The position numbers were made by a program, and so were the translations under genes. From the NCBI GenBank assembly GCA_000814665.1, contig JWIH01000016.1, forward strand, positions 297,409-361,408: a stretch of DNA of 64,000 nucleotides. Reading direction: 5' to 3'. Positions 1 to 64,000 of the stretch are shown one piece after another. This DNA comes from Pseudoalteromonas flavipulchra NCIMB 2033 = ATCC BAA-314 (GTDB taxonomy: Bacteria; Pseudomonadota; Gammaproteobacteria; Enterobacterales; Alteromonadaceae). The notes below the pieces were generated by a model. It was not told where the DNA came from, searched no databases, and saw nothing but the letters and a program-made list of their open reading frames with translations. Within the stretch, counting starts at the first letter, position 1, and each line of letters begins with the position of its first letter.

Positions 1-506
1 TGGGATTTAAACCGTCCTTCCCAAAATCTGCCTGTACAGTTATCTTCTATATTTGCTCGGCGGGCGATATCTTCGTTGAGTACTCGCATAAACCAGCTAA
101 TATCTGCGAGCCTTTCTCTGTATTTGGCGACATGCTCATTGAGTATCAACTGCTCCGACTCATTGAGTGGCTCACCTTCAGTAAACTTTTGGCTTATCCA
201 ATTGCCCTTAAACAACTTGTGCCATCGTATTACAATCGCTTTATCCGACAGGCGCTTAGCTTTTTTATCATCAACATATAAAACAATGTGAGTGTGATTA
301 CTCATCACCGCATAAGCACAGACATCAATACAAAACACAGACCCCAACATCAATAGCTTTTCTTCAACCCAATCACGACGGTGTTCGTATGATTTTCCGG
401 TAAATTTATCTTCACCACACAGAAACGCGCGCCTTACGCAACGGGAGATACAGTGGTAGTATTTGGTGTCGGTTAAACTGATTTGCTTTTTACGGGCTGT
501 AGCCAT
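1..506 (-). CDS. Y1/REP-associated-type transposase, 3' part cut by window edge
   Basis: The minus strand reads open from an ATG at 504-506 to the window edge, so the C-terminus is missing. The protein begins MATARKKQISL and carries the signature MSNHTHIVL, the HUH (His-x-His) metal-binding motif of Y1 single-strand transposases, as in IS200/IS605 TnpA and REP-associated tyrosine transposases (RAYTs). The N-terminal TKYYHCISRCVRRAFLCGE pattern and the GRFWEGRF pattern near the edge are typical of the RAYT/'transposase' group. These enzymes cut and join single-stranded DNA at hairpins. I see no obvious REP hairpin pair in the 220 bases upstream. The catalytic Tyr should lie beyond the edge or close to it, so intactness cannot be judged. 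Confidence 0.85.
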   Translation of the reverse strand, partial: MATARKKQISLTDTKYYHCISRCVRRAFLCGEDKFTGKSYEHRRDWVEEKLLMLGSVFCIDVCAYAVMSNHTHIVLYVDDKKAKRLSDKAIVIRWHKLFKGNWISQKFTEGEPLNESEQLILNEHVAKYRERLADISWFMRVLNEDIARRANIEDNCTGRFWEGRFKS

Positions 507-727
507 AGTTTGTTTTCCTCAGTCCTTTGAGTGCAGAATTAAAGCGTAGGCGGTATATTAGGAAGGTGCAAATTAGTGGTGGGTGTCAGCGATTTAATCG
601 TAGCAACAAGTTAGTTATTGTGATAACGCTGGTACAATGATAATAATGACCCATGACTCGGTAGAAAAACGATCCATTGGGTCGATATTAAATTGTTAAG
701 TGCCAGTGCCCCAAGGATGTATCGAGT
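507..727. other. Intergenic, no gene seen
   Basis: AT-rich spacer between the transposase and the next gene. I searched it for an attC site that would mark the 5' edge of the following cassette and found none. An AAGGATG Shine-Dalgarno-like stretch sits about 8 bases before the ATG at 728. Confidence 0.5.
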
Positions 728-1627
728 ATGCTAAGAAAAAAAGTACCGTTATCAAATGATCAAGTTGATAAGCATGGCGATAGAATGACTATCGACGCAT
801 TAGAAATGGCCAAAGTTCAAACTAACAGCAGAATTGTTGGCTCTCATATTGAACACGACTTTAGTTACCCTCCTATTGGCAGGATGGAAGAAGCTGATAT
901 CTTAAATCATGAAGGAGTGAATTGGTTAATTGGAGAGTTTGCATTATTCGAACCTTCAGACATTGATAAAGCTAACCCTCTAAACGAGCGTGAAATAGCC
1001 TTAAATAACCAAGAAGTTGATACTGTAAGTATTAAGTATGATCGAAGCTATAAGCAAGCTGGACTTGTTGATGAAGTAAAAAAACTACAACAAATTTTTG
1101 ATGAAAACTCTTCAACTGAGTTTGAAATCAAAAAGTCAGTTGAACCAGTTTCAACTTTAACACTCATGTTTGGTGTTGGTGTTGGTGTTGGTGTTGGTGC
1201 TACTTTTGCTGTTGCCAGTTTTTTTAAAGGTTTTTTTGGTGAAGCAGGCAAAGAATCGTGGCAAGCTTTTAAAAAATTAATTTTAAAGAATAAGTCAATA
1301 AATCCTGAGGCAGATAAGCACTATCAGTTTATTTTTGTGTGTCAAAATGAGTATTATAAAGTTGAAGTAATACTTTTATTTAAAAACCCAGAACCTGAAG
1401 ATATAGAAGAAATTATCAAATCTAATCAAGACTTAATTGATAATAAAATCAACCAATATTATGAAGATAATATTCGGGCTGGAAGAATTGTTTATGTTAT
1501 TGAAAATAAAATGTTTAAGCATGCTTATTCTGTAAGGAGGTGCGGTACTCCTTTTGATATTGATGACATGGAAGGTTATAAGTCACTATTAAATAGCTTA
1601 AAAGAAAATTTTCACAAAGGCACTTAA
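728..1627 (+). CDS. Uncharacterised membrane-anchored protein, probable integron cassette gene
   Basis: A 299-residue protein that I do not recognise. It has a polar N-terminal half (about 1-140), one hydrophobic glycine-rich segment at about 145-168 that could span the membrane, and a polar, Lys/Glu-rich C-terminal half with alternating hydrophobic residues. The membrane segment contains Gly-Val repeats encoded by a GGTGTT hexamer repeat. The gene is visibly more AT-rich than the core genes further right. Its stop codon overlaps the left core of an attC-like site, the usual arrangement for an integron cassette. The start is supported by AAGGATG upstream. Many cassette genes of this kind encode phage-defence, toxin or surface functions, but nothing in this sequence assigns one. 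Confidence 0.7.
   Translation: MLRKKVPLSNDQVDKHGDRMTIDALEMAKVQTNSRIVGSHIEHDFSYPPIGRMEEADILNHEGVNWLIGEFALFEPSDIDKANPLNEREIALNNQEVDTVSIKYDRSYKQAGLVDEVKKLQQIFDENSSTEFEIKKSVEPVSTLTLMFGVGVGVGVGATFAVASFFKGFFGEAGKESWQAFKKLILKNKSINPEADKHYQFIFVCQNEYYKVEVILLFKNPEPEDIEEIIKSNQDLIDNKINQYYEDNIRAGRIVYVIENKMFKHAYSVRRCGTPFDIDDMEGYKSLLNSLKENFHKGT
1172..1200 (+). repeat. GGTGTT hexanucleotide repeat, about 4.8 copies
   Basis: A direct hexamer repeat lies inside the gene at 728-1627 and encodes alternating Gly-Val in its hydrophobic segment. Because the unit is six bases, copy-number change would lengthen or shorten the segment without breaking the frame. Confidence 0.85.
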
Positions 1628-1722
1628 CAAACGCCTCAACATGGGACGTAAAAAGCTTGGCTTGCGTCACTTCGTTCCTTATTTTAGCCAAGCCTTTTGC
1701 GCCCGTTAGGCGGGCGTTGGTA
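1622..1722 (+). repeat. attC-like integron recombination site (VCR-like)
   Basis: The left inverse core ACTTAAC (1622-1628, overlapping the stop of the upstream gene) is followed by AAACGCCTCAACATGGGACG. The right end reads GCGCCCGTTAGGCGGGCGTT, ending at 1718. The left arm (AACAAACGCCTCAA) pairs with the right arm (TTAGGCGGGCGTT) with the bulges typical of attC. The internal GCTTGGCT and AGCCAAGC boxes (about 1654-1693) pair as the inner stem. The ends closely resemble the Vibrio cholerae VCR (TAACAAACGCCTCAA at the left, TTAGGCGGGCGTTA at the right). The right core GTTGGTA departs from GTTRRRY in its last two bases, where the neighbouring element begins. Confidence 0.85.
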
Positions 1723-2189
1723 TGACTCCCACTGTCAAGTTAAACACACTGATCCTTGCCTAACTTTAAGCCATAATTTCTTAACTCGAATTAGAGAGAG
1801 TTAATGCATAGGATGAAGCAAGTAATTTCGTCGGTTTTCTTGCTGGTATTCGTTGGTTACTTATTGCTCATTAACCGGTAAATCCAGTAACCGCAGGGGC
1901 CAGCCTCATAGACAAAGTGAAGAGTTGCATATTCAAAGTGACGAACTAGTTTTTTAACGGCTATTTTAGATGATGGTACTCTACCAAAGTGCACAGGTTG
2001 TGCGCCTCGATGGTCTTCAATATAGGCGACTTCATTGAATTCTTTATGTGTATCAAGTCCGATAAAAAGTATGTTATGTTTGTTCATGCTAGCCTCTGCT
2101 GTTTAGTTATTTGACAAACTAATTATGGCTCTGGCTTTGTATTAAGCTAACCCACGAAAAAGCGGAGGCTAGCACCGTGTGGGAGTCAT
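1722..2189 (-). mobile_element. Decayed IS110-family element, 468 bp
   Basis: Bounded by a perfect 11-bp inverted repeat, ATGACTCCCAC at 1722-1732 and its complement at 2179-2189. Inside, on the minus strand, lies the N-terminal piece of an IS110-type DEDD transposase (1857-2087). Between the transposase start and the right end is a 13-bp near-perfect inverted repeat (GCTAGCCTCTGCT at 2088-2100 against 2161-2173). A shorter dyad TTAACTC/GAGTTAA is at 1781-1804. A complete IS110 element would be roughly 1.2-1.5 kb, so most of it is deleted. The element abuts the right end of the attC-like site, which recalls the IS1111-attC group that targets attC sites; that link is inference. Confidence 0.65.
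1857..2087 (-). pseudogene. IS110-family transposase, N-terminal fragment
   Basis: This 76-codon reading frame begins MNKHNILFIGLDTHKE and includes YEAGPCGYWIYR. The D of GLDTH and the E of YEAGP are the first two acidic residues of the RuvC-like DEDD catalytic core of IS110/IS1111 transposases, and YEAGPCG-type wording is a family hallmark. The protein stops right after this, where a full family member continues for over 200 more residues including the second DD pair and the serine-containing C-terminal domain. It therefore cannot be an active recombinase. Confidence 0.8.
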
Positions 2190-2190
2190 T

Positions 2191-3003
2191 ATGTCTATGC
2201 CTCAGATTATCTGCAATGGTTCAATAGGGTTGGGTATGGAACAAAATTGGGAAAGTTATAAGAAGTGGATTGCTGAAGCGACACGTAATAACAGAAGAAA
2301 TTATTATCGTGGTCAGAGTGACAGTAAGTGGAATTTAAAAACAACATTTCACCGTAATGCCGAATTTAAAGGAATATCTCTTGCCCATTACTTTGGCACG
2401 ATAATGAATGACGTCAATTATCAGGTCGCAGCGTTTGAAGCCCCCATTAACTTTCAAAATAATGCAGAGTACTCAACTTTTCTTGGGAAGCTACAACATC
2501 ATGGATTTCCCACTCCATTGTTAGATTGGACGCTATCTGGTTATGTGGCTGCTTATTTCGCATTCAAAAGTGCTCCAATACAGCCTAAATCAACAGATAA
2601 AGTTTCAGTGTTTATTTTTGACATTGAAGGTTGGAGTCAGGTTTTCGGTTCAACGACTAATTTTTTGGGAGCAGATCAGTTTGTTAGCGATTTTGTTCCT
2701 TATGCTACAGGAAACCAGAGAATGATTCGTCAAATGGGTGTTACCACCTCGACGAACGTATCGGATATCGAAAGTTTTATACTTCAGAAAGGCAGAGATG
2801 TGGGGCGTGACTTTTTGTGGCGTTATGACATGCCAGCCTCTGAACGAACTGTTGTAATGCGCGAATTAAATTCTATGGGTATCAATGATATGACATTATT
2901 CCCAGACTTTGACGGTTTGTGTCAACACCTAAAGGAAAGGCATTTTACAAGTCAGCAGCACATCATGCCACCACCACCACCACCAGTGGTACCTAAGGCA
3001 TAA
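2191..3003 (+). CDS. FRG domain protein, integron cassette gene
   Basis: A 270-residue protein from ATG 2191. YYRGQSDSKWNLKTTFHR near the N-terminus and FLGKLQHHGFPTPLLDWTLS about 65 residues later, followed by YVAAYFAFKS, match the FRG domain, named for its F/Y-R-G motif. FRG proteins have no firmly established activity and are frequent in mobile and defence-associated contexts. The C-terminus ends in a Pro-rich tail (HIMPPPPPPVVPKA) encoded by CCA/CCG/CCC repeats. Start choice: an in-frame GTG at 2179 lies inside the inverted repeat of the neighbouring IS remnant, so ATG 2191 or 2197 is preferred. The gene is followed at its stop codon by an attC-like site, so it is probably the second cassette of an array. 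Confidence 0.75.
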   Translation: MSMPQIICNGSIGLGMEQNWESYKKWIAEATRNNRRNYYRGQSDSKWNLKTTFHRNAEFKGISLAHYFGTIMNDVNYQVAAFEAPINFQNNAEYSTFLGKLQHHGFPTPLLDWTLSGYVAAYFAFKSAPIQPKSTDKVSVFIFDIEGWSQVFGSTTNFLGADQFVSDFVPYATGNQRMIRQMGVTTSTNVSDIESFILQKGRDVGRDFLWRYDMPASERTVVMRELNSMGINDMTLFPDFDGLCQHLKERHFTSQQHIMPPPPPPVVPKA

Positions 3004-3125
3004 CAAAGCGTTTAAGGCAGATTCGCAACGCTCGGCATTCTCAGCTCTAGTCGAGTTTTAGTGTTTACGGTGCAATGATTTAGGTTAGGTGGTAGCGTTG
3101 CTCACTACTTAACGCGGCGTTAGCC
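2998..3125 (+). repeat. attC-like integron recombination site, second copy
   Basis: The left inverse core GCATAAC (2998-3004) overlaps the stop codon of the FRG gene. The right core GTTAGCC is at 3119-3125. The arms pair: AACAAAGCGTTTAAG at the left with CTTAACGCGGCGTT at the right. The inner boxes CGCAACGCT (3024-3032) and AGCGTTG (3094-3100) also pair. Length 128 bp, within the attC range. Both cores have one departure from the RYYYAAC/GTTRRRY consensus. No integrase gene is visible in the window. Confidence 0.85.
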
Positions 3126-3197
3126 CATAGAAATTTTTATCCGAAAGTCATCTAATACAGCCGACGACCTAAAACTTTTTTGTCCAAAAACGAACTA

Positions 3198-3220
3198 GAG
3201 CGAACATCTGCTGTTCGCTC
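3198..3220. other. 9-bp perfect hairpin after the cassette array
   Basis: GAGCGAACA and TGTTCGCTC are separated by 5 bases. There is no T-tract on either side, so a rho-independent terminator is doubtful. It could mark the array end or be a protein site. The rest of 3126-3320 shows no gene. Confidence 0.5.
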
Positions 3221-3320
3221 ATAACTGCAGGTCAGGTGAAACATTAACCTAATCATCAAGGCTGTAGGATCAGATATGAGCCACTACACTTTAACAATTA
3301 AGTTTATATTTTGATTCGGC

Positions 3321-4181
3321 CTACTTTTCGAAAGCACGCTTCATAAAGTTAGGTGTTGCTAATGCACCCTTATGAATACCTGTGTTGTAGTACTCAGTGT
3401 CAAATGTTGCGTTATCAACGTCTTGTTCGCGGAATCCGGCAAACTTTTGATCTTTACGCGCCATTGTTGCTGACCACAGACCGCTTGGGTAGATTGGCTG
3501 TGGGAAAGGTAGGGTTTGCAGATCAACAAAGCCTACTTCCAACATTGCATCGCGCATTTCTAGTAGCAATGGCATGTGCATCAGAGGTGATTCACTTTGC
3601 TGGATCATGATACCACCAGTGCGAAGCGCTGCTAAACAACTCTTGTAGAATGCGTGATTGAATAAACCTTCACCTGGGCCAACAGGATCGGTGCCATCAA
3701 CGATGATAACGTCGATAGATTCTGCTTCGGCTTCACGCATATATTTGATGCCATCATCAAACATCACAGTTGCGCGAGGATCGTTATTAGACTCACAAAG
3801 CTCAGGGAAGTATTTCAAAGACATTTGCGTCACAACTTCGTCGATATCAATCTGAGTAACTTTTTCAACGCCAGGGTGCTTTAGTACTTCACGCAAGGTG
3901 CCACAGTCGCCGCCGCCAATGATCACAACATTTTTAGGTGCAGGGTGCGAGAATAGCGCCGGGTGACTCATCATTTCGTGATAGAAAAAGTTTTCACGCG
4001 TGCTCACCATAGTGCAACCGTCAATGATCATCAGGTTACCAAAATCCGTCGTTTCAAACATTTCTACTTTTTGAAATGGTGATTGGATTTCGTCTAATTT
4101 TTTGTTGACTCTAAGTGAAAAAGCGCTGCCATCGCGGTCGCTAATTTCTGTAAACCAACGGTTTGCTTCTAAGTTTGCCAT
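3321..4181 (-). CDS. speE: Polyamine aminopropyltransferase (spermidine synthase)
   Basis: Transfers the aminopropyl group of decarboxylated S-adenosylmethionine to putrescine, giving spermidine, in the cytoplasm. The 286-residue protein shows YHEMMSHPALF, the Rossmann glycine motif VVIIGGGDCGTLREVLKH, the acidic IDIDEVV for the cofactor, and VDGTDPVGPGEGLF. These are the family's hallmark blocks in the usual order, and the length is close to E. coli SpeE (288). ATG 4181 is preferred to an in-frame GTG at 4193 because the family begins about here; neither has a strong Shine-Dalgarno. The gene is divergent from speA, whose product feeds putrescine synthesis through agmatine. speD, which would supply the aminopropyl donor, is not in the window. 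Confidence 0.93.
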   Translation of the reverse strand: MANLEANRWFTEISDRDGSAFSLRVNKKLDEIQSPFQKVEMFETTDFGNLMIIDGCTMVSTRENFFYHEMMSHPALFSHPAPKNVVIIGGGDCGTLREVLKHPGVEKVTQIDIDEVVTQMSLKYFPELCESNNDPRATVMFDDGIKYMREAEAESIDVIIVDGTDPVGPGEGLFNHAFYKSCLAALRTGGIMIQQSESPLMHMPLLLEMRDAMLEVGFVDLQTLPFPQPIYPSGLWSATMARKDQKFAGFREQDVDNATFDTEYYNTGIHKGALATPNFMKRAFEK

Positions 4182-4401
4182 GATTGTGTTCACACTTGAT
4201 AAAAATTAAGGCAATTTTGCCAGTGCTTGCGCCTTTGCTCAATCAATTTTAGTCAACATTTTGTACTTTGCCTCATATTAGTCTTAATCAAGCATGGGCT
4301 ATTTATCAGGTTTGTAAGCTAATGAAAACGCAACTTTAGGTCGCATTGACTAGCCTCGCGTATTAGAATGAAGCTTTATAAAGAATTAATTGAGAGCAGC
4401 A

Positions 4402-6282
4402 ATGACTTGGGGTCTGCAAACAGCACGTTCTATCTATAACGTTACGCACTGGAGTGACGGCTATTTTGATATCAATGAACAGGGCCAGTTAGTGGCGTTT
4501 CCTGATGGTGATCGCACTAAGCCACCAATTCTTCTTCCAGAGTTAACTGAGCAATTTAAAGCGCAGGGGCTAACTTTGCCGGTTTTGGTGCGTTTTACCG
4601 ACATTTTAAAACATCGTGTCGATACCTTGACTCAAGCATTTACTGCTGCACGAACTCAACGTGATTACCAAGGCCAGTACACTTGTGTTTACCCAATAAA
4701 AGTGAATCAGCAGCGCTCGGTTGTCAGCAAGTTATTGGCTCATCCAAGCGGTCTTGTTGGCCTTGAAGCCGGTTCTAAGCCTGAGTTGATGGCAATTTTG
4801 GGTGTGGCACACCAACCTATTACCATTGTCTGTAACGGTTACAAAGACAGTGAGTTCTTGCGCTTAGCTTGTATTGGTCAAGCGATGGGTCATCAAGTAA
4901 ACATAGTCGTTGAAAAGCTCTCTGAACTGGATACCTTATTACAGGAAATCGACGATTTAGGCATTGAACCGTCGATTGGTATTCGTATTCGTCTTAATTC
5001 AGTTGGTAAGGGCAAGTGGCAAAATACCGGTGGTGAAAAAGGCAAGTTTGGTCTTACTGCTAGCCAAGTGCTGCAAGCGGTTGAGCTACTTAAGTCGCAT
5101 AATCGGTTGCACTTAATGCAGTTGGTACACTTCCATATCGGCTCGCAAGTTGCCAATATTCGTGATATTCAACGTGCGCTTAAAGAGTGTGCGCGTCACT
5201 ATGCTGAGCTATACCAACTAGGTGTTCCGCTGCGTATCGTTGATGTTGGCGGTGGCCTAGGAGTGGACTACGAAGGCTCAGGTTCTCGTAGTTCATGCTC
5301 TATGAATTATACGGTGGCGGAATACGCGAAAAATGTGGTGCATGCTTTTCATGATATAGCGGAGCTCAATAACATTCCGCATCCGGATATTATTACTGAA
5401 TCTGGCCGAGCATTAACTGCTCATCACGCGATGCTTATCACGGATGTGATTGACGTAGAAAAAGCGCCAAATCAAGTCGAACCGGTGCAACCACAAGATA
5501 CCAGCCCATTGGTGTTGCAAGAGTTATGGCATTCGTTGTCACAATTAACTCCTCGCATGGCTTTAGAAACTTATCATGACGCTATGCACTTGTTCAGCGA
5601 TGCACACGACCAATACGTGCATGGTTTGATCAGCATGCAAGAGTGGGCGCAGCTTGAACAGCTTTACTTCACGACACTTCATAAAGTGCGTGAGTGCTTA
5701 AATGAGAATGCGAGAGCACACAGAGAAGTACTAGACGACCTCAATGAAAAGCTGGCTGATAAGCTGTTTGTGAACTTCTCGTTGTTCCAATCACTGCCGG
5801 ATGTCTGGGGTATTGACCAGCTATTTCCGGTGATGCCTATCGACAAGCTCAATCAGCCGTTGACGCAAAGAGCGATTATTCAGGACATTACCTGTGATTC
5901 TGATGGTCAAATCAACAGTTATGTTGAGGGCGCGGGTATCGAATCAAGTTTACCTATTCCTGAGTATGTGCCGGGAGAGCAATATCACGTTGCGATGTTC
6001 TTGGTGGGAGCCTATCAAGAAATATTGGGTGATTTACATAACTTATTTGGTGACACAGACTCAGTACACGTTGAGCTTTGTGATGAGGGTTATAAACTCA
6101 CCAATGCAATCAAGGGCGACAGTGTTGAAGATGTACTGCGCTTTGTTCATTATGACAAAGCGGTGCTATCTGAGAACTACGCACAGCAAGTCGCAGCCTT
6201 GTCGTTGCCAGAGTCAATTAAAGCTCAGTATCTACAAGAGTTAAACGCTGGACTTGAAGGTTATACTTACTTCGAAGATTGA
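4402..6282 (+). CDS. speA: Biosynthetic arginine decarboxylase
   Basis: PLP enzyme converting arginine to agmatine, the first step of the agmatine route to putrescine. The sequence tracks E. coli SpeA along its length (626 versus 658 residues; the E. coli N-terminal extension is missing). Visible blocks are YPIKVNQQRSV with the PLP-binding Lys at about residue 100, GLEAGSKPELMA, VCNGYKDSEFLRLA, HFHIGSQVANI, VDVGGGLGVDYEGS, ESGRALTAHHA, and the C-terminal ITCDSDGQI with the catalytic Cys, followed by EILGDLHNLFGDT. ATG 4402 is preferred to an in-frame TTG at 4390. It lies divergently to speE with about 220 bp between, so both promoters should be there. A terminator follows. Confidence 0.96.
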   Translation: MTWGLQTARSIYNVTHWSDGYFDINEQGQLVAFPDGDRTKPPILLPELTEQFKAQGLTLPVLVRFTDILKHRVDTLTQAFTAARTQRDYQGQYTCVYPIKVNQQRSVVSKLLAHPSGLVGLEAGSKPELMAILGVAHQPITIVCNGYKDSEFLRLACIGQAMGHQVNIVVEKLSELDTLLQEIDDLGIEPSIGIRIRLNSVGKGKWQNTGGEKGKFGLTASQVLQAVELLKSHNRLHLMQLVHFHIGSQVANIRDIQRALKECARHYAELYQLGVPLRIVDVGGGLGVDYEGSGSRSSCSMNYTVAEYAKNVVHAFHDIAELNNIPHPDIITESGRALTAHHAMLITDVIDVEKAPNQVEPVQPQDTSPLVLQELWHSLSQLTPRMALETYHDAMHLFSDAHDQYVHGLISMQEWAQLEQLYFTTLHKVRECLNENARAHREVLDDLNEKLADKLFVNFSLFQSLPDVWGIDQLFPVMPIDKLNQPLTQRAIIQDITCDSDGQINSYVEGAGIESSLPIPEYVPGEQYHVAMFLVGAYQEILGDLHNLFGDTDSVHVELCDEGYKLTNAIKGDSVEDVLRFVHYDKAVLSENYAQQVAALSLPESIKAQYLQELNAGLEGYTYFED

Positions 6283-6312
6283 TTTTCAAATAGTGAAATG
6301 GAATAAATTATA

Positions 6313-6335
6313 GCCGACCAACTGGTCGGCTTAAT
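6313..6335 (+). terminator. Terminator after speA
   Basis: Perfect 8-bp stem GCCGACCA-AC-TGGTCGGC (6313-6330) followed by TTAATTGTGT. The T-run is modest. Confidence 0.6.
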
Positions 6336-6392
6336 TGTGTGTGATTTTCAAGGTATGATACAGCTCTGCCGTAAAACACGATGAGGGAATGA

Positions 6393-7268
6393 ATGTCGTT
6401 TATTCGTAAAGTGATCAGCATCTTGCTGTATGCCGTTAACACTATATTTTGGTTTATACCGATCTTTATTTGTGGCTTGATTAAGCTCCTGCCCATCCCA
6501 CCATTGCAAAAAGCCATGAGCTATATTGCTAAAGCGTGCGCGAGTAATTGGGTCGCGTGTAATTCAGTGAGCCAAAACCTCATTGCGCCGTATACGCTCA
6601 ATGTTAGCGGGTTGGATGAGCTAAAACGCAAAGACTGGTACTTGGTTATCGCCAATCATCAAAGTTGGGTGGATATCTTAGTGTTGCAGCGAGTGCTTCA
6701 TGGCAAAATCCCGTTTTTGAATTTCTTTTTGAAAAAAGAGCTGCTTTACGTACCTGTTCTTGGTCTTGCTTGGTGGGCGCTCGATTTTCCTTTTATGACG
6801 CGAACCAGCAAGTCGCAATTAAAGAAAAACCCTAAATTGCGTGGTAAAGACATAGAAACGACGCGAAAAGCATGCGAAAAGTTTAAAACAATGCCAGTGA
6901 GTATTGTAAACTTCGTTGAGGGTACGCGTTACACCGAATCCAAGCATAGTAAGCAGAAAAGCCCATTCACACACCTGCTTAAACCAAAAGCGGGAGGCAT
7001 CGCATTTGTGATGCAGGCCATGGGTGAGCAAATCAGCAAAGTGGTGAATGTCACCATCCATTATCCCGGTGGTGTACCAACTTTTGCAGACTTTATCGCT
7101 GGTAAAGTGAAGTCAGTAGATGTTCAGGTGGAAGTAATGCCGGTCAGTGCAAACTTGGTCGGCGACTACACGAATGATCCCGAATTTAGAGTGCGTTTCC
7201 AATCCGAATTAAACGCCTTGTGGCAAGCCAAAGACGCACAACTTGTGGAGCTTGCCGATAAAAAGTAG
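6393..7268 (+). CDS. YihG-like 1-acyl-glycerol-phosphate acyltransferase family protein, first copy
   Basis: A 291-residue member of the PlsC-type lysophospholipid acyltransferases, which add acyl chains to lysophosphatidate-type acceptors at the inner membrane. It has an N-terminal membrane segment at about 8-32. The catalytic HX4D box is NHQSWVD (His89, Asp94), and the acceptor-binding block is FVEGTRYT (about 174-181). The wording around PFMTRTSK, GKDIETTR and VVNVTIHYPGG follows E. coli YihG closely. It is the first gene of a tight unit: 12-15 bp separate it from a paralogue with the same block order, and that overlaps a YbdG-type channel. The start is preceded by GAGGGAATG-like purines. 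Confidence 0.85.
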   Translation: MSFIRKVISILLYAVNTIFWFIPIFICGLIKLLPIPPLQKAMSYIAKACASNWVACNSVSQNLIAPYTLNVSGLDELKRKDWYLVIANHQSWVDILVLQRVLHGKIPFLNFFLKKELLYVPVLGLAWWALDFPFMTRTSKSQLKKNPKLRGKDIETTRKACEKFKTMPVSIVNFVEGTRYTESKHSKQKSPFTHLLKPKAGGIAFVMQAMGEQISKVVNVTIHYPGGVPTFADFIAGKVKSVDVQVEVMPVSANLVGDYTNDPEFRVRFQSELNALWQAKDAQLVELADKK

Positions 7269-7283
7269 TAGAAGGATGTTGTG

Positions 7284-8204
7284 ATGTTAAAACAAATACT
7301 ACCTAAGTGGTTTCTCGGGCTATCGGCCAGTGTGTGGCTGCTGGTGAATACCTTTGTGTGTGGTTTATTGGTGTTATTGTTTGGCATCATAAAACTGCTT
7401 GTGCCAGTTAAGTTTATCTCTACAGCACTGCACTTTTTTTACGGTATGTGGTGTAAAGGAAACTATCTAGGTTTGCGCATCGCGTGCGACAAAATACAAG
7501 TGAGCTTGCCAAAAGAATTACACGCTCAAGGGTGGTATTTGTTAATTTCCAATCATCTTAGCTGGCTTGATATCGTTGTGCTTAGTGCCATGGAGGTACT
7601 ACCTGCACCTAAATTTTTCCTAAAAGATGAATTAAAATACGTGCCTTTCATTGGTACTGGTGCGTGGGCGATGGGCATGCCATTTATGAAACGTGCGAGT
7701 AAAGCGCAGATCGCCAAAAACCCTAAGCTTAAAGGGATGGACGTAGAGCGTACCAAAGCCAGTTGTCGCAATTTTCGTGATCATCCCACAACGGTAATTA
7801 ATTTTGTGGAAGGTACTCGTCATACTAAAGCCAAACATGCGCATCAAAATAGTCCGTTTAAGCATCTGCTCAAACCAAAGGCGGGTGGTGTAGCGTTTGC
7901 CCTTGAAGTGTTATCTGAGCAACTTGACGGCATGCTCAACGCGACTTTGGCTTATGAGTTAGAGGGTGAGCATATTTGCCGTGCATTTACGCTTGGACGC
8001 TTGGACGCAATTGATGTAAAAATAGACTACATCGCGATGGAGAAAGTGCCGCTTGGTAACTATCAAGCCGATAAAGCCTATCGTGTACAGTTTCAATCTT
8101 TTATGAATGAAGTTTGGCAACGCAAAGATTGCCAACTCGAAGCGCATTGGCTGCATTCGACTGAGCCAAATGACACGCTCAATGAGGAGCTAAAACAGCT
8201 ATGA
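7284..8204 (+). CDS. YihG-like acyltransferase family protein, second copy
   Basis: A 306-residue tandem paralogue of the preceding gene. It has an N-terminal hydrophobic segment (about 10-40), catalytic NHLSWLD, PFMKRASKAQIAKNPKLKG, and FVEGTRHTKAKH. The two copies share the same block order and many identical words (for example SPF.HLLKPKAGG.AF), so they arose by local duplication, but they differ enough to be old and possibly specialised in acyl chain or acceptor. ATG 7284 is chosen over the overlapping GTG 7281 because AAGGA at 7272-7276 is better spaced to it. The stop overlaps the next start (ATGA), implying translational coupling. Confidence 0.85.
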   Translation: MLKQILPKWFLGLSASVWLLVNTFVCGLLVLLFGIIKLLVPVKFISTALHFFYGMWCKGNYLGLRIACDKIQVSLPKELHAQGWYLLISNHLSWLDIVVLSAMEVLPAPKFFLKDELKYVPFIGTGAWAMGMPFMKRASKAQIAKNPKLKGMDVERTKASCRNFRDHPTTVINFVEGTRHTKAKHAHQNSPFKHLLKPKAGGVAFALEVLSEQLDGMLNATLAYELEGEHICRAFTLGRLDAIDVKIDYIAMEKVPLGNYQADKAYRVQFQSFMNEVWQRKDCQLEAHWLHSTEPNDTLNEELKQL

Positions 8205-9430
8205 AGTTTGATCACCTTCATGATGTCGTTCAACCGTGGTTAAAAGAGTTACCGCAAGGCACTGTGATCAGTGCGTTATTCACCAATGGTGTCGCGGTTG
8301 TTGGGTTATTGTTTTTATATTGGGTGATCCGCCGTTTAGTGCTACCCAATGTAGAAAACCTCGCGCGCCATATTTCACCGCGTAAAATTGGTCACCTTGC
8401 CCCTCAGTTAAGTAAATTTAGCGGCCGCTTTGCCTTTGTATTGTGTTTACTGGTCTTTTCCGCCTACCACGAGCGTCTATTTGTCGCGCCAGCTTGGGTG
8501 TTTATCGTGATGGAAACACTGGTGTACGTTATGTTGGTCGTGGCATCTGGGTTTTTATTTAGCAGTTTAGTCAATTTAGGTAATGGCGTTTATAACCTCT
8601 TTCCATTCGCCAAAGAAGTGCCGATCCAAGGGATTATTCAAGTAATTAAGCTACTGATATTTATAGTTTGTTCTATATTGGTGGTCAGTATCTTGGTGGA
8701 TAAATCACCGACTTATATTCTTTCCGGTTTTGGTGCTATCGCGGCAGTCATTATTTTGGTATTTAAAGATACGATTTTGGGATTGGTTGCGAGTATTCAA
8801 ATAGCAGCTAATCGACTGGTAACCACTGGCGACTGGATCCAAGTTGACGCATTTGGTGCAGACGGCGAGGTGATAGATCTGGGTTTAAATACCGTTAGGG
8901 TACGTAACTGGGATAACACCGTCACCACCATACCAACCTATATGCTGATCTCTGATTCATTTAAAAACTGGCGTGCCATGCAAGAGTCAGCAGGACGTCG
9001 CATCAAACGCGCCATTCATATTGATTTTACTAGCATTGAGCCGTTGCCTGAGCAAAAGCGAGCGTCGCTAACCGAGCAATATCCACTACTGGAAAAACTT
9101 GAAGATGTACCAAGCGATATCACCAATTTAGGCTTATTTAGACGCTATGCAGAGGCCTACTTGAAGCAGCATGATGCTATTAATCAAGATTGTTTATGTA
9201 TGGTCAGGGAGCTTGCCCCCACGCAGCATGGTTTGCCTCTGGAGTTTTACTGTTTTAGTCGCGATAAACGCTGGGTGTTTTATGAGCATCTACAAGCCGA
9301 TATTTTGGACTACATGCTAAGCGTAATGCCAGCATTTGGGTTACGTCCATACCAAAGTGTGAGTGACTACTTTGGCGCACACCGCGTGAAAGTGCGCGCC
9401 GGTAGTAAACCTGACGCAACTGTAGAATAA
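8201..9430 (+). CDS. YbdG-type mechanosensitive (miniconductance) channel
   Basis: A 409-residue MscS-superfamily inner-membrane channel. Four to five hydrophobic segments lie between about residues 25 and 190. They are followed by the MscS beta-domain words TTGDWIQVDAFGADGEVIDL and LNTVRVRNWDNTVTTIPTYMLIS, then FKNWRAMQESAGRRIKRAIHID. The last block and the overall length match E. coli YbdG (415 residues), a minor osmotic-stress channel. Its start overlaps the preceding acyltransferase stop by 4 bp, so three membrane genes are translated together. This suggests a membrane-maintenance role, which is inference. Confidence 0.88.
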   Translation: MKFDHLHDVVQPWLKELPQGTVISALFTNGVAVVGLLFLYWVIRRLVLPNVENLARHISPRKIGHLAPQLSKFSGRFAFVLCLLVFSAYHERLFVAPAWVFIVMETLVYVMLVVASGFLFSSLVNLGNGVYNLFPFAKEVPIQGIIQVIKLLIFIVCSILVVSILVDKSPTYILSGFGAIAAVIILVFKDTILGLVASIQIAANRLVTTGDWIQVDAFGADGEVIDLGLNTVRVRNWDNTVTTIPTYMLISDSFKNWRAMQESAGRRIKRAIHIDFTSIEPLPEQKRASLTEQYPLLEKLEDVPSDITNLGLFRRYAEAYLKQHDAINQDCLCMVRELAPTQHGLPLEFYCFSRDKRWVFYEHLQADILDYMLSVMPAFGLRPYQSVSDYFGAHRVKVRAGSKPDATVE

Positions 9431-9454
9431 TCACCAAGGCCACAGAAAGGTGGC

Positions 9455-10585
9455 CTACACACTTCCAGCGATAACCCCAAACACCATAAAGGCAATAAGC
9501 AATTGCCATATCGCGGGCTTTAGCCATTTAAGTGCTGCAAAACCTAATATCACCGCGATGATATCGAGCAAACTATGCACCGCAGAAAGCCAAATTGGTT
9601 GATAAAACGCAGCGGCTAAAATTCCCACAACACCGGCATTTAAGGCCGCGCTGATGCTTGCAAACCTTGACAATGCAATAAGTGATTGCCACTGTTGGTT
9701 AAACGCCCACATTAACAGTAGGCCCGGCAAGAAAATAGCGAGCGTTGCAATCGCTGCGCCCAAAATGGGATGGGTATTGTCGACAACGGCGCCTAAAAAG
9801 CTCGCGATGGTAAACATCGGCCCTGGAATGGCTTGCGCGGCAGCATAAGCTGTTAAGAAGGTTTCTTGCGCGACTCCCTCAACACTGGTTTGTAGTAGCG
9901 GCAGCACGACGTGACCGCCACCAAAAACCAAAGCACCTGCTTGATAAAACTCGGCAAATAGTTGATTTGGTAGCGCGGCAAAGGTTAACGCAAATAGGCC
10001 AATAAAGAGCGCAAATACAGACCAGTTGATTTGGTTTTTTGATTGACTCGGTTTACTTGGCGCATTGCTAAATGAGTAAAAGTAACCAGCAACGACAAGC
10101 ACCATAAGCACACCCAATTGTGCGCTTAAGTTCGGCAGCATCAACAACGTGAATGTGGCGAAAAATGCGACGAATTTGAGTGCTGTGGTTTTACAAAAGC
10201 TTTTCGCCATACTCAGTACCGCATCGGCAACGATGACAACAGCAAACAATTTCAACCCATCGATGACATTCAACGCAGTGCCCGAAAGCTGCTCAGCGGT
10301 TAATGCCAGCATGATCATGAGCAAAAAAGACGGTAGCGTAAACCCTAAGAAGGCGGCGATCCCTCCTAGTATTCCAGCTTTTTCTAAACCAATCGCGAAT
10401 CCAACTTGACTAGACCCCGGTCCTGGCAGTATTTGTGACAGACTGATCATACTGGCATAGCGCTCGTTACTCAGCCATTTTAAGTTATCGACAAAGTGTT
10501 TTTTAAAGAACCCAAGGTGGGCTGCAGGTCCTCCAAAGCTCGTACATCCTAATAACAAAAACTGGTAAAATATTTTCAGAAACAT
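9455..10585 (-). CDS. chrA: Chromate transporter family protein, two CHR domains
   Basis: A 376-residue hydrophobic protein with two homologous CHR halves, each of about six membrane segments. The first half carries LGCTSFGGPAAHLGFF and ILPGPGSSQVGFAIG; the second carries LVFGGGHVVLPLL and AIPGPMFTIASFLGA. These are the paired FGGP/GPG motifs of the long-chain ChrA family, which export chromate or transport sulfate-like anions. The start at 10585 is chosen because AAGGT sits 5-6 bases upstream; a TTG further upstream is unlikely. The gene converges on the channel gene and is divergent from the binding-protein gene. Actual chromate specificity is unproven. Confidence 0.88.
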   Translation of the reverse strand: MFLKIFYQFLLLGCTSFGGPAAHLGFFKKHFVDNLKWLSNERYASMISLSQILPGPGSSQVGFAIGLEKAGILGGIAAFLGFTLPSFLLMIMLALTAEQLSGTALNVIDGLKLFAVVIVADAVLSMAKSFCKTTALKFVAFFATFTLLMLPNLSAQLGVLMVLVVAGYFYSFSNAPSKPSQSKNQINWSVFALFIGLFALTFAALPNQLFAEFYQAGALVFGGGHVVLPLLQTSVEGVAQETFLTAYAAAQAIPGPMFTIASFLGAVVDNTHPILGAAIATLAIFLPGLLLMWAFNQQWQSLIALSRFASISAALNAGVVGILAAAFYQPIWLSAVHSLLDIIAVILGFAALKWLKPAIWQLLIAFMVFGVIAGSV

Positions 10586-10681
10586 AGTGTACCTTGTGAT
10601 ATTGTTAACCTTATATCTTGACAATTTTATATGACATATTTATGACTTTTGGCGCGAGTGCGCCTCAGTTGGATAAGTATT

Positions 10682-11479
10682 ATGCGAATGACTTTTTTAT
10701 CGCCGTGTTTACTTTTTTTGTTGGCGAACTTCTCTTGTTTTGCTCAGCAAATTAATGTCGCTGTTGATCACGCGCCACCGTATAGCATTATTGAAGACAA
10801 TGGTGAAGTGCAAGGTTTAATCTTAGATATATTGGCAACGGTGCAGGCTCAGGCTGGTGTTGATTATCAAATAAATGCCGTTCCCTGTCCTTTCTCTCGC
10901 TGTATGCGGATGATAGCGCAAGGTGAGGTAGACGTCATGGGTGGCTTGATCCGTACGCCTCAACGAGAAAAGTTAATCAACTTTGTCGAACCCGCCTACA
11001 TGGCGCTGACATCTTCGTTTGTGTTCTATGCTAAGCAAGACAGCGATATTCGGGTGGAACAATATACAGATCTTTATACCAAGCGGATTGCGGTGATGCG
11101 TGGCGGCGTTTTTTACCCTCGCTTTGATGAAGACCGCCAACTCAATAAAGTCCCTGTGTTTAGTGAGCAAGTGGCGTTTGATTTATTGCTTAAAGGACGT
11201 GTTGACCTTGTGATCGCAGTTGAAGACACCGCTGAGGTGGCGATGGAAGTGCTTGGTCAGCCCATTGAAAAGTTGAAAAAAGTCTCCTATCACCACGCTC
11301 AGCCGATTTATGGCCATATGGCAATGAGCAAACGCTTCAGCGGCACCGAGCTTGCGCAAACCATTCGTTTAACGATGAAGCAATTGGCTGAGAGAAAGCA
11401 GCTTGATGCTGTGGTTGCAAAATATAAACTGCCACCAGTTTCTGAGCATATAAGCGACTTAGTCCCTGCTCATCCTTAA
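10682..11479 (+). CDS. Periplasmic solute-binding-like protein (SBP family 3)
   Basis: A 265-residue secreted protein. It has an N-terminal signal peptide (MRMTFLSPCLLFLLANFSCFA) with a likely cut before QQ. The mature part starts INVAVDHAPPYSIIEDNGEVQGLILDI, the opening beta strand and ligand loop of family 3 amino-acid-type binding proteins. GEVDVMGGLIRTPQREKLINFVEPAY and KGRVDLVIAVEDTAE are the second and hinge blocks. No ABC permease or ATPase is adjacent, so it may be an orphan sensor or scavenger, as is common in Alteromonadales. ATG 10682 follows a GGATAAG Shine-Dalgarno-like sequence. Confidence 0.8.
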   Translation: MRMTFLSPCLLFLLANFSCFAQQINVAVDHAPPYSIIEDNGEVQGLILDILATVQAQAGVDYQINAVPCPFSRCMRMIAQGEVDVMGGLIRTPQREKLINFVEPAYMALTSSFVFYAKQDSDIRVEQYTDLYTKRIAVMRGGVFYPRFDEDRQLNKVPVFSEQVAFDLLLKGRVDLVIAVEDTAEVAMEVLGQPIEKLKKVSYHHAQPIYGHMAMSKRFSGTELAQTIRLTMKQLAERKQLDAVVAKYKLPPVSEHISDLVPAHP

Positions 11480-11562
11480 AAAAACCAACAAGGCTTCAGC
11501 CAGAGTTAATTGTTTATTGCAACAATATAGACAATCAAGTTGAAACGAACTCAGGTGGGAAG

Positions 11563-12189
11563 ATGATTGCAAGAAATATGTTAATTGGTGCAGCCGTTGT
11601 GGTTGCTTTGTCCGGATGTGAAATGAATAACACAGGTAAAGGTGCGGCGATTGGTGCTGCAACCGGTGCGGTGTTAGGTAAAGCTACAGGTAACCACAAA
11701 GATAAGCGTCTTGCCATTGGTGCTGCGGTTGGGGCAATTGCAGGTGCCGCGATTGGTAACTATATGGACAAGCAGGAAGCCGCTTTTAATCAAGAGCTCG
11801 CAGGCACGGGTGTTGAGGTTGTTCGTGAGGGCGATCAAATGCGCTTAGTGTTACCATCAAACATAACCTTTGCGACTGGTAAGTCAGCAATCAGCCCTGG
11901 TTTTTACAATACACTTCAAGGCATTGCACGCGTGATGCAGCAGTACGATAAGACATTCTTAACGATTGTCGGACATACAGATTCTACTGGTTCAGCGAGC
12001 TTTAATCAGACTTTGTCTGAACAGCGCGCGAATAGCGTAAAGCAGTATTTATTATCACAGCAGGTACTTCCTGCGCGATTATACGCAGAAGGCATGGGTG
12101 AGTCTCAGCCAATCGCGAGCAACGATACAGAGCAAGGTAAGGCACAAAACCGCCGAGTAGAAATAAAAATTATTCCAAACCGCGCATAA
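11563..12189 (+). CDS. YiaD-like OmpA-family lipoprotein
   Basis: A 208-residue outer-membrane lipoprotein. The signal peptide ends in the lipobox LSGC (Cys19). A glycine-zipper region follows (GAAIGAATGAVLGKATG and LAIGAAVGAIAGAAIGNYMD, about 27-67), then a C-terminal OmpA peptidoglycan-binding domain (about 90-205) with ITFATGKSAISP, IVGHTDSTGSASFNQTLSEQRA and NRRVEIKI. The order lipobox, glycine zipper, OmpA matches E. coli YiaD. It is followed by a strong terminator. Confidence 0.9.
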   Translation: MIARNMLIGAAVVVALSGCEMNNTGKGAAIGAATGAVLGKATGNHKDKRLAIGAAVGAIAGAAIGNYMDKQEAAFNQELAGTGVEVVREGDQMRLVLPSNITFATGKSAISPGFYNTLQGIARVMQQYDKTFLTIVGHTDSTGSASFNQTLSEQRANSVKQYLLSQQVLPARLYAEGMGESQPIASNDTEQGKAQNRRVEIKIIPNRA

Positions 12190-12200
12190 GAAAAGTGCAA

Positions 12201-12226
12201 GGAGTGCTGCACAGCACTCCTTTTTT
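12201..12226 (+). terminator. Terminator after the OmpA lipoprotein gene
   Basis: 9-bp stem GGAGTGCTG-CA-CAGCACTCC (12201-12220) followed by TTTTTT. It ends at the 3' end of the convergent rhodanese gene. Confidence 0.9.
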
Positions 12227-12569
12227 ATAAAGTGTCACACACCACTTCAGCTTTGCAGGTAATTACGCTGACATTGGTGTAACCGATACGTGTTAGTTGC
12301 TCTGCGGCAAAAATAGCACGGCCACCAGCAGCACAGTGTAAATAAATTGGCCTGTCTGCGTCTTTTTCCAGCTCTGGAAGCTTAAACTCTAGCAATCCTC
12401 TTGGGATATTTACCGCGCCGTTGGCTGCCTTTTGACTATGTTCAGCCGGCTCTCTCACGTCGATAACCAGACCATTGTTTTGTGCAATCTCTGATTTTGC
12501 TTGTACCGCGTCAATGCAGCGTTGATTAGGCTTTACTGTCTTTAATACATCTTGGGCAGATATCAGCAT
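12225..12569 (-). CDS. Single-domain rhodanese-like sulfurtransferase
   Basis: A 114-residue rhodanese domain protein. VIDVREPAEHSQKAANGAVNIPRG is the CH2A region, and YLHCAAGGRAIFAAEQL is the active-site loop with Cys nucleophile and Arg (C-x4-R). Rhodaneses carry persulfide sulfur on this Cys. The downstream neighbour on the same strand is a YgaP-like two-helix membrane protein, so the pair resembles E. coli YgaP split in two. It sits divergently from a dithiol ArsR regulator, with a palindromic operator between. AGGAG precedes the start. Confidence 0.9.
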   Translation of the reverse strand: MLISAQDVLKTVKPNQRCIDAVQAKSEIAQNNGLVIDVREPAEHSQKAANGAVNIPRGLLEFKLPELEKDADRPIYLHCAAGGRAIFAAEQLTRIGYTNVSVITCKAEVVCDTL

Positions 12570-12606
12570 ATATAGCTCCTTATTGGGTTATCGGTTTCAT
12601 TATGAC

Positions 12607-12798
12607 TCACCTTTCCTGAATGCCAAGTTTCTTCAATATAACGATCATAGGGCACCAGTTAGTAAAAGCAGACTGCACTAAATTGACACAAATAAACACA
12701 CTAAACCAAACCCAATGTGGGTTGACAAAATGTGTGAGCAGTAAAGAAATGGCAAACATAACACCAGCGATTAATCTAAGTAGAGGATGTAAGGTCAT
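12607..12798 (-). CDS. YgaP-type two-helix membrane protein (DUF2892)
   Basis: A 63-residue protein with two hydrophobic helices (about 8-22 and 28-45) and the ending NWCPMIVILKKLGIQ, the signature of the DUF2892 / YgaP C-terminal membrane family. ATG 12798 is chosen because AAAGG lies about 11 bases upstream; an in-frame GTG at 12810 overlaps that site. In E. coli YgaP this domain anchors a rhodanese to the inner membrane. Here it is encoded separately just upstream of the rhodanese gene. Transcription probably starts within the operator region at 12815-12849. Confidence 0.85.
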   Translation of the reverse strand: MTLHPLLRLIAGVMFAISLLLTHFVNPHWVWFSVFICVNLVQSAFTNWCPMIVILKKLGIQER

Positions 12799-12814
12799 AA
12801 TGAGTGTCACCTTT

Positions 12815-12849
12815 AATATTAGATGTTGCTAATATTAGACATTGCTAAT
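12815..12849. promoter_or_regulatory. Double palindrome, probable ArsR-family operator
   Basis: AATATTAG-ATGTTG-CTAATATT (12815-12836) is a perfect 8-bp inverted repeat with a 6-bp spacer. A second dyad, ATTAG-ACATTG-CTAAT (12834-12849), overlaps it. Both contain TTAG-N6-CTAA. It lies between the divergent DUF2892-rhodanese and arsR-RND units, so one bound regulator could control both. Confidence 0.8.
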
Positions 12850-12893
12850 GTTTGTGTCTATACTTTAAGCGCATTTATTTTTTGGGAGTCAAC

Positions 12894-13199
12894 ATGGAAC
12901 TGCAGCAAATGGCGCAAAATGCCGAACAGGCAGAAGCCTTGTTAAAGCTTATGGCGAATAAAAATCGCTTGATGATTTTGTGTGCATTGCAAAAGCAAGA
13001 GCTCAGTGTTAGCCAGCTTAATGAAATGGTGCCGTTAGCGCAGTCTGCCTTATCACAACATTTAGCCAGCATGAGAAAGGCACAAATCGTGGCGACTAGG
13101 CGTGAGGGGGCGACGATTTATTATCATGTTAAAGATAGCCGAGTCGCTGTACTACTCGAGAGTTTATATCAGCTGTTCTGCGCCTCAAGTGCAGAGTAA
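12894..13199 (+). CDS. ArsR/SmtB-family regulator of the BigR/SqrR/HlyU type
   Basis: A 101-residue winged-helix repressor. LLKLMANKNRLMILCALQKQELSVSQLNEMV leads into the recognition helix AQSALSQHLASMRKAQIV and the wing TRREGATIYYHV. It has exactly two cysteines placed as in the persulfide sensors, Cys30 (LMILC, helix 2) and Cys96 (YQLFC, last helix), spaced by 66. As I recall, BigR, SqrR and HlyU use the same spacing. No metal-site CVC motif is present. ATG 12894 follows GGGAG. The gene is the first of a unit with the RND pump and adaptor, and a double palindrome lies just upstream. It is likely an autoregulating repressor relieved by reactive sulfur, by family analogy. Confidence 0.85.
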   Translation: MELQQMAQNAEQAEALLKLMANKNRLMILCALQKQELSVSQLNEMVPLAQSALSQHLASMRKAQIVATRREGATIYYHVKDSRVAVLLESLYQLFCASSAE

Positions 13200-13214
13200 C
13201 TAGGAACGACTGAG

Positions 13215-16200
13215 ATGCAAAAGTTAGATGGTGTCATTCGGTATGCTCTACAAGGCAGTTTGCCAACGATTATCTTCTTGTGCGCTGTGGTACTTGGATT
13301 ATTTGCATTGCAAATGACACCACGAGAGGAAGAACCACAAATAGTGGTGCCTATGTTGGATATTCATGTGTCGGTACCAAATACTGCCTCACCAGAAGTG
13401 GCACGATTGGTCACCACTCCACTTGAAAAGTTACTGCTGCAAATTCCAGGCGTTGAACACGTCTATTCTACGACTCAAACCGGCGGTACGGTTGTTACTT
13501 TAAGATTTCATGTGGGTGAAGACAGAGAGAAAGCCATTCTCAACACCTACACTAAACTGTATGCCAACCAGCATACTATGCCGGGAATTGTCACTCAGTG
13601 GCAGATCCGTCCAATAGAAGTCGATGACGTTCCGATTCTTATGCTTGGACTGACAAGTTCCAAGCCGCAACTATATGATGACTACGCGCTAACGCGCTTT
13701 GCACAAGAGCTAGCTATCCAGTTACAGAGCATCGCAGACACCAGCGAGGTTTCAGTTATTACCGGGCGCACAAGAGCACTTAGGGTTGAGTTGAACTTAG
13801 CTGCGCTTGCTGCACATCAAACAACACCTATGGATGTTTTAGGTGCTATCCAAAGTAGTAATCTAGTGACACGAGTCGGGCAAGTGACGGCAGGTAGTAA
13901 CACAATTGCCTTTGAATCTGGTGATGTCCTTCGTAATAAGTCGGCACTTGAAGGTCTCACGGTGAATGTAATCAATGGCCGTGCCATTGTTTTAAAAGAA
14001 GTTGCTCAGGTTATTGATGGTCCTAGTGAACCCGATAGCTATCAGTGGTTAGCAAGCAGCGACAGTCAGGCTGATGCACCATTAGTGACGATTGGCGTGG
14101 CGAAGCAAAAGGGAAGTAATGCGGTAACGGTTGCAGAGCAAAGTTTAGCGCTTGTAACCCAGCTACAACAGGAGATCCTTCCCGCTGAGGTATCGGTAAA
14201 AGTACTAAGAAACTATGGTGAGACGGCCAATGAAAAAGTCAATAATCTTACCTCTAGCTTGGCCTTTGCGGTATTTACCGTTGTGATATTTGTCGGTGTA
14301 TTTTTAGGTTGGCGGCCTGCCATCGTTGTTGGTCTTGCAGTGCCAATTTGCTATGGCATTACACTTGGGTTGGACTTTGCGTTTGGTTACACCATTAATC
14401 GGGTCACCTTGTTTGCGCTTATTTTGTCGCTGGGATTGTTGGTCGATGACCCAATCACTGGGATTGATAATATTAGCCGCTTTATTCATCGCGGCGTGGC
14501 AGCTGACACAGATCATAACATTGTCGCTGCTATGGTCGAGATCAAATCTGCGCTTTTGATGTCAACGTTAACTATCATCATGGCGTTTATTCCATTGGCG
14601 TTTATTACTGGCATGATGGGCCCATATATGGCACCCATGGCATTTAACGTCCCCATTAGTGTCATTGCCTCGACGTTAGTGGCTTTTTTAGTGACGCCTT
14701 GGCTGTCTAAAAAGTTACTCAAAGCGGATGCAAAAACAATTGAAGTCGCGCCTCAAGACTCGTACTACAGCAAAATCATGCTGCCAATTTTACAAAATCC
14801 ACGCAAAGCCAAGTGGTTATTATGGGGTGTGTTAGGGTTATTTGTTGCAAGTGTGAGCCTCCCTATTTTTAGGGCCGTACCAATGAAATTGCTGCCGTTT
14901 GATAATAAAAGTGAAATCCAAGTATTGATAGATATGCCCGAGGGAACCAGCCTTGAGCAAACGGCCGCAATGACGAGGCAAGTACAGCAAATCGTTTGGT
15001 CAGAAGCTGAAGTGACCGACATCGCCGCTTTTGTCGGTAAGCCTTCCAGTATGGATTTTAATGGTATGGTGCGAGGCTACTATCGTCGTAGTGGTACGCA
15101 TCTTGCCGAACTTAGAGTTTTACTGGTGGATAAGCGTGAACGCGAACATCAATCTCACGCCATCGTCATGCGACTGCGTGAAAAGCTTCAGCCTTTTAAC
15201 CAAACTTTGACGCAAGTAAAAGTGGTGGAAGTGCCGCCGGGACCTCCGGTATTAAGTACACTCGTTGCTGAGGTTTATGCAGATCCGTTTGTTGCTCGTG
15301 AAACGCAAGAGCAAGCAGCCCAAAGGTTAGCGCATCGTTTAAGGCAGGAGCCACATGTGGTTGAGGTTGACACCTCAATGGCTTCACCAACATGGTTAAA
15401 GCGGTTTGTGGTTGATAAACAAAAGGCCGCGTTATCAGGTGTGGCCACAGAGGATATTAATCAATCTTTAGTGGTTGCAAGCAGCGGCATGTCAGCAGGC
15501 TTTTTATATACTCAAGGTGAGGTCGCAACGGTGCCCATCGAGTTGGGTGTGAGTTACGCGCAGCGTAATCAATGGCAAAACGTATTGGCGATGCAAGTTC
15601 GTGGTCGTCAGGAGTTGGCTAAAACCACTCAAGAATATGGCTTAGAGCAGGCCGCGAGGCCCCTTGTAGCGATTGGTGAACTTGGCGAATTAACAGCTAT
15701 CCCTACGGCTCCCGTGATCCTTCGAAAAGACCTACAAGAAGTGATTTATGTGTTTGCGGAGCTAAATGGCCGTACCCCAGCTGAGGTGATTGCCGATGTG
15801 GTTGCGGATGAAAACCAACAGATAACACCAAGCAATTGGGCATCTCGCACCTTTTTACACAGTGGCGGAGGAGTCACTTGGTCAATGTTAGAAGGAACCC
15901 ACTATACCTTTAAAGGCGAAGGTGAGTGGCGCATTACCATAGATGTGTTTAGAGATATGGGGATCGCATTTGCATTTGCACTGGTGGCGATATTTATCAT
16001 CCTGCGGATACAAACGGCATCTAGTAGCTTATCACTTATCATTATGTCGGCAATTCCACTCACTATGATAGGGATTATGCCGGGCTTTTGGTTACTCAAT
16101 CAATTTGGTGAGCGTGTGGTTGCAGGTGCGCCAGAGCCTGTGTTATTTACAGCGACCGCGATGATAGGGATGATAGCGCTGGCCGGAATCGTGGTGAGAA

Positions 16201-16520
16201 ATTCCCTGATTTTGGTGGAGTTTATTAATCAGTCTCGTGCGGCTGGTATGGCACTTATCGACGCATTGATCGCGGCGGGAAGTGTAAGAATGCGACCGGT
16301 ATTACTTACAGCAGGCACGACGTTATTAGGCAACTTGGTGATTATCTTAGATCCCGTTTTTAGTGGCCTCGCCCTCGCTATTATCTTCGGGATCATTGCT
16401 TCAACGTTATTTTCACTGTTGGTCGTGCCTATCGTTTACTACTTAGTATTCAAAGACTCATCGACACCTAATCAATCTCTTAATACCTCATCAGTTCAGG
16501 AGTCTTCTCATGTCTCGTAA
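13215..16520 (+). CDS. RND efflux transporter, inner-membrane pump
   Basis: An 1101-residue proton-driven RND pump with the usual twelve membrane helices and two large periplasmic loops. The N-terminal words PREEEPQIVVPMLDIHVSVPNTASPEVARLVTTPLEKLL match the HAE-type RND start. The paired proton-relay Asp lie in LGLLVDDPITGIDNISRF. The position equivalent to AcrB Lys940 reads Arg (GIVVRNSLILVEFI), a common variant outside the AcrB group. It lies 15 bp after the ArsR-type gene, and the adaptor follows with an 11-bp overlap, so the three form one operon. The pump-before-adaptor order is less usual. No outer-membrane channel gene is adjacent, so a TolC encoded elsewhere is assumed. The substrate is unknown. 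Confidence 0.92.
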   Translation: MQKLDGVIRYALQGSLPTIIFLCAVVLGLFALQMTPREEEPQIVVPMLDIHVSVPNTASPEVARLVTTPLEKLLLQIPGVEHVYSTTQTGGTVVTLRFHVGEDREKAILNTYTKLYANQHTMPGIVTQWQIRPIEVDDVPILMLGLTSSKPQLYDDYALTRFAQELAIQLQSIADTSEVSVITGRTRALRVELNLAALAAHQTTPMDVLGAIQSSNLVTRVGQVTAGSNTIAFESGDVLRNKSALEGLTVNVINGRAIVLKEVAQVIDGPSEPDSYQWLASSDSQADAPLVTIGVAKQKGSNAVTVAEQSLALVTQLQQEILPAEVSVKVLRNYGETANEKVNNLTSSLAFAVFTVVIFVGVFLGWRPAIVVGLAVPICYGITLGLDFAFGYTINRVTLFALILSLGLLVDDPITGIDNISRFIHRGVAADTDHNIVAAMVEIKSALLMSTLTIIMAFIPLAFITGMMGPYMAPMAFNVPISVIASTLVAFLVTPWLSKKLLKADAKTIEVAPQDSYYSKIMLPILQNPRKAKWLLWGVLGLFVASVSLPIFRAVPMKLLPFDNKSEIQVLIDMPEGTSLEQTAAMTRQVQQIVWSEAEVTDIAAFVGKPSSMDFNGMVRGYYRRSGTHLAELRVLLVDKREREHQSHAIVMRLREKLQPFNQTLTQVKVVEVPPGPPVLSTLVAEVYADPFVARETQEQAAQRLAHRLRQEPHVVEVDTSMASPTWLKRFVVDKQKAALSGVATEDINQSLVVASSGMSAGFLYTQGEVATVPIELGVSYAQRNQWQNVLAMQVRGRQELAKTTQEYGLEQAARPLVAIGELGELTAIPTAPVILRKDLQEVIYVFAELNGRTPAEVIADVVADENQQITPSNWASRTFLHSGGGVTWSMLEGTHYTFKGEGEWRITIDVFRDMGIAFAFALVAIFIILRIQTASSSLSLIIMSAIPLTMIGIMPGFWLLNQFGERVVAGAPEPVLFTATAMIGMIALAGIVVRNSLILVEFINQSRAAGMALIDALIAAGSVRMRPVLLTAGTTLLGNLVIILDPVFSGLALAIIFGIIASTLFSLLVVPIVYYLVFKDSSTPNQSLNTSSVQESSHVS

Positions 16521-17556
16521 TAAAATCGCTATTCCTGTTCTTGCTATTTTTTGCCTATTATTGATGGTCGTATGGCTTGCAGGTGGATTCCAAAATAAGC
16601 TAGCTCCGGGCAGTAAGTCCGAACTTCCCGCCTATCAAGGCGCACGTTATACCGTGCAAAAGTCGCTGATTGCGATGATTGAACAAGTGCCCGCGAGTGT
16701 GGTCGCAAAAGAAAATACGTTAGTGTCCAGTCGGTTATTGGCGGAGCTTAAAACGCTTAACGTCAGAGCCGGTGATAAAGTCACTGCGGGACAGCTGATA
16801 GCAACACTCGATGATGCCGAGCTTAAAGCAGAGCTGCAAAGAGTGGCGGCGCAGCAAGCAGCGAATTCAGCCAAGCTAGCGCAAGCGACTAAGCAGCTAG
16901 TACGCAATAAATCTCTTAATGAAAAAGGGCTTATCGCGATTAACCAAGTGGATGAGTGGCAAGCCACAGTGAACGAGTTACAAGCGCAAGATAAGGCATT
17001 GCAAGAGGCGTATCGCAGTGCAGAAGTCGCGCTGGGTTACACGCAAATCACAGCCCCTATTTCGGGTAAAGTGGTAGCGCGCTTACAAGAGCCGGGCAGC
17101 ATGGTTAGCCCCGGTGGCGCCATTATTTCGCTATTCAATCCGTTACAATTGCAGATTGAAGCGCCAATTCGCGAGAGCCAAGTTAAGCATATTCAGTTAG
17201 GAAGCGAGATTAAGGTGCGCATACCTGCGCTAGACATAAGCCAAACCTCGCGTGTGTCGGAAATGGTGCCAATTGCCGACAGCCAAGCGCGCAGCTTTAT
17301 TATTAAATTGGATATGCCTTTGCTGCAAAATGTGGTGCCTGGCATGTACGCGCTGGTTGAGCTTGTGCTTGGCGAGCAGGCGATTATCCAAATTCCAACG
17401 AATATGATCAGCAAGTATGGTCAATTGGCGATGGTTGAAGTAATAGAAAGTGGCCAGCTTCACAAGCGCTACCTCAGGTTGGGCGAAGAGACAGGTAATA
17501 AAACGATTGTTATTAGTGGCCTAAACGAAGGCGATCAGCTAGCTGTGCAGCGATAG
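16510..17556 (+). CDS. RND efflux periplasmic adaptor (membrane fusion protein)
   Basis: A 348-residue adaptor. It has an N-terminal hydrophobic anchor (about 7-27), lipoyl half-motifs (VRAGDKVTAGQLIATLDDAELKAEL and ITAPISGKVVARLQEPGSMVSPGG) flanking an alpha-helical hairpin rich in Ala/Gln/Glu (about 95-165), and then a beta-barrel and membrane-proximal domain. It links the inner-membrane pump encoded just upstream to an outer-membrane channel. Its start lies inside the pump gene. Confidence 0.92.
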   Translation: MSRNKIAIPVLAIFCLLLMVVWLAGGFQNKLAPGSKSELPAYQGARYTVQKSLIAMIEQVPASVVAKENTLVSSRLLAELKTLNVRAGDKVTAGQLIATLDDAELKAELQRVAAQQAANSAKLAQATKQLVRNKSLNEKGLIAINQVDEWQATVNELQAQDKALQEAYRSAEVALGYTQITAPISGKVVARLQEPGSMVSPGGAIISLFNPLQLQIEAPIRESQVKHIQLGSEIKVRIPALDISQTSRVSEMVPIADSQARSFIIKLDMPLLQNVVPGMYALVELVLGEQAIIQIPTNMISKYGQLAMVEVIESGQLHKRYLRLGEETGNKTIVISGLNEGDQLAVQR

Positions 17557-17573
17557 TTAGCTGATCCAAACTT

Positions 17574-18251
17574 TTAAATAAACGAAGCGATTTCGGCGAG
17601 TGATTTTTTCACTGTTGCGTGCTCTGGAATAGTTGCATCATCACTTGGATAACCCGCAATCAATAACATATAAGGACGTTCGTTATCTTTATCTCTACCG
17701 CACAACTCGCTTAAAAAGCTCATAGGTTTAGGTGTATGGGTCAGTGTGGCTAGTCCTGCATTATGCAGGGCTTGGATAAGAAACCCAGTAGCTATCCCAA
17801 CCGATTCATGGACATAGTAGTTGGTATTTTTGTCTTCTGCATGGATCCCACCTTTTTTCTGACTAAAAATAGCGATAAGCCAAGGTGCATGTTCTAAGTA
17901 GGGTTTTTGTGCATCTGTGCCCAAAGGTTTTAACGCGTCCAACCACTCATCTCCGGCACGGCCTTGGTAAAACGAGCGCTCGAGATCCTCGGCTGCAGCT
18001 CGGATCTGTTTTTTCTTTTCTGCGCTGCCAATCGCCACGAAATGCCATGGTTGATGATTTGCACCACTGGGGGCTGTGCCCGCTGCTTTGATACAGGTTT
18101 CTATGATTTCTTGCGGTACTGGGCGGTCGCTAAAAGCACGGATGCTATGACGTCTCTTACTGTTTTCCAAGAATGCTTCCGCGCGACTTAGCATTTCTTC
18201 GTGAGGGTATTCAATAAAATCCGTCAGTGGGTGGTTGGCGTGATCTTGCAT
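17574..18251 (-). CDS. Nitroreductase-fold flavoenzyme of the iodotyrosine deiodinase type
   Basis: A 225-residue FMN protein. [14 protein letters not shown] binds FMN phosphate, then [15 protein letters not shown], then [20 protein letters not shown] and [10 protein letters not shown]. These blocks match the iodotyrosine deiodinase (IYD) branch of the nitroreductase superfamily closely. The lid residues that IYD uses to chelate the zwitterion of halotyrosine are all present with the right spacing: Glu91, Tyr95 and Lys116 (E-x3-Y-x20-K). Bacterial IYD homologues reductively remove iodide or bromide from halotyrosines. The start at 18251 follows AAGGA; upstream in-frame codons lack one. A 19-bp palindrome lies just upstream. 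Activity is predicted, not shown. Confidence 0.85.
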
Positions 18252-18275
18252 GTTAGTTTTCCTTGGGTTTTGTAA

Positions 18276-18294
18276 ACTAAGAACGTTTCTTAGT
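18276..18294. promoter_or_regulatory. Palindrome upstream of the IYD-like gene, possible operator
   Basis: ACTAAGAA-CGT-TTCTTAGT, a perfect 8-bp inverted repeat with a 3-bp centre, 25 bp upstream of the start codon at 18251. No regulator gene is adjacent. Confidence 0.6.
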
Positions 18295-18338
18295 GTTTCA
18301 GTGTTTACTTTTATTTGCAATTGATATGTTTATGTTAA

Positions 18339-18367
18339 TTGTCACTAACCTAGGTAAATGTTATAAA
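18339..18367 (+). promoter_or_regulatory. Sigma-70-type promoter for the ABC/M1 operon
   Basis: -35 TTGTCA (18339-18344), 17-bp spacer, -10 TATAAA (18362-18367), about 36 bp before the ATP-binding gene start, which has AAGGA as ribosome site. Confidence 0.7.
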
Positions 18368-18402
18368 AAGGACAATAATAAAAATCCGAAAAGGAAATAA
18401 AA

Positions 18403-19284
18403 ATGCTCGAAATATCAGGACTTTCAAAAACCTATGATAATGGTGTTCATGCTTTGAGAGGTGTAAACCTGACTATTCCAAAGGGAATGTTTGGGTTACT
18501 TGGACCCAATGGCGCTGGAAAATCATCGTTGATGCGCACGATTGCTACATTACAGTCGGCGGATGCTGGCACCATACAGTTCGACGGTGTGAATGTCTTA
18601 AAAGAGCCCAAGGCACTCCGCGCACGTCTAGGCTATCTGCCGCAAGATTTTGGTGTTTACCAACGCGTTAGTGCGTATGATTTATTGGATCATATGGCAA
18701 TCCTAAAAGGGTTAAATAATAAAAAAGAGCGTAAAGAAGCCGTTGACGGATTGCTCGCACAAACTAACTTATATGATCACCGTAAAAATGCGGTAAGTGG
18801 ATTTTCCGGAGGTATGCGTCAACGCTTTGGTATTGCACAGGCACTACTTGGCGACCCTGATTTACTCATTGTGGATGAACCGACAGCGGGATTAGACCCA
18901 GAAGAACGTAATCGTTTCCACAACCTACTCGTTGGCTTAGGTGAGAGTAAAGTAGTTATCTTATCGACGCATATCGTGGAGGATGTATCTGAGCTATGCC
19001 CGAATATGGCCGTACTGGCGAGCGGACAAATTTTACTTGAAGGTAATCCAATTGCGCTCACTGAGCAGCTACAGGGGAAAATCTGGCGTAAGTCGGTCAC
19101 ACTTGCGGAAGCGAAAGAAGTAGAGCAAAACTTACCGGTTATTTCTAAACGCTTATTCGCGGGACAGACCTTACTTAACGTATTTGCAGATCAAGCACCT
19201 GAAGGTTTTGAAGCGGTACCTGCCGATTTAGAGGACGTCTATTTTTCTACTCTGCATACTCATCGAAATAATCAAGCAGCGTAA
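18403..19284 (+). CDS. ABC transporter ATP-binding protein
   Basis: A 293-residue ATPase. Walker A is GPNGAGKSS (about 37-45), the Q-loop is in YLPQDFGVY, the signature is FSGGMRQRFGIAQALL, Walker B is LLIVDEPTAGLDP, and the switch His is in STHIVEDV. The C-terminal 80 residues form the accessory domain found in exporters of the CcmA/NatA type. It is followed 12 bp later by a permease fused to an M1 peptidase, so it powers that transporter. Confidence 0.93.
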   Translation: MLEISGLSKTYDNGVHALRGVNLTIPKGMFGLLGPNGAGKSSLMRTIATLQSADAGTIQFDGVNVLKEPKALRARLGYLPQDFGVYQRVSAYDLLDHMAILKGLNNKKERKEAVDGLLAQTNLYDHRKNAVSGFSGGMRQRFGIAQALLGDPDLLIVDEPTAGLDPEERNRFHNLLVGLGESKVVILSTHIVEDVSELCPNMAVLASGQILLEGNPIALTEQLQGKIWRKSVTLAEAKEVEQNLPVISKRLFAGQTLLNVFADQAPEGFEAVPADLEDVYFSTLHTHRNNQAA

Positions 19285-19295
19285 GGAGTGGGCAG

Positions 19296-22200
19296 ATGCT
19301 ATTTAAAATGATGCGTTTTGAGCTGCGGTATTTTGTCCGTCAGCCTTCCTTTTATGTGACTTCTCTGATTCTATTTTTGCTCACCTTTTTTGCCTCAGTT
19401 TCGGACTCGGTACAGATTGGTGGTGGCAGTAACGTCAATGTAAACTCGCCCTTTGCCATCTTACAAACCGTTGCCATCATGACCATTTTTTCCATCTTTT
19501 TGGTGGTTAACTTTGTTGGTAGTGCGGTGATAAGAGACGACCAAAGTAAGTTTAGTGAGCTTATTTTGAGTAAGCCTTTGCACTTAGCGCAATATCGATT
19601 GGGTCGATTTTTCGGAGCATATCTTGTCACCTTGTTAGTATTTTCAATGTGTTTAGTGGGGATCTGGGTAGGTTCTGGTATCGGCGGGTTAGTCGGTTGG
19701 CTGGATACCGAACTGATCGGGCCTAATAAACTCAGCTATTACCTAACGCCACTATTTTTCATTGCTGCCCCGTCACTGTTTTTTATGGCGAGCTTATTTG
19801 CACTAGTGGCGCAAAAATTCAGAACCATGATAGCAATGTACTTGGTTGCTGTAGGTTTGTTTGTGACTTATCTTGTGGCAAATAGTATTTTTTCAGATAT
19901 TGAATACCGTACTATTGCTGCGTATGTAGACATGTTTGGCCTATCAGCTATTTCGGCGCAATCAGAATATTGGACCATTGCAGATCGCAATACGTCAGTC
20001 ATAAGCCTGGTTGATGAACTGCTCTATAACCGCTTAATTTGGATGTCAGTTGCATTGCTTAGTTTAGGTGCTTTAGCCTTAAATACTTCTCATTATTTAC
20101 CGCAAAAACAAAAAACCAAGAGTAAAGCCAAAGAAGATGGTAGCCAGGCGTCGGCATTGCTGAATCGTTTTGATTTTAAAGCGAGCGTAGGTAGTAGTTG
20201 GGTGCACTTTTGCACCAGAACCACTTTTGAAGTAAAGCAAGTGCTTAAAAGCTATCCATTCTTAGTGTTATTAATTTTGGCGGTGGCAACCTTAATACCT
20301 GCATTGGTTGGCTCATTTAATTGGTATGGCACAGAAGTATGGCCAGTGACCTTTAGAATGGTGGAGCTTATCCACGGCAGCTTCTGGCAATTGTTGGTCA
20401 TTGTGTTGGTGTATTACAGCGCTGAACTGGTATGGCATGACCGTGATTCGCGAATGGGAGATATTGTTGACTCTTATCCTGTTGCAAACTGGGTATTTTG
20501 GGGCTCTAAATATATCGCTCTAGTTGCGGTGATGACGCTGCTATGTGTATTTGGTAGCTTAATAACCATTAGCTATCAATTATTGTCAGGTGTGACACAG
20601 ATAGATCTCGCCCAGTATATTGTGCGCTTGGGATATTTATATGTGTTAGGTTTTGCCTTCCAAACCACCTTAGCATTTTTGATACAGGTGATGAGTCCAA
20701 GCAAATATATGGGTATGGGAATATATGTCGTTTACTTCATTATTTCGATAGTCCTGAGCAACTTTGGCTTTGAGCACAATATGTACCACTTAGGCGAAAC
20801 TTCCTCAGTGCCGTACTCAGATATTAATGGTTATGGTCATTTCCTTAGTGCGGCACATTGGTACAATTTGTACTGGTTTGGTTTTAGCATGATGTTAGCG
20901 ACACTAAGCTATGCACTTTGGCCTCGTGGTGCGGGGCAAACGCTGAAAGCACGCATTGCACTGATGGGCTATCAGTTAGGTAATGCAGGTAAAGCATTAT
21001 TGGCTTGTGGTGCTTTAATATTCGTGGGTAGTGGCAGCTACATTTACTACAACACGCAAGTGGTCAATGAGTTTATTACGCAAGATGAAGCTGAAGATAT
21101 CGCAGAGCAATATGAGCAACAATTTGCCCAGTATCGAGATGACCCTGTACCAGTCACGTTAGATGTACAGCTCAATGCTGAGATATTTCCAAAGACACGT
21201 CGTATTGAAGCGCAGGTAAAGCTGTTGGTTGAAAACCGCTCAGATAAAGAGATTACTCGCTTCTTGGTCAATAAACCTGATCATACAGTAGAGTGGCAAG
21301 TTGAAATGGCTGGCGCTACGCTTGGTGAAGAGGATAAAACCTTTAAGCATGCTTGGCTTGAGCTTTCACAATCAATGACACCGGGTGAGCAGCGTGAAAT
21401 TACGATGTCAGTTGTACGGCAAACGCTTGGCTTTGTAGATAGAGGCAATGATGAAACTTTGGTGAACAATGGTACCTTCATCGATAACACGACGTTGTTC
21501 CCGACATTTGGTTATAGCATCTATAAACAAATTCAAGACAAAAGTGAGCGTCGTCAGCGCGGCCTTGAACCACTAAAGCGTGGTAATAAGATTGAAGAAA
21601 CACACTATCATCATGAGCCATTGTTTGCGGAAAATTTTGTCACATTCGCCGCAACGGTGACGACGGATGAATCGCAAGTTGCGATGGTGCCGGGTTATTT
21701 GCAATCAAAACACAGCAAAGATGGCCGCACGACCTATGTCTATGAAATGGATGCGCCAATGCTGCACTTCTATAACATCTTGTCGATGGATCTTGAGGTG
21801 AAACGAGAAGAGTACAAAGGCATTGCGCTCGAGGTTTACTACCATAAAGACCATGCTTGGAACGTAGACACTATGTTGCAGTCGACTAAAGACTCTATTG
21901 ATTATTTCACTCGAGAGTTTGGGCCTTACCAACATAAGCAAATGCGTATTATTGAGTTTCCTCGTTACCGAGACTTTGCGCAAAGTTTTGCCAATACAGT
22001 GCCGTACTCGGAAAATATTGGCTTTTTGACGGACACCCGTAACGCTGACAATATCAATGTACCTTACTATGTGACGTCACATGAGCTGGCACACCAGTGG
22101 TGGGCGCATCAGGTGATTGGTGCTAATGTGGAGGGGTCAAATATCCTGTCGGAAATGTTGTCGCAATATTCTGCCATTATGGTGATGAAAGAAAAGTACG

Positions 22201-22865
22201 GCGAGCATAATCTCCGTAAATTCTTGAAGTATGAACTCGACACCTATTTAAGTGGACGAGGTTCTGATCCGTATGAAGAGCGGGCGTTATCCAGAACAAT
22301 CGGTCAGCAATATATTCACTACAATAAAGGCTCTGTCGTGATGTTAGCGCTGCACGATTTACTTGGAGAAACGCGACTCAATAGCGCATTAAGAAGCTTC
22401 TTAAATGACTATCGTTTTAGAACAGATATCTACCCAACGACACTCGACTTTTTGACTTACTTAAAAGCGGGGGCTTCAGAGCAAGAACAAGTATTTATCG
22501 AAGATCAGTTCAATGCGATTACGTTGTATGAGCTTAAGCTTGCGGGTGTTGAAGTGCAAGAAGCGACGCAAGCGGGAGAGCTACATACGGTGACCTTAAC
22601 GGTTGAGGCGGCGAAAAAGCATGCAGATGGTGAAGGTAACGAAGAAGAAATCCCGCTTAATCAAGAGATTGATATAGCTTTATTCTCTGCTGATCCTAAC
22701 AACATTCAAAGTGACGAAACGCTGTTATATCTACAAAAGCACGCGATCACATCGGGTGAAAATAAGATTGAGTTGAAAGTAACAGAGTTACCGAAATTTG
22801 CGGGAGTTGATCCGTTTGTAAAACTGATTGATAAGAAAACCGCCGATAACATCAAGTCACTCTAA
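19296..22865 (+). CDS. ABC-2-type permease fused to an M1 aminopeptidase domain
   Basis: An 1189-residue fusion. Two ABC-2 permease-like membrane blocks of several helices each (about 15-270 and 325-595) are followed by a large periplasmic-side region (about 615 onward) containing a gluzincin M1 peptidase domain. The zinc motif is HELAHQWWAH from His929, with the third ligand probably the Glu of LSEMLSQYS. That Glu is 20 residues after the second His, one more than usual. The preceding YSENIGF corresponds to the GxMEN exopeptidase motif with the Glu-Asn kept. Fusions of this kind occur in Alteromonadales and Xanthomonadales beside an ABC ATPase; their substrate is unknown. AAGGAG precedes the start. 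Confidence 0.88.
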   Translation: MLFKMMRFELRYFVRQPSFYVTSLILFLLTFFASVSDSVQIGGGSNVNVNSPFAILQTVAIMTIFSIFLVVNFVGSAVIRDDQSKFSELILSKPLHLAQYRLGRFFGAYLVTLLVFSMCLVGIWVGSGIGGLVGWLDTELIGPNKLSYYLTPLFFIAAPSLFFMASLFALVAQKFRTMIAMYLVAVGLFVTYLVANSIFSDIEYRTIAAYVDMFGLSAISAQSEYWTIADRNTSVISLVDELLYNRLIWMSVALLSLGALALNTSHYLPQKQKTKSKAKEDGSQASALLNRFDFKASVGSSWVHFCTRTTFEVKQVLKSYPFLVLLILAVATLIPALVGSFNWYGTEVWPVTFRMVELIHGSFWQLLVIVLVYYSAELVWHDRDSRMGDIVDSYPVANWVFWGSKYIALVAVMTLLCVFGSLITISYQLLSGVTQIDLAQYIVRLGYLYVLGFAFQTTLAFLIQVMSPSKYMGMGIYVVYFIISIVLSNFGFEHNMYHLGETSSVPYSDINGYGHFLSAAHWYNLYWFGFSMMLATLSYALWPRGAGQTLKARIALMGYQLGNAGKALLACGALIFVGSGSYIYYNTQVVNEFITQDEAEDIAEQYEQQFAQYRDDPVPVTLDVQLNAEIFPKTRRIEAQVKLLVENRSDKEITRFLVNKPDHTVEWQVEMAGATLGEEDKTFKHAWLELSQSMTPGEQREITMSVVRQTLGFVDRGNDETLVNNGTFIDNTTLFPTFGYSIYKQIQDKSERRQRGLEPLKRGNKIEETHYHHEPLFAENFVTFAATVTTDESQVAMVPGYLQSKHSKDGRTTYVYEMDAPMLHFYNILSMDLEVKREEYKGIALEVYYHKDHAWNVDTMLQSTKDSIDYFTREFGPYQHKQMRIIEFPRYRDFAQSFANTVPYSENIGFLTDTRNADNINVPYYVTSHELAHQWWAHQVIGANVEGSNILSEMLSQYSAIMVMKEKYGEHNLRKFLKYELDTYLSGRGSDPYEERALSRTIGQQYIHYNKGSVVMLALHDLLGETRLNSALRSFLNDYRFRTDIYPTTLDFLTYLKAGASEQEQVFIEDQFNAITLYELKLAGVEVQEATQAGELHTVTLTVEAAKKHADGEGNEEEIPLNQEIDIALFSADPNNIQSDETLLYLQKHAITSGENKIELKVTELPKFAGVDPFVKLIDKKTADNIKSL

Positions 22866-22881
22866 TCTATACATGGTAGGA

Positions 22882-22913
22882 GAGGGCTTTTTCGAAAGCC
22901 CTCATTTGTTTTT
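22882..22913 (+). terminator. Terminator or attenuator between the two ABC units
   Basis: 9-bp stem GAGGGCTTT-TTCG-AAAGCCCTC (22882-22903) with a stable tetraloop, followed by ATTTGTTTTT. The next gene begins 12 bp further on, so partial read-through may couple the units. Confidence 0.85.
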
Positions 22914-22924
22914 AAAGGAAAGTT

Positions 22925-23881
22925 ATGCCAGATTTATTGCAAGTAACAGGGGTGTCGAAGCAATATGTTTCGGTAAAAGCAGTAGACAATCTAAGTTTTA
23001 GCGTTAAACAAGGTGAGATCTTTGCATTACTGGGCCCCAATGGTGCGGGTAAATCATCCCTTGTGAGAATGTTGGTTGGATTTACCTATCCAGATAGCGG
23101 CACAATCGCTGTGAATATTGATGGGCAAGCATATCAATCAATTCCCCATCAAAGTTTAGGTTATCTCCCTGAAGATCGAGGGCTGTACGCTGAAAAAACC
23201 GTGCAGCAGAATTTGCTCTATTTTGCCAAGCTACGCGGTGTTGAGAAAAACGCAGCGCTAGCACAGATTGAGTCTTGGCTAACGCAGTTTGACTTAAGTG
23301 ATAGAGCGAATGAGCGGTTGAAATCGTTGTCAAAAGGCAATCAGCAAAAAGTACAGTTAATATCGGCAGTATTGCACAAACCCAAGGTTGTATTACTTGA
23401 TGAGCCTTTCTCTGGTCTTGATCCCATCAACCAAGAAAAGGTGGTGGTGTTTTTAGAAGCGTTAAAAGCACAAGGCATGACCGTTATTTTAAGCGCACAT
23501 CAAATGGCGATGGTAGAAAAGCTGGCCGATAGAATGCTGTTAATGAATCACGGGCAAGCTGTGCTTTATGGCACATTAGCCGAAATAAAACAGGACGTTG
23601 GTGTTGGCATCGATATCACAGTGAGCTTCAGTGAGGCAACGAACTACGCAGCGCTCAATTTAGGTAACTACAAGGTTGCGTGTACTCAATTAAGTCAGAG
23701 TAAAATTAAGTTTGAGTTGAGTGACTCCTCAGAGCTTAATTTGCTGCTCGCCGATTTGTCTAAATCAACGACTTTGCAAGGAATAGAAACCAAAACGATG
23801 GACTTGCATCAACTCTATCTTAAAGCAATCGAGTCTCATCAAGGCAAAGTGCAATCTCAGGAGAATGCCCATGTCTCATAA
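22925..23881 (+). CDS. ABC transporter ATP-binding protein, NatA type
   Basis: A 318-residue ATPase. Walker A is GPNGAGKSS, the signature is the NatA-style LSKGNQQKVQL in place of LSGG, Walker B is VVLLDEPFSGLDP, and the switch is SAHQMAMVE. The C-terminal accessory domain is about 85 residues. Its last 11 bp overlap the start of the permease gene. It is a second, distinct exporter ATPase, not a duplicate of the one at 18403. AAAGGAAAG precedes the start. Confidence 0.92.
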   Translation: MPDLLQVTGVSKQYVSVKAVDNLSFSVKQGEIFALLGPNGAGKSSLVRMLVGFTYPDSGTIAVNIDGQAYQSIPHQSLGYLPEDRGLYAEKTVQQNLLYFAKLRGVEKNAALAQIESWLTQFDLSDRANERLKSLSKGNQQKVQLISAVLHKPKVVLLDEPFSGLDPINQEKVVVFLEALKAQGMTVILSAHQMAMVEKLADRMLLMNHGQAVLYGTLAEIKQDVGVGIDITVSFSEATNYAALNLGNYKVACTQLSQSKIKFELSDSSELNLLLADLSKSTTLQGIETKTMDLHQLYLKAIESHQGKVQSQENAHVS

Positions 23882-25067
23882 GCTGCAACAGATACTGCAA
23901 GTGACCAAATGGGAGTTTATGTACTTTTTTAAACTCAAGCAGGAGTTGATCGGTAAAGCAATTATGCTGGCGATAGGTTTGCTTATCTATTTTTGGCAAA
24001 GCACTTCGTTTTTTGAACCTGAGCAATATGTTATCGCAACACCATCCGCCATGAACTTAACTCAGCTACCAGAGCCTTTGCTTCTAAAGCGAGTTGATGC
24101 TTCAAAAGCTGAACTTCTGACTCAGTTAGAACAAGAGGAAATTGACGGTATTTTGATACTTCAAGCCCAAGCGGGTGAGGCGTTACAGTTTGAACTGATT
24201 ACCACAGGTAAAATGTCTTGGCAGAATGAAGTTGAGGTAGCGCTTACGCAGTTTTACAGCAACGAACTCGCACAGAGCTTTAATTTATCTGCGGCTCAGC
24301 TTGCCTTGTTACAGCAACCTGTGAGCGTTTCCAATCAATACACAAAGGATGCGGTTAAGGAGACGCACAACCAGTCTTCGATGACCGCATTTGGCGTGAT
24401 GCTATTGATGCTCATCGGTATTTTTACGTCATTTGGACAGATCTTCGTGTCTATCACCGGAGAAAAGCAGCAGCGTGTTACCGAGCAATTATATTCTTGT
24501 ATGAGTGCGCAAACTTGGATTGACGGCAAAATATTTGGTCAAATGCTCCATTGTCTAAAGGCTATGTTAAGTACGTTATTTTCATTTTTGTTGGCGATGG
24601 CTTTTATACAAGTCGTTGTAAAAAACGAAGCCTTGGACTTTACGATGATAGACTTTGCAATGTTGCCTTGGTTTACCCTGTTTGCGATAGTAGGTCTTTA
24701 TATGGCAACAGCCTTTATGGCAGCAATAGCCGCAGCTATTGACGATCCTAACCATAGTGGCAAGACAGGATTTATGATGATCCCTATATTGCCAATTGTT
24801 ATCGCGTTTATGATTGTTGATAGTCCAAGCAGCCTTGCAGTGGATATTTTGAGTCTTTTCCCGCTTACCGCATTTGTGGTGATGCCAGTAAAAATGGCGT
24901 TAATTGAAGTACCCATTTGGCAAGTGTTATGTGCGTTGGTCAGCGCATTACTTGGCTGCTACCTTATCCGTGTTGCTGCGGGACGATTGTTTAAAGCGGG
25001 TATGGTGATGTATGGCAAGGAACCCTCAATTAAGGATATGGTGCGCTGGGTCTGTAAACCGGAATAA
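23871..25067 (+). CDS. ABC-2-type permease, NatB-like
   Basis: A 398-residue membrane protein. A first membrane segment at about 25-42 is followed by a soluble loop of about 130 residues, then five or more segments from about 165 to 375 (GVMLLMLIGIFTSFGQIFVS onward). This matches the NatB/ABC-2 layout. Start choice: CAGGAG at 23857-23862 is 8 bases from ATG 23871 but only 2 from ATG 23865, so 23871 is preferred. It partners the ATPase encoded just upstream. The substrate is unknown; NatAB-type systems export ions, drugs or peptides. Confidence 0.85.
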   Translation: MSHKLQQILQVTKWEFMYFFKLKQELIGKAIMLAIGLLIYFWQSTSFFEPEQYVIATPSAMNLTQLPEPLLLKRVDASKAELLTQLEQEEIDGILILQAQAGEALQFELITTGKMSWQNEVEVALTQFYSNELAQSFNLSAAQLALLQQPVSVSNQYTKDAVKETHNQSSMTAFGVMLLMLIGIFTSFGQIFVSITGEKQQRVTEQLYSCMSAQTWIDGKIFGQMLHCLKAMLSTLFSFLLAMAFIQVVVKNEALDFTMIDFAMLPWFTLFAIVGLYMATAFMAAIAAAIDDPNHSGKTGFMMIPILPIVIAFMIVDSPSSLAVDILSLFPLTAFVVMPVKMALIEVPIWQVLCALVSALLGCYLIRVAAGRLFKAGMVMYGKEPSIKDMVRWVCKPE

Positions 25068-25103
25068 TACCGTTTATATGATAACTTGCTAGCACAACGC
25101 TTT

Positions 25104-25125
25104 GGTTATGGTACGCTCCATAACC
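25104..25125. other. Inverted repeat upstream of the FAH gene
   Basis: Perfect 8-bp inverted repeat GGTTATGG-TACGCT-CCATAACC in the 87-bp gap after the permease gene. No T-tract follows, so an operator fits better than a terminator. Confidence 0.55.
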
Positions 25126-25154
25126 GAAGCTTATGGCAGTACAGAGAGGGTGAA

Positions 25155-25817
25155 ATGTATCAACATATTGATAATGAAAACAATAAAATAAGTCTACCAG
25201 CGGGAAAAATCGTTTGTGTTGGTAGAAACTACGTAGCGCATGCCAAAGAGCTAGATAATCCCATTCCAAGCAGTCCGTTGTTGTTTATCAAACCAGCAAC
25301 GAGCTTAGTACCATTTAATAATGAAATGATGTTGGACGCCGCACTTGGCGAACATCATTATGAGGCCGAGCTTGCACTATTAGTAGGCACCAAAATTGAT
25401 GCAAAAACCCCTGCGCCTCTCAAGCATATCGCTGGAATTGGGCTGGCACTCGATTTGACATTACGAGACTTGCAAAGTGAGCTAAAAGCACAAGGGCACC
25501 CATGGGAGCGGGCCAAGGCCTATGATAATAGTTGCCCAATGACGCCTTTTGTACCATGTGATGAAAACACCTTTGCTGAGTGTATTGAATATCGTTTTTG
25601 GCAAAATGGAGAGCTTAAACAGCATGGCGATTCTAGCTTAATGATTTTTCCAATCACTGAGTTGCTAAAGGACATTGCTCGCTACTTTACGCTTCAGCCA
25701 GGAGATATTGTCTTAACAGGAACACCAAAAGGGGTGGGGAGCCTAGCGCATGGCGATGAACTTACACTACAGCTGAAAAGCCATACTCCTTGGCATGGCA
25801 AACTTGCGATAGATTAG
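25155..25817 (+). CDS. Fumarylacetoacetate hydrolase family protein
   Basis: A 220-residue FAH-fold enzyme, close in size and wording to E. coli YcgM. The words KIVCVGRNYVAHAKEL, LFIKPATSLV, HHYEAELALLVG (the E-x-E metal ligands), GIGLALDLTLRDLQ (Asp ligand), and PGDIVLTGTPKGVG appear in family order. Members act as acylpyruvases, oxaloacetate decarboxylases or tautomerases in central or aromatic metabolism. ATG 25155 follows GAGAGGGTG; an ATG 69 bp upstream has no ribosome site. Confidence 0.9.
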   Translation: MYQHIDNENNKISLPAGKIVCVGRNYVAHAKELDNPIPSSPLLFIKPATSLVPFNNEMMLDAALGEHHYEAELALLVGTKIDAKTPAPLKHIAGIGLALDLTLRDLQSELKAQGHPWERAKAYDNSCPMTPFVPCDENTFAECIEYRFWQNGELKQHGDSSLMIFPITELLKDIARYFTLQPGDIVLTGTPKGVGSLAHGDELTLQLKSHTPWHGKLAID

Positions 25818-25851
25818 ATTCTCGCTTTTATGTACATCGCTGCGTAGTCTG

Positions 25852-27105
25852 TTACGACTGCGCAGCAACGAGCTCAGCTTCCGGTTGATTGATTGTGCTC
25901 GAGCAGCACAGCATGATAGCAACGAGTGAAATTGCGCCTAATATTATCCAGCTGATAGTCAGGCTGACGTAGCCCAACAGTAAAGCGGTTAACGCAGAGC
26001 CGAGCAAGCCACCAAAGCGAGTGGTCAGTGACATAATTGACTCCACACTGGCTCGCACGTTATCGCTACTCAGTTGATGTTGTAGTTGCAGTTGTGCCGG
26101 TTGCGCTAGTCCCATACAAAGATAAAAGCACAGCAGGGCTACAATCAGTAATGGTAGTGACGTAACCCAAGCAAGTAACAGCACAAAGGCTAATTTGGCG
26201 AAATGAGCGAACGCCATGACATATCCTAAGCGTTGACCAAATAGAGAACAGATCGGAGCGCTGATCGCAGCAGCGACGCCATTTAATACAAATCCAGCTG
26301 CCATCATTGCTGGGAATATCCACGCAATAGAGTCAACTGGTGCACTACTATAGCGCTCTGCTAGAGCAGGCCAAAACTTCTCTATGCTACTGGCAACAGG
26401 AATTGCAAAAACAATCACCAACAGCAGCCTTTGCATACCACTTTGCTTACAAGTTGCCAGCATGGTCTTAGCTTGGCTAATCAGGCCTTTCTCAACCACC
26501 TCTTGCTGAGGTCTCGTTGACTCTTTCACCACGACAAAAGTACATGCAAATACCACACACAATACCACTATCGAAACCAAGATTAAGGCTTGATACAAGT
26601 GGTTGAGCTGTTGTGTTGGGCTAGTAGCAAACGCCAAAAAGAGAGCGGCAAATAAAGCGGCACTGGCGCCGATAAGATAGCCAATACCATACACTTTACC
26701 GAACCCTTTATTCAGTGGCTCATCTCCTTCAAGCTTTTGATAAGTTTCAACAAACCATGCGTTGAGCGTGCCAGTTAACGACGCCTGACTTAATCCCCAA
26801 CATGCCATGGCTAAGCAGACGTGCCAAAAGTCTTCACTCAACAATAAAAGTAAGTTGCATACAGCGGCAAATACCAAAGAAGCTAAAAATACTTTGCGGC
26901 GACCAATGGCATCTGCCGCAATACCGCTTGGTACTTCAAACACCACGATAGTGATAGCCATGACCACCATAGCCAAGGCCACATCTTGCAATGCTAGGCC
27001 TAAGTTCAGCATGTAGGGCGTAAAAATAGGGAGCACCAGCATACTGGCAAACATAGTTAATCCAAGGTGGATGCCGTATCGTGTAGCAAATTGTGAACGA
27101 GTCAT
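25852..27105 (-). CDS. MFS transporter, probable exporter of the NRPS product
   Basis: A 417-residue major facilitator protein with twelve hydrophobic segments. The loop 2-3 motif is VPSGIAADAIGRRKVF, followed by FAAVCNLLLLL, typical of drug/H+ antiporter-like members. Its ATG overlaps the TGA of the last NRPS gene by 4 bp on the same strand, so it is the final gene of the NRPS operon and the natural candidate for product export or self-protection. That role is inferred from position. Confidence 0.88.
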   Translation of the reverse strand: MTRSQFATRYGIHLGLTMFASMLVLPIFTPYMLNLGLALQDVALAMVVMAITIVVFEVPSGIAADAIGRRKVFLASLVFAAVCNLLLLLSEDFWHVCLAMACWGLSQASLTGTLNAWFVETYQKLEGDEPLNKGFGKVYGIGYLIGASAALFAALFLAFATSPTQQLNHLYQALILVSIVVLCVVFACTFVVVKESTRPQQEVVEKGLISQAKTMLATCKQSGMQRLLLVIVFAIPVASSIEKFWPALAERYSSAPVDSIAWIFPAMMAAGFVLNGVAAAISAPICSLFGQRLGYVMAFAHFAKLAFVLLLAWVTSLPLLIVALLCFYLCMGLAQPAQLQLQHQLSSDNVRASVESIMSLTTRFGGLLGSALTALLLGYVSLTISWIILGAISLVAIMLCCSSTINQPEAELVAAQS

Positions 27106-30100
27106 GCGCGTTGCTCCACAGTGGTTGCGGCGCTATTCGTTTGCTGCATTAACGCATTAATGTGTGACGCGATGATAGATAAGTCTTTCGCGTCGGTCAT
27201 GATTTCATCGTGTGCACTTTCAAGCGTAATATAGTCTGCATTGGCAAGTAAGTTTTCAAAACCATTTCTATCACTTGCAAACGTCCGCTTATACAGCGCA
27301 GGTATGTCTTCCACTTGATGGATCAACCTCAGTGCCGGAAGTGGAATGGCCTCATCACTGACATGATCGGCGATAAAGAAGCTCACAGGGAAGGTAAACG
27401 CCGTCGCGCTTTGAAAGTATTGAGTAAAGTCTAAAAATGCTCGGGCGATGGGTTTAGCGTCATCGTCTTGCGAGCGGATATACTCTTCTTCGGCGGCCTG
27501 ACGCGCTGCTGAAGTAAGTCTTGGTAAGACGGGGTCAATCAAAAAGCAGTGGACAATTTCTCTACCCATTTCGGCCAAGTAACGTGCCACTTCCAGTGAC
27601 AATGCCGCACCTTCACAAAAGCCACCCAAGTAAAGTGGGCCAGTTGGCGATACCTCTGTAATACGCTGAGCATAATAGCGCACCATAGTATGCAAGCTGA
27701 TGTGTTTGCCTGTGAACAGTTTGATATTTTCTAATGCGTGAATGCGCAGGTCGGGCGCGAGTTTTTCACACAGAGGTGCAAAGCTATCAGCGGTTGCTGC
27801 TGCTGGCATAAGGTGAAGCAGAAACTCACTCTGTGGTGCATTGAAAAAACGTGAAGGAGCGAAATGCTCATGGGCAAGCGCAGCGTCAATTGCTTGAGTT
27901 TCACTCATGGTGGCAAAATCAAGTCGGGTCTGATTATCAATAAATCTTGCCAGTTGCTGCACTGATAGGTGTTCTAGGATAAGTTGTGGAGTTAGCTGCC
28001 AATTACGCTTGCTTGCGGCACCACAAAAGCTTAATAAACTAATGGAGTCGGCACCTTGCTCAGTCACTGCCGTCGCACAACAAAGTGGACTCTGGCCTAA
28101 AACATCCTGCCAAATGGCCTGCACTTCCTTCTCTGTGTTGGTTTGTGGCACAACGAGTTGGTGCTGCTTTAGCTCAGGTTCTGGCAACTTAGTTTTGTCG
28201 AGTTTGCCGTTGAGCGTTAACGGTAACGCCGAAAGGACAGTGAAGCTATGTGGCATCATATAACTGGGAAGTAACTTGGTAAGCTGAGTTTTACAGTGGC
28301 TGAGTGCCGCAGCTTGATCGGCTGCGGGTTTGATGACCAAATAAGCATGCAGCAAGGTCTGAGCCTGCTGCTTTTTAGCAATAACCGCACAACTATCTAT
28401 ATCCGCCAGCTGATTAAGATGATGCTCAATCTCTGCCAATTCAATTCTAAAGCCTCGCACTTTGACTTGTTGATCGCCACGGTTGATATAACACAGTTGC
28501 TGTTGTGCATTCCAATACACTAAGTCGCCCGTGCGATAGTACTTTTGCATTGAGCCAAACAGATTTAGGGATACAAACTTTTCGCTGTTGAGTGTTGGGT
28601 TATTGAGGTAACGTGCAGCCACGCCATGTCCACAGACCACTAACTCGCCAGGGCAACCAAGTGGCAGTAATTCGTTATTGCGACCGACTACAGCCACTGC
28701 TCGCCCTGGGATTGGCTTGCCGATTGCTATCTCAGACTGCTGTTTAGACATCGTTTGCACTGTGGTAAACGTGGTGCACTCAGTCGGACCATAACCATTG
28801 ATAAAGTGTTTTGGACAAGATGTGGACGCCAGCAATTTATTTACCATCGACTCTGTTAATGCTTCACCACCAACGAGTAAATGAGTCAGAGAAGCGAAAA
28901 TATGCTCGTCTTGCAGCAATAAAGTGTCGAACAGTGAACGGGTTAGAAACATCGAAGTGATATTCAGCGTCTGCAATGTTGCACTGAGCTGCGCTGCAGA
29001 ATTAAGGCTGTCCTGATAGCCTAAGTTCACCTCGGCACCGTTGAGTAATGCGCTCCATATCTCAAATAGAGTGGCATCAAAAGCTGGGTTTGCGAGTTGA
29101 ATAAAGCTATCTTGGGGCTGATGCTGGTAGCTATGATTATCGAGTGCCAAAGAGCTAATTGCGGCGTGAGAGAGCAATGTGCCTTTAGGGTTTCCTGTCG
29201 TACCTGAGGTATAAATAATCGTCGCGACTTCGCTAGGTGCGATGCACATAGGCTCAAAATCCACCGTGATATCAGTATCTGCCAGACTGGTATCACAGAA
29301 AACTTCAGCGATATTGTTGTGGTTGAGTGTTGCCAATGTTTGGCTATGTTCACGCAAGGTAACAATTACATCGGCATTACTATCACTCAGTTGATATTGA
29401 TGACGCGCCACTGGGTCTTTGAGCGATAGTGTTGTGTATGCCGCGCCGGTTTTTAGTACCGCCAACATGGCAATCACAAACTCAATGTCGTTTCGCATGT
29501 AGAGTGCGACGACTTTGGGTTCAGGGCAGACTGCCAAGATTGCATTGGCAAGTTGCTTGGCTTGGTTATCAAGCTCTTGGTAGCTCAAGGTTTTATGGCG
29601 ATTACTGATAGCGGCTTTATCTGGATAACGCGCTACTATTTCAGCAAACTGGTCGGTGATACTTGCCACGCTCGGATAGGCGTGTTGCATTCCACTTAAT
29701 TGATATTGTTTTTGCTGCGCCGTGTTACTCAATAAAGGTAGGCTATAGAGAGGCTGTTGGGCGTTTTCAGCTGTTAGATATGCCTGTAAAACCGTTTGAT
29801 ATAACTCGAGGATCTGCTGCGCGTATGAGCTGGAAAAAAGTGCCGAGGCATAAGTTAACCCTAACTCAGTGGTCTTCCCTGCACTCAAGTGTAATGTTAA
29901 ATCAAACTTCGCTTGGCACTGCTGGCTAAGATCAAGGTCAACGCTTTGCCATAAGGTATGATGTTGCTCAGGGGCAAATTGACTACTGCTAAACAACGTT
30001 TGAAATATCGGGTGCATGCTAGTGTCGAGCGGCACGTCTAAGCTATTCTTAATGGCCTCAAACGGTAAGGCCTGATGTTGCTTGGCTTGATTAACGACTT

Positions 30101-31214
30101 GATTAACTTGAGTGAACCAGCGCTCAAGTAACATCGTCATGTCGATATCCGCTTTAATCGGCAATGAGTTAACAAAATATCCAAGTATGTTTTGCTGCAG
30201 TGCTGTTGGACGGTTCTCGCTCGGAATACCAACAACAAATTGACGTTGATGACTGAGTAGCGCAAGGGTGTGATACCAAGCCGCAAGCCCAAGTGTATTA
30301 ATACTAATGCGGTGCGTTTTCGCTGTTTGTTGTAACTTTAGCGTCGTACTTTCATCTAGCACAATGCTCTGTATCGCGCCGCGATGATCAAAGGTGGCTG
30401 GGCGCGACTGAGTTTGCGCAAGTTTTAATGGTTCGTAATCAGCCAATTGAGTTTGCCAATAACGTTGACTTGTTGCTTGTCGTTCACGTTGGCCGGGTGT
30501 TGCCATGTAATAAGCATAATCACTAAATTGTAGACTCAGAGGTCGATTCTCTCCCTCATAGAGTGATGTCAATTCTTGTAAAAACAGTCCCAAAGACCAT
30601 CCGTCAAAGGCGATATGATGCCAGACAAAAAACACATGTTGCTGCTCCTTTGAGGTGATGACATAGGCACGAAATGGTCGAGAATGCTGTAAGCTAAACG
30701 GCTCGTTAAAGAAATGCTCGCACTGCTCATGCAAGTTTAGATTACCAAGCTCATGATGCGTCACGACAAACGCCTCATTGGCAGGCTGCTGTATCGTCTT
30801 TCCTTGGTGATCATAGGCCACAACCATATCTAGCGCACTGTGGCGGATCACCAGTTGTTCTATTGCTGCTGTGAGTTTTTCAATATCGCAGTGCTTGGCG
30901 ATTTTGAGTAGGCATGGAATATGATAAGTACTTGCCGCGTTACTCACTTCTTGCGTAAACAGTAGTTGTTGCTGCCCAAGCGTAAGCGGAGCGCATCGCG
31001 TTTCCAATGGCAAGATAGACAGTTCATCAAAACGAGCTTTGCTATCTATGCCTTGCCTTGTGAGGTAGCGTAACAACTGTGGCTTATTCTGTTTTAACTG
31101 CTCAACAATTGCTTGGCCTTGTAAATTCACGTTGCTAGCAATTTTTAATTTATCCTCTTGCTGCCAAACGCTTATCCCACTTTGTTTTAGTTCATAAATA
31201 AATGATTCGATCAT
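27102..31214 (-). CDS. NRPS, terminal module: docking-C-A-T-TE
   Basis: 1370 residues. In order: TubC-like N-terminal docking domain (about 1-55), condensation (about 70-500, active site HHIAFDG at 199-205), adenylation (about 510-1000, IIYTSGTTGNPKG, NGYGPTE, YRTGDLV, KVRGFRIELAEIE, GKLD), carrier (Ser1057 in the unusual QGADSIS instead of GGDS), thioesterase (about 1120-1360). The TE nucleophile position is Cys1200 in GGFCEGA where type I TEs have Ser; Asp1227 (FLIDP) and His1335 (SAHDE) complete the triad. I read the ten-residue specificity code as DAFFLGGTFK, close to Val/Ile codes. It is third in the operon and releases the peptide. No epimerisation or methylation domain is present. Confidence 0.93.
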   Translation of the reverse strand: MIESFIYELKQSGISVWQQEDKLKIASNVNLQGQAIVEQLKQNKPQLLRYLTRQGIDSKARFDELSILPLETRCAPLTLGQQQLLFTQEVSNAASTYHIPCLLKIAKHCDIEKLTAAIEQLVIRHSALDMVVAYDHQGKTIQQPANEAFVVTHHELGNLNLHEQCEHFFNEPFSLQHSRPFRAYVITSKEQQHVFFVWHHIAFDGWSLGLFLQELTSLYEGENRPLSLQFSDYAYYMATPGQRERQATSQRYWQTQLADYEPLKLAQTQSRPATFDHRGAIQSIVLDESTTLKLQQTAKTHRISINTLGLAAWYHTLALLSHQRQFVVGIPSENRPTALQQNILGYFVNSLPIKADIDMTMLLERWFTQVNQVVNQAKQHQALPFEAIKNSLDVPLDTSMHPIFQTLFSSSQFAPEQHHTLWQSVDLDLSQQCQAKFDLTLHLSAGKTTELGLTYASALFSSSYAQQILELYQTVLQAYLTAENAQQPLYSLPLLSNTAQQKQYQLSGMQHAYPSVASITDQFAEIVARYPDKAAISNRHKTLSYQELDNQAKQLANAILAVCPEPKVVALYMRNDIEFVIAMLAVLKTGAAYTTLSLKDPVARHQYQLSDSNADVIVTLREHSQTLATLNHNNIAEVFCDTSLADTDITVDFEPMCIAPSEVATIIYTSGTTGNPKGTLLSHAAISSLALDNHSYQHQPQDSFIQLANPAFDATLFEIWSALLNGAEVNLGYQDSLNSAAQLSATLQTLNITSMFLTRSLFDTLLLQDEHIFASLTHLLVGGEALTESMVNKLLASTSCPKHFINGYGPTECTTFTTVQTMSKQQSEIAIGKPIPGRAVAVVGRNNELLPLGCPGELVVCGHGVAARYLNNPTLNSEKFVSLNLFGSMQKYYRTGDLVYWNAQQQLCYINRGDQQVKVRGFRIELAEIEHHLNQLADIDSCAVIAKKQQAQTLLHAYLVIKPAADQAAALSHCKTQLTKLLPSYMMPHSFTVLSALPLTLNGKLDKTKLPEPELKQHQLVVPQTNTEKEVQAIWQDVLGQSPLCCATAVTEQGADSISLLSFCGAASKRNWQLTPQLILEHLSVQQLARFIDNQTRLDFATMSETQAIDAALAHEHFAPSRFFNAPQSEFLLHLMPAAATADSFAPLCEKLAPDLRIHALENIKLFTGKHISLHTMVRYYAQRITEVSPTGPLYLGGFCEGAALSLEVARYLAEMGREIVHCFLIDPVLPRLTSAARQAAEEEYIRSQDDDAKPIARAFLDFTQYFQSATAFTFPVSFFIADHVSDEAIPLPALRLIHQVEDIPALYKRTFASDRNGFENLLANADYITLESAHDEIMTDAKDLSIIASHINALMQQTNSAATTVEQRA

Positions 31215-31217
31215 GCG

Positions 31218-34200
31218 TTATAACTCCATTTCAAATTCGCAGTCTTCGCTACTGGCGAGCGCGTTTAGCTGTTGTTCTACTTGCGTGGCAAATGCGTCAA
31301 GTTGTGGGTAAGTCAGTAAGGTCGCAACGGCAATTTCGTTGCCGAGCGCTTGACTACACAGGGCGGTAACTTGTGCTGCCTGTATGGATGAGCCACCCAA
31401 AGCAAAAAAGTCGTGTTGTAGGCCAATCTCTGAGACTTTAAGTACTTGCTGCCAAGCATTGGCAAGTTGTTGTTGTAGTTCCGTCTCTGGCGCGATATAG
31501 GTAATACTATCTTGCAGCATTGGGATGATGAGCTGTGTGGTATCAAGTTTGCCATTTACTGTCATTGGAAGTGCGTCAATCTGTGATATCGCAGCAAGCT
31601 GCATATAGCCTGGGAGTTGTTGATTCAACCATTGGAGAAGGTCGTTTACATCACACTTAGTGTTGGCGTTAAGTACGACATAACCCAACAGCACTTTGCC
31701 TGTTTCATTTAAATGTAAGTGTGCAACGGCATGCTCAACATCTGGATGCGCTTTGAGTTTATACTCGATTTCGCCTGGCTCGACGCGGTGACCATGTAAA
31801 TCCCATTGTTTGTCAGCTCTGGCAACAAATTCGAATTCACCTTGCTGATTTTTACGCACTAAGTCTCCGCTGCGGTAGAGCTTTTCGTCAGAAAAGTGGT
31901 TGTTGTCACCGCGAAGGCGATAGTCAATATAGTGTTTTGCCGTTTGCTTTGGTGCCTGCCAATAGCCCAAACCGACGCAATCACCGGCGATGTATAGCTC
32001 ACCCAAAGCGCCGTCCGGTAAAATCCGCATAAAAGAGTCCAACACATAGCAGCGAGTGTTACGAATAGGCTTACCAATAGTGATAGGTGTATTGGGATAC
32101 ACTTCACTAAGTGTTGCGGTAACACTTGTTTCACTTAATCCATATTCATTGAAATGATGCTCTGCCAACTTGTGGCTGACTGGGTCTAAACGAGAACCAC
32201 CAGAATACAATACGGTTAAGTTAATATCCGCTATCCACTTTGGAAACTGATTGATAAATACCGTAGGAATAAACGCGACGTTGACCTGTTTAGCTTTGAG
32301 ATAGCGGCACAGCTGTTGTGGATCTTTGCGTATTGGCTCTGGAATGATTTCCAGTTTGGCGCCGGCTGCTAGGGCTGGGAATATCTCGCAAATACAGGCA
32401 TCAAAAACATATTCAGCATATTGACTAGTGACTACCTGCGTATTTCCCTCTAATTTATGGGTGTTGCGCTTCTCGCTGCAGAGGTTAGCAAGGCCTTGGT
32501 AAGACAGCATCGCCCCTTTTGGTTCTCCCGTCGTCCCCGAAGTAAAAATGAGGTAAGCCAGCTTGTCTGTTGCATGATTGTTGGCTGAGAATGGCCGTAG
32601 TTGAGTACTTTGCTGTAGTGTCTGTACATCAAAGGTCAGTGTTGGTAATGCATTCCAGCTGAGTGGTGTGCGGCTAAGGAGCAGTTTTGCCTGCGCTTTT
32701 GCCATAATTTCCTGGCGACGAGCAACGGGATGATTGGCTGAGAGTGAAACAAAGGGCATACCCGCTTTTAGCGCCGCTAGCATTGCAATGGGGGCTTCTA
32801 TACCTTTATCAAAATATAGTGCAACTGGTGAGCCTTCGTCATTGGATGCAATCAACTGTGCTGCTAAGTGATCAGAAAACAAGTCTAGCTCGCGGTAACT
32901 CACGGTTTGCTCGGCGAAGCTTAATGCTGTGCGTTCTGGATACGCTGCTACTGTCTTCGCAAATTGCACTAAAAAAGCGTCATTTGGTTGTGATAATCGA
33001 GTTTCTGAGATGACTTGCTGTAGATACTCAGTACTAACTAAAGGACATTGCAGTAAAGGCTTCTCGTTGTACTGACAGAGATTTTCAAGATAACGGCAGA
33101 AAAAATGCACAAATTGTTGGCAGCGGGAAGACTGATAACGACTGCGAGCAACAATAAGCTGACCAATCAGTTGGTCTGGCATATCTTTAATCACCAAATT
33201 CCAGTCAAACTTGGCCGGGTGATATTGGTTTTGCTGGGCGGTGTCGCTGGCGACTTCAAAATGTTGATATTGCGCTGTTGGTAGTGAGAACTGATCAAAG
33301 GTAAAAAACACTTGGAACAGTGGCGATACACCCACCCCTCGGATCAACCCAAGTTGCGCGGCAATTGACTCTAGTGGCAATTGTTGGTGAGACTTTGCCG
33401 CAAGTAACAGCGTTTGGCTTTGTCTTAGATAGTCAGAAAAACTCTTATTTAAGTCGACATGCAGCGGCATCGGTAAGGTATTAACAAAGTAACCTAGCGT
33501 ATCTTTAAATGCCGAATCGCGATTATCGGTGGGGGAGCCAACGACGATACTTTCACGACTATCCCATGCACACAATGCGAGCTGAAAAGCACACAGTAGT
33601 AAGTTGTACATAGATACCTGATGTGATTTTGCCAGCGCCCTTAACTCTGCTGTTAGTGTTGCTGAGAGGGTAAAGGGGAATGCTTCACCTTGATGATCAA
33701 ACAAAGCCTGTCTTGGCTCATCGGTTGGCCATGGGGTGACATCAATATCAATCAAGTGTTGCTGCCAAAATGCTGCGGCTTCGTCGTATTGTTGTGTTGA
33801 TTGCCAATATGCATAGTCGCGAAATTGCAGTGAGGTTGGGGCAAGTGAGTGTCCCGATAGCAGCGTGTTCAGCTCATCCAACAATACTTGTGTAGACCAG
33901 CCGTCGAAGGCTATGTGATGAAATACCAGTAACACCCCAAATTCATCATCTTGGTGATACAGTCCGAGCCGCAGCGGCGCATCATTTTCAAGGTCAAATG
34001 TCTGAGCGATAAATTCACTATGCGGCGTGTTTATTAGAGTTTCGCATGTTGGCATGCCTTGCTCATCTTTATATGCCCAGCGACCTTGTTGCTGTTGAGT
34101 ATAGCGGGTGCGCAAAATAGCATGACGCTCAACCAGCTGATAGATTGCGTGTTGTAACGCTTGCTGTTGTAGCCCATTTTGGCATTTTAGCTGTAGGGGG

Positions 34201-37200
34201 ATATGAAAAGCGCCAGATTGTGTAGCTAATTGCTCGCTGGTAAGCATCGCTTGCTGCTGCGCGGGCACGATGATTTCATCAAGTGATTGTGATGTTGATG
34301 CGACCGGTAAAGGCTCATTGGTGTTGCTAGCTTGTTGTGATACCAGTTGCGCTATCGTTTTGCTTTGCAAAAATTGACTCAAACTGATGTCAACGTTACA
34401 GCTAGAGTGCATTTTAGCCACCAATGTCATTGCACTTAAAGAGTGGCCGCCCAAGGCAAAAAAGTCATCATCAATGCCTACTAGCTCAACTTCAAGTTGC
34501 GTCTGCCATAGATCACAAAGCTGTTGCTCTAATGGCGTGCGTGGTGCTCGATATGGTGTCTGTGATACTAGTGCGACGCTTGGTAAGCTGCGGCTGTCCA
34601 CTTTACCAGAGGCGAGCACAGGCAGTTGTTCGAGCCAACACGTGGCACTTGGCAGCATATAATCTGGCAATTGTGGTTGTAGCCACTTCACAATCTCGGT
34701 GTGAGAGAGGGTTTGGTCGCCAGTAAAATAAGCAATGAGATGGTTGTTTTGCTGTACTTTGACGCAAGCTTGGTTGATTTGCGGGTGCAGGTTAAGTAAG
34801 TGTTCTATTTCTTGTAGCTCGATGCGATAGCCACGAATTTTTACCTGCTCATCGGCACGTCCTAAAAATTGGATCTCGCCGTTTGCCAGATACCGCGCCT
34901 GATCGCCCGTGCGATACATACGTGTTCCGTGCCAGTTAATAAAGCGCGACGCCGTCTGCTCTGCAAGGTTAACATAGCCTCGTGCGACACTTGTGCCACC
35001 AATCAGGATCTCTCCTTGACAAAAGGGTGGCAGCGCCTTGAGGTTGGCATCAACGATTTGAATATCAACATGAGCCAGCGGTGCGCCAATATTATTGAAA
35101 TAGCGTGAGTGTAGCGGCTGATGGTTTGCTGTTGCCGTTACTGTGGTTTCGGTTGGACCATATTCAATATGAAGAAGAGGCGTCCATGCCTCCATGAGAT
35201 TGCGGTCACAAGGCTCACCACCCGTGATAACACGACGTAGGGCATGGTGGTCGGGCGGCGTACCGATGGCACTTAAAAATGCCGGAACTGAGACTAAGTG
35301 ACTGATCTTTTGGCTAACGAGCGCGTCACGTATCACGGCTGGCGACTTTGCACTTGCCTCATTCATGATCACCCAGCAAGCACCATTGAGCAGTGTTAAA
35401 AAGAGTGGCTCTACGGACGCGTCGAAAAAGTACGGAGCCAGACTCAGTGTTTTTTCACTTGAGTTAAAATTGTAAGCCGCAGTTGCGCTTTGAACCAAAG
35501 CCTGAACTTGCCGCTGCTCTACCATAACGCCTTTTGGTTTGCCGGTACTTCCAGAAGTATAAATAATATATGCAAGTGATGAATGACACGGTGAGTGTGC
35601 TTGATCTGAATTGAAAACAGGAGCTGGTTGTTGTGCTAACTCGTCAATGTTTTGCACCTTTGTGATTGCGCTAAAACACATGGCCGTATTCAAGGTTGCT
35701 TGATGACAAAGTAGCAGGTTAGCACCACTGTCTTGCAACATAAACTCACTACGTGCTTGGCCTTGCTCTGGGTTGAGCGGTAGATATCCAGCACCCGCTC
35801 CAAGCGTTGCTAATATGGCGACTATCATCTCTGGACTGCGCTCAAACATCAGCGCGACAACAGGATTTTGCTCGTGGATCAACTGTGCTTGGAGTTGCAA
35901 AACCAGGTGCTGAACACGCGCAGCGAGTGTTTGGTAAGTAATGACCCCATCGTTGATTTGTAATGCTGGTGCATCTGGAGTTGCTGAGGCGCAGGCCAAA
36001 AATTGTTGATATAGTGATAGGGTTGAAGTTTGCTTAACGGTGGTCGCTGGTGGCTTTGTACTTGGGTGAGACGTTGATAATTGCTCAAGGGCGACGTCGC
36101 TGTGTTCTACCTGCTGTACCAATAATTGCTGATAGGTGTGGGCAAATTGCTGTGCAAACGCATCATCAAACTTATTGGGATCAAGACTTATCTGTCCTTG
36201 CAAATTTGTATTGCTATCATCAAATGCCAGACGGAAATCACATTTAATCGGGTTATATAAAGACTCGTTAGTAAAAGCATCAACCGCTGAAAATGGTAAC
36301 GCAAACTCGTCCATAAGCTCGCTGGCAAATCTCTGTACACTAAACATCAGGCTTGGCTGAGGTGAGTGTTTTCCCTCACTCAAACAGGCAACTTGTTGAT
36401 CATAAGGATAACTTTGGTATTGTTTTGCGGCGCGCACGGTCTCATGAACTTGCTGCACGAGGCTGGCAAAACTTTGGCGATAATCTAGCTTCACTCTAAG
36501 CACTAAGGTGTTGACAAAAAAGCCAATCATTTCTTGCGTTTGCGGGTGATCTCGATTATCCGATGGCGCACCAATCACGATGTCTGTTTCACCGCTATGA
36601 AGTGCCAAAATATAACAGTAATGGGCAAGCAACACGCTGTACACTGTGGTATTTAATGATTTTGCTAGGGCACGCAATGCCTGACTTTGCTGTGGTGAAA
36701 GCGCAAAATAGTGCGTGAGCGATTCGGTTTCGTGTGTTTGTGTAGCGAACAGTGGTGCAATTTGTGTGGCATGAGCGCCTGCAAGTTGCGTTTGCCAATA
36801 ACTGTGTGCAGCGCTTTGTTCTTGCCTTTGTTGCCACTTGGCAAAGTCAAAATAGCTTAATGGCTTAATGCTTTCTCCTCGTAGCAAGCTAACCAGATCG
36901 CGCAACATGACTCGCATTGACCAAGCATCAAAGACGATATGATGCCAAAGGAAAAGCATAAAACGCCTTTGCTCAAGCTCAATAATACAGACTCTAAAGG
37001 GAGCTTGGGTATGGAGATCAAACGGCGTGTGAATGTGCTCTCTTACCAGTGTTTGTACATGAGCCAAAGTGGTTGCTCGGTGAGACTCGACCGCAAGAGG
37101 TTGTAAGGTTGCTCGGCAGTTAAAATGCTCAGCATCGGTTTCAATCACACTCGTTAGGATAGGGTGATGGACAAGCAGCTGTGCTAGTGCCGAGATTATG

Positions 37201-37529
37201 TCTTGTTGCTGCGCTGGATCATTCAGCTCAACCAGCATTGGAATATGATAAGCACAGGACTTTGGTGCACGTTTGTCTACATACAGCAACCTTGCCTGGG
37301 CATTGGAAAGCGGCACTGGTTTTAATAATGGCCAACTTAAAAAGGCTGCTTCGGAGCAGATCTGGTGGGCGCTTAGTAGCGCCAATAGTTCAGCTTTATG
37401 CGCTTTGAGTGCCGTTAGCAAAGTTGGCGCTACGTTACCCTCATATCCCAGTGCCAAGGTATTTTGCTCAGACACCCACACGCGCAACTGCTGCGCGTGA
37501 AGGTCGTTCAGTAAAGATGTTAACTCCAT
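31218..37529 (-). CDS. NRPS, modules 3 and 4: docking-C-A-T-C-A-T
   Basis: 2103 residues. In order: TubC-like docking domain (about 1-55); C domain (about 70-500) with HHIVFDA at 196-202, where Ala replaces the usual Gly; A domain (about 510-1000; YIIYTSGSTGKPKG, EYGPTE); carrier GGHS; second C domain with HHIAFDG; second A domain (LIFTSGTTGEPKG, EYGLSE); carrier GGSS (Ser2048); C-terminal tail ending EFEMEL. My reading of the codes is DAEVIGEVTK for module 3 (acidic at 239 and 322, suggesting a basic residue) and DACAYGEVTK for module 4, which I cannot assign. The second A domain has a deviant A8 loop, KQWDLHGHRVEPGEIE instead of QVKIRGFRIELGEIE. It starts 2 bp after the upstream NRPS stop. 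Confidence 0.93.
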   Translation of the reverse strand: MELTSLLNDLHAQQLRVWVSEQNTLALGYEGNVAPTLLTALKAHKAELLALLSAHQICSEAAFLSWPLLKPVPLSNAQARLLYVDKRAPKSCAYHIPMLVELNDPAQQQDIISALAQLLVHHPILTSVIETDAEHFNCRATLQPLAVESHRATTLAHVQTLVREHIHTPFDLHTQAPFRVCIIELEQRRFMLFLWHHIVFDAWSMRVMLRDLVSLLRGESIKPLSYFDFAKWQQRQEQSAAHSYWQTQLAGAHATQIAPLFATQTHETESLTHYFALSPQQSQALRALAKSLNTTVYSVLLAHYCYILALHSGETDIVIGAPSDNRDHPQTQEMIGFFVNTLVLRVKLDYRQSFASLVQQVHETVRAAKQYQSYPYDQQVACLSEGKHSPQPSLMFSVQRFASELMDEFALPFSAVDAFTNESLYNPIKCDFRLAFDDSNTNLQGQISLDPNKFDDAFAQQFAHTYQQLLVQQVEHSDVALEQLSTSHPSTKPPATTVKQTSTLSLYQQFLACASATPDAPALQINDGVITYQTLAARVQHLVLQLQAQLIHEQNPVVALMFERSPEMIVAILATLGAGAGYLPLNPEQGQARSEFMLQDSGANLLLCHQATLNTAMCFSAITKVQNIDELAQQPAPVFNSDQAHSPCHSSLAYIIYTSGSTGKPKGVMVEQRQVQALVQSATAAYNFNSSEKTLSLAPYFFDASVEPLFLTLLNGACWVIMNEASAKSPAVIRDALVSQKISHLVSVPAFLSAIGTPPDHHALRRVITGGEPCDRNLMEAWTPLLHIEYGPTETTVTATANHQPLHSRYFNNIGAPLAHVDIQIVDANLKALPPFCQGEILIGGTSVARGYVNLAEQTASRFINWHGTRMYRTGDQARYLANGEIQFLGRADEQVKIRGYRIELQEIEHLLNLHPQINQACVKVQQNNHLIAYFTGDQTLSHTEIVKWLQPQLPDYMLPSATCWLEQLPVLASGKVDSRSLPSVALVSQTPYRAPRTPLEQQLCDLWQTQLEVELVGIDDDFFALGGHSLSAMTLVAKMHSSCNVDISLSQFLQSKTIAQLVSQQASNTNEPLPVASTSQSLDEIIVPAQQQAMLTSEQLATQSGAFHIPLQLKCQNGLQQQALQHAIYQLVERHAILRTRYTQQQQGRWAYKDEQGMPTCETLINTPHSEFIAQTFDLENDAPLRLGLYHQDDEFGVLLVFHHIAFDGWSTQVLLDELNTLLSGHSLAPTSLQFRDYAYWQSTQQYDEAAAFWQQHLIDIDVTPWPTDEPRQALFDHQGEAFPFTLSATLTAELRALAKSHQVSMYNLLLCAFQLALCAWDSRESIVVGSPTDNRDSAFKDTLGYFVNTLPMPLHVDLNKSFSDYLRQSQTLLLAAKSHQQLPLESIAAQLGLIRGVGVSPLFQVFFTFDQFSLPTAQYQHFEVASDTAQQNQYHPAKFDWNLVIKDMPDQLIGQLIVARSRYQSSRCQQFVHFFCRYLENLCQYNEKPLLQCPLVSTEYLQQVISETRLSQPNDAFLVQFAKTVAAYPERTALSFAEQTVSYRELDLFSDHLAAQLIASNDEGSPVALYFDKGIEAPIAMLAALKAGMPFVSLSANHPVARRQEIMAKAQAKLLLSRTPLSWNALPTLTFDVQTLQQSTQLRPFSANNHATDKLAYLIFTSGTTGEPKGAMLSYQGLANLCSEKRNTHKLEGNTQVVTSQYAEYVFDACICEIFPALAAGAKLEIIPEPIRKDPQQLCRYLKAKQVNVAFIPTVFINQFPKWIADINLTVLYSGGSRLDPVSHKLAEHHFNEYGLSETSVTATLSEVYPNTPITIGKPIRNTRCYVLDSFMRILPDGALGELYIAGDCVGLGYWQAPKQTAKHYIDYRLRGDNNHFSDEKLYRSGDLVRKNQQGEFEFVARADKQWDLHGHRVEPGEIEYKLKAHPDVEHAVAHLHLNETGKVLLGYVVLNANTKCDVNDLLQWLNQQLPGYMQLAAISQIDALPMTVNGKLDTTQLIIPMLQDSITYIAPETELQQQLANAWQQVLKVSEIGLQHDFFALGGSSIQAAQVTALCSQALGNEIAVATLLTYPQLDAFATQVEQQLNALASSEDCEFEMEL

Positions 37530-37531
37530 GA

Positions 37532-40500
37532 CTATAGCTCCATCACCTGCGAAGAGGTGGTGGCAGGTGCGTCTTGAGATTGGGTGATATCACCCAGCTC
37601 TATGGTGTCTAGGTATTGCGCCAGAGCCGCAACCGATGGGTTGGCAATGATCGCTGATAACGGGATCGCAATCTGGTGCCATTTATGGGCATTGCGCACG
37701 AGCTGCACTGCTAAGATGGAGTTACCACCTAGACGATAGAAATTATCATGGATACCGACTTGTTCCAGTTCTAATGTGGTTTGCCAAATTTGGCACAGCG
37801 TCTGTTCAAGCGCAGTGCGCGGCGCGGCGTATTGGTTTGATGATGACATTTGCGGTAGCGGTAGTGCTTTGCTATCTAGCTTTCCGTTTACGGTGAGTGG
37901 CATCGCCGTGAGTTGGGTGATGCTATCCGGTACCATATATGCTGGCAGCTGCGTTCGTAGATGGTTAAGTAACAGCTCGGCGTCAAAATAAGCATGGTTT
38001 TCCATCACAGCATAGCCACTTAGCGCCGTTTGATTTTGGCGTGTATAGGTGATCACTGCTGCTTCTTTAACACCGCTACAGCTGAGCAATTGGGATTCGA
38101 CTTCACCAAGCTCGATACGATGGCCCCTGATCTTCACTTGGTTATCCAAACGACCTAGGTATTCTAAATGACCGCTTGGTAATAATCTGGCGTTATCACC
38201 GGTTTTGTAAACGCGAGTGAGTTTGCCATTGAGCGTTAGCTCGAAAAAGCGAGTGGCGCTCAGCTCTGGTTGGTTCAAATACCCAATCGCCAAACCTGCA
38301 CCAGAGATAAACAGCTCTCCAGGACAACCCACAGGTACGGGACGTAACTGACTATCCAGCACCCAAGCCTGCATATCATTGAGCGGCACGCCAATGTCAG
38401 CAATCTGGGTATTCATGTTAGGGTGTAAAGGTTGATAGGTGACATGTACTGTGGTTTCAGTAATACCGTACATATTGACCAATTGAATACGCTGACCAAA
38501 GCGTTGCCACCAAGGACTCAGTTTATCGTAGTTGAGCTGCTCACCACCAAAGATCACAGTGCTAAGGCTATCGAGCGACGCCGCCGCAGAAATGGCAACA
38601 TCACTAAAATTATAGAATGCACTGGGAGTTTGGTTAAGCACGGTGACAGCAAATTGCTCACACTGCTTTACAAAACCAAAACTGTCTCTTGCTTCTTCGT
38701 AACTTGGAATAAACAACCGACCGCCATGACACAGTGCTCCCCATATTTCCCAAACACTAAAGTCAAAAATCGTATCGTGATAAAGCACCCAAGTATCTTC
38801 GCTATTAAAGTGGTAAAGCGGTTGACTGGCAGATAGCAAGCGCGCAACATTTTTATGGCTTTGAATAACGCCCTTAGGTTGGCCCGTCGTACCTGAGGTG
38901 TAAATTATGTAGGCTGCAGAATCAGGCGACGGTTGGCAAAGTGCAATATCGCAAGGCGCGAATGTATTATCCAAGTTTAACAATGGCCAATTTGATTGCT
39001 CATTTTCGCTCAAGCTTTGCTGACTTATGGTGTTAGTTAATACTAACTTGAGCTGAGCATCGTCAATAATAAAAGCATTGCGGGCAGCTGGCGCTCTTGG
39101 CGATAGCGGCACATAAGCGGCGCCAGCTTTCATGATGGCGAGCATTGCAACCACAGTGTCAATGCCGGGCTGCAGATATAGGCCGATATACTCAAGCGTG
39201 CCATACTGCTTAAGAATATGTGCAGCAAGGCTGTCTGACCGAGTACTTAACTCCTGATAGCTTAACTCCGTTTGACTGGTGATAAGTGCAGTTTGCTGGT
39301 TGCGAGACTGCGCGTGATGCGTAAATAGTGACAGCAAATCTTGGCTTTGGTGCTGCGCTATTTGAACATCGCGCTCAATATGGTTTTGTAAACTCAACTG
39401 CTCAAGTGGTAATTGCCCATCAACGCTGATAAGTTGCGCGAGAATATGACTAAAGTTGTCACTTAAGGCATCGATAAACCAAGGATCGTAGCGGTTTAAG
39501 TCAAACTCCCATAACATAGTGACCGAATCATCCTGATCTTGCCCCATACGGGTAAGCACCACGATATTTATCTCAAACTTAGCCGCTTGACTGCTGATCG
39601 CCTCGAAATACTCAATATCATCTAATCCCGGAAGCGTGAGCTCTGGGAGTGGTGAATCATGGAAGCTAAAACAGATCTGGAATAACGGATTGACGCCTTT
39701 GATGCGCTCAGGGTTTACGTCCGCGACGACTTCAGTAAATGGTAGGGTTTGATTGGCCAGCATATCGTTACTGACTTCAAAACAATGCTGTACCAGTTGT
39801 TCAACAGACATTTCTGGTGTTTGCTGTACTCGCGCCACTACGGTGCTGACGAGCATACCAATGGTATCATCCACATTGGTGTAGCCTCGGTTTGCAACGC
39901 CAGAACCAATACAAATATCCTGATCGCCACTAAAGCGCGAAAGGACAATATTTAATGCCGCAAGGGCAACGGCGAATGGCGTGATCTGATGCGCTTGGCT
40001 GTAGGCTTTTAAATTGTTCCATAGCGAACGAGGCAGTTTAACTCGGTGTGCGCGACCACGTTCGGTTGCGGTTTCGCCGAGACGAGAAACAGGTAAGTTA
40101 ATACGGCTCGGTGCGTCTTGAAGTTGTGCCTTCCAAAATTGACGTTGCAACTCGGCTTGCTCTGTTCCCAACCATTGATGCTGATAGGCTGCGTAATCGG
40201 CGTATTGTGTGATCTCAGGCAAAGTACCTTGGCTTGCGCCATTCAAGCGCTGTTTATAACAACTAAATAGGTGATCAAGGAAGATGTTAGAAGACCAACC
40301 ATCATGTACTAAGTGGTGTTCAATATGAATAAGTACATGTTTAGATTCGCTAATTTTTACAATTGCCCAGCGTGCCAGCGGTAATTGGTCAATCGCAAAA
40401 ATATCATTCATATGACCATTAACGAGTTTATCGACCTCAGCTAATGCTTGTGCTTCTTGATACTCACTAAAGTCAAAGTAAGGCACGTCTTGCTGGTAGT

Positions 40501-42514
40501 GCTTTGCAATATACTGCAGCGGCTCATGTAAGTCGTAGCTAGTACGGAAAATCGCATGGTTATCAACGATATCTTGTAATGCACCTTGTAGTGCAGGTAC
40601 ATTTAAATCGCCACTGAATGTGATCGTACACTTTGCATGATAGGCTTTATCGCTTGGATCGGCTTTGGCTAAAAACCAAATCGCGCGTTGTTGCAGTGAT
40701 AGCGGGGCGACTTCCTCAAAATCAGCACCGCGCTTTGGAATCGCAATGGTTTCAAAGTGTTGAGTTTGCATTGCTTGCCATACTTGTCCAGCACTACGAT
40801 AGCGATAGATTAGATGTGTTGGCACGCTTAAGCCGAGCTGCTGAAATAACTGGTTGCTAAGGTTGATTGCGGAGATGGAGTCTCCACCTTGTTGGAAAAA
40901 ATCTTGTTGCCAGCCAAGACCTGGCAAACAGAAACCTTGAAACTGCGCTAAAAAAGCTTGTTGTTCTTGGCTAAGTTGATCTTGCGGTTGGTCTTGTTGG
41001 CTACTTAATTCGTAATTAGCGAGTGCGCGGCTATCTACCTTCCCGTTTTCGGTCATGGGTAATGCGTCTAAACATTGATAGTGATCAGGCAGCATATAGT
41101 CTGGCAGTAGCTTTTCTGCTAACTGGCTGATGTGTTGTCCAAGGTCTGCTGTAGGTTCACTATGAGGAACGATAAATGCTACCAAGAACTTAGCATTACC
41201 TCGTTGTACTACTTGGCAGCTTGCAAGTTTTACTGCCTCATGTTGGGCAACAACTTTTTCTATTTCACCTAACTCAATACGAAATCCGCGTAGCTTAATT
41301 TGGTTGTCATTACGACCAACAAAATGATAATTATCACCGTCAAAACTTACTAAGTCGCCAGTTTTATAAAGTCTAGCGAAGTGCACAGGGTCGACTTCTG
41401 CTTGATAATAGGGGTTGGCGATAAATCGAGATTTTGTGAGTTCAGGACGGTTCAAGTATCCTTTAGCCAAACCTGCACCACTAATATAGAGCTCGCCGAT
41501 AGCGCCATTGGCTACTTGTTGCAATTGCTCATCTAGCACATAAAGTCTGGTATTCACAAAAGGTTGACCAATATTAAATTCGGAGTCGGCATTGGTATAT
41601 TCATTGGCGCAGGTGCACACGGTATATTCGGTAGGACCATAACCGTTAAACACTCGCGTGACTTCTGAAAGTCGAGAAAGCATTTCTAGATTTGGGGTTT
41701 CTCCAGCGACGATTAATTTGCGCATAGAGCGCAAATCTCGGGGGTCCATCAAAGCCAGCAATGCAGGAGGGATAGCGCCAAATTGAATCGCATTTTTTGA
41801 GATCAATTGGCTGAGCGCTTTGGCATCACGTCGCTCGGTTTCTGTCGTTACAAATACAGTTTGGCCCAACATGATATGCACGAGCAGCTCAAATACACTG
41901 GCATCGAAAATATAAGAGGCAAACATCATAACGCGGTCAAGTTGGTCTAGTTCAAAGCGGCCAATTTGTGACTCGGCTAAATAAAGTAAATTTTGGTAAG
42001 GTACTTCTACGCCTTTTGGCGTGCCAGTGGTGCCCGAGGTGTAGATCACATAGGCAATATCACTCATTTTATAATCAGGAGTAACAAAGGCTTGCGTTGC
42101 AGGAGATTCGATCAACACTTGAGGTGTGTGGCCAAATTGTGGCAGCGCTTGATAATGCCCATGGGTGACGATAAGCGCCGGTTGGCTATCTTCAAGAATA
42201 AACTCGCAGCGAGCTTTGGGTGCCTCAGTGGAAATAGGGATATAACCCAATCCTGATTTGATTGCCGCTAAGATCCCCACGACCATATCAATGCCGCGCT
42301 CGAGATATAGTGCCACATAAGGCGATTGAGATTGGCTCAGATTCGCTTGTTGCTGAATATTCGCGGCGACTCGTGTTACCTGCTCTTCAAGTGCTTTATA
42401 GGTGACTTGCGTACCGTTAAATACCAGTGCAACTTTATTGGCGTATTGGCTGAATGCCTGCGTTAATAAGATCTGCGGCTGAGTGCTGTAATCAATAGGA
42501 GACTGGGCGGTCAT
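37532..42514 (-). CDS. NRPS, initiation and second module: A-T-C-A-T
   Basis: 1660 residues. In order: A domain (about 20-500; YVIYTSGTTGTPKG, FDAS, NGYGPTE, IKLRGFRIELGEIE, GKVD), carrier (Ser546 in GGDS), C domain (about 600-1050; HHLVHDG at 733-739), second A domain (about 1060-1540; FDFS, NMYGITE), carrier (Ser1599 in GGNS), C-terminal tail ending SSQVMEL. Beginning with A rather than C marks it as the chain-starting enzyme, with a free amino end. The module 2 code reads DFWNIGMVHK, the standard Thr code. Module 1 reads DAFAIAGVCK, nearest to Phe/Tyr-type codes. It is first in the operon; AAAGGATT precedes the ATG. No MbtH-like gene accompanies it. Confidence 0.93.
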   Translation of the reverse strand: MTAQSPIDYSTQPQILLTQAFSQYANKVALVFNGTQVTYKALEEQVTRVAANIQQQANLSQSQSPYVALYLERGIDMVVGILAAIKSGLGYIPISTEAPKARCEFILEDSQPALIVTHGHYQALPQFGHTPQVLIESPATQAFVTPDYKMSDIAYVIYTSGTTGTPKGVEVPYQNLLYLAESQIGRFELDQLDRVMMFASYIFDASVFELLVHIMLGQTVFVTTETERRDAKALSQLISKNAIQFGAIPPALLALMDPRDLRSMRKLIVAGETPNLEMLSRLSEVTRVFNGYGPTEYTVCTCANEYTNADSEFNIGQPFVNTRLYVLDEQLQQVANGAIGELYISGAGLAKGYLNRPELTKSRFIANPYYQAEVDPVHFARLYKTGDLVSFDGDNYHFVGRNDNQIKLRGFRIELGEIEKVVAQHEAVKLASCQVVQRGNAKFLVAFIVPHSEPTADLGQHISQLAEKLLPDYMLPDHYQCLDALPMTENGKVDSRALANYELSSQQDQPQDQLSQEQQAFLAQFQGFCLPGLGWQQDFFQQGGDSISAINLSNQLFQQLGLSVPTHLIYRYRSAGQVWQAMQTQHFETIAIPKRGADFEEVAPLSLQQRAIWFLAKADPSDKAYHAKCTITFSGDLNVPALQGALQDIVDNHAIFRTSYDLHEPLQYIAKHYQQDVPYFDFSEYQEAQALAEVDKLVNGHMNDIFAIDQLPLARWAIVKISESKHVLIHIEHHLVHDGWSSNIFLDHLFSCYKQRLNGASQGTLPEITQYADYAAYQHQWLGTEQAELQRQFWKAQLQDAPSRINLPVSRLGETATERGRAHRVKLPRSLWNNLKAYSQAHQITPFAVALAALNIVLSRFSGDQDICIGSGVANRGYTNVDDTIGMLVSTVVARVQQTPEMSVEQLVQHCFEVSNDMLANQTLPFTEVVADVNPERIKGVNPLFQICFSFHDSPLPELTLPGLDDIEYFEAISSQAAKFEINIVVLTRMGQDQDDSVTMLWEFDLNRYDPWFIDALSDNFSHILAQLISVDGQLPLEQLSLQNHIERDVQIAQHQSQDLLSLFTHHAQSRNQQTALITSQTELSYQELSTRSDSLAAHILKQYGTLEYIGLYLQPGIDTVVAMLAIMKAGAAYVPLSPRAPAARNAFIIDDAQLKLVLTNTISQQSLSENEQSNWPLLNLDNTFAPCDIALCQPSPDSAAYIIYTSGTTGQPKGVIQSHKNVARLLSASQPLYHFNSEDTWVLYHDTIFDFSVWEIWGALCHGGRLFIPSYEEARDSFGFVKQCEQFAVTVLNQTPSAFYNFSDVAISAAASLDSLSTVIFGGEQLNYDKLSPWWQRFGQRIQLVNMYGITETTVHVTYQPLHPNMNTQIADIGVPLNDMQAWVLDSQLRPVPVGCPGELFISGAGLAIGYLNQPELSATRFFELTLNGKLTRVYKTGDNARLLPSGHLEYLGRLDNQVKIRGHRIELGEVESQLLSCSGVKEAAVITYTRQNQTALSGYAVMENHAYFDAELLLNHLRTQLPAYMVPDSITQLTAMPLTVNGKLDSKALPLPQMSSSNQYAAPRTALEQTLCQIWQTTLELEQVGIHDNFYRLGGNSILAVQLVRNAHKWHQIAIPLSAIIANPSVAALAQYLDTIELGDITQSQDAPATTSSQVMEL

Positions 42515-42676
42515 TGAAGTAATCCTTTAAATATAAAAATGCTCTTTGTGTACAATATGTAAAGAATGTGTTTGAAATGTGTATTTTGTGATTTTGAGTT
42601 GGATTGCCGTCTTCTCAGCTTTTGCATATGACAAAAAGTCGCTACCATGGGGCATCAAACCAACCAAGGAATCATC

Positions 42677-43864
42677 ATGAAAATCAAACCTCTGGGCACG
42701 CCCTTTTCGGCAACTGCTTGCAAAATATTACTCTGCGGTGGTGGCGAGTTAGGAAAAGAAGTCGTTATCGAATTTAAGCGCTTAGGTGCAGAAGTGATTG
42801 TCTTAGATCGCTACGACAATGCGCCAGCGATGCAAGTGGCAGATCGCAGCTATACCTTGTCTATGTTGGATGGTGAAAAACTCAAAGCGATTATTGAACA
42901 AGAGCAACCTGATTATATCGTGCCGGAAATCGAAGCCATTGCGACGGATAAGCTGGTGGAATTAGAGGCTGAAGGTTACACGGTGGTGCCAACCGCCAAA
43001 GCGGCTCAACTGACCATGAACCGTGAAGGGATCCGCCGTCTTGCCGCTGAAACGCTTGGGCTTGCTACTTCACCCTATCAATTTGTTGATACCTTGGCAG
43101 ACTTTAATGCTGCTGTCGCGCGTATCGGTATGCCATGTGTGGTTAAGCCTATCATGAGCTCGTCAGGTAAAGGGCAAAGTGTGATTAAAAGTGCCGCGGA
43201 TATCGAAGCCGCTTGGCACTATGCTCAAGAAGGTGGGCGTGCAGGTCAGGGCAGAGTGATTGTGGAAGGTTTTGTTGATTTTGACTATGAAATTACGCTG
43301 CTAACCGTACGCCATATCGATGGCACGAGTTTTTGTGAGCCAATTGGACATGTGCAACAAGACGGTGATTATCAGCAAAGCTGGCAGCCGCAGCAGATGT
43401 CAGCACTCGCGCTAGAGCGCAGTAAAGCGATGGCTGAAAAAGTCACGGCAGCACTGGGCGGTCGTGGTCTGTTTGGCGTTGAACTCTTTATTAAGGGTGA
43501 TGAAGTTTACTTTAGCGAAGTCTCACCAAGGCCACATGATACCGGCATGGTTACGCTTATCTCGCAAGATTTAAGTGAGTTTGCGCTGCATGCTCGGGCA
43601 ATTTTAGGTTTGCCTATTCCTACCATTCACTTCAATGGGCCATCAGCATCTAGCGTGATCCTTGTCGAAGGGGAGTCAACACAATTACAGTTTAACAATC
43701 TTGCACAGGCGCTTGCAGAGCCACTAACGGATATTCGTTTGTTTGGTAAACTAGAGGTGAGTGGCAAGCGCAGAATGGGTGTGGCGTTAGCGCGCGCAGG
43801 CTCGGCTGAAAGTGCTGTCGAGAAAGCCAAGCAAGTGGTTGCAAAAGTAGGAATTACGTTATGA
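42677..43864 (+). CDS. purT: Phosphoribosylglycinamide formyltransferase 2
   Basis: An ATP-grasp enzyme that makes formyl-GAR from GAR, formate and ATP in purine synthesis. The 395-residue protein follows E. coli PurT (392) throughout: [91 protein letters not shown], and [19 protein letters not shown] 42677 is chosen; an ATG 30 bp upstream adds residues absent from the family. Divergent from the NRPS operon with about 160 bp between. Its stop overlaps the next start. Confidence 0.97.
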
Positions 43865-44754
43865 ACGCAAATACCCGCGTACTTGACCCATTCGTATTGG
43901 GGTTTTGGCGGCTATTAGATTGGCAAATTACACCGCAAGAAAATTTACGCTTTTTAAAGCAAGCGATTGAGCTTGGAATACGCGATACAGATCATGCTGA
44001 TATTTACGGTGAGTATCAGTGTGAGGCGGAGTTTGGCAAAGCCTTAGCGCTTGAGCCTAGTATTCGAGAGCACATTCGGATCATCACTAAATGTGGCATT
44101 AAGCCCGCATTTCCAAGCTTGGGATTAGCGGGAAAGGCGAACCACTATGATTCGAGTAAGGCGCATATTATTGCCCAAGCGCAGCAGTCACTAAAGCATT
44201 TCGGCACGGATAGGCTGGATGTGCTATTGATCCATCGCCCGGATTATCTGATGGATGCTGATGAAGTTGCCGATGCGTTTCATACCCTCAAACAAAACGG
44301 CGATGTGCTGCATTTTGGGGTCTCGAACTTTACACCCAGCCAGCTTGCCTTATTGCAATCAAGACTCGATTTCAGTTTAGTGACCAACCAAATTGAGTTT
44401 TCACCTTATGAGATGAAAGCGCTAGACGATGGCACGCTTGATCAGTGCCAACAACTGGGTATGAACCCTATGCTGTGGTCGCCGCTGGCGGGGGGCAGAA
44501 TATTCTCTAGCGAAGATGAAAAAGCCAAACGCCTGCGTGCGGTGCTACAGCAAGTGGGTGAAGAGATTGGTTGCACTGAAATTGATCAAGTGATCTACGC
44601 ATGGCTTGCGATGCATCCATCGAAACCTGCTACTGTGCTTGGAACGGGAAATATCACTCGAGTTGCCAGCGCGTTTGCTTCACAGTCACTTAGCATAAAC
44701 CGCGAGCAGTGGTATCGCATTTGGACGGCGTCTACTGGGCATAGCGTACCATAA
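43861..44754 (+). CDS. YdhF-like aldo/keto reductase
   Basis: A 297-residue TIM-barrel NADPH oxidoreductase. Catalytic Asp and Tyr lie in [22 protein letters not shown], Lys in IITKCGI, and His in [37 protein letters not shown] and [10 protein letters not shown] follow. The wording matches E. coli YdhF nearly block by block. Translationally coupled to purT (ATGA overlap). The substrate of YdhF-type enzymes is not established. Confidence 0.93.
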
Positions 44755-44808
44755 AATGTTACATGCGTGGATTGAAGCCAATTTACGCACAGTCTTACAG
44801 ATTTAGCC

Positions 44809-44832
44809 ACAAAAAAAGGGCCTTTCGGCCCT
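44809..44832 (-). terminator. Terminator after the porin gene (minus strand)
   Basis: Stem GGGCC-TTTC-GGCCC (44818-44831) with a run of seven A before it on the plus strand, that is, a T-tract after it for minus-strand transcripts. Confidence 0.8.
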
Positions 44833-44894
44833 ACGTGTTGCAGCAAGTAAAAAATAAGGTGTGCGGCTGTCACAGGGCCGTTCACCTTTGGTCA

Positions 44895-45566
44895 TCACAG
44901 ATTAAAATCTAATCCATAACTTACGTATGCTTTTATATCATCGCTACTGTCTAGGTCGGTTTTTACTAATCCAAAGGTAAAGCCTTGCGTAGATAAACTC
45001 ACCCCGTAATCCATATAAGCGTCGTCTTCTCCTGTCCACTCAAGCACTGTGTCTCCGCTGGAGCGACCAATATGTAGAGTTAATTCACTGTCTTTAAAAA
45101 TGGGGAAGCTGGCCGACACTTCGGCATATAGCATGTCTTCTTCTGTGCTTGAATCGCTTTGCGCTGTGGCTAGGTGGCTGAGTTTAAACGTAAAGTATTG
45201 CCAGCCAAGCGCGGCGTAAATCTCGCCAAAATCAATATCTCCACTGGCATCGGGATAGGCGTAGTGGATATAACCGAAATCAAAACTCATGCCCTTGATT
45301 TCGCCAGCGTAACCCGCGTACAGATCCATTTCGTAACTGGCTGAGTCGCCAAAGTCGATGTTAGAGACCCAAGTGCCCGCATAAAACCCAGACTCATTGC
45401 TATAATCCAAGCCGCCAGACACCGCTTCGCCGTCATCAGTCTGGGTGATACCACGCCAGTAATAATTTGAGCTTGCCGCAATATTCGCGGTCACTTCCGC
45501 CTGAGCAGAGACACAAAAGCACGCAGTCAGGCCGCCGAGTAGCATAAGTAAAGGTTTGTTTTTCAT
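44895..45566 (-). CDS. TorF-family putative porin
   Basis: A 223-residue outer-membrane beta-barrel candidate. The signal peptide MKNKPLLMLLGGLTACFCVSAQA is followed by EVTANIAASSNYYWRGITQTDDGEAVSGGLDY, the N-terminal signature of the TorF / Gcw_chp family. Alternating beta strands (FYAGTWVSNIDFG, YEMDLYAGYAG, FDFGYIHYAYP) lead to a C-terminal SYGLDFNL ending typical of barrel proteins. Monocistronic, with its own terminator. The 269-bp gap upstream holds no gene. Confidence 0.88.
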   Translation of the reverse strand: MKNKPLLMLLGGLTACFCVSAQAEVTANIAASSNYYWRGITQTDDGEAVSGGLDYSNESGFYAGTWVSNIDFGDSASYEMDLYAGYAGEIKGMSFDFGYIHYAYPDASGDIDFGEIYAALGWQYFTFKLSHLATAQSDSSTEEDMLYAEVSASFPIFKDSELTLHIGRSSGDTVLEWTGEDDAYMDYGVSLSTQGFTFGLVKTDLDSSDDIKAYVSYGLDFNL

Positions 45567-45835
45567 TCTGTTTTCCCCATTGAACGCAGAGTTATTATTC
45601 GGTTGTTGTCATTGCATTTTCTGCAAAGAGTGAGTGCAAGGGGGAGGCCAACGTCAGGAAATGGCGGAGAATTTATTCTATGTTATTAAAAATATTAGAA
45701 TTTAATTTCTGAGTTTCGAAAGTAGGACAGAGTGATTTGCATAAATGTTGCACATGGCTGGTGCAAAGTACCATAGCTTGCACAGTATTAATGCAAGCTA
45801 TGGATTGCGCTAGCCGTTATTGAAGTTTAGGTTAG

Positions 45836-47002
45836 TTATCCAAAGATGGTGCGCATTAGGCTGATGGTTTCATCAACACTGCGGCCTTTTTCCACTTCAG
45901 CGACTATTGAGTCACGTTTGGTGCGAATATGCTCTGGAATAGACTCATCCGCGAGTGCGCGGTCGACTAACACTTCTGCTGACTCTTTACCGCGGCGTAC
46001 TGTTTTTTTGCCACCACTGGTGCCGCTGCGCTGAGGTTTATGCAGTAGTTTAAAGTAATTGGAGTTAGTGGCGGTGTCTTTATCCGCGTAATAAAACAGG
46101 CATGGTAGTAGCGCTTTAATTTCAGCAAGTTGCGTTTCAAACTCATCCACAGGAGCGGCCATCGTATACCATGGCATTGCTTTAATGGTACTGACGACAT
46201 CGGTCCAGTAACGCTCAAAATCGCGATTGTTAAGTTTAGCAACACCAAGCGCTTGGCACAAAGCGTCAAGCTTGCTCGAGGTTATTGGAGTGAACACATC
46301 AGGGCGACGCATTGCTAATAGGCGAGTAGCTGGTGCAAGCGTTGGCTTTTCCTCGCTGCCAGCAAAGGCACTTAAATACCCGACCATAAATGATTGGTAA
46401 TGTTCGAGCGTCACGTCACCTTCTGCCGGGATTACGGCTAGCGCTTCATCAAAAGCACCCGGAAGGTCGTCTAATAACTGGTGAAAGCCTTTTGCACTTT
46501 TGGTGGAGGCAAACCACTCTACGTCAAACTGATACACGCTGGTATCTAAATTTGCAGCATGCTTACCGCTAAAGGCGAGGCGATCTTCTTTGATCATGTC
46601 TTTAAGTGGAGTGCTGCGCATTGGTTTAAGATATTCAATTAGTTTTAATTGCTCATCTAGTGCAATCACTTCTTTGTGACTGGCAATAAATGCAGCCACC
46701 ATAGGCCAAGGCGCAATGCGTAACGTTTTGAGTTGTAAAAAGCTAATCGCTGCGATGAGCAGATCTTGTAGCTTTTTCACTGTAGGTAATTGATGGTCAT
46801 CCAGTAAATCAAAATTGATACGATTTTTCGCCACATCAAGCAGTTCATAACACCAACCAAGAAAATCTTCAGGGTGATTTTCCACCTTAACCGCCATCAG
46901 ATTAAGGCTGATCTCCGTGGCCTGTTTGAGGATATTTTGATAAATCTGACTTTCTTGTTCGCCCAAGGCCATGTTTGACGGTGATATGAGCAGTTTCTTC
47001 AT
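45836..47002 (-). CDS. Uncharacterised conserved-looking protein
   Basis: A 388-residue soluble protein that I do not recognise. It has no signal peptide or membrane segment. It is mostly helical in composition, with Leu/Lys/Glu-rich N-terminal half and a Lys/Arg-rich linker (SGTSGGKKTVRRGKE) at about 335-350, before a short helical C-terminus. The segment TRLLAMRRPDVFTPITSSKLDALCQALGV near residue 240 looks like a structured core motif. ATG 47002 follows TTGGAG; an in-frame TTG 18 bp upstream is less likely. Base use is like the core genes around it. Confidence 0.7.
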   Translation of the reverse strand: MKKLLISPSNMALGEQESQIYQNILKQATEISLNLMAVKVENHPEDFLGWCYELLDVAKNRINFDLLDDHQLPTVKKLQDLLIAAISFLQLKTLRIAPWPMVAAFIASHKEVIALDEQLKLIEYLKPMRSTPLKDMIKEDRLAFSGKHAANLDTSVYQFDVEWFASTKSAKGFHQLLDDLPGAFDEALAVIPAEGDVTLEHYQSFMVGYLSAFAGSEEKPTLAPATRLLAMRRPDVFTPITSSKLDALCQALGVAKLNNRDFERYWTDVVSTIKAMPWYTMAAPVDEFETQLAEIKALLPCLFYYADKDTATNSNYFKLLHKPQRSGTSGGKKTVRRGKESAEVLVDRALADESIPEHIRTKRDSIVAEVEKGRSVDETISLMRTIFG

Positions 47003-47201
47003 GCGGGTTAGATACTCCAAGTTTGATTAATAAACCAACCAGTAAAATATAGCTAATGACGCTAAAAACTGGCAAGGGCGAGGATCATACCGATTAGTCA
47101 AAAGGTTGCAATCGCTCAGTACAAATTATTTGCCTTTATTCATGGTATATTCGACTACAGCCGTTATCATAAAGAGAACCAAGCCTTACGAAGGAAAAGC
47201 A

Positions 47202-49145
47202 ATGAACCGGCTAGTTAAAATCGTAGGCGCCATTGTCGCGCTTATTATTATTCTTGTTATCGCAGCTCCGTTTTTAATCCCCAAACAGGCAATTATTGAC
47301 CAAGTCACGTCACAGGTTGAGTCAGTGACAGGTAGAAAACTGTCGATCGATGGCGACTCTGACATCGGTATTTTCCCAACGCTGCACATTGAGCTAAACC
47401 AAGTGCGATTTGCCAACATGGCAACGGGCAGTCGCCCAGATATGTTTGCCATGGAGCAACTTGCCGTGCATATTCCGTGGTTAAGTGCGCTGTCTGGTGA
47501 AGCTAAGCTTGAGCGCTTTGTGATCAATAATCCTAAAATTATTCTAGAAACCGACAAACAAGGTAATGCTAATTGGCAGTTGCTACCCACCAGTGCAGAA
47601 AGCGCGCCAACGGCGCAAACCAGTTCACAAGGTAATATGCAGTTACCGGAAGGCTTAGATGTTAGCCTTGGCGAAGTGGCGATTTATGGTGGCTCGGTGA
47701 CTTATCTTGATGGTGTGACAGGCGCTGAATATCAGGTAACTGATTTAGACATTAGCGTGATGCTATCGTCACTGTACCAACCATTAGAAGTCGACGGCAA
47801 GCTGACTTTTCAAGGTCAAACTTTTAACCTAGTTACTACACTCGATAATCCAGCAAAGGCGATCGAAGGTGAAACCTTTAATGTTGAACAACAAGTAAAA
47901 TCAGCGCTGTTCAACCTTGACTATAAAGGTGAAATTGCAGAGCAAGGTAAAACCATTCGCGGTCAATTAGCCTTGACTGGCGACTCGGTAAAAGCGCTAG
48001 CTAAGTGGCAGGGCGTTGACCTAAAAGCCAAAGAAAATGCGTTCAACGACTTTGGCCTAAACGCCAAAATGACGATGCAAGGGCAAGTCTTTACTCTCAA
48101 TGCCTTAGAGGCAACCTTGGATGAATTGGTAATAAAAGGTCAAAGTAAAGTCACCCTCTCAGGTAAGCCTGATATTACCGCGAGTGTTGACCTTGGCATG
48201 TTAGATCTTAACCCTTATTTGCCAGAACCTGTGGAAAAACCACAAACGCAACCTGAATCAGAAGGCGCACCAGCACAGCCTATCGTGTGGGATGACACTG
48301 CAATTGATTTGTCAGCACTTAATAGCCTCAATGCGAATGTGAAGATCACCTCTACAGGGCTACGTGCGAGAGAAATTAAGCTTGGCGAAAACCAAATCAG
48401 TCTAGTACTTAACTCAGGTAAGGCGACACTGAGCCTAGATAAATTCCAAGCCTATGAAGGTCAGGGTAAAGGTAAGGTTGTTGTAAATGCAGCAGCAAAA
48501 CCTTATGCCATCAGTACTGACTTTGCGTTAACGGCAATTAATGCTGAGCCTCTACTGACCGATGCCATTGGCTTTGACAAAGTATTGGGTAAAGGTAGTC
48601 TTAATTGGGCGTTAAACACACAAGGTGTCAGTCAAAAGCAATTTGTGCATGCTCTAGGTGGTAAATTAGGTTTTGAGTTCAAAGATGGTGGCGTAAAAGG
48701 CGCAAACCTTGCTGAGATGATCCGTAAGGGCAAAGAGATGCTCAAAGGCGATTTCTCTTCGGTATCACAAGGACTCAATGCCAATTTCGACCCAGATCAA
48801 AAAACCGACTTCTCAGCCATGACTGGCACCTTTGTCTTTACCAAAGGCGTAGGTCAAAACGATGACTTCTCGTTGGCAAGCCCGTTACTACGAGTGACAG
48901 GCAAGGGCACCGTTGATTTACCACAAACTTTAGTTGATTACCGTGTGGTGACTGGAATTGTTGATACCATTGAAGGGCAAGCCAGTAGCGATGACAGTAC
49001 CGGTTTTAAAATTCCGGTGCGGATCAAAGGTCCATTCCACAAAGTTGAAACTAGCCTAGACCTAAAAGAAGCGGCCAAAGACAAAGCCAAAGACAAGGTT
49101 AAGGATAAGGTAAAAGACAAACTTAAAGGTTTGTTTGGTGGATAG
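47202..49145 (+). CDS. AsmA family protein
   Basis: A 647-residue envelope protein. An N-terminal membrane anchor (about 5-25, KIVGAIVALIIILVIAAPFLIP) is followed by the AsmA start FLIPKQAIIDQVTSQVESVTGRKLSIDGDSDIGIFPTLHIELNQVRF and long beta-rich repeats typical of bridge-like lipid transfer proteins. Near the end GVKGANLAEMIRKGKEML and GVVDTIEGQASSD are conserved AsmA blocks. The C-terminus is a Lys-rich tail (KAKDKVKDKVKDKLKG). Homologues affect phospholipid transport between membranes. GAAGGAAAA precedes ATG 47202; upstream in-frame codons add an unlikely extension. Confidence 0.9.
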   Translation: MNRLVKIVGAIVALIIILVIAAPFLIPKQAIIDQVTSQVESVTGRKLSIDGDSDIGIFPTLHIELNQVRFANMATGSRPDMFAMEQLAVHIPWLSALSGEAKLERFVINNPKIILETDKQGNANWQLLPTSAESAPTAQTSSQGNMQLPEGLDVSLGEVAIYGGSVTYLDGVTGAEYQVTDLDISVMLSSLYQPLEVDGKLTFQGQTFNLVTTLDNPAKAIEGETFNVEQQVKSALFNLDYKGEIAEQGKTIRGQLALTGDSVKALAKWQGVDLKAKENAFNDFGLNAKMTMQGQVFTLNALEATLDELVIKGQSKVTLSGKPDITASVDLGMLDLNPYLPEPVEKPQTQPESEGAPAQPIVWDDTAIDLSALNSLNANVKITSTGLRAREIKLGENQISLVLNSGKATLSLDKFQAYEGQGKGKVVVNAAAKPYAISTDFALTAINAEPLLTDAIGFDKVLGKGSLNWALNTQGVSQKQFVHALGGKLGFEFKDGGVKGANLAEMIRKGKEMLKGDFSSVSQGLNANFDPDQKTDFSAMTGTFVFTKGVGQNDDFSLASPLLRVTGKGTVDLPQTLVDYRVVTGIVDTIEGQASSDDSTGFKIPVRIKGPFHKVETSLDLKEAAKDKAKDKVKDKVKDKLKGLFGG

Positions 49146-49202
49146 ATCTTTATGACGCTTCAATAAACAGCTCATCTGTTTGTTTTAAATCAATTTCAGC
49201 TT

Positions 49203-49236
49203 AACAAGGGCTTGTCGATGGTAGCCCTTGTTCTAT
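49203..49236 (+). terminator. Terminator-like hairpin after the AsmA gene
   Basis: Perfect 10-bp stem AACAAGGGCT / AGCCCTTGTT (49203-49212 and 49223-49232) with a 10-base loop and a short T-rich tail. Weaker than a classic terminator because the loop is long. Confidence 0.65.
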
Positions 49237-49384
49237 ATTTATCGCGAGTTAATTATCTATATGCAGTTATAGTGAGCTTATAATGACTTATGCCTATAAG
49301 TTGTAACCAACTGTAATAGAATTACTGCTATTCATGTGCTTAGATAGATGCGAATAGCTCTATAAACAAACGAAGGATAAAAGA

Positions 49385-49849
49385 ATGAGTACACCTACTT
49401 TACTCGAATACACGGTGACGCCAAAAGCTGAGGGTAACTGGATATTTTCAAATGACGATAAACCAGTTGAACTTAAATTAGCTCAGGGTGAAAGCGCTGT
49501 TCTAACTTATAAGCTCGTTACTGATGAAGCTGGCTGGAGCTTTGCTGAAAACGGTACTTTTTTTACCGAAGCGCAAGACAATTTCAATTATAACCTTATA
49601 AGCACATTAAAAGATGAGTTTACGGTTGAGGTGAAGATTGAAGCATTGAATGTTGCGAATACGCTAAGTGAAGATGATATCAAAGCGCTTTCAGCTAATC
49701 CTGATGCGAGGGTTGTTACACTCGTAGAGAATAACAACTCGAATATTGAGTTCAGACTTGTTGCTCAATGCAATTCCGCAAATGGTGTCGTGCGTTATTT
49801 TTCTCAAGATCCAAGGGTGATAATTGACAACCCAGATGTTCCAGGTTAA
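49385..49849 (+). CDS. Small uncharacterised acidic protein
   Basis: A 154-residue acidic protein without signal peptide or membrane segment, beta-rich in appearance (LLEYTVTPKAEGNWIF, AVLTYKLVTDEAGWSF, IEFRLVAQC). It ends DPRVIIDNPDVPG. It may belong to the 'DP-EP' family annotated in Alteromonadales, a label I recall but cannot verify, and for which no function is known. The start follows GAAGGATAA. Its last 4 bp overlap the stop of the convergent kinase gene. Confidence 0.7.
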   Translation: MSTPTLLEYTVTPKAEGNWIFSNDDKPVELKLAQGESAVLTYKLVTDEAGWSFAENGTFFTEAQDNFNYNLISTLKDEFTVEVKIEALNVANTLSEDDIKALSANPDARVVTLVENNNSNIEFRLVAQCNSANGVVRYFSQDPRVIIDNPDVPG

Positions 49850-52398
49850 TTCGTAATTTGCACTTGGCACAGATAGGTAAAATGTTCTGTGCCAATTCTT
49901 AATTCAAGTGATGGCGAGTGACATAGTGTCTTGAACCATGACAGGCGATAAAAAGACGGGCTCCAGCCTAAATCAATGCTTTTTTTCAGTGAAGCCATCG
50001 CGGAATACTTTTCTTCTATCAGCGTTTGAATTAACGATTTTACGTAAAAAGCTTCAGCTGAATCGGGATACTCAGCCAAATATTCATCAATTGCTATTAA
50101 TGCCTCTTGGTGCTTACCTAGATGTGCTAAAGCTTGGATGCGCACGACTTCAACTTGGCTTGCTGGATCACTGGCTAAAATTTGCAGATACACTTCACTG
50201 GCTTTCGCCTTCTCATCCATTAGTGAATAAATGTCTGCGTAGTTAAGTAAGATTTCTACATTGCTGGGCGCCAACTGAGAGGCTCGTTCAGCAAACTCTA
50301 GTGCCCCTTCTAAATCACCTAATAGCATCAATACAATGGCATAATTATTAAAGGTAGCCGTACTTGTATATGAGCGCTCAACTAGAGCTTGATAAGATTT
50401 TTCTGCGTCATGGAGCTTACCAAGTAGAAGAGAGATATCGGCAATGGCCTTCAGTGTTTTCAGATTATCTGGGCCGTAGTGGCTGGCTGCTCGTAAGTAT
50501 GGCAAGGCTTCTTCATATTGGCCAAGCTTCATATTGAACAAGGCTGCATTGCGGATGACTTTTAAGGTTGGCCTAAGTTCATAGGCAAGCTCAGTGTGAT
50601 GAAGTGCCGAAGTGTAATCGTTTATTAAATGATAGTAGATGCTGATCAGAGCATGCTTTTGATACTCGTCCTTGGCTGAATTCTGAATTGCTAAAAAGGT
50701 TCCTTTGGCACGGATTTTGTCTTTTGCAAACGCATAAAACTCGAGATAGGAAGCTTGAATAATTGTACTTGCTTTTAATCTCTTGGGGGCTTGCTGTAAT
50801 ACTTGTTCCCAGTTTAGAAGTATTTGATCATTTGAGCTATCTTCATACAACTGAGTCGCGAGTTCAGAGTAAAGTGAATACAGCGGCAGGAAGTCCGGCG
50901 CAGTATCAATCAGCGTTGTTAACTCTTTTAATATCGCAGCGCGGTCCGCCCCTTGTACTAAGCTAGCATCATGCAGTGTGGCGTAGTTATTCAGTAATGT
51001 TTTATTGCCAGTGGCTAAATCAGTTGAGCCTCCGGTTAATGAAGTGAGGGCCGAGTCCGTAATAGCAAAAACATGGCTGTAGTTTTCACTCGAGGTCATT
51101 ATTCGCGCACTATTAATCAAGGCTCCATTAGACGCATCAACTAAGTCGATAACGATGTCACAGCTTTGAATATTACAGTCTAGTTTTATCGTAATGAGTT
51201 CATTACTATTTAGCGCTCGCCCCAATGCCTTTAATGGTGCTTCAACTCCAATAAATTTCTGTGTTTGCTCTACTTCACTGTCTGAAATGAAGACGTAATC
51301 ATCATTACTTAAAAAATGTTGTTTAAGTGCGTCGTTAATTGCTAACTCGATGTTTTGTTGATGTGCTTCAAGTAGTTGAAAAGAGTTTGTGAATTTTATC
51401 GGTAGCGCTGCAATATAGATCTTTGGCTTGGTTTCCTGCCAGTACCAGTATCCACCAACGGCTAAGCAAACTAAAAAGGTGAAAAGCGCTGTAATACCTA
51501 GTTGCTTTTTACGTGATTTGGCTTTCTCTCTGGCTCGATCTCGTAGCTCTATTTGTTCAAGTGACAGTGTCGCTTCGCTGTTATCGTAGCTAAAGGTGTG
51601 TAAAATTTGCTTTAGCTGCTGACTGACTTCATTCGCGCTGCTTGGACGAGCGCTTTTGTCATATTGCAATAGGCGATCAATGAGCTGTGCCAGTGCAGGG
51701 GGAATATCTAAAATACGTTTAGCACTTGCTTTTAACGGTTGGAACTTGATCTGTTCAGCAATAGACTTGTCACTGCCATCGTCAGCTTGTTCGAAATAAG
51801 GATGATGTCCAGCTAACAGTTGATAGGCTATTAGTCCAAATGAGAATAAGTCACTGCGACTGTCTAGCGTTTCATCACGAAGTTGCTCTGGTGACATTGC
51901 TGTGAGACTACCGTAACTGGTATGTGGGCGAGAGGCTTGGTTGTCTTCTAATTGTGAAATACCAAAATCGGCAATTTTGGCTATGCTCTGTTCATTAACC
52001 AATATATTGCCAGGTTTTAAGTCTAAATGAAGAATGTTCTGGCCATGAGCTGAGGCCAGACCATCGGCTATATGACTTAGCAGCTCGACTTTTTGCTCGG
52101 TAGTTAATACGTGTGTTTTTGTGTAGTGCTGTAAAGTTGCACCTTGCACATATTCCATTTCCAAAGCCATTTGCCCAGCGCTTTCAAATACATCATAAAT
52201 TTGTACTATGTTTGGATGGTTAAAACGCGCTAACAGGCGGGCTTCGTTGAGTGCATCTGATTGCGTGTGCTGAGTTAGTGGTATCACCTTTACCGCTACT
52301 CGGCGGCCTAATTTTTTGTCGGTAGCAAGGTACACTTTGCTCATACCGCCTTCGGCGAGCAAGATCACGTCCTGATAGTATTCTTCTAACTTCAACAC
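49846..52398 (-). CDS. Membrane Ser/Thr protein kinase with TPR-like C-terminal region
   Basis: 850 residues. The kinase domain is about 8-270, with glycine loop AEGGMSKVYLA, Lys37 (AVKV), Glu52, catalytic HLDLKPGN (Asp126) and DFG (Asp144), and MSPEQ as the APE block. It is a 'non-RD' kinase because Leu replaces the Arg before Asp126. A membrane segment lies at about 299-320. The outer part begins with a region like the TolB/FlgO-type domain of bacterial signalling kinases (about 325-430), and TPR-like helical repeats run from about 480 to 800 (for example YEEALPYLRAASHYGPDN and LEGALEFAERASQLAPSN). The start codon appears to be GTG. It converges with the small acidic gene. Confidence 0.9.
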   Translation of the reverse strand: MLKLEEYYQDVILLAEGGMSKVYLATDKKLGRRVAVKVIPLTQHTQSDALNEARLLARFNHPNIVQIYDVFESAGQMALEMEYVQGATLQHYTKTHVLTTEQKVELLSHIADGLASAHGQNILHLDLKPGNILVNEQSIAKIADFGISQLEDNQASRPHTSYGSLTAMSPEQLRDETLDSRSDLFSFGLIAYQLLAGHHPYFEQADDGSDKSIAEQIKFQPLKASAKRILDIPPALAQLIDRLLQYDKSARPSSANEVSQQLKQILHTFSYDNSEATLSLEQIELRDRAREKAKSRKKQLGITALFTFLVCLAVGGYWYWQETKPKIYIAALPIKFTNSFQLLEAHQQNIELAINDALKQHFLSNDDYVFISDSEVEQTQKFIGVEAPLKALGRALNSNELITIKLDCNIQSCDIVIDLVDASNGALINSARIMTSSENYSHVFAITDSALTSLTGGSTDLATGNKTLLNNYATLHDASLVQGADRAAILKELTTLIDTAPDFLPLYSLYSELATQLYEDSSNDQILLNWEQVLQQAPKRLKASTIIQASYLEFYAFAKDKIRAKGTFLAIQNSAKDEYQKHALISIYYHLINDYTSALHHTELAYELRPTLKVIRNAALFNMKLGQYEEALPYLRAASHYGPDNLKTLKAIADISLLLGKLHDAEKSYQALVERSYTSTATFNNYAIVLMLLGDLEGALEFAERASQLAPSNVEILLNYADIYSLMDEKAKASEVYLQILASDPASQVEVVRIQALAHLGKHQEALIAIDEYLAEYPDSAEAFYVKSLIQTLIEEKYSAMASLKKSIDLGWSPSFYRLSWFKTLCHSPSLELRIGTEHFTYLCQVQITN

Positions 52399-52565
52399 AG
52401 CGCTGTCTTTCTCTTTTATTATTGGGGTTAGTGTATCGCTAAAAATACTAAATTAGTACCATTTGCGTTGGGCTTAGTCGCAAATAACAAGTTGAAAATT
52501 TAACACTTTGTCATACTCACAGCCTCATATAGGTTATAAGGATAAATAACAATAAGGACAAACAA

Positions 52566-53405
52566 ATGGCAAAGTTATCTTCTAATTTAGTTTCTCACTT
52601 CAGTTTGGCTGCCATGATGGCAAGCGCTCTGCTCGTGAATACGTCTAGTATAGCGGCTGATAGCAACCAAACCTTTAATTACCCCAATAATGCTCGTAAC
52701 GCAATAAGCCTTACGTTTGATGATGCAAGGCCAAGCCAAGTTGATGTGGGAGTGCCGCTACTCAATCGCCACAAGGTGAAAGGTACATTTTATGTTATGC
52801 CACCGCAGGTAAAGGATAGACTCGTATTGTGGCAAGCCGCGGTGAAGCAGGGGCATGAAATAGGTAATCACACCAGTGAACACTTATGTACGGGTAACTT
52901 TGCCTGGCTGAGGGAAAAGGACAAAGGGCTGGAACAAGTTGATTTGGCCTACATAGAACGCGATGTAGTAAGCACCACAAAATATATTGAAAAGCATTTG
53001 GGCGTAACACCTAGAAGCTTTGCATACCCTTGTGGTAATACCTTTGTTGGTCGCGGCGCTGAAGTAAAAAGTTATGTGCCGGTGATTGCGAAGCATTTTG
53101 ACAGTGGCCGCACGTGGTTAGATGAAACCGCTAACCACCCAACTTATACTGACTTTGCGCAGCTCACCGGTGTGAGAATGGACGGTGTTAGTTTTGGGGA
53201 GCTAAAAGGGTTACTGGAGCACCTTAGGGCAAATAACAGTTGGATAATTCTTGCTGGACATGAGGTGGGTGAAAAAGGCATGTACACCGTCGACACCAAA
53301 ATGTTAGACCAGCTTATTCCTTACTTACAGGACCCAAAAAATGGTTATTGGTTAGACACAGTAAGCAATGTGGGTGATTACATCAAAAGTAAAAGAGAGC
53401 CGTAG
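52566..53405 (+). CDS. Secreted polysaccharide deacetylase (NodB type)
   Basis: A 279-residue exported carbohydrate esterase 4 family protein. The signal peptide is about 1-31 (cut after SSIAA). Motif 1 is LTFDDARPSQ with the Asp pair (catalytic base and metal ligand), and motif 2 is HEIGNHTSEHLC with the metal His pair. SFAYPCG is the motif 3 region, where an Arg is usual and Ala stands here. WIILAGHEVGEKG is the motif 5 His. It would deacetylate or cleave an N-acetylated polysaccharide. AAGGA precedes the start. The 3' end is duplicated immediately downstream. Confidence 0.88.
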   Translation: MAKLSSNLVSHFSLAAMMASALLVNTSSIAADSNQTFNYPNNARNAISLTFDDARPSQVDVGVPLLNRHKVKGTFYVMPPQVKDRLVLWQAAVKQGHEIGNHTSEHLCTGNFAWLREKDKGLEQVDLAYIERDVVSTTKYIEKHLGVTPRSFAYPCGNTFVGRGAEVKSYVPVIAKHFDSGRTWLDETANHPTYTDFAQLTGVRMDGVSFGELKGLLEHLRANNSWIILAGHEVGEKGMYTVDTKMLDQLIPYLQDPKNGYWLDTVSNVGDYIKSKREP

Positions 53406-53425
53406 GTCGAGATTTATCTCGACTT
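53406..53425 (+). terminator. Hairpin after the deacetylase stop, copy 1
   Basis: 7-bp stem GTCGAGA-TTTA-TCTCGAC directly after the TAG stop, followed by TTCTC. A short U tract. Confidence 0.6.
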
Positions 53426-53507
53426 CTCACAGGACCCTAAAAACGGTTATTGGTTAGACACCGTAAACAGTGTGGGTGATTACATCAAAAGTAAAAGAAA
53501 GTCGTAG

Positions 53508-53525
53508 GTCGAGATTTATCTCGAC
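53508..53525 (+). terminator. Hairpin, duplicated copy 2
   Basis: The same 7-bp stem as the copy at 53406, followed by TTGACGG. Part of the tandem duplication. Confidence 0.55.
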
Positions 53526-53527
53526 TT

Positions 53528-53920
53528 GACGGTTTCTAAAATTCTCTCGTCGCTCTATATGGTTGCTTGCTCAAAGCTTGAGCTTGTTTGTGAGAAAAGG
53601 ATAAGAAATACTTGTTTGCAGCCTACTAAGCGATATGCCTAAACAATAATCGAAATAAAATTTCCGCTGTAAACTTTGTTCAATATTTGCGCAAGTGGTT
53701 GAATTCTCGATTGCTTGCCGCCATATCCTCAAACTGTAATCGGTACGTCATGTTAACGCGTTAAATTAATTAAAAATTGAACTATCTTTGATGCGACATT
53801 GCTGATACAATTGCCCGCCCTTGAAAGACATAATCACAGTTTTTTGAGTGGAATTTAACCTAAATGCCTTGATTTTGAACGAAATCTAGGCGAGTTGTAA
53901 CTACACCGGAGGTCATTAAG
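53528..53920 (+). promoter_or_regulatory. Gene-free leader of the spc operon with promoter
   Basis: No gene is seen in these 393 bp. A -10 TACAAT at 53806-53811 is followed by a GC-rich discriminator (TGCCCGCCC), as in ribosomal promoters under stringent control; the -35 is weak. A transcript would start near 53818 and carry a leader of about 100 bases to rplN, which has GGAGG as ribosome site. The S10-operon genes expected here in most relatives are absent. Confidence 0.6.
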
Positions 53921-54289
53921 ATGATCCAAATGCAAACTCAGCTGGACGTTGCTGATAACAGCGGCGCTCGCAAAGTGCAGTGTATAAAAGTCCTTGGTGG
54001 TTCGCACCGTCGCTACGCAGCGGTTGGCGACATCATTAAAGTTTCTGTTAAAGAAGCGATTCCTCGCGGCAAAGTGAAGAAAGGTGATGTTAAAAACGCA
54101 GTAGTAGTGCGTACTAAAAAAGGCGTACGTCGTCCAGACGGCTCTTTAATCCGTTTCGATAGCAATGCGGCTGTTATCTTAAATGATAACTTACAGCCTA
54201 TTGGTACTCGTATCTTCGGCCCTGTGACTCGTGAACTTCGTACTGAAAAGTTCATGAAGATCGTTTCACTAGCACCAGAAGTACTATAA
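53921..54289 (+). CDS. rplN: 50S ribosomal protein L14
   Basis: 122 residues, full family length, starting [27 protein letters not shown] and containing [22 protein letters not shown]. First gene of the spc operon. It is preceded by GGAGG and its own promoter rather than by rpsQ. Confidence 0.98.
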
Positions 54290-54299
54290 GGAGTCGATC

Positions 54300-54614
54300 A
54301 TGGCAGCAAAAATCCGTCGTGATGACGAAGTAATCGTACTAGCCGGTAAAGACAAAGGTAAGCGCGGTAAAGTGCTTTCAGTTGTTACTGAAACTGGCCG
54401 AGTATTTGTTGAAGGCGTTAACATCATCAAGAAACACCAGAAGCCTGTACCACAACTACAGCAAGCTGGCGGTGTTGTTGAGAAAGAAGCGTCAGTCGAC
54501 GTATCAAACGTAGCGATTTTCAATGCCGAAACTGGCAAAGCGGATCGTGTAGGTTTTAGATTTGAAGACGGTAAAAAAGTCCGTTTCTTCAAGTCTACCG
54601 GTAAAACTATTTAA
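54300..54614 (+). CDS. rplX: 50S ribosomal protein L24
   Basis: 104 residues; [22 protein letters not shown] is the KOW motif and NIIKKHQKP follows. Assembly-initiating large-subunit protein. Second gene of spc, 10 bp after rplN, with AAGGAG before it. Confidence 0.98.
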
Positions 54615-54629
54615 TAGTTGGAGTAGACG

Positions 54630-55169
54630 ATGGCGAAACTGCATGAAGTGTACAAAGACAAAGTGGTAAAAGAGCTTCAAGAGAAGTTCGGTTACAGCTC
54701 TGTCATGCAAGTCCCTCAGATCGAAAAGATCACACTTAACATGGGTGTGGGCGAAGCCCTAGCTGACAAGAAAATTCTAGAAAACGCAGTAGCAGACCTA
54801 GAATCAATCTCTGGTCAGAAGCCTCTAGTGACTAAAGCACGCAAATCAGTTGCTGGCTTTAAGATCCGTGAAGGTTACCCAATTGGCTGTAAAGTAACCC
54901 TACGCGGCGAGCGTATGTGGGATTTCCTAGAGCGTTTAGTCTCTATCGCGATGCCACGTATTCGTGACTTCCGCGGTGTTAGCGCAAAGTCTTTTGACGG
55001 TCGCGGTAACTACTCTATGGGCGTACGTGAACAAATCATCTTCCCAGAAATCGATTATGATAAAGTAGACCGCGTTCGCGGTATGGATATCACAATCACT
55101 ACTTCTGCGAAAACAGATGACGAAGGCCGTGCGTTGTTAGAAGCGTTCAACTTCCCATTCAAAAAGTAA
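54630..55169 (+). CDS. rplE: 50S ribosomal protein L5
   Basis: 179 residues, full length: [42 protein letters not shown], and [20 protein letters not shown]. Binds 5S rRNA. In E. coli the region around this gene's start is the S8 feedback site of spc; I cannot delineate that structure here by eye. Confidence 0.98.
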
Positions 55170-55179
55170 GGGTAGGGTT

Positions 55180-55485
55180 ATGGCAAAGAATTCAATGAAA
55201 GCACGTGACGTAAAACGTGCTAAATTAGTTACTCAGTATGCTGAAAAGCGTGCTGCGTTAAAAGCTATCATCAGCGATGTTAATGCATCTGATGATGAGC
55301 GTTGGGATGCAGTGTTAAAGCTACAGTCTTTACCACGCGATTCTAGCCCTTCACGTCAACGTAATCGTTGTAACATCACGGGCCGCCCTCATGGTTACCT
55401 TCGCAAGTTCGGCTTAAGCCGTATTAAAGTTCGCGAAGCAGCGATGCGCGGTGAAATTCCTGGCCTTAAAAAGGCTAGCTGGTAA
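55180..55485 (+). CDS. rpsN: 30S ribosomal protein S14
   Basis: 101 residues, the long zinc-free form (no CXXC pair): [16 protein letters not shown] at the start, [21 protein letters not shown], and [11 protein letters not shown] at the end. Confidence 0.98.
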
Positions 55486-55505
55486 TAGAATCACGGGAGT
55501 AAGAC

Positions 55506-55898
55506 ATGAGCTTGCAAGATCCAATTGCGGATTTGTTCACACGTATCCGTAACGGTCAGTCTGCGAAGAAGGTATCTGTTTCAATGCCAACTTCAAAGCT
55601 GAAAGTAGCTGTAGCTAAGGTACTTAAAGACGAAGGTTATATCACTGACTTCGCAGTATCTGGTGACGTAAAAGCAGAATTGACTATCGAACTTAAGTAC
55701 TTCGAAGGCAAAGCTGTAATCGAAAACATCCAGCGTGTTAGCCGCCCTGGTCTACGTATCTATAAGAGACGTGATGAATTACCTAAGGTAATGGGTGGTC
55801 TAGGTATCGCTATCGTATCAACTTCTAAAGGCCTGATGACAGACCGCGCTGCGCGTACCGCTGGCGTTGGTGGTGAAATCATTGGCTTTGTAGCTTAA
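55506..55898 (+). CDS. rpsH: 30S ribosomal protein S8
   Basis: 130 residues: [40 protein letters not shown], and [11 protein letters not shown]. Binds the central domain of 16S rRNA; in E. coli it is the repressor of the spc operon. Confidence 0.98.
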
Positions 55899-55911
55899 TC
55901 GGAGGGGAACT

Positions 55912-56442
55912 ATGTCTCGTATAGCGAAGGCTCCAATCAATGTTCCTGCCGGTGTTGAAGTTACAATTAACGGCCAGGACATCAAAGTTAAAGGCAAGAA
56001 CGGTGAATTAACTCGCACAATCAACGATGCGGTTGAAGTTTCACTAAACGACAACGTTATCACTACAGCTCCTCGTGAAGTTGCTAATGCTTGGGCTCAA
56101 GCTGGTACTGCACGTGCGCTAATCAACAACATGATTGTTGGTGTTAACGATGGTTATGAGAAGAAACTACAGCTAGTAGGTGTTGGTTACCGTGCGGCAG
56201 TTAAGGGCAATTCATTAGATTTAACCCTTGGCTTTTCTCACCCAGTGAACTTCGAGATCCCAACAGGTATCACTATCGAAGCTCCAAGCCAGACTGAAAT
56301 TGTTGTTAAAGGCGCAGACAAGCAGTTAGTTGGTCAAACAGCTGCTAACATCCGCTCATACCGTGAACCAGAGCCTTATAAAGGTAAAGGTGTACGTTAC
56401 GCTGATGAGCACGTGCGTCGTAAAGAGGCTAAGAAGAAGTAA
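55912..56442 (+). CDS. rplF: 50S ribosomal protein L6
   Basis: 176 residues: [37 protein letters not shown], and [23 protein letters not shown] at the C-terminus. GGAGG precedes the start. Confidence 0.98.
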
Positions 56443-56451
56443 GGTAAGACG

Positions 56452-56802
56452 ATGGATAAGAAAACAGCTCGTCTACGTCGTGCTAAGCGCACTCGTAGAA
56501 ATATTATCGAACAAGGCACAACACGTCTTGTTATCCACCGCACGCCACGTCACATTTACGCTCAAGTAATCAATGCTGAGGGTAATGTACTGGCTGCTGC
56601 TTCTACTGTTGAAAAAGCAATTGTTGAAACAGTTAAAGGCACAGGCAACATCGAAGCGGCTCAAGCAGTTGGTAAAGCAATCGCTGAGCGCGTAGCTGAC
56701 AAAGGCGTTGAAAAAATCGCTTTTGATCGCAGTGGCTTTAAATATCACGGCCGTGTGAAGGCGCTAGCTGATGCTGCGCGCGAAGCCGGTCTGCAATTCT
56801 AG
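56452..56802 (+). CDS. rplR: 50S ribosomal protein L18
   Basis: 116 residues: [35 protein letters not shown], and [26 protein letters not shown]. Binds 5S rRNA. Confidence 0.98.
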
Positions 56803-56811
56803 GAGTAGACA

Positions 56812-57318
56812 ATGGCTAACGTAGAAGCAAAAGCACAACAGCCTGAATTGGCTGAAAAGCTAATCGCGGTAAACCGTGTGTCTAAAGTGGTTAAAGGTGG
56901 TCGTATCTTTAGCTTCACTGCACTAACAGTAGTTGGTGATGGCGCTGGTAAAGTAGGTTTTGGTTATGGTAAAGCACGTGAAGTTCCTGCTGCTATTCAA
57001 AAAGCAATGGAAAAAGCACGTCGTAACATGATCACAGTTGAACTTAAAGGTAACACGCTACAGCACCCAATCAAGGGTCGCCACGCGGGTTCTAAAGTTT
57101 ACATGCAGCCTGCATCTGAAGGTACAGGTATCATTGCAGGTGGTGCGATGCGTGCAGTACTAGAAGTAACTGGCGTACAGAACGTACTATCTAAAGCATA
57201 CGGTTCAACTAACCCGATCAACATCGTTCGCGCAACTATCGCAGCGCTAGAGAATATGAATTCTCCAGAAGGTATTGCTGCGAAGCGTGGTCTTAGCGTT
57301 GACGAAATCTTGGGGTAA
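56812..57318 (+). CDS. rpsE: 30S ribosomal protein S5
   Basis: 168 residues: [39 protein letters not shown], and [19 protein letters not shown]. Decoding-fidelity protein. Confidence 0.98.
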
Positions 57319-57324
57319 GACACC

Positions 57325-57504
57325 ATGGCAAACACAGTAAAAGTAACTCAAGTACGTAGCTCAATCGGTCGTTTACCGAAGCATAAAGCTACATTACGTG
57401 GCCTTGGTTTACGTCGTATCAACCACACTGTTGAGCTAGAAGATACGCCAGCAGTTCGCGGTATGATCAACCAAGTTTCTTACATGGTTAAGGTTGAGGG
57501 GTAA
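57325..57504 (+). CDS. rpmD: 50S ribosomal protein L30
   Basis: 59 residues: [20 protein letters not shown], then [20 protein letters not shown] and a final VSYMVKVEG. Short gene in the expected place between rpsE and rplO; the stop lies 4 bp before the rplO start. Confidence 0.97.
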
Positions 57505-57508
57505 TTCG

Positions 57509-57943
57509 ATGAACTTGAATACACTTTCACCTGCTGCAGGTTCAAAAACAGCTGGTAAGCGTCTTGGCCGTGGTATCGGTTCTGGTCTTGGTAAGACTGG
57601 TGGCCGTGGTCACAAAGGTCAAAAGTCACGCTCTGGCGGTAAAGTACGCGTTGGTTTCGAAGGCGGTCAAATGCCTATGCAACGTCGTCTACCTAAGTTT
57701 GGTTTCACTTCACGCAAGTCTCTTGTGTCTAAAGAAGTGAATCTATTCGAAATCGCTAAAGTTGAAGGCGATGTGGTAGATCTAAACGCGTTACAGGCAG
57801 CTGGTATCGTTAAAAAGAACATCCAGTTCGTAAAAGTTGTAAAATCTGGCGAAGTTTCACGCGCTGTTACTGTTAAAGGCATGAAAGTGTCTAAAGGTGC
57901 ACGCGAAGCTATCGAAGCTGCCGGAGGCAAGGTAGAAGACTAA
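57509..57943 (+). CDS. rplO: 50S ribosomal protein L15
   Basis: 144 residues: [39 protein letters not shown] and the KSRSGG block. ATG 57509 is the family start; an in-frame codon 15 bp upstream overlaps rpmD. Confidence 0.98.
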
Positions 57944-57954
57944 GGAAGTACGCT

Positions 57955-59283
57955 ATGGCTAAACCAGGTCAAGATATGCAAAGTGCACAAAGTGGGCTTG
58001 CGGAACTGAAGCGCCGATTACTATTCGTATTGGGTGCTATCATTATTTACCGTCTGGGCTCTTTTGTGCCAATCCCTGGGATTGACGCCGCTGTACTTGC
58101 CGAATTCTTCGAGCAACAAAAGGGCACCATTGTTGAGATGTTCAACATGTTCAGCGGTGGTGCGCTTGAGCGTGCATCGGTATTGGCGCTAGGTATTATG
58201 CCGTACATCTCGGCTTCGATTATTATGCAGCTATTAACGCACATACATCCTGCGATGATAGAGCTTAAGAAAGAAGGTGAGCAAGGGCGTAAGAAAATCA
58301 GCCAGTATACGCGTTATGGTACGCTTGTGCTTGCTACATTCCAATCGATAGGTATCGCTACTGGTCTACCTAACATGATGGAAGGCCTAGTTGTGAATCC
58401 AGGCTTCGGCTTTTATTTCACAGCTGTAGTGAGCTTAGTCACAGGAACTATGTTCCTTATGTGGTTGGGCGAACAAATCACTGAGCGTGGTATCGGTAAC
58501 GGTATCTCAGTTCTAATATTTGTTGGTATTGTAGCTAACCTGCCGTCTGCAATTGGTTCGACAGCAGAAATGGCGCGCCAAGGTGATCTGCATATTTTAG
58601 CATTGTTATTGATTGCGGTAATCGTATTCGCCGTAACTTACCTAGTTGTGTTCTTCGAACGTGGTCAACGTCGTATCGTTGTAAACTATGCGAAGCGTCA
58701 ACAAGGTCGTCAGGTATTTGCTGCTCAAAGCACGCACTTACCACTAAAAGTTAACATGGCGGGTGTTATTCCACCAATCTTTGCTAGCAGTATCATTTTG
58801 TTCCCTGGTACAATAGCAAGCTGGTTTGGCCAAGGTGAAGGTCCGGTCGCTGATGTGCTACAAGCTATCTCAGCAGTATTGACTCCAGGTCAACCACTGT
58901 ATGCGATGGTATTAGCTGCGGCTATTATCTTCTTCTGCTTCTTCTACACTGCGTTGGTGTTTAACCCGCGTGAGACAGCAGATAACCTGAAAAAATCTGG
59001 CGCTTTTATTCCAGGCATTCGTCCAGGTGAGCAGACATCTAAATACATTGATAAAGTGATGACACGCCTGACATTGGCAGGTGCTTTGTATATAACCTTT
59101 ATCTGTCTGGTGCCCGAGTTTATGACTATGGCATGGCAAACGCCATTCTACTTCGGCGGTACATCGATTCTGATTATCGTTGTTGTCATCATGGACTTTA
59201 TGGCACAAGTACAGACTCATATGATGTCACATCAATATGATTCTGTGCTGAAAAAAGCGAACCTTAAAGGCTACGGCCGTTAA
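57955..59283 (+). CDS. secY: Preprotein translocase subunit SecY
   Basis: The 442-residue channel subunit of SecYEG, with ten membrane helices. Blocks include [35 protein letters not shown] and the plug region after it, [36 protein letters not shown], and [14 protein letters not shown]. In the conserved spc position after rplO. Confidence 0.98.
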
Positions 59284-59305
59284 GGTCAGTTTACGGAGTT
59301 GAGTA

Positions 59306-59419
59306 ATGAAAGTACGTGCTTCCGTTAAGAAAATTTGCCGTAACTGCAAAGTAATCAAGCGTGCAGGTGTTGTACGTGTGATCTGCAGTGAGCCAAAGCA
59401 CAAGCAAAGGCAAGGCTAA
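59306..59419 (+). CDS. rpmJ: 50S ribosomal protein L36
   Basis: 37 residues: [20 protein letters not shown] with the zinc ligands Cys11, Cys14, Cys27 and His33, so the C+ (zinc-binding) form. Last gene of spc, followed by a terminator-like hairpin. Confidence 0.97.
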
Positions 59420-59434
59420 GCAAATTAAGTCGTG

Positions 59435-59467
59435 CAGGCTGAGTAACTTTACTTAGCCTGTTTCTTT
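59435..59467 (+). terminator. Terminator between the spc and alpha operons
   Basis: 12-bp stem CAGGCTGAGTAA-CT-TTACTTAGCCTG with one G-T pair (59435-59460), followed by TTTCTTT. It probably reduces spc read-through into rpsM. Confidence 0.8.
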
Positions 59468-59472
59468 GGTAA

Positions 59473-59553
59473 AACTTGAATGTCGGTTGGGTATCCTATA
59501 CGGGCTTTCCAGCAAGATGATAATCAAGTTTATTTATAGGAGATATGTTAGTG
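59473..59553 (+). promoter_or_regulatory. Alpha-operon leader pseudoknot, S4 autoregulation site
   Basis: AACTTGA (59473-59479) pairs exactly with TCAAGTT (59524-59530). Between them the sequence GGTATCC..ACGGGCTTTCCAGCA closely follows the E. coli alpha leader as I recall it, and AGGAGA plus the GTG start complete the site. In E. coli, S4 binding here traps the 30S subunit and shuts off rpsM-rpsK-rpsD-rplQ translation. Confidence 0.8.
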
Positions 59554-59907
59554 GCCCGTATCGCAGGCATTAACGTTCCTGATCATAAGCATGCTGTTAT
59601 CGGTTTAACAAGCATCTATGGTGTAGGTAAAACTCGCGCTAAGGCGATCTTAGCTGCGACAGGTATCGCTGAAACTACTAAAATCGGCGAGTTAAATGAC
59701 GAAACACTTGACATCCTTCGTGAAGAAGTTGGCAAGTACACTGTTGAAGGTGATCTTCGTCGTGAAGTTACACTAAACATCAAGCGTCTTATGGACCTAG
59801 GTTGTTTCCGTGGCTTACGTCACCGTCGTTCGCTACCACTACGTGGTCAGCGTACTAAGACTAACGCGCGTACTCGTAAGGGTCCTCGCAAGCCTATCAA
59901 GAAATAA
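59551..59907 (+). CDS. rpsM: 30S ribosomal protein S13
   Basis: 118 residues, the same length as E. coli S13: (M)[30 protein letters not shown] and [30 protein letters not shown] 59551 is chosen because the family starts here, AGGAGA is 7 bases upstream, and E. coli uses the same GTG in its S4-controlled leader. The ATG at 59545 is too close to that ribosome site. Confidence 0.97.
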
Positions 59908-59920
59908 GGTGGGGTAAGTT

Positions 59921-60307
59921 ATGGCAAAAGCACCAATTCGTCGTAAAAAGGTCAAAAAGCAGGTTGTTGACGGCATGGCTCACGTTCATGCATCTTTCAA
60001 CAACACGATTGTGACCATCACTGACCGTCAAGGTAATGCTCTTTCTTGGGCGACTGCGGGTGGTTCAGGTTTCCGTGGTTCTCGTAAGTCTACTCCATTC
60101 GCTGCACAGGTTGCTGCGGAGCGTGCAGGTGTTGCTGCACAAGAGTACGGTCTTAAGAACCTAGAAGTATTCATCAAAGGTCCAGGTCCAGGCCGTGAGT
60201 CTGCTGTTCGTGCATTGAATGCTGCTGGTTACCGTATCACTAACATCACTGACGTGACGCCAATTCCACACAATGGTTGTCGTCCACCGAAGAAACGTCG
60301 CGTATAA
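59921..60307 (+). CDS. rpsK: 30S ribosomal protein S11
   Basis: 128 residues: [38 protein letters not shown], and [20 protein letters not shown] at the end. Confidence 0.98.
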
Positions 60308-60328
60308 CAATAGGTTAGGAGAAAGAAC

Positions 60329-60949
60329 ATGGCAAGATATTTGGGCCCTAAGCTCAAGCTGAGTCGTCGTGAAGGTACTGACCTGTTCCTTAAAAGCGGC
60401 GTAAGAGCAATTGACTCTAAGTGTAAACTAGAAACAGCACCTGGTCAGCACGGCGCACGTAAAGGTCGTCTATCTGATTACGGTTTACAGCTACGTGAAA
60501 AGCAAAAAGTTCGTCGTATCTACGGTGTACTAGAAAAGCAATTCCGTAACTACTACAAAGAAGCTGCTCGCCTTAAAGGTAACACAGGTGAAAACTTGTT
60601 ACAGCTTCTAGAGCAACGTCTAGACAATGTTGTATATCGCATGGGTTTTGCAAGCACACGTGCTGAAGCGCGTCAGCTAGTAAGCCACAAAGCGGTTATG
60701 GTTAATGGTCGTGTTGTTAATATCCCTTCTTTCGTAGTTACTCCTGAAGATGTAGTAGTAATTCGCGAGAAGTCTAAAAAGCAAGCGCGTATCATCGCTG
60801 CTCTAGAGTTGGCTGAGCAACGTGAAAAGCCAACTTGGATTGAAGTTGACGGTAAGAAAATGGAAGGCACTTTCAAGCGTCTACCAGAGCGTTCTGATCT
60901 GTCTGCGGACATTAACGAACAACTAATCGTCGAACTTTACTCGAAGTAA
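60329..60949 (+). CDS. rpsD: 30S ribosomal protein S4
   Basis: 206 residues: [26 protein letters not shown]-like [21 protein letters not shown], and the S4 RNA-binding fold [20 protein letters not shown]. Assembly initiator for 30S and the predicted repressor of this operon through the leader at 59473. Confidence 0.98.
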
Positions 60950-60973
60950 AGTTAAGAGTTAAGAGAGGATAAA

Positions 60974-61960
60974 ATGCAGGGTTCTGTAACCGAATTCCTA
61001 AAACCAAGATTAGTCGATATCGACGCTGTAAGCTCAACGCGTTCTAAAGTAGTTTTAGAGCCTCTAGAGCGTGGTTTTGGCCACACACTAGGTAATGCTC
61101 TACGTCGTATACTTCTTTCATCTATGCCTGGTTGTGCTGTGACAGAAGTTGAAATTGACGGCGTATTGCACGAGTACAGCGCGAAAGAAGGCGTACAAGA
61201 AGACATCATTGAAATTCTGTTAAACCTTAAAGGTCTAGCGGTATCTCTAGAAGGTAAAGATGAAGTTTTCCTTACCCTGACTAAGTCTGGTGTAGGCCCT
61301 GTGACTGCGGCTGATATCCAGCACGACGGAGATGTGACTATCGCCAACCCTGAGCATGTCATTTGTCACTTAACGGCTGACAATAGCGAAATCAGCATGC
61401 GCATTCGTGTTGAGCGTGGTCGCGGTTATGTACCGGCGTCTAGTCGTTTATCCTCTGATGACGATGAGCGCCCAATCGGCCGTTTGTTGCTAGATGCATC
61501 ATTCAGCCCGGTTGAGCGTATTGCGTACTCGGTTGAGTCAGCTCGTGTTGAGCAGCGTACAGACTTAGATAAACTAATCATCGATATGGAAACGAACGGC
61601 ACTTTAGATCCTGAAGAAGCGATCCGCCGTGCGTCAACTATCCTTGCTGAGCAATTAGATGCATTCGTAGACCTACGTGATGTTTCTGAGCCAGAAGAGA
61701 AAGAAGAGAAGCCGGAGTTCGATCCGATTCTACTTCGTCCAGTTGATGACTTAGAACTAACTGTACGTTCTGCAAACTGTCTGAAAGCCGAGCAAATTCA
61801 ATATATCGGTGACTTAGTACAGCGTACTGAAGTTGAGCTTCTGAAAACACCAAACCTTGGTAAGAAGTCTCTAACTGAAATTAAAGACGTGCTAGCTTCA
61901 CGTGGTCTATCTCTAGGTATGCGCCTAGAAAATTGGCCACCTGCAAGTCTAGCTGAGTAA
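60974..61960 (+). CDS. rpoA: RNA polymerase alpha subunit
   Basis: 328 residues. The N-terminal assembly domain includes [25 protein letters not shown]. An acidic linker (about 235-250) is followed by the C-terminal DNA- and activator-binding domain with [20 protein letters not shown] and [22 protein letters not shown]. Confidence 0.98.
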
Positions 61961-61999
61961 TCTAAGTTACTATATTAGTTTAGTTAGAAGGATAGGGTC

Positions 62000-62398
62000 A
62001 TGCGCCATCGTAAGAGTGGTCGTCAATTAAACCGTAACAGCAGCCATCGCAAAGCGATGTTTAGCAACATGGCTGGTTCTTTGGTGAAGCACGAAATCAT
62101 CAAAACTACTTTGCCTAAAGCAAAAGAGCTGCGCCGTGTAATTGAACCTTTAATCACACTGGCTAAGACTGACAGCGTAGCAAACCGTCGTTTAGCGTTT
62201 GCTCGCACGCGTGATAAAGAAGTAGTTGGTAAATTGTTCACTGAGATCGGTCCTCGTTTCGCGGATCGTCCAGGTGGTTACACTCGTATTCTTAAGTGTG
62301 GCTTCCGTACAGGTGACAATGCGCCAATGGCTTACATTGAACTACTAGATCGCCCAGCGACTGAAGAAGTTCAAGAAGACGCGCAGTCTGCAGAGTAA
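62000..62398 (+). CDS. rplQ: 50S ribosomal protein L17
   Basis: 132 residues: [42 protein letters not shown], and [24 protein letters not shown]. Last gene of the alpha operon, followed by a strong terminator. Confidence 0.98.
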
Positions 62399-62424
62399 TT
62401 AGTCTTATTAAAGACACAAAAAAA

Positions 62425-62450
62425 GCCGAGCATAGCTCGGCTTTTTCTTT
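62425..62450 (+). terminator. Terminator of the alpha operon
   Basis: 7-bp stem GCCGAGC-ATA-GCTCGGC (62425-62441) with A-tract before and TTTTTCTTTTTC after. Confidence 0.92.
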
Positions 62451-62914
62451 TTCATAACCCGCACAGTACAATCTCTAGTCTTAGATTTAAACCACAGCTT
62501 ATTTTCGTAAAGATGCAGATGAACATAAGCAAATAGACCCACACCATAATACTCAGACTCTACAAAATTAACCTCCCATCAAGAACTATCTAAGTTCAAG
62601 CTTTTGATTAGGTATATTTAAATGTGCAGATTAACTAAAACTTGGTGAATAAACTCCTCTGGTTACAAGGGTCGCTTAGTTAACGATGATGGTGAGTGTA
62701 GATGAGCCAATCACGTAAACATCTAAGGAGAAACGGGGCTACGATATGGTAACTATATAGAGGTGCTAGCGTCAGATAATGGGTTAACTGTATAAAGCAG
62801 CCATAAAATGACATTATGAAGGTCCATTTTATCATCATTTAGTGCGGTTTATGGACGTTTCGCTTTATTTTTGCTCGAACAAACGTTTTTTCGCAATTTT
62901 CTTTAAAAAAAGGG
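62451..62914. other. Gene-free region between rplQ and the rRNA operon
   Basis: I see no coding region or tRNA in these 464 bp. The last 30 bases are A/T-rich (62886-62913) and could serve as an UP element for the rRNA promoter. Confidence 0.6.
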
Positions 62915-62942
62915 TTGCACTAAAATCGGATCGCCCTATAAT
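62915..62942 (+). promoter_or_regulatory. rRNA operon promoter P1
   Basis: -35 TTGCAC, 16-bp spacer, perfect -10 TATAAT (62937-62942), then the GC-rich discriminator GCGACCCC typical of stringently controlled rRNA promoters. An A/T-rich tract lies just upstream. Confidence 0.88.
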
Positions 62943-63062
62943 GCGACCCCACTGACACGGGGCACTACGCTGAAAAGCAAAGTATCACGAGTTAGCGTCA
63001 AGTAAAACTTAGCTTTGAAAACTTAAGAGAAAACTTCTTCAAAAGAAATTCAAAATTAAGTG

Positions 63063-63090
63063 TTGACAAAAAATCGGGGATGCTTAAAAT
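63063..63090 (+). promoter_or_regulatory. rRNA operon promoter P2
   Basis: Perfect -35 TTGACA, 16-bp spacer, -10 TAAAAT (63085-63090), discriminator GCACACC. About 148 bp downstream of P1, a spacing like E. coli rrn tandem promoters. Confidence 0.88.
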
Positions 63091-63124
63091 GCACACCCCT
63101 CGAAACAACGAAATGTTTCGAAAC

Positions 63125-63136
63125 GTTCTTTAAAAA
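63125..63136 (+). promoter_or_regulatory. rRNA antitermination boxA
   Basis: GTTCTTTAAAAA, close to the rrn boxA consensus TGCTCTTTAAAAA, in the leader between P2 and 16S. NusB-S10 would bind it in the transcript. Confidence 0.75.
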
Positions 63137-63341
63137 TATGAAGCAATCATCTGTGTGGGCACTCGTGCAGGTTGAGTTCTAACAGCAGATTCTAGTTCGC
63201 TAGATGACGCAAACAAATTTAGAGTCTCAATTGTAACTGAGTGACTATATAGTCAATTCGTTTTGATTTTACTTTTTTGAAAAGTAGAAACAAACAATCA
63301 GAATTCATTGAGCACGAAACTTAGGTTTCGAAAAAACTTTT

Positions 63342-64000
<659 letters not shown>

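Follow-up and report, generated by a model that had tools for sequence, protein, structure and literature searches.

A five-module nonribosomal peptide synthetase operon with a cysteine-type thioesterase lies at the purT-FAH site in some Pseudoalteromonas genomes

Introduction

Flavipulchrin is made by the Pfl NRPS-PKS of Pseudoalteromonas flavipulchra DSM 14401 (PMC12819058). That system has a lipid starter, a PKS module, and an E domain, and its product has seven residues. The operon described here comes from the same genus but has none of these features. A cluster fitting flavipulchrin is also present in the genome studied here, and its Thr code is identical to one found in the operon.

Separate NRPS proteins can be joined by SLiM/beta-hairpin (TubC_N) docking pairs, for example in the rhabdopeptide NRPS (PMC9113145). 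The operon has N-terminal TubC_N domains on genes 2 and 3 and short conserved tails on genes 1 and 2. These tails are candidate partners of the TubC_N domains.

Among the thioesterases (TEs) covered by PMC11298585, AB3403 of Acinetobacter baumannii (PDB 4zxh), a C-A-T-TE protein of unknown product, has a Cys nucleophile and an Asp after strand 6. The acid is reported at this position, after the nucleophile strand, for most TEs. The TEs of ObiF1 and SulM, which form a beta-lactone and a beta-lactam, also have a Cys nucleophile, but their Asp follows strand 7. The TE of the operon has a Cys nucleophile as well, with its conserved Asp at the earlier position.

Results

Architecture of the operon

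The operon occupies positions 25852-42514 (minus strand, 16.7 kb) of the window, the whole 64,000-nucleotide stretch of P. flavipulchra DNA that was analyzed. A sequence-only reading had described five modules encoded by three NRPS genes, followed by a gene for an MFS protein, with gaps of 2-3 bp or an ATGA overlap between the genes, and both the gene arrangement and the domain order were reproduced by ORF coordinates and Pfam. The module order of genes 1, 2, and 3 is A-T-C-A-T / C-A-T-C-A-T / C-A-T-TE. With A, T, and C domains in module order and a terminal release domain (Pfam and motifs), this is a type I modular NRPS. Gene 1 (37532-42514, 1660 aa) encodes A1-T1-C-A2-T2, and its loading module has no starter C domain, which supports the free N-terminus proposed earlier. 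It is followed after 2 bp by gene 2 (31218-37529, 2103 aa; TubC_N-C-A3-T-C-A4-T) and after a further 3 bp by gene 3 (27102-31214, 1370 aa; TubC_N-C-A5-T-TE). Gene 4 (25852-27105, 417 aa) overlaps gene 3 by the 4 bp ATGA and encodes an MFS transporter (MFS_1), which, judging from the position of the gene, is probably an exporter. Pfam reported no epimerization or methyltransferase domain in the operon proteins.

The 132-bp gap between the operon and purT (42515-42646) is the expected site of the operon promoter for this strand. No sigma-70-like match was listed in this gap upstream of gene 1, although the promoter scan as a whole was uninformative (19 matches vs 24.7 expected).

Distribution and the purT-FAH site

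The same four-gene operon was found in 14 of 108 genomes of the genus, with identical gene order in all 14. Gene 2 matched in 40 of the 108 genomes (E<=1e-150). Fourteen of these matches were full length at 46-100% identity, and the rest were other NRPS at 29-37%. A TE profile recovered the same 14 genomes. When gene 3 was searched against 295 genomes of the family, identities outside the carriers G000, G267, and G243 were 28-37%. The TE profile matched only its own genome and one partial sequence (residues 21-135, E 5.2e-17) among 394 genomes of the order (E<=1e-15), and nothing beyond its own genome among 369 genomes of the class (E<=1e-12).

The operons form three main versions, clades I-III, with 43-72% mutual identity. 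Pseudoalteromonas sp. S2755 (G366), P. rubra S2471 (G336), and Pseudoalteromonas sp. OOF1S-7 (G243) share the four genes and their order, the docking domains, the Thr code, and the Cys TE with the window. Genes 1-3 of S2755 are 96-99% identical to those of the window, while those of S2471 and OOF1S-7 are 47-52% identical. The codes of these last two strains differ from the window at 2/8 positions in A1, 3/8 in A4, and one each in A3 and A5. The relatives, the docking domains and tails, and the Cys nucleophile of the TE are additions to the sequence-only reading.

In 13 of the 14 carriers, the operon is flanked by purT and an FAH-family gene. These two genes adjoin, without any part of the operon, in all 19 operon-free loci examined. 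Since the purT-FAH junction is uninterrupted there, the operon behaves as a cassette, and it appears to have been exchanged among Pseudoalteromonas species as divergent versions. In clade I, divergence is higher in a block that starts just past the docking domain of gene 2 and extends through the rest of that gene and all of gene 3. Faster evolution of genes 2 and 3 may be an alternative cause of this block. The flanking genes were rejected as tailoring genes on account of the same 19 loci, consistent with the earlier remark that no tailoring gene lies nearby. Nitroreductase and aldo-keto reductase genes were rejected too, as they are also present at many operon-free loci.

All four reading frames are uninterrupted in the 14 genomes and the catalytic motifs are retained, including the HHxxxDG motifs of the C domains (HHLVHDG in the module 2 domain of gene 1, 39389-40717) and the T-domain serines. 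The first C domain of gene 2 has HHIxFDA in 10/14 operons (clades I and II), where A replaces the last G.

Docking domains and tails

The acceptor proteins both have an N-terminal TubC_N (beta-hairpin) domain. That of gene 3 (31062-31211, E 2.3e-8) is above the Pfam cut-off, and that of gene 2 (37371-37517, E 1.2e-4, 22.6 bits) falls under the curated cut-off of 26 bits. The last five residues of gene 1, QVMEL (37535-37549), are found in 14/14 operons, with four extra residues beyond them in G331. Those of gene 2, FEMEL (31221-31235), are FEMEL or FEMEI in 13/14 and FKMEI in G298. These are candidate docking tails, through which the subunits may be joined.

Adenylation codes and predicted residues

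All five A-domain codes given in the sequence-only reading were correct on re-extraction. The A-domain limits given here are approximate. A2 (37862-39325) has the code DFWNIGMVHK and A5 (28161-29702) has DAFFLGGTFK. Calibrators came from other clusters of this genome: one whose order fits flavipulchrin gave DFWNIGMVHK for Thr and DVESTGAISK for Arg, and an alterochromide-like one gave DAFWLGATFK for Val. The A2 code equals the Thr calibrator and is constant in the 14 orthologs, supporting the earlier call of Thr at position 2. Val at position 5 is supported by the code DAFWLGGTFK in 7/14 orthologs, one residue from the Val calibrator.

A1 (41000-42472) has the aromatic-like code DAFAIAGVCK. 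Its pocket is closest to that of the DASTVAAVCK domain among the A domains of its own genome, with 25/38 residues shared (runner-up 19). A3 (34560-36047) has DAEVIGEVTK, in which E239 is common to the Arg and Lys calibrators and suggests a basic residue. Judged by residue spacing, its counterpart in ApnA A1, an Arg/Tyr domain, is perhaps E204 (PMC7242659). No substrate was assigned to A4 (31500-33002, DACAYGEVTK), whose position 278 is A by ortholog alignment and F by a larger alignment. A3 and A4 have no close neighbor of known substrate among the A domains compared. Against the PDB, A1, A3, and A4 matched general A domains, with linear gramicidin synthase on top each time and no substrate call. 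Four of the code strings did not occur in the literature searched. An aromatic residue at position 1 and a basic residue at position 3 are plausible from these codes.

The Thr-2 and module 3 codes are kept in 14/14 operons and the Val-5 type in 13/14, while positions 1 and 4 drift. When the window was compared with four of the other 13 carriers, 8/8 variable code positions were kept in A2 (58-72% domain identity), 7-8/8 in A3 (47-52%), and 7/8 in A5 (47-52%; 4/8 in G337). Only 5/8 were kept in A1 between versions 67% identical, and 5-6/8 in A4. Other A-domain pairs of this genome share a mean of 1.61/8 at 45-55% identity (n 140) and 2.15/8 at 35-45% (n 305); because these are paralogous modules, most with other specificity, the comparison does not demonstrate constraint beyond that of orthologs in general. 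Much of the specificity code has apparently been retained through selection. Due to the drift of A1 and A4 and the different A5 code of G337 (DAIFLGLSCK), the product is not the same in all carriers.

Condensation domains and stereochemistry

In the C-domain tree, all four operon C domains are outside the clade that holds 7/9 DCL-labelled domains. Their own group has a support of 0.293, the placement of the gene 1 domain has 0.063, and two DCL-labelled and two E-labelled domains are placed elsewhere. The tree weakly suggests that the operon C domains are LCL, and the product would then be all-L.

Thioesterase and release

The TE (27105-27932, Pfam E 9.1e-11) has Cys1200 (codon 27617-27615) as nucleophile, together with Asp1227 and His1335. 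The nucleophile is Cys in 14/14 operons, and Asp1227 (LIDP) at position I, which a moderate model (mean pLDDT 66) places one strand beyond that of the nucleophile, is likewise kept in 14/14. In the later acid column, position II, the residue is D in clades I and III. Clade II has N or S there, with a D at the next residue, so that a later acid position is still conceivable, but the triad acid is most likely Asp1227. AB3403 was the best PDB sequence match (E 4.1e-8), although this match spans 131/276 TE residues at low identity and the protein context differs. A fold search with the model gave generic NRPS/PKS thioesterases, with NocB first and TM-scores up to about 0.5 among the 50 matches listed.

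Discussion

We favor the following reading as the likely one. The three NRPS proteins would be joined by tail/beta-hairpin docking pairs. Module 1 would load a free, probably aromatic, amino acid, after which Thr, a basic residue (Arg- or Lys-like), a residue X (unassigned), and Val would be added, all in the L configuration. The Cys-type TE would then release the pentapeptide, whether by hydrolysis, by head-to-tail cyclization, or as a lactone on Thr, and the MFS carrier, transcribed together with the NRPS genes, would export it. The cassette would have been inserted between purT and the FAH-family gene in some Pseudoalteromonas and passed among species, with selection acting on its code.

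The least probable of the alternatives, and in our view a very improbable one, is that the operon product belongs to an NRPS family already known from Pseudoalteromonas (alterochromide, flavipulchrin, myxochelin/pseudochelin, or a siderophore). The genus makes such peptides, and A-domain series in this genome appear to fit flavipulchrin, alterochromide, and myxochelin. However, these series are on other contigs (C10 for flavipulchrin; C15, C7, and C21 for alterochromide; C11 for myxochelin), and the operon lacks both a starter C domain and an E domain and has codes unlike theirs. Alterochromide and flavipulchrin were rejected since the lipid starter and a matching residue order are absent. A siderophore was likewise rejected, and inspection by eye of the neighboring ORFs showed no siderophore receptor. 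Text searches of the literature found no product matching the operon, and to that extent its description as unrecognized stands. The lack of a product in these searches could also mean that the operon is decayed or silent, as could the lack of a promoter-like match upstream of gene 1 and the altered C1 motif of gene 2. The open frames and intact catalytic motifs of all 14 operons and a code largely kept across about 50% divergence make this improbable.

Two parts of the preferred pentapeptide reading have stronger competitors. Residues 1 and 3 could be neither aromatic nor basic, given uncertain code readings and substrates that may be non-proteinogenic. The drift of the A1 and A4 codes would fit this, as would the A3 combination of E239, V278, and E322, which matches no calibrator. 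The pocket shared by A1 with the DASTVAAVCK domain and the E239 of A3 argue the other way, and we hold this competitor to be possible but doubtful. The chance that the TE yields a cyclic product, either a lactone on the Thr-2 hydroxyl or a head-to-tail cyclopentapeptide, instead of a linear acid seems a little short of even. The invariant Thr code speaks for a ring, as does a conserved Cys nucleophile like that of the ring-forming ObiF and SulM TEs, whereas the probable triad acid is at the AB3403-like position and no sequence feature distinguishes cyclization from hydrolysis. Cyclization through the Thr hydroxyl, which had been suggested earlier, is possible. A more far-reaching account is unlikely. 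It would have the operon as an exchangeable allele, in three versions at one purT-FAH site, for a genus-restricted pentapeptide in which Thr, module 3, and Val are held, with a strained ring released by a Cys TE of a sequence lineage that occurs at full length only in the genus.

The machinery itself is of a familiar kind. What is new is its distribution in the genus, its cassette behavior, the retention of its code, its docking parts, and its Cys TE. At 16.7 kb and four genes, this orphan cluster is compact and complete and has clean edges, and both operon-free sites and divergent versions of it occur naturally. This makes it a practical target for the isolation of a new peptide and for the study of how whole NRPS cassettes pass from one species to another while keeping most of their specificity.

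Results

The operon lies on the minus strand at 25852-42514 and consists of four compactly packed genes on that strand: gene 1 (A-T-C-A-T), gene 2 (TubC_N-C-A-T-C-A-T), gene 3 (TubC_N-C-A-T-TE) and gene 4, encoding an MFS transporter. The spacing along the operon is 2 bp, 3 bp and then an overlap of 4 bp (ATGA). Re-extraction confirmed all five A-domain codes given by the sequence-only reading. The operon is real, intact and, in the literature searched, orphan, yet it is an NRPS of ordinary type. Elsewhere in the window, 49846-52398 holds a candidate Ser/Thr protein kinase whose C-terminal half appears TPR-like by eye.

No account of the operon was found in the available portions of the literature on Pseudoalteromonas NRPS pentapeptides, genus-wide mining and P. 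rubra NRPS, and four A-domain code strings were not found in the literature searched. The operon may be one of the 18 orphan NRPS families in Pseudoalteromonas counted in a 2026 pangenome paper, the accessible part of which does not give their names (PMC13385065). A 2019 survey, seen in excerpt, reports 25 predicted clusters with low similarity to known ones in P. rubra S4059 (PMC6581688).

Gene 2 had matches in 40 of 108 genomes of the genus (E<=1e-150). Fourteen were full-length, with 46-100% identity, and the remainder were other NRPS at 29-37%. A search with a thioesterase (TE) profile recovered the same 14 of 108 genomes, including Pseudoalteromonas sp. S2755, P. rubra S2471 and Pseudoalteromonas sp. 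OOF1S-7; beyond the genus, it gave only one partial match in 394 genomes of the order and 369 of the class, our strain being counted in both. The order of the four genes is kept in all 14 carriers. Clade I contains six genomes, including our strain, with genes 1-3 96-99% identical to the window. Clade II contains four, with 71-72% identity to the window in gene 1 and 46-49% in genes 2 and 3; these form two pairs, 90-95% identical within each pair and 62-72% between pairs. The four clade III genomes are 46-52% identical to the window and 43-51% identical to clade II.

The predicted Thr at position 2 held up, since the A2 code, DFWNIGMVH(K), is constant in 14/14 carriers and identical to that of the Thr position in a cluster on contig C10 of the same genome. 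The A domains of this cluster read, by code, Gly, Asp, Asn, Asn, Thr, Leu, Arg. The residue order of flavipulchrin, in the part of the source available, agrees with this order (PMC12819058), and we infer flavipulchrin to be the C10 product. The C10 cluster, at about 89-120 kb (L078, L079), is NRPS/PKS-like, with an E-like domain ahead of its last module.

Position 3 is tentatively read as a basic residue, because E239 of the A3 code, DAEV[IV]GEVT(K) in 14/14 carriers, is also found in Arg-type (DVESTGAISK) and Lys-type (DTEDIGTVVK) codes of the same genome. Position 1 appears aromatic-like because the A1 pocket is closest, among A domains of this genome, to DASTVAAVCK (25 of 38 residues compared). 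The A1 code is DAFAIAGVCK in the window and DAF[SC]VAGVGK or DAFSIAGVAK in other versions, and the A4 code is DACAYGEVTK, DACAFGEVCK or DAIAFGEVCK.

Of the predicted Val/Ile at position 5, Val was supported. Thirteen of 14 carriers have a Val-type code, DAF[FW]LG[GV]TF(K), near DAFWLGATFK of an alterochromide-like series in our strain; the residue order in alterochromides is Thr-Val-Asn-Asn. The exception is genome G337, with DAIFLGLSCK. Gene 3 of this genome (L063) thus carries an A5 code unlike that of other clade III genomes, and its genes 1-3 are 81-87% identical to those of G336. A recent change of substrate is likely in G337.

Code conservation was compared with control pairs of paralogous A domains from our strain, most of differing specificity. 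Control pairs at 45-55% identity agreed on average at 1.61 of 8 code positions (1.4% with at least 6; 140 pairs), and those at 35-45% at 2.15 of 8 (6.6% with at least 6; 305 pairs). Orthologs were compared between the window and G333, G315, G336 and G337. At 47-52% identity, 7-8 of 8 positions were alike for A3, 7 of 8 for A5 (4 of 8 in G337) and 5-6 of 8 for A4. The values were 5-6 of 8 for A1 (52-67% identity) and 8 of 8 for A2 (58-72%). These shared positions suggest that most of the peptide composition is conserved and that positions 1 and 4 drift.

Because the operon lacks a starter C domain, the peptide is expected to have a free N-terminus. A Pfam search of the NRPS genes found no epimerization (E) or methyltransferase (MT) domains. 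In a tree of 56 distinct C-like domains of the genome, the four operon C domains fell outside the clade holding 7 of 9 DCL-labelled domains. Support in this tree was weak, at 0.293 for the group of LCL domains and 0.063 for the C domain of gene 1. Together, these results lead us to expect an all-L backbone. The DCL-labelled C8_79432 and C11_195135 and the E-labelled C8_76613 and C11_217689 grouped elsewhere, and were probably mislabelled by the context rule used for labels. Contigs C1 and C24 of our strain (L086-L089) carry large NRPS arrays that have near-identical C domains and several codes in common, which suggests repeats broken up by assembly.

Gene 1 ends in QVMEL in 14/14 carriers, with four further residues in G331, and gene 2 ends in FEMEL or FEMEI in 13/14. 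The subunits are probably coupled by the TubC_N domains of genes 2 and 3 and these conserved tails. In one solved docking pair, as described in the accessible text, contact with the docking domain is confined to the five terminal residues of the tail (PMC9113145).

TE residues Cys1200, Asp1227 and His1335 are present in 14/14 carriers. In a TE model with a mean pLDDT of 66, Cys and Asp lie at the ends of two successive strands, Cys on the earlier one. This predicted arrangement matches that reported for the uncharacterised AB3403 and differs from that of ObiF and SulM, according to the part of the source available (PMC11298585). A second Asp occurs near the later position in all clades, displaced by one residue in clade II, and an ObiF/SulM arrangement through this Asp is possible. 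Release could give an acid, a macrolactam or a lactone on Thr, all three of which fit the sequence.

Discussion

Divergence between clades I and II is uneven. In blocks of 100 residues, identity is 54-89% along gene 1. It is 71-72% in the first such block of gene 2, which covers the docking domain and the beginning of C, and 29-69% across the rest of gene 2 and all of gene 3; the MFS gene stands at 62-76%. In 20-residue steps, the drop falls near residue 100 of gene 2, where clade III also dips. Faster evolution of the gene 2-3 block is an alternative cause of the clade I divergence; the pattern fits replacement of that block in clade I.

Besides this putative replacement within the operon, the whole operon seems to move. 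In 13 of 14 carriers it is flanked by purT on one side and an FAH-family gene on the other (PurT was matched in 13/14, and FAH was recognised from ORF ends); the G298 operon has other flanking genes and no PurT match. We examined 30 purT loci out of 47 matches in 107 genomes. Gene 1 adjoins purT in 11, and in the other 19 FAH adjoins purT without the operon, the alignment ends lying ~20-450 bp apart. Genome G333 has a PurT 95% identical to that of the window and an operon belonging to clade II, at 72% identity in gene 1 and 49% in gene 2, whereas G308, G356 and G326 have PurT at 96-97% and no operon. The FAH-family gene of the window (25086-25817) is only 77-81% identical to those at L102, L103 and L105, though PurT there is 96-97% identical, so the exchange may include this gene too. 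Given the operon-free loci and the mismatch between PurT and operon, the operon seems to have been gained, lost and swapped at a single site.
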